A stretch of 29,152 nucleotides of DNA from a virus. This document shows, in pieces, positions 1-29,152 of this stretch. Within the stretch, counting starts at the first letter, position 1, and each line of letters begins with the position of its first letter. Position numbers and translations under genes: made by a program. The stretch is from positions 1-29,152 of IMG/VR virus record IMGVR_UViG_3300034120_001601. One strand, 5' to 3'. A model generated the notes under the pieces. It worked only from the letters and a program-made list of their open reading frames with translations, had not been told where the DNA came from and made no database searches.

Positions 1-766
1 CAGCAGTGACTTTTCCTGTATCTTTTTTAATTCCTTTTAATGCATCACTCAGTTCCGATTCTGTAACCCACCTAGAAGGATTTTTACTGTCCCACCATTT
101 ATCTATAATTCCTTTAACTTCATTTTCTGTAGTAAATTTACCAACATTTTTTATAGACCACCATTTATCTAAATCAGGTTGTGTAACCCACCTGGAAGGA
201 TTTTTACTATCCCACCAGTCGTTTAATTTAACGTTTAATTCATTTTTATCAATAAATCTTTTATTAGCATCTTCCTTTGTTATAGAAAGTGATTCAACAA
301 CCTGGCGAACTTCTGCTTTAGTTGTAAACCTATTATTAGCATCTTCCTTTGTTATAGAAAGTGATTCAACAACGCCTCTAACCTCTGCTTTAGTTGTAAA
401 CTTATCGTTTGCTTCTTTTTTTGTAAAAGTATTTTCAGCAATGGCAGAACCAATTTGATTAGAAACAATATTCCTAACAACATCTTGCGTTACTACTTTC
501 ATAGAGGTAATTTGATTTTGAACAATTGCTCTTATTTGTGCTTCTGATAGACCTGTTGCTCCTGTAGGAGGAGGGGGTGGAGCAGGCGGTGGTGGAGCAG
601 GCGTAATAGGAGCAGGCGGTGGTGGAGCAGGCGTAATAGGAGTAGGCGGTGTAGGAGGCGGCGCGGGAGGCTTGGGCGGTGTGGGAGGCGGTGTGGGAGG
701 CTTGGGCGGTGTGGGAGGCTTGGGCGGTGTAGGAGGCTTGGGCGGTGTAGGAGGATTCTTTGCCAT
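1..766 (-). CDS. Proline-rich, repeat-containing tail fibre-like protein (3' end cut by window)
   Basis: Open reading frame from ATG at 766 to the left edge with no stop: 255 codons visible, so the C-terminus is missing. Residues 1-67 are almost pure proline with Thr, Lys and Ala in KPPTPP and PPAPITP units. A short TGATG linker follows, then a charged, probably helical stretch. Residues about 113-178 are roughly 24-residue repeats (SITKEDANxRF...VVESL), and 180-235 carry WWDSKNPSRWVT twice, 40 residues apart, with a degenerate copy between. The ATG overlaps the hub stop as TAATG, and GAGGTAGG lies just upstream as a ribosome site. Position after the tail hub suggests a tail tip or fibre component; the repeats fit an elongated trimeric stalk. 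No family is recognised, so the function is inferred from context. The plus-strand reading frame at 6-458 is its antisense shadow. Confidence 0.8.
   Translation of the reverse strand, partial: MAKNPPTPPKPPTPPKPPTPPKPPTPPPTPPKPPAPPPTPPTPITPAPPPPAPITPAPPPPAPPPPPTGATGLSEAQIRAIVQNQITSMKVVTQDVVRNIVSNQIGSAIAENTFTKKEANDKFTTKAEVRGVVESLSITKEDANNRFTTKAEVRQVVESLSITKEDANKRFIDKNELNVKLNDWWDSKNPSRWVTQPDLDKWWSIKNVGKFTTENEVKGIIDKWWDSKNPSRWVTESELSDALKGIKKDTGKVTA
61..223. repeat. 120-bp spaced direct repeat in fibre-like gene
   Basis: The roughly 40-base segment at 62-103 recurs at 182-223 with a handful of substitutions. Both encode the WWDSKNPSRWVT motif. A diverged copy lies between them, at about 120-165. 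Confidence 0.8.
262..405. repeat. 72-bp tandem repeat in fibre-like gene
   Basis: Bases 262-300 recur identically at 334-372, exactly 72 bp apart, and the following 30 bases also match apart from a few changes. A further degenerate copy continues to about 420. The unit equals 24 codons, so the reading frame is kept. Confidence 0.85.
588..757. repeat. Short tandem repeats encoding polyproline
   Basis: GC-rich repeats of 9-18 bases (plus-strand units such as aggcttgggcggtgt and ggtggagcaggcgtaatagg) encode KPPTPP and PPAPITP. They lie in one reading frame of the fibre-like gene and are far richer in G on the plus strand than the flanks. Copy number could vary by slippage. Confidence 0.85.
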
Positions 767-3700
767 TACTGACCTACCTCAACAATTTCAATATTCATAG
801 AAGGTCCATCTGATGATACTGAGTGCGAAATAGATGATACGACAAATACTTTATCATTAAAATTAGTATTCTCTTGAATGTATCCACGACTTTTATCATA
901 TATTCTTATTTTATCACCCAATTGTAAAATTGGATTTGGAAAAATTTCTAAAGACATTTTTAATCTTTGTCTACTGCAATATTGATTAATCCACCTCATC
1001 ATATTTTTAGCCTGAGCCATTGTTTGTATATACTGGCTGTCAAAACTAAAGGTCTGGGCCCCATATGTTGATAGATTTCTTTCCCTGGTTGTCACCCTTT
1101 TCTTCTTTTCATCTATCAGGTCATAGTAGTCTTTCATAGAGATCTTGCCTGTGCTTAATTCTTCTATACCAATACCGACAAGATACAGTGGTAGGTTGCT
1201 TTCTTCTCCTAATAGTATTGGGCCAGATGATGTATTAGCAACAACAAGTTTTGCTCCAAAAGAAGTATAGTCAAACTGTTTAATTAAATATTCTGGGTTT
1301 ACACTAGAAATATCTATTAACCTTACAACATATGCGGGTGTTTCATACCTAATATCATATTCCTTTACCTGTCTAACTAACTTAGCAAAATCATTAAAAT
1401 AGTATTGAATAGTGTTATCCTTAAAGATAAAGTCTTGATTAACAGGGATGATGCCACTTTGAATTGCTTGATCCAGAGCAGTATTTGATTTAAAGTATGA
1501 ATTAGAGACTCGCCCCACTGGTCTGGCTGCGGCAGCGACCCATTCATAAATAGCCTGTGAGTCATTTCTAACAAACATGAATATTCTTCTGCTATCTACA
1601 TTAATGGCTGGACCAGATGCTTCGATAAAAGAATTAACATATTTACTTCCATAATAAACGTCATATTTCATACCGTTTTGATATTTTTCTATTCTTATCT
1701 CTAACTCAAACACTGGGTCCGCTGTATTGGTATTTTTTACTACCTGGACTTCTGTATTGCTAACAGTATATGCACCTACTGGAGCGGTAAAAAGTAGCGT
1801 AGGTTCGTATTTACCATCTTTATTTAAACTAACTTTATACATCCTTAAATTCTGACGAGCGGCCTTTTTAGATATATTATCTTTTCCCGCACCTACAGAC
1901 TCTACCTCAACAAAGTACCCTTCGTTATTTGAATTTAAACCAAAACCTATACCAGCAATTGATGAGTTTGTTGACATAATATATTGATTATTTTTTATCT
2001 TTTTAATAGAAGAAAAAAGACGCATTCTTGTTGAAATACTGTTTGGAATAAATGGTAAATCTATCCACTGACCATAAATATTTCTTTCTCCTTGCATAAA
2101 AACATAGTCGTCAAAACTTATTCCTGGAACAAAACTATTCCCTGTAACGGCCTCATCAACCTGTTTATTCATTTGATTTAATGCTGCTATTACATCTTCT
2201 GTTGGGCCAGATTGATCAAGTCTATTAAGTAGACTTATATCGCCTTGAGGTGAATTAGGTCCAGAAAGTTTTAAGAACCCTAAATAGGATTGTAGGTCGT
2301 CATATCCTATACTTCCTAAAGCCTCTCTTGCCGACCTGTAGGTATTTTTATCAATAAAATTAAACTTAGTTGTTGCTCTTACCGCCCCTGGAGTTGAGTA
2401 TTGTTTTTTTTCTCCAAGGGTAAGTTTAAATTGTTTAGATGGGCTAATCCCGTCATTATTTTCAGCAAGGGCCACATGTTTAGCAAGTTCGCTGCTAAAC
2501 TTTGAACGTCCGTCGCCAACAACTTTATATGTATATTGACCATTGGACTGATTGATAACTTCTAAGACTACATTTACTATGAGTCCAATAATAGATATAG
2601 AAGATCCTTTTGGAAGAAAACGCATTTCTTGCTGAAGTTCTTCATCACTAAATAGAATTTTTAACTGCCCATTTATTGAAAATAATTTACCACGATATTT
2701 AATATATTCTCTATCTATTAAAATATATCCCTCATAATCTGGAATAGTAAATCCTTCATTTCTATCAATAAATATGACTAGAGATTTTTTAGCAGTTAAT
2801 TTTGCAGCATCGTTTGGAAAATATGTAGTCCCTGCCAAATTAGTTGTACTATAAATAAGTCTGATTGCCTCTTCTTCATTCAAGGCTGTATAAGTAGACG
2901 TAAATTGATTTTTAAGTTGCGTATCTGGTAAATCTACAACAAGATTAGCGCATCCTAAAACGGAAGAGTTATCGTTTCCAACTGTCCACAAAATTTTAGT
3001 AGCATAAGTATAGTTTGAGAATGCAAGGGTGGCAGCAGGAATATCACTCGTAAGTGGTGCTAGTACTTTTTCTGGAAGGTTATTTATACCTGGGACTTTT
3101 CTTGGACCATAGGTGTGATAAATAACATCACCATCCGTTACGGGATTTAATTTAATTTCATTATATGAAATAACATTAGAGTTATATGATGCTGTGAAGT
3201 TATACTCTAAACAATTTCCTGTTCCAGCAAGATTGGTATAGTCTTCATCAAAAACCATCCACATGTCTGTGCCACCGCTGGTTGAACTAGTTGATTGAGA
3301 CTGAGTAACCTTTTCAGTAAGTCTTTCTTTGGTTAAGATATTTAAATTATCTGTTTCGTCAAAGAACATTGAGCATTGTGTTGCAATAGCAAGTTGCTCT
3401 AGCACCTCTGCCACTGTTTGTTCTTTCTTGCAAAAGAATGTTCTAATTTTAACATCTTCACCAGTTTTATCCGCCCCAAGTGAACTGGTGACAAACTCTA
3501 GTCCAGTTATACCAGCATTATCTAATAATGTTAAAATAATTGTTGATAGTTTTGTTCCAGTAGAAGATACAAGTAATAGATCTGTTGCTGCCGTTTCTCT
3601 TAAAAATTTAAACTTATCCTCTAGTGTGATAGATACTGAATAATCTTGACCAACATTCCACTCATTAGAATACATAATTTTTAAAGGTATTGTTGTATTT

Positions 3701-4797
3701 GTTGTTCCATCATTAACAATTTGATAAAACGTAAACTTTGTATCTGGGTTTAACATATTTAAATCATTTAAGACGCTAGAAAATAAGAATTGATTATCTT
3801 CATTAGATAAAGAAATATTTCCTGTACTAGAAACAATTGATCCTACTGGCAAACCTATACTAGTTGAATCACCAATAGATGAGTCAAAAGAAAAAGACTC
3901 TGTGTAGTCAGTCAGATCTACCTCCAGCCTGGGAGATAATTCAATAATTTCAAGACCTTGGCTACCAGGATTATTAGTACTCATTTTAAATACAAGTAAG
4001 CGTAAACCTTTAATCTTTACTAATTGTGTAGGTGACACAGAGGATATCTGAGATAGATCTGTAACTCTACTTACAGTAGTTGACCATGTGCTACTGTTGA
4101 AATATAAATCCAAAATTCCCGTATTAAATAATGCTGAAGCGTTATCTCCCGAATTATACGCTGTTGTCCAAACATTACTTGAATTTAAGTATTGAACAAT
4201 AAATTTATCTGGAACTGTTAAATGATTTTGTACTTTAATAGTAATTTTATTAACTGGAAATGGATCTTCTCCAGAATCTTTATAAACAACATATGGGTTA
4301 GCACATAAAATATTTCCGTTTGGTGCCTTTACCCCTCTATCATTAGTATTTTCACCCATTGCTTTAGCAGTATTAAAATAATCATATTCTCTATTAAATG
4401 AAAATGGATAGTATCTTGGTGAACTTGAGTTAATATTTTCAGATTTTATTGATTCTATTTGTTTTACAATAATATTGCTTCCATAGTTTTGAAGTAAAAC
4501 AATTCCTGGGTTTGGTCTATTTGGAAAAAATATTGAAGTAAGGCTAGAAAAATAATCTGATGTAGAGTCTAATTTCTTAGTTTTATCATCATATATGAAA
4601 AAGTTTTCACCTGTTACTATGTTCGCGTCTGATGAATTAAATGTCGTGTTGGCAGCGGCAGTAGTAGGATTCTTATAAACTCCATAATATTTTAGTTGCT
4701 GATACTTATTCATATTCCACTCAGCAACAACAAGGTGGCTGCTAGTAACAGAGTCTGCTTTTCTGTATAAATTTCTCAGAGACCCGTAATTTAACAT
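766..4797 (-). CDS. Large minor tail protein, tail hub / baseplate-type
   Basis: 1343-residue protein directly after the distal tail protein; its ATG (4797) overlaps that gene's stop as TAATG. Order after the tape measure, size and beta-rich composition match tail hub (Tal-like) or minor tail proteins of actinobacterial siphophages. The N-terminal ~280 residues look like a beta-sandwich region. Residues about 290-560 hold the structural core, with LxVDLTDYTESFSF and later a helix-plus-strand segment (QTVAEVLEQLA). A separate lectin-like segment at about 890-1090 contains the GQWIDLPF...MRLFSS strand pattern. The C-terminal ~90 residues (RWINQYCSRQRLKMSLEIF, then LGDKIRIYDKSRG) resemble the final hub domain. 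No peptidase motif was recognised. It should cap the tube and carry the fibre proteins. Role confidence is good; exact domain limits are approximate. Confidence 0.8.
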   Translation of the reverse strand: MLNYGSLRNLYRKADSVTSSHLVVAEWNMNKYQQLKYYGVYKNPTTAAANTTFNSSDANIVTGENFFIYDDKTKKLDSTSDYFSSLTSIFFPNRPNPGIVLLQNYGSNIIVKQIESIKSENINSSSPRYYPFSFNREYDYFNTAKAMGENTNDRGVKAPNGNILCANPYVVYKDSGEDPFPVNKITIKVQNHLTVPDKFIVQYLNSSNVWTTAYNSGDNASALFNTGILDLYFNSSTWSTTVSRVTDLSQISSVSPTQLVKIKGLRLLVFKMSTNNPGSQGLEIIELSPRLEVDLTDYTESFSFDSSIGDSTSIGLPVGSIVSSTGNISLSNEDNQFLFSSVLNDLNMLNPDTKFTFYQIVNDGTTNTTIPLKIMYSNEWNVGQDYSVSITLEDKFKFLRETAATDLLLVSSTGTKLSTIILTLLDNAGITGLEFVTSSLGADKTGEDVKIRTFFCKKEQTVAEVLEQLAIATQCSMFFDETDNLNILTKERLTEKVTQSQSTSSTSGGTDMWMVFDEDYTNLAGTGNCLEYNFTASYNSNVISYNEIKLNPVTDGDVIYHTYGPRKVPGINNLPEKVLAPLTSDIPAATLAFSNYTYATKILWTVGNDNSSVLGCANLVVDLPDTQLKNQFTSTYTALNEEEAIRLIYSTTNLAGTTYFPNDAAKLTAKKSLVIFIDRNEGFTIPDYEGYILIDREYIKYRGKLFSINGQLKILFSDEELQQEMRFLPKGSSISIIGLIVNVVLEVINQSNGQYTYKVVGDGRSKFSSELAKHVALAENNDGISPSKQFKLTLGEKKQYSTPGAVRATTKFNFIDKNTYRSAREALGSIGYDDLQSYLGFLKLSGPNSPQGDISLLNRLDQSGPTEDVIAALNQMNKQVDEAVTGNSFVPGISFDDYVFMQGERNIYGQWIDLPFIPNSISTRMRLFSSIKKIKNNQYIMSTNSSIAGIGFGLNSNNEGYFVEVESVGAGKDNISKKAARQNLRMYKVSLNKDGKYEPTLLFTAPVGAYTVSNTEVQVVKNTNTADPVFELEIRIEKYQNGMKYDVYYGSKYVNSFIEASGPAINVDSRRIFMFVRNDSQAIYEWVAAAARPVGRVSNSYFKSNTALDQAIQSGIIPVNQDFIFKDNTIQYYFNDFAKLVRQVKEYDIRYETPAYVVRLIDISSVNPEYLIKQFDYTSFGAKLVVANTSSGPILLGEESNLPLYLVGIGIEELSTGKISMKDYYDLIDEKKKRVTTRERNLSTYGAQTFSFDSQYIQTMAQAKNMMRWINQYCSRQRLKMSLEIFPNPILQLGDKIRIYDKSRGYIQENTNFNDKVFVVSSISHSVSSDGPSMNIEIVEVGQ

Positions 4798-5336
4798 TAC
4801 ACCTCCACTAGTGTCATACTAATGTCCCAAAGATCATGCAATGGACCGCGCTTTTTTACAACATATGAAAAGTCCTCAAAAAATACATTATACGTTTCTA
4901 ATGAATACTTTAAAGGTATCTCTGCTGCCGCCAAGGGAGTATCGTAAACTAGTGTTAAGTAAAAACTGTCTGAATGATTTTTATGCCATAGAAGCATTTC
5001 TTGACATGAGGCCCAGCCGCTTGGACTTGCCTGAAACTGACTTTCTGATATTTCAGTTTTTACTGAGGGAAGATCTCTCCAGTTAACAGAAAAACTTTTC
5101 TTATCTGCAACATGATAAGATCTCATTCTACCATTAATCATGCGTTTTTTAAACTCAATTCGATCGATAGATATCTGTAACTCTGATCTACTATCATCTG
5201 TTAGATACAAGAAATTTGTTCCTGCCGTTCCAAGATCATATTGTCCAATAGCCGCATTAACAACAGTAGGCTGAGACTCTGTAAAAATCATTAATGCTGG
5301 TCTAGTCCATACTTTTTGTAAAGTAGTCGTTGGCAT
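4797..5336 (-). CDS. Distal tail-like minor tail protein
   Basis: 179 residues, between the tape measure (gap of 2 bases) and the large hub protein. It contains a positively charged strand segment (IEFKKRMINGRMRSYHVADK) followed by WRDLPS, and a C-terminal FFEDFSYVVKKRGP segment. These fit the beta-rich N-terminal fold of distal tail proteins that form the ring joining tube and hub. Its size and place between tape measure and hub are the main evidence; family membership is not certain from sequence alone. The start is supported by AGGAG about 9 bases upstream of the ATG. Confidence 0.65.
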   Translation of the reverse strand: MPTTTLQKVWTRPALMIFTESQPTVVNAAIGQYDLGTAGTNFLYLTDDSRSELQISIDRIEFKKRMINGRMRSYHVADKKSFSVNWRDLPSVKTEISESQFQASPSGWASCQEMLLWHKNHSDSFYLTLVYDTPLAAAEIPLKYSLETYNVFFEDFSYVVKKRGPLHDLWDISMTLVEV

Positions 5337-5338
5337 GA

Positions 5339-8300
5339 TTAAATACTCCTACTATGATTTCTACGATTACCAGAACTATTTATCATACTGGCAACCTTAT
5401 TAGCAATTGCTGCGGCACTCTTTCCACCAGCACCATTAATAATAATTCTAACATTATTTGAACTGTTTCCGCCATAATTATTTACATTTGAACTATTTGT
5501 TGACATGCTTGGTAGATTAAATGCTGGTTGAGCCATAGAGGAAGTATCTTGATTAAGTGAAAAAGATCCAGCATTTACCTGATCTAAGAATGACTTTCCA
5601 TATTTAGCAACACTAGAAGCCTTAACTACATATTCACCATTTGAAAGCATAGCGGGAATAGAATCAGATCTAGGGCCACCTAAGCCTAGGACCATACCTC
5701 CTGCTGCAAGCCTTGCCTTTGGAGGTCCGCCAAAAGTAAAATATTTTTTATTAAAATCATTATTTAATGGACTCATTTTAACTGGATTTCCGGCCTCTAT
5801 TACTTGACCATTACCTGCATACATAGAAATATGTTTATAAGATTCTGGATATGGTGTATTGGTAAAGTATAGAAGATCACCAACACTAAATTTATTTGGA
5901 ATTTCTGGCATACCACCGTCACCTGGGTTGCCAGAAGTCCTTCTTGCAACGATTCTTAATCTATCCGCCTGAGAGGTAGAATATGATGCCAGGGCATATT
6001 TTGTGCTTCCACCAGGAACTCCTTGATTATATGCGGCAGCAGTAAGACCAGAACAATCCCATGAATCTGGACCATCTGAATTAGATACATATGGCTCTCC
6101 TAGTTGTTGTTTAGCAAATGCTACCGCTAGGGCTCCATCAGTATTTCCTCTACTACCGCCGCCATTTCCTGGTTTTTCTGGCTTTCCTGGCTTTCCTGGC
6201 TTTCCTGGTCTGGAAGGAATTGGAAGCATTCTTCCAGTAACAAATTGTGGGCTTGCTTTGCCAAATTGAACTCTTGATGAAGATCTAGAACCTTCTCCTC
6301 CACCTGGGCCCTGTATTGTAGAAGATAACGGCCCAATACCAGCCCCAGGTTTATTACCAGCCCCAGGTTTATTACCAGCCCCAGGGTTATTACCAGTGTT
6401 TCCTTTATTATTTAAACCTTTGAATGAATTCCAGAATAACTCTGTTCTTCTGATTGTTTCATTTCTTGCCTCTGATCCTGGAGCAAAATATGATGAATTT
6501 GCATAATATGACCAGTCCCACCCAGTTTTACCATTAAATTGTGGAGTCAACGCCCATGGTAGGAAAAATTCTCCTTTTCTAGAAACATATTTATATGCCA
6601 TGGAAGAGTTATAAACTGGGTCTTTTAATTTATTTAAATCAAACCATCTTTGACCTCCATAGGCTTTTTCATTAATCTGGAATAGTCCAGTGTCTGAATT
6701 AGTCGGGCTGTATCTGCTAAAAGCATTTGGATTGCCGTTAGATTCACGCATGGCAATCGCATACGCAAGTCTTACTCTATCGTCAGGCCACCCACCATCA
6801 ACAATAGACTTAACAGTATTTCTAGCAGTTTTTACTGATACTCCCTCACTTTCCAGTAAGTCTTTATCTAATTTGACAATGCCGCCTTCAGCAAACTTTC
6901 CAGCATTAATGGTATCCATCATTCCCTTACCATATTTGCTTACACTAGATGCTTGAATAACATATTCACCATTAGAGAGAAGGGCTGGAATTACATCAGA
7001 CTTGGGTCCGCCTGGACCCTTTATGCTCCCTCCGCTTGCACGCCTTGGAATAGGTGGTGGACTGACAAATCCAGGGATACCCACTGTTTGACTTACTGTT
7101 TGATATGTTGTAGCAGACTGATAATTAGATGGAATATTACCAAAGCCAATTAAAGAATTATAAATATCTATTAGTTGTTGCTCCGCCGCCTTTAGTTCAA
7201 TGTCTTTGGCTGAAACTTGCGCTTGTAGTTTTAGTTGGAGGGCAGCCATTTCTGCTTTAACTAGTTCTTCGTATCTTTTACCAGTCTCCTCGCCAAAAAC
7301 TCTAGTAACTTCTCTATAACTTTTAGTTTCTCCTTCTTTAATATCATCAATTAAATTTTTTGCCCTAGTATTATTACTAGTTCTGTTGGCTAATCTTCTT
7401 TCTAGTTGTGTCGAATGCTCTTCAGTTTCATCATCAAATGCTTTCATATTATTTTCATGCATTTCAGATTCTTTATCCATTAATTTTTGGACACCATCAA
7501 TTTTATCTTCCATCATTTTTTCATACTCATCTTGCTCTTGTTGCCGTCTTTCACGAACTTTATCTATTGCCTCTAATTCAAGATCAGTTTTTTCTTCTAT
7601 ACCTTCAATAGTTTGATCATAAGAGAATTGTCTAGCATCCTCTGACATGGCTTCACGTTCTTGGAGGAATCCAAAAACGTCACCAGAAGCAAGTTTTTGC
7701 AAGGCTCCAAAAGCAGTTTTTCTTTGTTGAGCATAGAATGAATCTGCCTTTTGATTCTTTTGTAAAGATTTAATATAAGCATCAGAAGATTTTTTAATTT
7801 TGTCTGACTTCTCATCAAGTTGATCCATCTCTTCATCAAAAGACTCTCTCTTTGTTTCCATTTCATCCTGTATGGCTTCAATTGAATCTTCTCTTGACTT
7901 TTGCTCTGCCTCAAAACTTTCTTCGACGGCCTCTCTTTCATCTTCTCTAGACTTAGCGTAATCTTTAATTTTTTCTTGCATTACTTCAACAGAGTTGCCA
8001 ATTTTATCTAGTGCTGCTGTTATAGGACCAGAGTCTGCAAAGTCTAATAATGCCTGTTTTGCATCATCTACTGCAACCTCCAGTTGAGCCAATCTGCTAG
8101 CATTATCTATTGCTGCTCTTGCAAGAGCATCATCAAATTGCCCTGCGCGATTTTTTGCTTCTGCTAGTGGAACCCCTAGCGCAGTCATTTGAATGGCTAA
8201 TGCTTGAGTCTCTGCCGTAGAATTTTGTAACTGATCTAAAAGTTGATTAATTACTGGATCATCTAACTCGCCCATCATATTTTTAAATTCATCAAATGCC

Positions 8301-11300
8301 ATCTCACGGGCAGACGTTCCCAGTCCAAGAATATCACCCGCATCTTCATTTAGCGCTAAGTAAGATTCTCTAATTTTATCTAGATTTTGAGCAACTAGTT
8401 CTGGCGCAGTCTGAGATATTTCTATAGAACTCTTTAATGCTTGAACAAACTCTGGCCCACCAGCCAGAACATTCTTAAAATTACGACTAGCAACCTGAGG
8501 TGTACTTCTTCCATATAACCCAGGATTAGCAATTGCTTGCTGTTTCATTGCTTCACTTGCTGCTGTTTGTTGGCCTGCTACTGACTCTGGACTAATATTA
8601 TCTATTGTTTGTTGATACGCCTCTTCTATTGTTTTTGCTTCTAGCAAACCATTAGAGAATGCGCTAGCAAATGCAATGCCACCCTTATATCCAGCCTCTG
8701 CTGCAATAGCCTTAATTGAATCCTGAGCCTCTTCTGCACTCATTCCAGAAATAATCATCTTGGTATATGCAGCACCAAGGTCGGCTGCTCCAACAGTAGT
8801 GACTGAAGTTTTCAACTTTTCAATAAGTCCTGCATAGTCTTCACTAACAGCCATACGCAATTCAGAGTTTATTGAGGATAGTTCTTTTGATACGCCTGCT
8901 GCTTGAATGTTCTCCAGCGCATTTCCAAGACCGTCAATAGTCTTACCAAAGAATTCTGCTGTCTTTGTTGGTTCAGCAAAGGCGGCATTTGCTTTTTCTT
9001 TTGCTTCATCAAGAGATTTCTTATACATGTATAGACCAGCAGCAGTAATAACTAATGGAATTGCTACTGCTGCTACAGTTCCTGCTGCCGCTGCGCCACC
9101 GCCTGCCAATGCTCCTCCTGCTCCCATTAAGCCTCTAGAAAGTAATCCAGGAGCAGCGTGACGACCAGCAGGGGCTAATTTGCCTCCAAGGGAGGTCAGA
9201 CCTCCGCCAATCTTCTTAACACCACCAACCATTGCTCCACCAATGCCCATCCCTCCAAACATTTGTGCAGCCATGGTTGCCGTCATTAGGGCTGTGCTAA
9301 ACATCATTAGTTTATTAGCAGCATCTCCACTAGCACCACTAAACATAGTCATTGTTGATGTAAGCATAGAAAGACCTAGAAGTGCGTTTGTTCCACCAGA
9401 GGAAAGACTCCCCATTCTACCCTTTTTCCTAGTGTCCTGGTCATCTTTTTCAAGATCCAGTTCCCCCATCGCATCTATTAAAGAGTCTCCAGGTCCACTT
9501 TGTACATCTTCTGGCTTTGGCATTCTTCCAACAGTTCCAAAGGCAGCATATCCTCCAGGCCCATAAAGTCCGCCAGGAGAGACCATAGATGCAGTCGCAC
9601 GACGAGCAGCATTTTTAGCCTCTTCTTGTTCAGATCTTGCCTGTGCTTGATCAGCATCTGCAATTCTTTGCTTGTGCCCATTAATAATATTTTGAATACG
9701 AGTTTCATTTTGTAAAGCAGTTTGATGAGTTTTTTCTAAAGCAATACGTTCTTGATTTAATGCTAATGTTGCTCTAAGTTTTTCTTGGGCAGTCATTGTT
9801 TCACTATTTCTAATTTGCAATAACCTATCATCTAGTACGCCCAGTTCAATCTCTGTTCTTACTCTGTCGGCGGTGAACTTCTGCTGAAGAGTCTTCATCT
9901 TCAATATTGATTGATCTGCCTGAGCAATTTTTTGAGCATTAGAAATAGATTCAATGCCCGTGCCACCCACAGGACCAGAAATTATTGGCTTTCCAGCGGC
10001 AGAAGATTTGTACCCTTTAATAAAACCTTGTGATGCACCGTCTCCAAAGTTTTTACCTTGTATAGCCATTTCTCTATCTGCTCTTTTAGACGGAGATGCT
10101 GCCTCTAATGTTCTAGCAACAGTACTCACAAATGCTTTTGCTAAATCATCTATAAATGTAGCGGCATTTGTTTCTATCTGCTTCATAAACAGTTCTCTTT
10201 GGGTTCCACCCATAGAAGAGGCCATAGACTTTGTTATTCTTTGACCCTCTGGGGTGTACATTGTTGGAGTAGAGTATGGCTGAGAAAGGGGTCTGGCCCC
10301 TACTGGTAGGGCAAAACTAAGAGGTGAAATTTGTGCGCCTTGATATGTTGGCATATTCCCAAGAGGAATTCTTTCACTCCTTGGCCTTACTCCTAAATAT
10401 TCCTCTGGTCCTAATTGAGCATAAATTCTTTTACTTTTACCTTCACCACCAGAATACATTGGCACGCCAGACGCTTGACCAAACATATACATGTTAGATG
10501 CTGTTAGACCTCTACCAGCAGAAAATGCTGTGGGGGTTTCAAATAATCTCATTAAAGCAGCACGTTGTCTAGGGTCAGATACCCCTGCTAGGGCTGCCAT
10601 GCTCATTGATTCAAGTTGGGCGGCATTAAAAGTAGAGCCCTTAAATCCTGCCGCCTGAGCCCTCATCTGTTGAGCAAAACTACCAACTGCTTGTTCCGCT
10701 AGATTAAGATCACCATTGAACTCTCCTGTTTCAGATATCATTACTCTTAATTGTTCTCTTAATGGATCGAATGCCATTCCCGTATCTGAAATTTCTCTTC
10801 TAAACATTTCTATGGAGGCTTCTCCTCTTTCCATAGATTGATTAAGAGTAGTGCTTAGGCCAACTACTGCATTGCTATAAGTTTTAACCTGGAAGTCCGC
10901 GCCATGAATAGATTGTATAAGCATTAACATGGCTCTTGCACCTTGATCTAAAAATGGTAGTTGAAGCAGTGAGCCAACATTTTGATCTTTTGCACTATAA
11001 AGATGTGACAATTGTGTACCTTGTTGAAATCCTTGTAACGTCCCACGATTCATTTGCATTAGGACTGGAGCATATTTTTCTGTAGCAGCACGATTAACAA
11101 TAAATTCACCAGGCTCAAGCATGGCGGGAATCTTATCTCCCCGACCTGAACCAGGAACAAATTCTGGCCTAGAAGATCCAGATTGTCTTTTAATTGGAAC
11201 TGAGCCGCCGCGACCAGGAATGGCCCCAGGAATAAATAATGCTGGGTTTGTAGTGGCTAACTGCCTTAAAGATGTTTGGTATTGAGACATAATTGCAACA

Positions 11301-13150
11301 AGTTTTCTCATTGCAGCCTCTTGGCTAGTGAATGATAATGTAAGGTTGTCTACTCCTAATTTAGCCGCCATAACCTCTGCATTAAGAAGTTCAAATTTAT
11401 CTACTCTAAGCCCAGCCATTCTTGCCCCAAGACGCATGATAACCATGCCAATCTTTAAACCATTGGCAATAAGGTTTCCAAATAGACCCACCAACATGAT
11501 AATTGGACCTGCAAGAGCGGTTAAAGCAACAACATATTTAGTAAAATTCTTTACTGGTTCTGGTAAAGCCTGGAAGAAATCAGCAAATATTCTAACCCCC
11601 TCTCCAATTTTTTGGAAAATGGGAATTAATGTTTCAGTTAGGACTTCGCCAAGAGGCATAACTGCATTCTTTAAATCTTCTATGGCTCTTTGGAATCTAA
11701 CAGCAGTTGATTCTGTAAGTGTCTTAATTTCTTGATTTGCAACTGCCGCTAATTCTGTAGAACTCTTTGCAGCAAGTTCTAATACTGCCTGCGTCTGTGA
11801 GCCAGTTTTTCCAATATTATCAAAAAGGGCTGAAATTCTAGCAAATTGGTACTTACCAAAAATTTGTTCAATAACTCTTGCACGACCAAAATCGTCCAGT
11901 CCTGATAGAGCATTTTGCATAGCAAAAATAGTAGGCATCAGTTGCCCTTTGTTTGCCTCTACTATACTCACTAAATCAATTCCAAATTTCTTTGCCACCT
12001 CACTTGCTTGTTTTGTTGGATTGATAAGTGATGCTAAACCAGATTTTAATGCATTTGCTGCTTCTGCTGCTGGAATACCGCCTTCACGCATAGCAACAAG
12101 AAGTGCTGCTAGGTCTTCTACATCTCCGCCAAGACTTCTAACAACAGGGCCAACCTTAGGAATAGCAGTTGCTAAATCCTCTAGTGTTGCAGATGTTTGG
12201 TTTTCTACAGCATTCAAGAAGTTGATAGATTCTGCTAATTCATTAGTATTCAATTTAAATGCTGACTGAAGAGCCAGAGTAGCCTTCATAGCCTCTTGTC
12301 TATCTACTTCACCTAATACTGCTAACCTTGTCGTCTGTTGGACAGATTCCATTAACTGTTCGCCTTCTGCTCCTGTGGCAGCAATATCGGCGGCGAGAGC
12401 AGCGGTTTCTTGAGCAGCAATACCATATGTACGAGAAATATCAAAGGCTAGTTGCTTTACCTGTTCTCTCATGCGAGAAGTAGATTCACTAATAGCGCCG
12501 CCAAGATCAGACCCATAAACCTTTTGGAACCTTGTTAATTCTTTATCCAAGTCTCGGAATTGTTTAGACGTAACCGCAGCAAGCATAGCAAGGGGTAAAG
12601 TAAAACCTACCATAAGTTGACGACCAGCCCACTGAGTATTTTTGCCCCAGTTAAGCATGGAAGTCGCACCATTATCAATTAATTGATTAAATATAGAGAA
12701 TTTTTGAGCAGCCATAGCAGCAGATGTTCCCGTTGCAGAAAGTGCAGCGGGGGTCATCATCATTGCCTGTCCTCCACCAACGGGAACAGCAACAGACTGT
12801 TGATACTTTACTTGCTGTTCAGCAAGTCGTTTCATCAAACTATTTTGTTTTGTATATCCTGCAATTGCTTCACGAAATGACTCACGCATTGTAAGTTTAT
12901 TGGCGGCAATTTGTTTTCCAAAATTTTCTACGGCATTATGGGCCTGTACCATTTGAGTGGTAAAGCCGCCAATATTTCCAACATCTCTCGCAAATGCTCC
13001 AGCAAGATTTCTTTGAGCAGAAAGAGCAGATTTATCAAGGGTATTAAATGCAGCAGTAAGGCCAGCAATTTGCCCTGTTAAAGCCTTAATTTGCGCCTGA
13101 GCAGGCGACAAATTAGCATTATAAGTTATGACGGAATTAATGTTAGCCAA
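5339..13150 (-). CDS. Tape measure protein with lysozyme-like and NlpC/P60 domains
   Basis: 2603 residues, the largest gene here, beginning with TTG and overlapping the chaperone stop by 8 bases. Residues about 170-470 match the TP901-type tape measure core (GKNTQWAGRQLMVGFTLPLA, FRDLDKELTRF). Hydrophobic stretches lie at about 530-565 and 1345-1375, and a highly charged coiled coil at about 1720-1940. Near the C-terminus are a transglycosylase/lysozyme-like domain with MRESNG (candidate acid Glu2136) and DTGLFQIN, then an NlpC/P60 peptidase domain with WDCSG (Cys2366) and KHISMYAG (His2440). A motif of the form GPGGxxSDxIPAxLSNGEYV appears at about 665, 2045 and 2490, flanking these domains. 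Collagen-like PGK and NKPGAG repeats link the two. The protein sets tail length, and the enzyme domains probably open peptidoglycan during DNA entry. Confidence 0.95.
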   Translation of the reverse strand: MANINSVITYNANLSPAQAQIKALTGQIAGLTAAFNTLDKSALSAQRNLAGAFARDVGNIGGFTTQMVQAHNAVENFGKQIAANKLTMRESFREAIAGYTKQNSLMKRLAEQQVKYQQSVAVPVGGGQAMMMTPAALSATGTSAAMAAQKFSIFNQLIDNGATSMLNWGKNTQWAGRQLMVGFTLPLAMLAAVTSKQFRDLDKELTRFQKVYGSDLGGAISESTSRMREQVKQLAFDISRTYGIAAQETAALAADIAATGAEGEQLMESVQQTTRLAVLGEVDRQEAMKATLALQSAFKLNTNELAESINFLNAVENQTSATLEDLATAIPKVGPVVRSLGGDVEDLAALLVAMREGGIPAAEAANALKSGLASLINPTKQASEVAKKFGIDLVSIVEANKGQLMPTIFAMQNALSGLDDFGRARVIEQIFGKYQFARISALFDNIGKTGSQTQAVLELAAKSSTELAAVANQEIKTLTESTAVRFQRAIEDLKNAVMPLGEVLTETLIPIFQKIGEGVRIFADFFQALPEPVKNFTKYVVALTALAGPIIMLVGLFGNLIANGLKIGMVIMRLGARMAGLRVDKFELLNAEVMAAKLGVDNLTLSFTSQEAAMRKLVAIMSQYQTSLRQLATTNPALFIPGAIPGRGGSVPIKRQSGSSRPEFVPGSGRGDKIPAMLEPGEFIVNRAATEKYAPVLMQMNRGTLQGFQQGTQLSHLYSAKDQNVGSLLQLPFLDQGARAMLMLIQSIHGADFQVKTYSNAVVGLSTTLNQSMERGEASIEMFRREISDTGMAFDPLREQLRVMISETGEFNGDLNLAEQAVGSFAQQMRAQAAGFKGSTFNAAQLESMSMAALAGVSDPRQRAALMRLFETPTAFSAGRGLTASNMYMFGQASGVPMYSGGEGKSKRIYAQLGPEEYLGVRPRSERIPLGNMPTYQGAQISPLSFALPVGARPLSQPYSTPTMYTPEGQRITKSMASSMGGTQRELFMKQIETNAATFIDDLAKAFVSTVARTLEAASPSKRADREMAIQGKNFGDGASQGFIKGYKSSAAGKPIISGPVGGTGIESISNAQKIAQADQSILKMKTLQQKFTADRVRTEIELGVLDDRLLQIRNSETMTAQEKLRATLALNQERIALEKTHQTALQNETRIQNIINGHKQRIADADQAQARSEQEEAKNAARRATASMVSPGGLYGPGGYAAFGTVGRMPKPEDVQSGPGDSLIDAMGELDLEKDDQDTRKKGRMGSLSSGGTNALLGLSMLTSTMTMFSGASGDAANKLMMFSTALMTATMAAQMFGGMGIGGAMVGGVKKIGGGLTSLGGKLAPAGRHAAPGLLSRGLMGAGGALAGGGAAAAGTVAAVAIPLVITAAGLYMYKKSLDEAKEKANAAFAEPTKTAEFFGKTIDGLGNALENIQAAGVSKELSSINSELRMAVSEDYAGLIEKLKTSVTTVGAADLGAAYTKMIISGMSAEEAQDSIKAIAAEAGYKGGIAFASAFSNGLLEAKTIEEAYQQTIDNISPESVAGQQTAASEAMKQQAIANPGLYGRSTPQVASRNFKNVLAGGPEFVQALKSSIEISQTAPELVAQNLDKIRESYLALNEDAGDILGLGTSAREMAFDEFKNMMGELDDPVINQLLDQLQNSTAETQALAIQMTALGVPLAEAKNRAGQFDDALARAAIDNASRLAQLEVAVDDAKQALLDFADSGPITAALDKIGNSVEVMQEKIKDYAKSREDEREAVEESFEAEQKSREDSIEAIQDEMETKRESFDEEMDQLDEKSDKIKKSSDAYIKSLQKNQKADSFYAQQRKTAFGALQKLASGDVFGFLQEREAMSEDARQFSYDQTIEGIEEKTDLELEAIDKVRERRQQEQDEYEKMMEDKIDGVQKLMDKESEMHENNMKAFDDETEEHSTQLERRLANRTSNNTRAKNLIDDIKEGETKSYREVTRVFGEETGKRYEELVKAEMAALQLKLQAQVSAKDIELKAAEQQLIDIYNSLIGFGNIPSNYQSATTYQTVSQTVGIPGFVSPPPIPRRASGGSIKGPGGPKSDVIPALLSNGEYVIQASSVSKYGKGMMDTINAGKFAEGGIVKLDKDLLESEGVSVKTARNTVKSIVDGGWPDDRVRLAYAIAMRESNGNPNAFSRYSPTNSDTGLFQINEKAYGGQRWFDLNKLKDPVYNSSMAYKYVSRKGEFFLPWALTPQFNGKTGWDWSYYANSSYFAPGSEARNETIRRTELFWNSFKGLNNKGNTGNNPGAGNKPGAGNKPGAGIGPLSSTIQGPGGGEGSRSSSRVQFGKASPQFVTGRMLPIPSRPGKPGKPGKPEKPGNGGGSRGNTDGALAVAFAKQQLGEPYVSNSDGPDSWDCSGLTAAAYNQGVPGGSTKYALASYSTSQADRLRIVARRTSGNPGDGGMPEIPNKFSVGDLLYFTNTPYPESYKHISMYAGNGQVIEAGNPVKMSPLNNDFNKKYFTFGGPPKARLAAGGMVLGLGGPRSDSIPAMLSNGEYVVKASSVAKYGKSFLDQVNAGSFSLNQDTSSMAQPAFNLPSMSTNSSNVNNYGGNSSNNVRIIINGAGGKSAAAIANKVASMINSSGNRRNHSRSI
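6176..6210. repeat. 9-bp tandem repeat encoding PGK triplets
   Basis: Consecutive ctttcctgg units encode collagen-like PGKPGKPGK within the same inter-domain linker of the tape measure protein. Confidence 0.8.
6337..6394. repeat. 18-bp tandem repeat in the tape measure gene
   Basis: Three near-identical 18-bp units (ttaccagccccaggttta) encode GNKPGAG repeats. They form a flexible linker between the lysozyme-like and NlpC/P60 domains. Confidence 0.8.
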
Positions 13151-13831
13151 GAACTGTACCCTCCGCTATTTTATATTCTACTCCCATGTCTGGAGTGAAA
13201 CCTTGGCTAATAGCACCCGCCATATCTCTATTGCCAGTCAAGCGCGCCACCGCTCTTGCCTGGATTTCCTCAATAGTGGGCACCCTGTCACTCTTTTGCT
13301 CACTGGTATCGCTATCATCTTTCTCATCAATATCGATTCCTTGCAGAGCAGCCATAAACTTTTGCCTCCTACGTTCAGATTCATATACTGCTTTTAGTGT
13401 TGCAGCAAGTTCTGGCATTGATAGCGACGATTCAAGTTCATCGTAATCCTTCCAGTGTCCCAGAAGAAATACTTCCCCCAACATGGAGGCTAGGTCTAGA
13501 TCGTCCCAGCGAGTTCCTGAGCCGTCGCTACTAGGTTTGGGTCATTCAACTTGATATCAGCAGCAATTTCAAGAATTTTATACATAGTTTGAAGGTCTAC
13601 TGCTTCTTCAAGTTCTTCTTTTGTTTCCGCAAGATCTGGCGCGAACTGACGGAAAGCAATTGAAGTACATTTGATGAGAATGTCAAGGAACTCATCTTCG
13701 TTCTTTACATTTGATGCCTTTTGCCATTCTTTCATAACCAATCTTAGATTCTTTAGATTAAGTGGTTTTACGGTAATGGTTCGACCATCAAGAAGTTCTA
13801 ATTCAATAGTTTCATAAACTTTTGTTGCCAT
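13143..13831 (-). CDS. Tail assembly chaperone, -1 frameshift fusion (gpGT-like)
   Basis: Predicted join of 13831-13535 with 13535-13143, giving a 229-residue fusion. The first 99 codons are the upstream chaperone. At CCCAAAC the ribosome slips back one base and continues with PSSDGSGTRWDDLDLAS, then enters the frame of the downstream reading frame (113 residues from 13484). The -1 frame is open from just before the slip site to 13143. The ATG at 13484 has no convincing ribosome site, so independent translation is unlikely. The position between tail tube and tape measure is the invariant place for this gene pair, whose products coat the tape measure protein during tail assembly. The stop overlaps the tape measure start by 8 bases. 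Confidence 0.85.
13496..13831 (-). CDS. Tail assembly chaperone, short form (gpG-like)
   Basis: 111 residues, made when no frameshift occurs. The N-terminus is beta-rich (TIELELLDGRTITVKPLN) and the rest is helical and acidic, ending ELAGTI. This matches the usual small protein immediately before the frameshifted chaperone in siphophages. Translation start is supported by AAGGAG and AAAGGA just upstream of the ATG. It lies after a terminator and a new -10 box, so it may have its own transcript. Confidence 0.85.
   Translation of the reverse strand: MATKVYETIELELLDGRTITVKPLNLKNLRLVMKEWQKASNVKNEDEFLDILIKCTSIAFRQFAPDLAETKEELEEAVDLQTMYKILEIAADIKLNDPNLVATAQELAGTI
13535..13541 (-). promoter_or_regulatory. 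-1 ribosomal frameshift slippery heptamer CCCAAAC
   Basis: Read on the minus strand the sequence is C CCA AAC in the zero frame (codons GAC CCA AAC), a perfect X XXY YYZ heptamer. Slippage gives CCC AAA. Just downstream AGCGA (13529-13525) can pair with TCGCT (13512-13508), a possible weak stimulatory stem. Confidence 0.85.
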
Positions 13832-13856
13832 TTTATTCCTTTCGCTCCTTAGAAAT

Positions 13857-13862
13857 ATTATA
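13857..13862 (-). promoter_or_regulatory. Candidate -10 box before tail assembly chaperone
   Basis: TATAAT (13862 to 13857), directly after the T-tract of the preceding terminator and about 25 bases before the chaperone ATG. No clear -35 element is visible. Confidence 0.45.
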
Positions 13863-13866
13863 CATT

Positions 13867-13905
13867 AAAAATGATAAAGACGCAGCAAATACTGCGTCTT
13901 TATCA
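13867..13905 (-). terminator. Intrinsic terminator after the major tail protein
   Basis: A perfect 14-bp stem (TGATAAAGACGCAG pairing with CTGCGTCTTTATCA) with a 6-base loop at 13905-13872, followed on the minus strand by TTTTTAATG. It sits 18 bases after the tail-tube stop. Confidence 0.9.
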
Positions 13906-13922
13906 CAAAACTTATTTAGTTA

Positions 13923-14702
13923 TTAGAAAACTCTGTCGATGATCTTACCATATGCGGCGTTACCATCTGGAGCAGTGTATGAAGTTGAAGGCATAACTCG
14001 GAAGTTAATTGGGAATACTGTGGAATCGTCACGACGAACACCAACGCCAACTGCCTCTACAGAAACTGCGCGGTAGAGCATGTAAATTCTTTCTGCGCTA
14101 CCTGTTGATTGTCCTGCGGGTACTGAACCTAATTCTGCAACTGAAGTTGGAGCAGAACCAACGAAACATACTGAACGTTCTACAGGAGAAACACCCAACG
14201 CACCACCGTTAAGATGGAGTACATTCTGTGTTTGAGCAGAAGCAGTTGTTCCACCTACTGATACACCTGGAGTTGCAGATGAAGTAGTGTTAGAACCATC
14301 TGCATTAGCAATCTGATTGAATGATGCGCCAGCAGATGCGGTTAGGTAGTCACCTTCACCGCCAGCCTTACCACCAATAGCAACATAAAGATTTTCTAGA
14401 GTTGCTTCTGTAAGACTTGTTGCAACAGTAACTCTCTGAGAAGTTTTGAATAGGCGAGCAGTGTCAAGAAGTTGGTCAACCATGACGTCATTGAATGTTG
14501 GTTCAATGTTCAGGGTGACACCCTCCATTGTGTAGCCAAGATGGTACCAGTTGCCGCCAGAAACGTTAGTAACGTTTGAGGGCTTCTGTGCGGATTGAGA
14601 AGAAGATCCAACGTTAATTAGATTGTTTTCGACACCTTCTTTACCGACATAAACAACGGCAGCACCAACGATAATATTTTTTGCATTAAAGTCTCTAGCC
14701 AT
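13923..14702 (-). CDS. Major tail (tube) protein
   Basis: 259 residues, between neck genes and the chaperone pair, which is the standard place of the tube protein. It has an N-terminal NIIVGAAVVYVG strand, an EGVTLNIEPTFNDVMVDQL segment typical of tube proteins, a Gly/Ser/Thr/Ala-rich middle (about 115-165) and a C-terminal FPINFRVMPS strand. There is a very strong ribosome site (AAGGAGGTG, 7 bases before ATG), and the gene has more C- and G-ending codons than its neighbours, which fits high expression. It is followed by a strong terminator. Subunits polymerise around the tape measure protein to form the tail tube. Confidence 0.85.
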   Translation of the reverse strand: MARDFNAKNIIVGAAVVYVGKEGVENNLINVGSSSQSAQKPSNVTNVSGGNWYHLGYTMEGVTLNIEPTFNDVMVDQLLDTARLFKTSQRVTVATSLTEATLENLYVAIGGKAGGEGDYLTASAGASFNQIANADGSNTTSSATPGVSVGGTTASAQTQNVLHLNGGALGVSPVERSVCFVGSAPTSVAELGSVPAGQSTGSAERIYMLYRAVSVEAVGVGVRRDDSTVFPINFRVMPSTSYTAPDGNAAYGKIIDRVF

Positions 14703-14749
14703 TTAATTTTCACCTCCTTGGAGCGAAAAGATATTGCGCTTCCTCATAA

Positions 14750-14755
14750 ATTATA
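14750..14755 (-). promoter_or_regulatory. Candidate -10 box before the major tail protein
   Basis: TATAAT (14755 to 14750) in the 68-base gap between the preceding stop and the tail-tube start. A -35 box is not evident, so this rests on the -10 match and gene position. Confidence 0.4.
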
Positions 14756-14770
14756 TTATCATGTTAGAGA

Positions 14771-15280
14771 TTATTTTGTGTATTCATAGCATATTTTCAA
14801 GCATGTAATAAACTTAGGTTTAAAACTATCAATTCTTTTTTCATCGGCAATATAACTGTCCTGGTCTACAGTTATATATTTAAATTTAATTGTTGGGCGA
14901 GCGCTTAAAAGGTGTCTGTTAACATCCTGGGCAGACTCGTCAAATCTTTCCAGAGCATCAACTATATAATTTTTTATATAAAAAATTTGTGGCAGATCCC
15001 CGACAATAATATAATCTACCTCTTCCTTTTGAATAGGCCAGAACGTTCCCGCCTTCCTCATAAAAATATAATCATAAAGTATGTAAGGCATTTTAGATGA
15101 GTCAACTGCTAGATTTTCACTAACTGGATAGAATGGTTTAAAATTTAAAGACGCTGATGTATAGATTGATGTGTCCCAGACTGCACTAGCCACCGCTGGC
15201 TGCCCAGCAACATTTCCTGTTGCTAAATCCCATAAATAATTATTTATATGAACAACCGCTAATTCTCTTGGATCAGACAT
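14771..15280 (-). CDS. Tail terminator / tail completion-type protein
   Basis: The start was placed at the ATG at 15280 (MSDPRELAVVHINNYLWDL), giving 169 residues. This ATG overlaps the upstream stop as ATGTCTGA, whereas the longer frame from 15340 would need a 68-base overlap. Its place, directly before the tail tube and after the gp10-like gene, is where tail terminator or minor tail completion proteins lie in siphophages. It contains an EVDYIIVGDLPQIFYIKNYIV segment reminiscent of the beta-alpha fold of such proteins. The exact role is inferred from position; no catalytic motif is seen. Confidence 0.6.
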   Translation of the reverse strand: MSDPRELAVVHINNYLWDLATGNVAGQPAVASAVWDTSIYTSASLNFKPFYPVSENLAVDSSKMPYILYDYIFMRKAGTFWPIQKEEVDYIIVGDLPQIFYIKNYIVDALERFDESAQDVNRHLLSARPTIKFKYITVDQDSYIADEKRIDSFKPKFITCLKICYEYTK

Positions 15281-15977
15281 AGTATGTTGATACACCTCCA
15301 GCAATTTGATCTGAATCTCTTCTTGCAGAACTAATAGCATCTGAAACCATGCCTGAATTAATTCTTGGTATAGCCAGTCTTCTTTTCTCTATCATAGTTC
15401 TTTCTATCTTCTTAAAGAATCCAAATTTATCAAGTACGGTTCTTCCAGTTGTATTCATAAAGTTATTAAAGGTCTCTTCAAAGGTGCCTGCTACTTCTGG
15501 TCCGCCAGGATTTTCAACAATAGATTTTTCTGAAGTAACAAACTTTCCATCTTCTAGTTGATACTTTAAGTATTTTCCTCTTTTTGGAGTGATAATTAAA
15601 GTTTTTCCTTCTTCCATAACTTCTGCTTTATTTGGGAAGTTATATCCATTTCTATTTGGTTCTTTTGCAACAGTAAAATTATATGTTATTACAGCGGAGT
15701 CTCCAACATTAGACACTGTTCCTTTAAATAAACGAGAATTTGTTTTACCTGTTTTATTAAACTCATAAACATGGTGGTATGCACTAGGAGTTTGTCTAGC
15801 ACGCTGATCAAGATACTGGTCAAAATAATTTTTAATTATGAAGGCTGCGCCGCGAGTTATTTTTTGTTTATTTGCTGGATTTTGGTATAAGTTTGTGATC
15901 ATTGTACTATCATAGTTAGACAAGGCTAAAACTTTTTCAGAAAACATACCAGTGTTAAATGCTTTTAATTTAGCCAT
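15273..15977 (-). CDS. HK97 gp10-like neck or tail component
   Basis: 234 residues, starting at an ATG that overlaps the previous stop as TAATG. It carries a basic middle region and helices ending in ERTMIEKRRLAIPRINSG. Order in the cluster (connector, closure, this, terminator, tube) matches the gp10-like protein position of HK97-type siphophages. Sequence-level family support is weak, so function is from context only. Confidence 0.55.
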   Translation of the reverse strand: MAKLKAFNTGMFSEKVLALSNYDSTMITNLYQNPANKQKITRGAAFIIKNYFDQYLDQRARQTPSAYHHVYEFNKTGKTNSRLFKGTVSNVGDSAVITYNFTVAKEPNRNGYNFPNKAEVMEEGKTLIITPKRGKYLKYQLEDGKFVTSEKSIVENPGGPEVAGTFEETFNNFMNTTGRTVLDKFGFFKKIERTMIEKRRLAIPRINSGMVSDAISSARRDSDQIAGGVSTYYV

Positions 15978-16417
15978 TAAACATCTATCCTTTGTATTTC
16001 TTGACGCATTAGCACTGTTTCATATTCAATAACGCTGCCATCAAAATTTAATAGGGGGGTGCTTCCTCTAGGTTCAAATATGGTAGAGCCCTGAAATCCA
16101 CCATCTGAAGATGGATCTTGGTTTTCAAGAAAAATAATTCCCTGAGAGTTTCTTACTCTAACAACTCTTCTATCTGATGGAATAATTTCTGAGGCTCTTA
16201 CTTTAACCATAGAATGTAATATATTTAAATAATTGTTAACTTCTACTGCTGTTGAATTTTCCCCTACACCTTTTCTTACTACGCCTCTAGCAACACAATT
16301 AATTGTTTTTTCTAGAGCCCATGACTTTACCACAGCACCAGTAGAATCCTGAGATATGGTTGGCTTGTAGATATCGGCCTTCATGTTGTATGATGTAGAC
16401 GGTATGCATCCACTCAT
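15977..16417 (-). CDS. Head closure (stopper)-type protein
   Basis: 146 residues, abutting the connector stop (its ATG at 16417 is the next base). It has an N-terminal KADIYKPTISQDSTGAVVKSW segment, the usual opening of head-tail joining or closure proteins (a strand with a DSTGA turn). The remainder is beta-rich. It probably seals the portal-connector channel after packaging. It could instead be another head-tail joining protein. Confidence 0.6.
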   Translation of the reverse strand: MSGCIPSTSYNMKADIYKPTISQDSTGAVVKSWALEKTINCVARGVVRKGVGENSTAVEVNNYLNILHSMVKVRASEIIPSDRRVVRVRNSQGIIFLENQDPSSDGGFQGSTIFEPRGSTPLLNFDGSVIEYETVLMRQEIQRIDV

Positions 16418-17335
16418 TTAAATCACCATATATCTTGGTTCTCTATATGGAGCCAATAGATTGTCTACCAATAAATTACCTATACCTGTTGCGAAATCTG
16501 CATTATATTTAATATTATATGAATCATTTGAAAGTTGTGAAATATTCTTATTTCTTACATTAAAGTCATTGCATAAATAATCATTGACTAGCAGGGCAGT
16601 AGCCTCTTCTATTTCTGAAGGAATATATTCCCATCCCCAAATTCCATCAATTTTATAAGAAAAATCTTTTTTGAAAAGTCCATCATAGTAGAAGACAGAA
16701 AACTTTGGAAACTCTAATGTTTCTTTATTTTTTTCAGATGAATTTACTATTTTAATTCTATTAGAAGATGGTCCAATTTCAACTGGAAACTCCAGTTGTT
16801 CTGTTTCGCTATCTCTTTGATAAATTAAAATGTCATCTTCATATATTGCATCAATTCTATATATTGGGTACGGCAAAGTCAAAACATCTGTATTATTCCC
16901 ATAGACGGTTGCTGTTCTTTTTTCTTTATAAAAGTTAAAGCCAAGGTACGAATTAATGCTTAACCTTGCTCTACGCTCTAATCTTTGTAATTTGCTTGCA
17001 GAAGCAGATCCTAGAGTAGTTACATCTATTTCTGCTAGGTCAACAATTCTATTAATGGAAGCATAGGGTCTAATTAAAGAGACATATTGGATATCATTAA
17101 ATGCTCCAGATGCGCTTGTTGTTACATACTCTATTTTTAGATTTCTATCATATGCAGTTGAGTCGGCATTAAGCGTTATAGAGAATGCGGAGGATGCCCT
17201 AGGAACACCTTTACCGCCTTGAATAAATTCCTCTGTATCTAAATCATATACTTCAAAATAAACGTTGCCAGCATAGGCGCTAGCAGAATATGATAACGTT
17301 AATGGTAAATTGTCAGACCTTAGATATTCAATCAT
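16418..17335 (-). CDS. Head-tail connector (adaptor) protein with extra N-terminal domain
   Basis: 305 residues, longer than the usual 100-200 of adaptor proteins. Residues 1-90 form an added beta-rich domain (LPLTLSYSASAYAGNVYFEV). The typical adaptor part follows: a helical stretch (RLERRARLSINSYLGFNF), strands around YPIYRIDAIYED, and a C-terminal helix in WGWEYIPSEIEEATALLVND. It is the first gene after the capsid terminator and is expected to bind the portal ring. The start has only a weak ribosome site (GGCGGTG). Confidence 0.7.
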   Translation of the reverse strand: MIEYLRSDNLPLTLSYSASAYAGNVYFEVYDLDTEEFIQGGKGVPRASSAFSITLNADSTAYDRNLKIEYVTTSASGAFNDIQYVSLIRPYASINRIVDLAEIDVTTLGSASASKLQRLERRARLSINSYLGFNFYKEKRTATVYGNNTDVLTLPYPIYRIDAIYEDDILIYQRDSETEQLEFPVEIGPSSNRIKIVNSSEKNKETLEFPKFSVFYYDGLFKKDFSYKIDGIWGWEYIPSEIEEATALLVNDYLCNDFNVRNKNISQLSNDSYNIKYNADFATGIGNLLVDNLLAPYREPRYMVI

Positions 17336-17367
17336 TCAGCACCGCCGATATAAGATATTTCTATTTT

Positions 17368-17373
17368 ACTATA
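17368..17373 (-). promoter_or_regulatory. Candidate -10 box before the neck genes
   Basis: TATAGT (17373 to 17368) preceded by ATG, immediately after the capsid terminator. The context ATGTATARTA matches that of the -10 box at 13862. No -35 box is clear. Confidence 0.4.
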
Positions 17374-17383
17374 CATTGAATAT

Positions 17384-17411
17384 GGAAAAGGGGCCGATTT
17401 CTCGGCCCCTT
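17384..17411 (-). terminator. Intrinsic terminator after the major capsid protein
   Basis: A perfect 10-bp GC-rich stem (AAGGGGCCGA with TCGGCCCCTT) at 17411-17388 closed by a GAAA tetraloop as read on the minus strand. It is followed by TTCC, so the T-tract is short. It sits 19 bases after the capsid stop. Confidence 0.8.
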
Positions 17412-17430
17412 AACCAATATTAAATTTTTA

Positions 17431-18549
17431 TTAGCCAGTTACGGCGTTAGCCTTAGCCATTGCAGAAAGTTCTTCAATGTTAAGACCCATGCGGACGTAA
17501 ACTGTGTATTCTACGGTGTCTTTCTTTGGCTTGAACTCACGGTGAACCGTAACGTCTCTCTGGAAGCCCCAGATTCTGTTTTGGGGGAATGTGAGATCAA
17601 CGTAGTGATCTGGGTATAGTGGAACTTCCATCACGGGAATACCGTAAATAGAAGTTGTCATACCAGCGGGACCACCTACGCGAGGGGGAGTGCCACGAAG
17701 GATGCCAGAAGCGATATCCTCAGGAACACCACCTGAACCAATCTGACGAAGATCCGTAAGAAGGGTTTGAACGTTCTTTGTTGAAGCATAGAACTTCAAT
17801 TCGCCACGACGAGCCTTGTACTTACGACCAAGGCTGTTGTAGAGATTCTCAAAGAAGGCAATTGCAGAACCTGACTTCAGTTGACCTGCGGTGGTTGCTG
17901 CAGTGAAGAATGTGGATGCTGTGGTAACAGTTGCAGCAGTACCAAAGTGGGTACCACCAGCAGCACCGTCAGCGAGTTTGACGAAACCATCAATTGTGTA
18001 TGGGTAAGTCGTACCAGCGTAGGATGCAGTTCCCTGAGCAGCAAGACCATTGATGGCAATGTCTTCAAGATCGTTACCGAATTGACCAGCCATTAGGCGG
18101 ACAATGTGATCTTCAAGGGCGGAGCCTTCAATGTTATCCTCAAGTGCCTCAGTTGAGAGTTCGTAGTCCAAGCGGAACTTAGTAGTGACGATTTCAACCT
18201 TGGTGAATTGAGCACCACGGTTTGCATAGTCGATTGTGCCTGCGCCAGCATCAAAGATGTTCTCACTTGCTTGTGATGCCTTGCGGATCAAACGTGTACC
18301 GACCTGAATCTTATCGAATTCAGCGGTGTTTGAACGCATAACTTGTCTACGACCGTCATTGCCTAGGACCATCTGATCAAACACATAGTCTAGGAACTGA
18401 CGGGATTGTTCTGGAAGTAGCACGCCACCGTTCTGAGTTAGTGGGTTGCTGGTCAAGTTCTCCATATCACCGCTTGAAGCGAGATCTGAGATGATTGCAC
18501 CAGTACCAACGTTTACAGCGGCAGCGGCTTTATTGATAATGTCACTCAT
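17431..18549 (-). CDS. Major capsid protein, HK97 fold
   Basis: 372 residues, directly after the protease-scaffold gene. It has an N-terminal helical arm (residues about 1-45), a LLPEQSRQFLDYVFDQMV segment, the long-helix region (ELSTEALEDN...LEDIAING) and a C-terminal GIPVMEVPLYP followed by VHREFKPKKDTVEYTVYVRM. This is the usual layout of HK97-fold capsid proteins of actinobacterial siphophages. The gene uses more C- and G-ending codons than its neighbours and ends at a strong terminator, as expected for the most abundant virion protein. The ribosome site is GAGGTG about 11 bases before the ATG. Confidence 0.9.
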   Translation of the reverse strand: MSDIINKAAAAVNVGTGAIISDLASSGDMENLTSNPLTQNGGVLLPEQSRQFLDYVFDQMVLGNDGRRQVMRSNTAEFDKIQVGTRLIRKASQASENIFDAGAGTIDYANRGAQFTKVEIVTTKFRLDYELSTEALEDNIEGSALEDHIVRLMAGQFGNDLEDIAINGLAAQGTASYAGTTYPYTIDGFVKLADGAAGGTHFGTAATVTTASTFFTAATTAGQLKSGSAIAFFENLYNSLGRKYKARRGELKFYASTKNVQTLLTDLRQIGSGGVPEDIASGILRGTPPRVGGPAGMTTSIYGIPVMEVPLYPDHYVDLTFPQNRIWGFQRDVTVHREFKPKKDTVEYTVYVRMGLNIEELSAMAKANAVTG

Positions 18550-18581
18550 GCTTTTCTTTACACCTCTCTTTCTTATTTTAG

Positions 18582-19115
18582 TTAGTTAAATAATTCTGCG
18601 GAACTGAGGAAGCGTCCGCCCCATAATGATTTCTTCATTACGGGTTGCTCTGGGATACTGGATTCCAGTTCACCAGACTTCTTCATAGCCGTCTCTTCCT
18701 CTACAGACTCCACGCGGGTAGCGATTTCAGTCGCGGCGGAATTGAGATCGGATAAACTTTTTGTAACCTCTTCATACTTGGCTTGTAGTTGTCCAATTTT
18801 TTCATCGACTGCCTTAGCAAGTTCGACTACTGCACTGGAAATCTTGTCAAGTGACTCGGTATTTGTTTCAGTGGACTTGGTAATTGTCTCTTCTACGAAG
18901 GACTTAACCTCGCCAAGGGCCTTTTCCATATCGAAAACGTCAGAGGTGGTGTCCTCGGCAACTTCAGCCTCAACACCATCGGACTTAGCCATTGCAAGGG
19001 CTTCCGTAACTACGTCCTCTACAGTTTCTTCTACCTCAAACGTAACTTCTTCAGAAGCCTCGATTGCAGCCTCGGCGGTGTCAAGTTCTTCATGGCTTGT
19101 TGTATCTTCAGCCAT
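18582..19115 (-). CDS. Nested in-frame scaffold protein (internal start in protease gene)
   Basis: The in-frame Met571 of the protease polyprotein is preceded by AAGGAGGTG 7 bases from the ATG, the best ribosome site in this part of the window apart from the tail-tube gene. Translation from here would give a 177-residue acidic, coiled-coil protein ending in LWGGRFLSSAELFN. This is the same gene-within-gene arrangement as lambda C/Nu3, where free scaffold is made in excess over the protease fusion. It lacks the protease and zinc parts. That it is made as a separate protein is inferred from the ribosome site, not proven. Confidence 0.7.
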   Translation of the reverse strand: MAEDTTSHEELDTAEAAIEASEEVTFEVEETVEDVVTEALAMAKSDGVEAEVAEDTTSDVFDMEKALGEVKSFVEETITKSTETNTESLDKISSAVVELAKAVDEKIGQLQAKYEEVTKSLSDLNSAATEIATRVESVEEETAMKKSGELESSIPEQPVMKKSLWGGRFLSSAELFN

Positions 19116-20825
19116 TTCAACACCTCCTTCTCTTTTTTGTAAAGCCAAACTGTTTTCCTCTAGTTCGTCTGACTTTTCCGTTGTCAATGGGTGACCCTTT
19201 GGCAACAAATCTGTGTCATATGGTCTATTTTTGTATTTCCCTGTTCTTACCGCCTGCAAGAAAGCATTTACTCTTGCATACGCCCATTGTTCAGGTGAGT
19301 ACTCATTTGATTTATTCATCATGGGGTTGCTTTTAAATGCAGCAACCCCTCTTTCAAAAACTTGACGAATGGCATCAAATGTGACACTCTTAAAAGCAAC
19401 ATTACCATATTTTTCATTATGCTGAGAAATTAAGGAATTTAGATGATCTTCATCCTCTGCCGCAAGTGATTTAATAACTACTTTGCTGGCTAATTTAATT
19501 TTTGTTAAGTCTGAAATATTTTTTGTTATTAGTGTATCTGTCGGACGGAATCTATTGTCTGACTCATTGTTATACACTCTTACTGCCGCCACAGTATTTT
19601 CTAATACATCGACACGACCCTTTACTAATTTAGCATTTTCTGTAAAGGCAACATAGTCTCCAGAAACAATATCTCCTGCTTCTTTCTTATACTTAATCTT
19701 TTTCTTTTTAGATGGACGGGCAATGCCACTAGGAAGGCCCTGTTGAGCATTACGATTAGGAGTTACTTCATTAGTAACAGTTTCTTTTCTTACATCCTCA
19801 TCATCCATATCATCCTCTACATCATCTTCCATATCTTCATGATGCATTTTATCAAGGGAGGAGATTCTTCTAAGCGTACTCATTTTATGTCCGACGCGAG
19901 TATCTGATGCTGCCCAGCCTTCTGCACCTTTACGATAAACCCTAATAAGTACGGCTGCATCTCCTTCCTCTGCATTAATAGTAAAATCTGAATCGGGGAC
20001 ATTGATGGAGCCAGAACGGGCAATTCTCTCTACTTTACCTCTAGCCGTTCCACCACTTGAATTCCATGAAACAAAGTCCCCTACACTTAAAGATTCTGCT
20101 TTAATGAGAGCGTCAACAAGTTTGCCTATCTCTTGATTTTTATTAACGTCTGATGATTCTACCCAGCCAATTTCAATCATTTCTGAATTACATGCTGGGC
20201 ATTTGAATGAGTCTGATTTTTCAGTTAGCGCAATTTTATCTGCGCTGCACCAGAATACATTTTCAGTAGAAAATTCAGTAGCGATGCCTGAAGTGATAAC
20301 TTCATCACCAAGTTTTTGGATAGAAAGAATATTAGCAAATTGATTTGCGGGGGAATCGACTAGAGATAGTTCCATTAGTTCATATTCTTTTACGACTCTT
20401 ACCCCTGGATGTTCTTCACCGTCATCCATTTTTGTTTCGTAGTCTACAATCCTGCCACCAATTGAAAAACCTGTAAGCGTACCGTCTAGAACCATTTGCC
20501 AGATGTTTTCAGCACCTTTAGAAATATATGCATCAACAAAGATGCCGCTGTACATTTTTCCAGATTGCTTATCATAGAAGGTATTCTCTCTAAATGAAAC
20601 AATCTTTCCAGCAGGAATTGGTTGGTGCATTAAACGTACATTACCTCGGAAATTTTCAAATGCTTTACGAGAAGCCTCTGTTAATAAAACATCCCCCTGA
20701 CGATCTACATTATCTAATGTAGCAAATCCGCTAACAATTCGACGTTCTTCATCGACTTTAGCAATAGGCATTGTAAGACGAAGACTGTCTCCGTCTACAT
20801 CGAAATGCGCTTTATTAATAATCAT
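18582..20825 (-). CDS. Prohead protease fused to scaffold, with zinc and Tudor-like insertions
   Basis: 747 residues. Residues 1-170 are a prohead serine protease of the XkdF/S78 type: His67 in LMHQPIPAG, Ser121 in TGFSIGG, and the YELMELSLVDSPAN motif with an acidic residue. Next comes a Cys-rich knuckle (Cys193, CPAC at 209-212). Two small SH3/Tudor-like modules follow (VGDFVSWNSSGGTARGKVER at 248-267, and 383-440), separated by a very acidic linker (326-345). At 455-550 is a conserved EQWAYARVNAFLQAVRTGKY...DLLPKGHPL domain. Residues 571-747 are acidic and coiled-coil-like, consistent with a scaffold (delta-domain) function. The protease should cleave the scaffold during capsid maturation. 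There is no clear ribosome site; a -10 box lies 9 bases before the ATG. Confidence 0.85.
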   Translation of the reverse strand: MIINKAHFDVDGDSLRLTMPIAKVDEERRIVSGFATLDNVDRQGDVLLTEASRKAFENFRGNVRLMHQPIPAGKIVSFRENTFYDKQSGKMYSGIFVDAYISKGAENIWQMVLDGTLTGFSIGGRIVDYETKMDDGEEHPGVRVVKEYELMELSLVDSPANQFANILSIQKLGDEVITSGIATEFSTENVFWCSADKIALTEKSDSFKCPACNSEMIEIGWVESSDVNKNQEIGKLVDALIKAESLSVGDFVSWNSSGGTARGKVERIARSGSINVPDSDFTINAEEGDAAVLIRVYRKGAEGWAASDTRVGHKMSTLRRISSLDKMHHEDMEDDVEDDMDDEDVRKETVTNEVTPNRNAQQGLPSGIARPSKKKKIKYKKEAGDIVSGDYVAFTENAKLVKGRVDVLENTVAAVRVYNNESDNRFRPTDTLITKNISDLTKIKLASKVVIKSLAAEDEDHLNSLISQHNEKYGNVAFKSVTFDAIRQVFERGVAAFKSNPMMNKSNEYSPEQWAYARVNAFLQAVRTGKYKNRPYDTDLLPKGHPLTTEKSDELEENSLALQKREGGVEMAEDTTSHEELDTAEAAIEASEEVTFEVEETVEDVVTEALAMAKSDGVEAEVAEDTTSDVFDMEKALGEVKSFVEETITKSTETNTESLDKISSAVVELAKAVDEKIGQLQAKYEEVTKSLSDLNSAATEIATRVESVEEETAMKKSGELESSIPEQPVMKKSLWGGRFLSSAELFN
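19121..19129 (-). promoter_or_regulatory. Internal Shine-Dalgarno site for nested scaffold
   Basis: AAGGAGGTG (19129 to 19121) lies inside the protease gene, 7 bases between its GGAGG core and the in-frame ATG at 19115. Confidence 0.75.
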
Positions 20826-20834
20826 AACAATTAA

Positions 20835-20845
20835 ATTATATTATA
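20835..20845 (-). promoter_or_regulatory. Overlapping -10 boxes before the protease-scaffold gene
   Basis: Two overlapping TATAAT hexamers (20845-20840 and 20840-20835) lie in the 30-base gap after the portal gene. The nearer is 9 bases from the ATG, which would leave a leader of only about 3 bases. Confidence 0.5.
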
Positions 20846-20855
20846 TTCTATCTTA

Positions 20856-22457
20856 TTAATTCTGCTGTCTCCCATCGCCCTGTGTTGCTCTTGGAAGTTC
20901 AGCGGCGTCAGACTGGTTAGCCGACCGCTCTTGATCTCTTAATCTATTACCCGTTGCCTGTGCAGTTTGCTCCGCACGTTGCTGTGGGCCTAGAACAATT
21001 GGAGTATCGCCACTAGGAAGTGTTGACATTCCAAGACGTTCTCTTACTTCATTCGGAACAATTACTTGCATCCTCAAATATCGTTCATCAATTTTTGAGC
21101 GAGTTTCTTCATCTGTTAGGGTAAGTTCATTAAACTCAAATCTGAATGCGTCTGTTTTTTCTGCAATAATTTTGTTAATTTTCTTTTCTAGAGAATCCTG
21201 TGCTGGGCGGCAAACTTGCTCTTTAAATGTTCTATCTGCCTCTCTTGCTGCTGCAAGACCAATACCTTCTGCTGCCCCCACCTTAGATGCAGGCACGCGA
21301 TGAGCCATAAGAATTTCATCCTTATTCATCTTCTTATAGTTATTAAATGATGAATCCTGAATATTAGTTTCAATGGGCTCCATCTTCATTTCTACTTTAT
21401 TATCAGGGGTGTCTCCTGGGATAGGTATAACAGCAGTTCTATGGCTTTGACCCCTTAGACTACCCTGGAAAAATTCAAATAGTCTTTCTTCTGCCTGACG
21501 AGACATTTTTGCACCTTTAAGCCAGAAAATATAACGAGGAACTGCTTTATTTTCAAAATACTCAAGGTTGAATCTTGAGGCAAATTCATTGCCAGCCATA
21601 GCATTTTTGGCGGCTACAATGGCTGGAACTCCATAGTATGTGTTTGTTGGAGTGTAATTTTTAATATGAATAATTTCATTTGGTCGTGGATCAGTGGTAA
21701 TAGGATTTTTTTCCTCACCCTGGAAATTACGAAAATATACGGCTTTTCCACTCACAATCTGTACAAAGCCATCGCGTAGGCGGCGGACTCGCATTGTTGG
21801 AGCGGGTATATGTCCAATATAACCAATCTCCCCAGTTGTTTTTCTACCAACTTCAATGTATCCATTTCCTGTAGTTTCAGCGTCAATATACGCTTTCATT
21901 AGGGTCATCGTAAGAGTATCATCGTCATTTCTTGTTTCTAGCCAGTCAATAATTCTACTCTTTTGACGAGCAAGATTTCTTCTTACTCTTCCTAATTCTT
22001 CTGTATCAGAGATAGATTCTATCTTTTCCATAACGTTTAAAGTTGGAACTAAATCATATCCAAGGCCAACAATATTTGCTACCTTAGCATTAATTGCTGC
22101 ATAGTTTGGAGCAGAAAGTTCATAAATTTTTGCTAATGCATGTTGATTGTATAAAGGCTCCACAACATCAAACAGTCCATATCCGTACTTGTCTGGAATA
22201 ATTTGTTTAGAGGATGCCCCGTCACCAGCATACATGTTGTCTTCTGCTTCTACAATAACTCCGCCAGCAGTAACTAAACCTTTGCTCATTTTTCTACGAG
22301 CAGAACGTTTAAAGTTTTGTGATAATCCATTTAAGTTAAGGATACTTTCGGCATCCTGATTGAAGTCATCTTTTTCATTTGCATTAAATGAACTTGAACC
22401 TATGGCTTTATCTAAGCCAACACTATCAATCCAGAGATCTTTTTGCTCTTGCTGCAT
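20856..22457 (-). CDS. Portal protein
   Basis: 533 residues from the ATG at 22457, which is preceded by GGGAG; an upstream in-frame ATG at 22496 would add 13 residues. It overlaps the preceding gene by 32 bases. The sequence follows HK97/PBSX-type portal proteins: an N-terminal clip region, APNYAAINAKVANIVGLGYD, the wing segment TTGNGYIEVGRKTTGEIGYI, RPNEIIHIKNYTP, FNLEYFENKAVPRYIF, a stem with ILMAHRVPASKVG, and a Gln-rich C-terminal tail. It forms the dodecameric DNA channel at one capsid vertex. Gene order portal, protease, capsid is typical. Confidence 0.9.
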   Translation of the reverse strand: MQQEQKDLWIDSVGLDKAIGSSSFNANEKDDFNQDAESILNLNGLSQNFKRSARRKMSKGLVTAGGVIVEAEDNMYAGDGASSKQIIPDKYGYGLFDVVEPLYNQHALAKIYELSAPNYAAINAKVANIVGLGYDLVPTLNVMEKIESISDTEELGRVRRNLARQKSRIIDWLETRNDDDTLTMTLMKAYIDAETTGNGYIEVGRKTTGEIGYIGHIPAPTMRVRRLRDGFVQIVSGKAVYFRNFQGEEKNPITTDPRPNEIIHIKNYTPTNTYYGVPAIVAAKNAMAGNEFASRFNLEYFENKAVPRYIFWLKGAKMSRQAEERLFEFFQGSLRGQSHRTAVIPIPGDTPDNKVEMKMEPIETNIQDSSFNNYKKMNKDEILMAHRVPASKVGAAEGIGLAAAREADRTFKEQVCRPAQDSLEKKINKIIAEKTDAFRFEFNELTLTDEETRSKIDERYLRMQVIVPNEVRERLGMSTLPSGDTPIVLGPQQRAEQTAQATGNRLRDQERSANQSDAAELPRATQGDGRQQN

Positions 22458-22749
22458 CTCTCCACGCTCCCGTATCTCCATAAGATAGAAGGCCATTTTC
22501 CATTCTATACTTGTCTTCTTGGTATTCTTCTTCTGTTACCCGACCAATTCCAGGAATGAATACTGCTTGTCCTTCTGGCTGTCCATAATGAGCGGCGACT
22601 TTACGAATCTCCGCCATCTTTGTGATATCTCCTTTTTCAGAAGGAATATTAAGAACGTTATTATCATCATCCTTAAAAACTCCGCCTTCTGGCAGAAGCC
22701 ATACATATATACCGTAATTGCTCTTATCTCTTACTACTTGTAGTCCCAT
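22426..22749 (-). CDS. Small protein upstream of portal, unknown function
   Basis: 107 residues containing GIYVWLLPEGG, a VRKVAAHYGQPEG-like helix (EIRKVAAHYGQPEG) and a FIPGIGRVTEEEYQED segment, with a basic C-terminus (DAARAKRSLD). It directly precedes and overlaps the portal gene, so it is translated with it. Similar small proteins occur next to portal genes in actinobacterial phages, but no function is known to me. A TACTAT box 7 bases before the ATG suggests a leaderless start to the portal transcript. Confidence 0.75.
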   Translation of the reverse strand: MGLQVVRDKSNYGIYVWLLPEGGVFKDDDNNVLNIPSEKGDITKMAEIRKVAAHYGQPEGQAVFIPGIGRVTEEEYQEDKYRMENGLLSYGDTGAWRDAARAKRSLD

Positions 22750-22756
22750 GTAACAG

Positions 22757-22762
22757 ATAGTA
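22757..22762 (-). promoter_or_regulatory. Extended -10 box, leaderless start of the portal operon
   Basis: TGGTACTAT on the minus strand (TGn plus TACTAT at 22762-22757), then 7 bases, then the ATG at 22749. There is no ribosome site, fitting a leaderless transcript. Confidence 0.5.
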
Positions 22763-22779
22763 CCATACTGAGCGTTATT

Positions 22780-23616
22780 TTAGTTAAAAACGTTCATCAT
22801 ATAGTCAATTTTTTGCCTAGCATTAGTAAAAATAAACCCTTCACTAGTTTTTATTAGGAATGAATTTTTAAATTGATTGCCAGAAATAACTTTAATAAAG
22901 TCTCCAACAGAACTACTAATTGTAATAAGTTGAGATGATCCTGTTAACTGATAGATCTGATCATCTAATACTGAAAGAACTTTATCCCCTTCTGATAATT
23001 GAAAACCATCGACATATAAAAGGTCGGCAGATAGGACTGATGCAGAAACATAATTGATTAGGCTTAATTCAGAAAGCGCTGTGATATCGGTAAGATATCT
23101 TTTTTGATCTTTCAGGGGCTGATAGATGACATTAGAAGATGCTGATATGAAATTGTTTTCAGGATAGTCAATTATATTAATTGAGCAAGATGCAGTATCG
23201 GTTACTCTAATTACATTGCCACCCGCCCCTGTAAAAGAATAGTGTAGATACTCAGCGTCATCTGGGGATGTTGATGCTTCAAGCATATATAAGTTTTGTA
23301 TATTAAAATTAGAACTTGCTGTATCACCAAATCTAATTAAAAAGTCATTGCTATCTTTTGTATAAAGTTTATTATCAAAAGAGAATAAAAGGTGTGACCA
23401 CTTCTGGTTTGGGATAACAGATCCAGATACTCCATTAACATATACAGATGTAGAGGCAGTGCTGATTCTTACCGATCCGTTTAAATTATTGACACTTGCA
23501 GAAAATAATAAGTTTGAGGCAGCAGAAGAAGAAAAAATTCTAACTAAATTATAGTTTTTATTATCGCTATCATTAAGACGAATAAATGTGCCAAGTGAGC
23601 CTAGATACTTAATCAT
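22780..23616 (-). CDS. LamG/concanavalin-like structural protein
   Basis: 278 residues, beta-rich and Ser/Asn-rich. Residues about 15-125 show the LamG-like jelly-roll pattern: NLVRIFSSS, VYVNGV, then NQKWSHLLFSFDNKLY with the conserved Trp-His turn. A second region (160-278) has short strands (LLYVDGFQLSEGDKVLSV). There is no signal peptide or membrane segment. It is probably a virion decoration or tail-associated binding protein; target unknown. It has its own candidate leaderless promoter. Confidence 0.55.
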   Translation of the reverse strand: MIKYLGSLGTFIRLNDSDNKNYNLVRIFSSSAASNLLFSASVNNLNGSVRISTASTSVYVNGVSGSVIPNQKWSHLLFSFDNKLYTKDSNDFLIRFGDTASSNFNIQNLYMLEASTSPDDAEYLHYSFTGAGGNVIRVTDTASCSINIIDYPENNFISASSNVIYQPLKDQKRYLTDITALSELSLINYVSASVLSADLLYVDGFQLSEGDKVLSVLDDQIYQLTGSSQLITISSSVGDFIKVISGNQFKNSFLIKTSEGFIFTNARQKIDYMMNVFN

Positions 23617-23622
23617 AAAATT

Positions 23623-23628
23623 ATTATA
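23623..23628 (-). promoter_or_regulatory. -10 box, leaderless start of the LamG-like gene
   Basis: TATAAT (23628 to 23623), then AATTTT, then the ATG at 23616: a 6-base gap that places the expected start of transcription on the A of the ATG. No ribosome site is present. Confidence 0.55.
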
Positions 23629-23630
23629 TA

Positions 23631-24233
23631 CTAATGTCTTCCTGTCGCATGTGCAATAGAATTTATAATGGTTGGATGAATTCCTGGTGGTAAGTCATTC
23701 ATCCATGTAACAATAATATATTTTACCCCAGAAGTAACTGGCATAGCAGCATGTTTATAGATATAATTTGATGGAAATAAAACTATTGATGGTTCTTCAG
23801 GATTAATTGATAAATCAAACTGATCAAAGTGGGTCTCGCCGCCTTCATATTCTGTTGGGTTTAAATAAATAAGACCTGATAAAACTCTGTATAAATTCCA
23901 ATTTGCATCTACATGATAGTCGTACTTATTATACTCGCTATATCTAAGTAGAACTAGCGACTCGTCCTGAGTAATATTAATTTCATAATCTTCCATATAT
24001 TCTTTAACACACTCAATAAAGACTTCTTTTATTTTTGACGCTGCAATTGGCATTTCTGCTTCAAGTGCTATCTGCTCACTTGTTCTTACATCGCTAGAGT
24101 GCCCATTAGTACCAACAAGGCTTCTGTCCCAGGGTACACTATCATCACTTTCAAGCATATCGATTAAACTTCTGGCTAATTTTTTTGGAAATGGATATTG
24201 AACAACTCCTGGAGCCAGTATTTTTTTAGTCAT
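23631..24233 (-). CDS. 2-oxoglutarate/Fe(II) dioxygenase, prolyl hydroxylase-like
   Basis: 200 residues. The facial triad is intact: His107 and Asp109 (YHVDANWN) and His161 (YKHAAMPV), with Lys171 (SGVKY) in place to bind 2-oxoglutarate. The core strands RVLSGLIYLNPTEYEGGETHF and PSIVLFPSNYIYKH match the prolyl 4-hydroxylase-type branch found in phages. The reaction would be oxidation of a substrate side chain with 2-oxoglutarate, oxygen and Fe(II). The substrate is unknown. It follows the membrane protein gene, overlapping its stop, with AAGGG 7 bases before the ATG. A diverged relative lies at 27965-28621. Confidence 0.85.
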   Translation of the reverse strand: MTKKILAPGVVQYPFPKKLARSLIDMLESDDSVPWDRSLVGTNGHSSDVRTSEQIALEAEMPIAASKIKEVFIECVKEYMEDYEINITQDESLVLLRYSEYNKYDYHVDANWNLYRVLSGLIYLNPTEYEGGETHFDQFDLSINPEEPSIVLFPSNYIYKHAAMPVTSGVKYIIVTWMNDLPPGIHPTIINSIAHATGRH

Positions 24234-24234
24234 A

Positions 24235-24450
24235 TTAAACCCTTATTATAGATAATACTAACAATAATATTGATAGTAGTAGCATTACTACATGAACGAT
24301 AGATGTAGTTTTATTTTTATATGAAAAATATATCACAATGCCTGCTGAAATTACAAGTAAAGATGTAAATATTATAGATAGGTTAAAAAATATTAAAGTA
24401 ATTATATTAATTAAAAACAGGAAGATGTATAAGTTTACCCATTTAGTCAT
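24235..24450 (-). CDS. Small membrane protein, possible holin
   Basis: Start placed at the ATG at 24450, which overlaps the previous stop (ATGACTAA) and follows GGTGG. The longer frame from 24504 would overlap by 62 bases. It encodes 71 residues with about three hydrophobic spans (LYIFLFLINIITLIFFNLSI, SLLVISAGIVIYFSY, VVMLLLSILLLVLSII) and few charges outside KTT between them. Small multi-span proteins in phages are often holins or superinfection-related membrane proteins, but no endolysin gene is adjacent, so this is only a possibility. Confidence 0.6.
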   Translation of the reverse strand: MTKWVNLYIFLFLINIITLIFFNLSIIFTSLLVISAGIVIYFSYKNKTTSIVHVVMLLLSILLLVLSIIRV

Positions 24451-25027
24451 TAACCACCCATAACATTTTTTCTTCATCCCACTTAAATTCATCTGGTTCT
24501 GCATCTAATGGATATGGTACGGGAGAAGTATACTTTTCTTTAGCATAATCCCACAGCCAACCTCTATGTGGGGCTGGTTCAGCAGGTTCCCATGAAAGAG
24601 AGTCATCATTCCAAATATATTTATCTGGCTCAGACTCTACTAATTTTGTTGGGTATGGCATAGGTGCTACATATTCTTCTTTTTGATAGTCCCACTGCCA
24701 TGTTTCATATGGCTTGTCTGTAGTAATCATTTTATGTGTTCTAGTTGATCTATCTAGAATTTCAAGGACTGGCATATATTCATTTAATAAAATAAGGCTT
24801 TGAATATACTGTGCAATTTTTTCAATAGAAAGTGTTTGAGTCAGTTGCTTCTTATCAATTTTTTCTTTCATTATATCAAGCACTTTATTTTTTATTTCAT
24901 TGCAAACATCAATATCTAAAGATAGTTCTGCCACCAGAACATCAATATTATTCATATTAAATGGATAGACTAATCCATCTTCTGTTTCTAATAAAAATGA
25001 ATTATCAACTGTACATATTATTCTCAT
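24443..25027 (-). CDS. Phage protein with Trp/Tyr-rich C-terminal repeats, unknown function
   Basis: 194 residues. The N-terminal ~105 residues are alpha/beta with a helical stretch (KNKVLDIMKEKIDKKQ). From 108 there are two copies of a module with WxWDYxKExY(V/T)xPxPYP followed by an EPD(K/E)(Y/F)xWD segment (108-152 and 156-194). Similar WDxx...PYP repeats occur in uncharacterised phage proteins, but I know no function. The start is supported by AAGGTGG just before the ATG; it lies 1 base after the zinc-ribbon gene's stop. Confidence 0.7.
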   Translation of the reverse strand: MRIICTVDNSFLLETEDGLVYPFNMNNIDVLVAELSLDIDVCNEIKNKVLDIMKEKIDKKQLTQTLSIEKIAQYIQSLILLNEYMPVLEILDRSTRTHKMITTDKPYETWQWDYQKEEYVAPMPYPTKLVESEPDKYIWNDDSLSWEPAEPAPHRGWLWDYAKEKYTSPVPYPLDAEPDEFKWDEEKMLWVVND

Positions 25028-25028
25028 G

Positions 25029-25196
25029 TTACCACCTTCCTATAGGACATTTTGCATCTGCAAGCAATGTTTTCATAGACATTATACACCCACATTTATT
25101 GCATTGAGTTGTAATTTTATTAAAAAACTCACAATTTTTGCAAATATCAAGTCTGTTAGACCGTAATTCTTTAATATAATTAATTTTTTCTGACAT
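25029..25196 (-). CDS. Small zinc-ribbon protein (DUF6171-like)
   Basis: 55 residues, below common ORF length limits but clearly real: ATG overlaps the upstream stop as TAATG, AAGGTG lies 8 bases upstream, and the frame ends 1 base before the next ATG. Cysteines at 19, 22, 32, 35, 37 and 50 form two CxxC-type knuckles, followed by the C-terminal CPIGRW motif typical of DUF6171-like phage proteins. It is likely to bind one zinc ion. No function is known. Placed between a tail-type protein and an unknown gene in one operon. Confidence 0.8.
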   Translation of the reverse strand: MSEKINYIKELRSNRLDICKNCEFFNKITTQCNKCGCIMSMKTLLADAKCPIGRW

Positions 25197-26917
25197 TAAA
25201 CATTCACCTTAAATCTACTTATAGAATAACTTTGAGTGTATGGAACTGCGGTAACGATTATACCATGCTTAGTCCCTTTATTTATTGGACCAGCGTCATA
25301 GGTTACTAGATTTGATGAAGTTCCTGCTCTACCTGTCGCTGAGTATTGTCTAAATCCAATTGTATTCCCAGAGGTATAAGCATAGACGTTTCCTACATCG
25401 CCAAAGTCTTGATTAGTTATTACATTTAATGTTCCGCCAGATTTTCTAATAATTTGACCTCGTTTGTAATATGCTGCATTTACACCTGAAAAACTTGTAA
25501 TACAAGAAGGTGACCCAGCAGGACATGCTACACATGATCGTGAATATAATGTTCCTGTAGGTTGAGTTGAAGAGCATGGAATATTATTAGCACATACAGG
25601 AAAACTTACGTTACTAGATATAAAACTAAGATAATTACTGTTAGTAATTGGTCCATCTGTACATGTGCATGATGCTGGAGTAGGGGTGTTATTATTTGGA
25701 GGATTATAATTTGGCACATTATTAGTTGGAGTATTAAAACTCGGTGGATTATTAAACCTTGGGGCATTATTACTAGCAGGGTTATTATTCGGAGCATTAT
25801 AATTCGGTGGATTATTAGTAAAGTTTGCTTTAGTAGCACTAACGCCATATGCACAAGAACAGTTTGCATTATTAAATGAGAAATTATTATATGATGAAGC
25901 ATTAGGGCAGAATAATTGAAATATGCTGTTAACATTACTAGGCGAAGGCGAGGCTCCACAAATTGGTCCACATGCTGGTCCGCACCCGCTCCCACATCCA
26001 GATATTCTTGTTGCGAATGATCTATTGTCTGGATTTCTATTACAAGGAAAGGGGCTAGGGCCTGGATAATTTGTTGGTCCACAACCATTAATGCAGTTAT
26101 TACCTCCACTACCAAACGAAAGACTACAATTACTATTTGAATTACCACTACATGAACAAGTTCTAGTTGAAATTGTTGCAAGAAATGTATTTCTATTAGT
26201 AATCATACTGAAATAAGAGAGGGAATAGTTACAGGATACAAATGTTCCAGAATTTACAATATTATTACTTCCAGGAACAGGAGTAGAAGGAACTGGGGTA
26301 AAACAACATGTTCCTGTACACCCAGTTGTATTCGTACATGTTCCAAAGGCACTTACATTTCCAGGGGTTACAACATTTCCTGGGCTTGCAATATTATTAG
26401 TTCCAGGGATTGCTGTTCCTGGAACGGATGGATTCTGTGTAATATTTCTTGTTCTAAATGAATCAGTACAATTAAATGGATAGTAAGTAAAATTAGTGAA
26501 TGGAACGAAATATTCTTCAGTGTACGCTCTCACGCCCCACCAATTCGATTGGTCTTGAATCCAAAAGGCTACTCCGTCACCGCCTGTTGCTGCCGTAGTC
26601 CTATCAATTTCTACTTCAACATCTGTTAGCCCAGTTTCTAGTGCAGCAACTCTATCGGAGGTATCTGATGACGATACATTTCCACCAGATTCTGTCCAAG
26701 TACCACTTATTACTTCCCAGGGAGCATATCCTGGGGTCAACTGTCCATCTAATGATCCAGTGCCATCAAATGGGTCGGCGGCTGTGATATCAAATGTTAT
26801 TTTCCAAACCCCACCGACTTTAGCATACATCTGCTTACAAGGCTTCCATTGACCAGAAACTCTAGCATATGGCAGTTTAACAGTTCGCCAAGTTCCTCCA
26901 ACTTTTGCATTTGCCAT
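25196..26917 (-). CDS. Tail-type protein with lectin-like domain split by a Cys/Asn/Pro-rich insert
   Basis: 573 residues. Residues 1-40 are three short repeats (AKVGGTWRTV, ARVSGQWKPC, AKVGGVWKIT) common at the start of minor tail proteins. Residues 43-137 are the first half of a jelly-roll fold (DPFDGTGSLDGQL, WISGTW-like strand, GDGVAFWIQDQSNWWGVRAY). Residues about 140-480 are low-complexity, rich in Cys (about 26), Asn, Pro, Ser and Gly, with NNPPNYN-type repeats at 365-412. Residues 485-573 look like the missing strands of the jelly-roll (GNVYAYTSGNTIGFRQYSA and GIIVTAVPY). It is probably a surface-exposed virion protein that binds a host receptor, by inference. It starts from a leaderless promoter. 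Confidence 0.7.
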   Translation of the reverse strand: MANAKVGGTWRTVKLPYARVSGQWKPCKQMYAKVGGVWKITFDITAADPFDGTGSLDGQLTPGYAPWEVISGTWTESGGNVSSSDTSDRVAALETGLTDVEVEIDRTTAATGGDGVAFWIQDQSNWWGVRAYTEEYFVPFTNFTYYPFNCTDSFRTRNITQNPSVPGTAIPGTNNIASPGNVVTPGNVSAFGTCTNTTGCTGTCCFTPVPSTPVPGSNNIVNSGTFVSCNYSLSYFSMITNRNTFLATISTRTCSCSGNSNSNCSLSFGSGGNNCINGCGPTNYPGPSPFPCNRNPDNRSFATRISGCGSGCGPACGPICGASPSPSNVNSIFQLFCPNASSYNNFSFNNANCSCAYGVSATKANFTNNPPNYNAPNNNPASNNAPRFNNPPSFNTPTNNVPNYNPPNNNTPTPASCTCTDGPITNSNYLSFISSNVSFPVCANNIPCSSTQPTGTLYSRSCVACPAGSPSCITSFSGVNAAYYKRGQIIRKSGGTLNVITNQDFGDVGNVYAYTSGNTIGFRQYSATGRAGTSSNLVTYDAGPINKGTKHGIIVTAVPYTQSYSISRFKVNV

Positions 26918-26923
26918 TCCTAA

Positions 26924-26929
26924 ATTATA
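26924..26929 (-). promoter_or_regulatory. Extended -10 box, leaderless start (minus strand of divergent pair)
   Basis: TGATATAAT on the minus strand (TATAAT at 26929-26924), then TTAGGA (6 bases), then ATG at 26917. There is no separate ribosome site at a normal distance. Confidence 0.6.
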
Positions 26930-26940
26930 TCACGCCATGC

Positions 26941-26946
26941 TATAAT
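26941..26946 (+). promoter_or_regulatory. Extended -10 box, leaderless start (plus strand of divergent pair)
   Basis: TGCTATAAT (TATAAT at 26941-26946), then TATTCT (6 bases), then GTG at 26953. The two -10 boxes face away from each other across an 11-base core that is an imperfect palindrome. Confidence 0.6.
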
Positions 26947-26952
26947 TATTCT

Positions 26953-27261
26953 GTGTCAGATATAGACTTATCAACTAATAGATTTTTATCAGATTATAGG
27001 ATAAAGAAGTTTTTTATTGATTCTAATGATCAAAGGTACGAATTATCTATCTCTAATATTATAGGGTCTCATGGTCAGCAGGCTTTCTATACCATATTTA
27101 AACCAGTTGAACATGATCATATTATTTATATGTCTGGTTTTACTACTTCTTGGAATTCCGCAAAAAAAATATTTAAAGATATTGTTTTGCATATGTCTGA
27201 GAAGTATAATGTTAATGTTGAAGATTATCCAGAACTTCAATCTTTTATTTCTAAAATATAG
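26953..27261 (+). CDS. Small unknown protein with GTG leaderless start
   Basis: 102 residues from the GTG at 26953, whose first base falls where transcription should begin from the -10 box 6 bases upstream. An ATG at 26905 in the same frame is upstream of this promoter and inside the opposite gene, so it is less likely. The protein is alpha/beta with a conserved-looking strand and helix arrangement (YELSISNIIGSHGQQAFYTIF, then a C-terminal helix). Not recognised. It is followed after 15 bases by the DUF6065-like gene, so both form a two-gene plus-strand operon. Confidence 0.65.
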   Translation: MSDIDLSTNRFLSDYRIKKFFIDSNDQRYELSISNIIGSHGQQAFYTIFKPVEHDHIIYMSGFTTSWNSAKKIFKDIVLHMSEKYNVNVEDYPELQSFISKI

Positions 27262-27276
27262 ATAGGAACACTCTTA

Positions 27277-27990
27277 ATGGAAATTAATGTTTATCCAATT
27301 GAAGAAACTTATGGTGGCGACTTCATGGAATATTGTATTCGTAAAAGCGATAATGAAATTCCTGAATGGTATAAAAAAAGTGATTCATATGTAAATAATC
27401 TTAGTAAGTCTGTGAAAAAAGATAAGGCGCAGTCTATAAAAAGATGTATGCCAGTTTTTGATTATTTATCATATGGGCTGACCCTTCACTTTCCATTTTC
27501 TCTATATGCAGAGGGAACTGGTCTGAACCAACAATTAAGTTCTAGCACTGAGTCCTTTAACTGTAAACTAGGCCATCACTCTCCCCAGCAGTTGCAAGAA
27601 CTACCATATCCAAAAGAATATTCTTATGCTCCATATAAAGTAGATTTTCCTTTTTATATTGAAGCCCCAGATGGGTATTCTGCTGTGTATATTCCTTACT
27701 ACCCGTATACTGGATACCCTCTTTTATTTATAGGTGCAATGGTGCAGGTTGATAAATATAAAGCCCCCGTTAATTTTCCTTTTCTTGTTAATAGCAATTT
27801 TGAAGGAAAGATCGATGCGGGAACTCCATTCATGAAGGTAATCTTTGTAAAAAGAGATAGCATTAGTTTAAACTATAAGAAGTTTGGTTCTGATAAAGGG
27901 TTTATTCAACAAACCCGACACTTTGTTGAAAGTTTTGGCTCTGGTTTTTATAGAAACCTTAGAACTAATCAGATTTTTCCAAAGAAATAG
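27277..27990 (+). CDS. DUF6065-like phage protein
   Basis: 237 residues. It has an RCMPVFDYLSYGLTLHFPF segment, a central YAPYKVDFPFYIEAPDGYS strand pair, DKYKAPVNFPF, and an IDAGTPFMKVIFVKRDS strand, the pattern of the DUF6065 family of phage and bacterial proteins. AGGA lies 10 bases before the ATG. Its 3' end overlaps the convergent dioxygenase-like gene by 26 bases. A second member, on the other strand, is at 28605-29152. Function unknown. Confidence 0.65.
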   Translation: MEINVYPIEETYGGDFMEYCIRKSDNEIPEWYKKSDSYVNNLSKSVKKDKAQSIKRCMPVFDYLSYGLTLHFPFSLYAEGTGLNQQLSSSTESFNCKLGHHSPQQLQELPYPKEYSYAPYKVDFPFYIEAPDGYSAVYIPYYPYTGYPLLFIGAMVQVDKYKAPVNFPFLVNSNFEGKIDAGTPFMKVIFVKRDSISLNYKKFGSDKGFIQQTRHFVESFGSGFYRNLRTNQIFPKK

Positions 27991-28621
27991 AAACCTCTTC
28001 GCCAAAAATTTTATCAAAGAATTGATTGTCTGGGTTATTATTAAAAAAGTTTTGAATTTCATATAGACCCTCTGTATAGGGTTTTTCGTATGAAAAAAGA
28101 AAATTGGATGGAAATAAAATAATTGATGGTGATGAGATACTAATAGAAAAATCTAAATTTTTAAATTTAATGTACTCTGTTGGCTCATTTATATTTAATG
28201 GCATATGCATAGAAACCACTCTATTGACAAAAGGATTATCGTCTACCACTCCAAAATCAACATGTGACTTATCATATTTAACACAATAAAACCCCTCGTC
28301 TTGTGTTATTCCAATGTCATATTTAGATACATATTTTTCTAGACACTTTAACATTAATTTACCTAATGTTGAGTCTATTTCTTTAAGTCCGCATGAACAA
28401 TCTGCGTTAAGAAAGGTATGCTCTGAAACAGCGACAGCATCATTTCTTCTTAGTGAAGAAATGTCAGGTGAGTGCATTTTTGGAAGACCCCACTGTAAAT
28501 TACAGTTATTTTTTGTATCAATAGCACTCTCTATAATATCTACCATGGCATCTGCCTCTGAGTAAGAAATAATATTAGAGAATATTTCAATACCTGGGGG
28601 TAAATTAGTCAACTGCTTCAT
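27965..28621 (-). CDS. Catalytically degenerate 2-oxoglutarate dioxygenase-like protein
   Basis: 218 residues, aligned by eye to the intact enzyme at 23631-24233 through ITQDE, HVD and PSIxLFPSNxxx. His120 and Asp122 of the metal site remain, but the distal His becomes Tyr (SYEKPY in place of KHAAMP) and the 2-oxoglutarate-binding Lys also becomes Tyr (GLYEI for GVKY). The N-terminus differs, with extra Cys residues (CSCG at 75-78). It is therefore probably a non-catalytic or altered homologue. It overlaps the upstream DUF6065-like gene by 17 bases, and AAGGAAG lies 9 bases before the ATG. Confidence 0.7.
   Translation of the reverse strand: MKQLTNLPPGIEIFSNIISYSEADAMVDIIESAIDTKNNCNLQWGLPKMHSPDISSLRRNDAVAVSEHTFLNADCSCGLKEIDSTLGKLMLKCLEKYVSKYDIGITQDEGFYCVKYDKSHVDFGVVDDNPFVNRVVSMHMPLNINEPTEYIKFKNLDFSISISSPSIILFPSNFLFSYEKPYTEGLYEIQNFFNNNPDNQFFDKIFGEEVSISLEKSD
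28067..28086 (+). terminator. Possible weak terminator for the plus-strand operon
   Basis: ACCCT (28067-28071) pairs with AGGGT (28078-28082) across a 6-base loop and is followed by TTTT. Short stem, so confidence is low. It lies inside the opposite-strand gene. Confidence 0.25.
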
Positions 28622-29152
28622 TTTTAAATATCTTCCTTTCCCATTGATATTTTTGATAAAACTTTTCTATATTGTCTGCTAGATCATCATTGATCTTTTT
28701 TTTATCTTGATCAATCTCTCCATATGAAATCTCCCATTCTCCTCTAACAAATGGAATAACTTGAGCCAACGGAGTTCCAGCGGGAATTACAACTTTTCTC
28801 TTTGTATCTATTTTTTTAATGTTAAATAGTACATTAAAGGTTCCATAGAATTTATCGGTATCTATTATACCTTCCATTGCTTCAGTTTTTAGGTCTGGCC
28901 TATATGCTGGCTGCTTCATCAAAATACTGGTCCCAGCAGGAGTTCTAACCCTATACGGTAGATTGAGTTTTTGTATACCGTCTCTTTGAGATTCTAATAA
29001 TAAATCTGGATATCCTTCTAATTGATAGTGTGGATGAGGCTTGAAGTCATGGTTGTCTCCCGTTCGTGACTTATAGCAGAAAAGTCTACCATTCTCGTCC
29101 CTTTGTATTCTTACGTCAAAAGGCCATTTAATAATGTAGCCGCTAGACATAG
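28605..29152 (-). CDS. DUF6065-like phage protein (5' end cut by window)
   Basis: The frame is open to the right edge. The Met at 29150 corresponds to an internal position of the plus-strand relative: SSGYIIKWPFDVRI aligns with LSYGLTLHFPFSLY, which there follows about 60 N-terminal residues. The true start therefore probably lies beyond the window. Matching segments include LPYRVRTPAGTSILMKQP, DTDKFYGTFNVLF and PAGTPLAQVIPF. About 180 residues are visible. It is translated just ahead of the dioxygenase-like gene, overlapping it by 17 bases. Function unknown. Confidence 0.65.
   Translation of the reverse strand, partial: MSSGYIIKWPFDVRIQRDENGRLFCYKSRTGDNHDFKPHPHYQLEGYPDLLLESQRDGIQKLNLPYRVRTPAGTSILMKQPAYRPDLKTEAMEGIIDTDKFYGTFNVLFNIKKIDTKRKVVIPAGTPLAQVIPFVRGEWEISYGEIDQDKKKINDDLADNIEKFYQKYQWERKIFKNEAVD

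Follow-up and report, generated by a model that had tools for sequence, protein, structure and literature searches.

One end of a viral contig raises the question of what a gene that opens with a long run of proline codons and continues into tandem repeats contributes to a phage tail. The window, that is, the whole stretch of DNA analysed, comprises 29,152 bases of the IMG/VR virus record IMGVR_UViG_3300034120_001601. The gene, here called X, lies at its left edge, directly downstream of a gene for a Tal-like minor tail protein of the tail tip. The following features were delineated.

2..766, minus strand: gene X, truncated by the contig edge to its first 255 codons
566..754, minus strand: proline-rich head, residues 5-67 (proline count, phase listing, TRF arrays)
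2..565, minus strand: stalk, residues 68-255 (self-alignment, profile test)
257..400, minus strand: two 24-residue repeats, FTTKAEVR(G/Q)VVESLSITKEDAN(N/K)R, residues 123-170
17..256, minus strand: two 40-residue repeats containing WWDSKNPSRWVT, residues 171-250
766..4797, minus strand: tail-tip (Tal-like) minor tail protein, upstream neighbour of X (phrog_10359, E 4e-61)

The ATG of X and the TAA stop codon of the tail-tip gene share one base (TAATG). A preliminary description had given X a 67-residue polyproline head and a reading frame open to the edge. Both statements hold, since 43 prolines were counted in residues 1-67 and the 255-residue frame runs from 766 to 2 on the minus strand and off the left edge. 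The head starts with TPPKPPTPPKPP, in which (T/K)PP units place threonine and lysine at every third residue, and its later part consists of Ala/Thr/Ile-Pro units. In X, TRF found proline-codon arrays whose periods (12, 15, 18, 30 and 45 nt) are all divisible by three. A polyproline-II helix has three residues per turn. Because threonine and lysine recur at every third residue, they would form a single stripe if the head adopts this helix. An N-terminus of the form MAK(N/I)PP is common to the window and to loci L012 and L001 (MAKNPPTPPKPP, MAKNPPKPAPKP and MAKIPPKPPPKK, respectively). It is absent from the other window-clade copies of X and marks a subgroup, not the whole X family. A CCN-repeat pattern applied to 38 records was uninformative, proline codons and other-strand glycine codons being indistinguishable.

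The stalk is repetitive far beyond chance, because self-alignment of residues 68-255 scored 144 at an offset of 24 and 101 at an offset of 40, while the maximum of 500 shuffles was 53. Related units, each about 17-24 residues long, make up the stalk from about residue 123 onwards. In-frame repeats had been proposed here and were found as 72-nt and 120-nt units, 24 and 40 residues long and multiples of three. Their division into two separate families did not survive, as one core motif, [KR]F-T-x-x-x-E-V..., is common to the 24- and 40-residue repeats. The two look like one family, because none of 5000 shuffles of the 40-residue region reached the score that this region itself gave with a profile of the two 24-residue units, which were picked after being seen.

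TRF reported the 72-nt array at 253-405 with 2.1 copies and a score of 243. Copies 253-324 and 325-396 are 89% identical, with 8 differences in 72 nt distributed over 5 codons, 3 synonymous and 2 not. The near-identity described for 262-372 thus applies to a core whose length, counted by eye, is about 41 nt and not to the whole unit, and the idea that the repeats are recent or homogenised is not supported. Because the copies differ, an assembly artefact is unlikely for them. The 84-nt stretches 54-137 and 174-257, spaced 120 nt apart, are 74% identical.

Searches with the window's own X placed it in no known family. The X reading frame found no relative in the phages collection, and the stalk matched nothing among plasmids or PDB sequences. 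Three pattern matches to the stalk in viral_contigs yielded no confirmed relative, and nothing there matched a degenerate DNA pattern for WWDSKNPSRW. The best Pfam score was 19.3 bits, below the curated cut-off of 32.4, and the best PHROGs match had an E value of 0.0068, which is not strong. FBA, COMM_HN, CEP76_N, DUF3349, phrog_9172 and phrog_4225 were rejected as candidates for X, lying below cut-offs or near noise.

The Tal-like gene was therefore used as bait to find X loci, X being defined as the longest reading frame that starts near the Tal stop codon, not by annotation. Among phage records 132 Tal relatives were found, 127 from Streptomyces phages and 5 from Rhodococcus phages, all below 60% identity; the two whose taxonomy was checked, Circinus and Coruscant, belong to the Stanwilliamsviridae. 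Nearer relatives occur in IMG/VR (44-61% identity), where an alignment search with Tal gave at least 429 confirmed relatives, the best 80 of which were used. The same alignment found no relative in genome_contigs. Both IMG/VR searches combined gave a census of 79 loci, in three of which (L002, L014 and L068) the contig stops within X. Left out of the best-80 set were L010, L013 and L015, which repeat earlier contigs, and L053, L054 and L058, which are truncated in Tal; L004 and L005, whose contigs end before X, were left out from the first seven relatives.

Gene order at this locus is constant. A YRFY-type tail gene directly follows X in 73/73 loci with enough flank, a count in which three of the loci had contributed to the model and many are near-duplicates. 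Models of the downstream gene built only from three window-clade copies matched in 76/76 loci with complete X, and so did a model built only from two Streptomyces phages. The window-clade model also matched the two Streptomyces phage proteins with E values of 7e-28 and 3e-32. X most likely belongs to a tailed phage distantly related to actinobacteriophages. The preliminary description of X as fibre-like agrees with this tail-module context, with a Tal-like gene before X and, in relatives, a tail gene after it; the head and stalk of a fibre are probably not the whole picture.

The remainder of the window has several features of its own. A 2603-residue tape measure protein with lysozyme-like (SLT) and NlpC/P60 domains is encoded at 5339-13150 (minus strand) and contains collagen-like PGK and NKPGAG repeats at 6165-6208 and 6337-6396. 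The 573-residue product of 25196-26917 (minus strand) is rich in cysteine, asparagine and proline, has imperfect 15-18-nt repeats (25689-25815) and matches PHROGs weakly, at the N-terminus only. A short protein encoded at 24443-25027 (minus strand) carries two Trp-rich copies (W-x-WDY-x-KE-x-Y...PYP) and has no Pfam match. Two plus-strand reading frames without a Pfam match lie at 26905-27990, within an otherwise minus-strand structural module. No tRNA was found in the window.

Because X is cut by the window's edge, its 3′ end was sought in relatives. One C-terminal part (C-part) is common to 10/10 window-clade copies whose 3′ end is seen, nine of them aligned in A5 and the tenth, L006, in A2. 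It is divergent, the C-parts of L007 and L012 being only 24-28% identical. The missing C-part of the window's X can be predicted from these relatives to be of the A5 type. The N-terminal part (N-part) was compared by eye. L001 and L012 share the proline head of the window and not its stalk. A helical-looking module is common to L012, L003, L011, L094 and L095, Asp-rich stretches occur in L003, L006 and L094-L097, and Gly-rich repeats are also found. Before the C-part, X of L003, L006 and L094-L097 has DxDxDGxPD repeats, which presumably resemble calcium-binding thrombospondin type-3 repeats; L006 gave no Pfam match.

A sister clade shows the same division. Among 57 distinct X proteins (the set and its alignment A6 being without L023), the C-part, counted from a conserved motif, measures 129-159 residues (sd 3.7) and the N-part 25-236 residues (sd 63.8). 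N-part length differs by at least 30 residues in 42/114 pairs with C-part identity of at least 70%, and in 1/13 pairs with identity of at least 90%. The arm is dispensable, because the N-part is 35 residues or shorter in 35/63 sister-clade loci. Five or more consecutive prolines occur in 15/57 N-parts, and in all 15 of these proteins the run falls within the last 25 residues before the C-part, placed as a linker would be. A LysM motif was found in the N-part of five of the 57 (L070, L044, L077, L080 and L089). It passes the Pfam cut-off in L070 and L044; a Pfam scan of ten X proteins gave no match in eight, L012, L001 and L006 among them. A binding domain on the arm is thus seen in few X proteins. 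N-parts also bear runs of Thr-Pro and stretches that are charged or rich in glycine or alanine.

No homology was detected between the C-part of the window clade (A3, A5) and that of the sister clade (A4), the hhalign probability being 0.1%, so X is tied between the clades by gene order alone. For the sister-clade C-part, the one member searched against phages gave no match, and none of 28 members matched PHROGs. AlphaFold predicted both C-parts poorly (pLDDT 51 and 62). A fold search with the second model returned one uncharacterised phage protein (E 2e-8, 41% identity, TM 0.37), which is in effect a sequence relative, and no PDB fold with an E value of 0.001 or less.

The preliminary description had suggested that the repeats could change stalk length. 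In-frame length change in X is real and is seen in relatives rather than in the window's own repeats. Between L003 and L006, which are about 98% identical at the DNA level, X has two length differences, of +21 and +39 nt, and both fall in the N-part. No indel was found in 4271 nt of Tal, the C-part of X or the next gene, and an 8-kb slice upstream of Tal, the tape-measure region, has internal indels of up to 360 nt. Likewise the N-parts of X in L094 and L095 show indels of +15 and -6 nt; their Tal genes differ by two short indels of 12 and 3 nt, a third apparent indel being an effect of the cut position. X is therefore not of constant length among its relatives. Contig ends were also inspected. 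In the window clade 3/11 Tal-bearing records end inside X (the window at its left edge, L002 and L014 at their right edges), which exceeds our own rough estimate of 4% per record (binomial p 0.008). Only L068 does so in the sister clade, one of 71 census loci. The excess is a hint only, and the sister clade speaks against a general effect.

We lean towards the reading that X is an accessory protein of the tail tip, with a fixed C-part docked there and an exposed, exchangeable N-terminal arm. This division is suggested by a constant part that is encoded beside the tail-tip gene and bears exchangeable extensions. The C-part most likely docks X on the tip beside the Tal-like protein. The arm would be exposed on the virion and would be gained, lost, replaced and re-lengthened in frame, with recombination between in-frame repeats as the putative cause of altered length. 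In the window the proline head is probably a stiff polyproline-II rod striped with threonine and lysine, and the repeated stalk is probably helical and oligomeric. LysM on some arms points to cell-wall contact, and peptidoglycan is the expected ligand of such arms in sister phages. The arm of the window probably helps the tip to reach or bind the cell envelope, where the proline rod could pass through the wall or attach to it, or keep the stalk pointing outward.

The arm might instead be a near-neutral spacer in which replication slippage adds and removes repeats and selection only keeps the frame open. TRF arrays were found in 23/71 distinct X genes, the window and X genes cut by contig ends included. 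Their best-array periods are all multiples of three, and among the periods listed for up to six arrays per gene only one, of 17 nt, is not. This periodicity would fit a spacer, as would the widely varying low-complexity composition and the many copies of X that are almost without an arm. A spacer accounts less well for a folded module, LysM, at this place in some proteins, or for the core motif that the window units retain in common. Nor would it explain why L001 and L012 retain the MAK(N/I)PP head though their Tal proteins are only about 60% identical to that of the window. We consider a neutral spacer unlikely.

An enzyme-based possibility arises from another gene of the window.

23631..24233, minus strand: prolyl-4-hydroxylase-like 2OG-Fe(II) oxygenase, hypothetical modifier of the proline head (PF13640, E 2.8e-13)

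Its PDB matches comprise three distinct sequences, all named prolyl 4-hydroxylase or procollagen-proline dioxygenase (best E 1.2e-6). In such enzymes HxD...H is the iron triad and a lysine binds 2-oxoglutarate. The HxD, the distal histidine and the lysine are all present in the alignment (YHVD, YKHAAMP and GVKYII). A second 2OG-oxygenase-like copy at 27965-28621 (minus strand) is 33% identical to the first over 141 residues. It keeps the HxD and is probably catalytically dead or repurposed, because the distal histidine and the lysine are missing. The phage's own enzyme might then hydroxylate the proline head, giving a stiffer polyproline-II rod or a glycosylation-ready, hydroxyproline-rich arm. 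Chlorovirus prolyl 4-hydroxylase acts on (PAPK)n peptides, and the head of L012 contains PAPK.

To these domain features is added an association between enzyme and head. PF13640 was found in 3/3 proline-headed window-clade records versus 2/10 with another or partly seen head (Fisher p 0.035), in 3/4 versus 8/67 over all 71 searched records, which are a part of those behind the loci (p 0.011), and in only 2/2 versus 2/5 window-clade records of at least 50 kb (p 0.29), but the grouping was made after the data were seen and fragment size and relatedness confound all three tests. Two records in which X is unseen were left out of the window-clade test, G031 with the enzyme and G032 without it; the oxygenase of G031 is the closest copy to that of the window (48% identical). 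Against a dedicated role, PF13640 is absent from the 32.8-kb record of L087, whose arm is strongly proline-rich, the enzyme family is present in 401/50,697 phage records, mostly cyanophages, and other Pro-rich stretches of the window (6165-6208, 6337-6396 and 25689-25815) could equally be substrates. DNA repair and effects on 2-oxoglutarate have been proposed for cyanophage 2OG oxygenases (PMC3037559). A review states that chloroviruses encode a prolyl 4-hydroxylase of unknown role and that hydroxyproline was not detected in their virions (PMC7019647), which we count against hydroxylation of the head. Viral use of prolyl 4-hydroxylase "remains cryptic" according to a Baltic Sea study (PMC9301287). 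Hydroxylation of the head is on balance quite improbable, and that a modified (T/K)PP head spans or binds the host cell wall is a little less probable still. If true, this would give the P4H-like oxygenases of many aquatic phages an identified substrate in the virion, and the co-encoded enzyme makes the substrate question for such phage enzymes directly testable.

It is highly improbable that the proline run acts mainly in translation, EF-P-dependent stalling after a coupled start setting the dose of X: the window run does begin at codon 5 behind the TAATG overlap, L001 and L012 also combine a one-base overlap with a proline-rich start, and polyproline stalling relieved by EF-P is established, but a stall would not need (T/K)PP units kept in order across tens of residues, some window-clade members have no proline head, and in the 15/15 sister-clade proteins with long runs one run immediately precedes the C-part, well away from the start.

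An accessory tail-tip protein with an exchangeable arm remains our preferred reading of X. Mosaic tail proteins as such are already known, and on this reading X represents a modular family of tail-tip genes that follows this known principle and that the searched libraries do not describe. Among the papers listed by literature searches none dealt with the X family or with a proline-rich phage tail-tip arm, which is no proof of absence. If the reading is true, tail-tip diversification is concentrated in X, a compact hot spot whose genomic position is predictable and which pairs one constant part with many exchangeable arms, and the locus could help to predict envelope-binding parts of uncultured phages.

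Several known systems resemble parts of this picture. The chlorovirus prolyl 4-hydroxylase is likewise virus-encoded and, according to the review, acts on proline-containing peptides (PMC7019647); chloroviruses are algal viruses, whereas the window is from a phage and its P4H-like enzyme is known here from sequence. Circinus gp39 and Coruscant HUN41_00065 of the Stanwilliamsviridae are hypothetical proteins that occupy the place of X, after a Tal-like gene and before a homologous downstream tail gene. They are likened to X by place, being only 112 and 120 residues long with no proline arm and no repeats seen. X of L070 and L044 has the same locus and plan, namely an accessory N-part, a proline linker and a constant C-part. 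It carries a cell-wall-binding domain where the window has a proline rod and repeats, and its C-part is not homologous by profile. Repeat-bearing phage tail fibres, like X, have in-frame stalk repeats in the tail module; X differs in having no Pfam family above the cut-off and no strong PHROGs match. The usual plan of a tail fibre ends in a variable C-terminal receptor tip. The relatives of X have a constant C-part instead, and because the C-terminus is the conserved part, the polyproline head and repeats would form an exchangeable arm rather than the main body of a receptor fibre.
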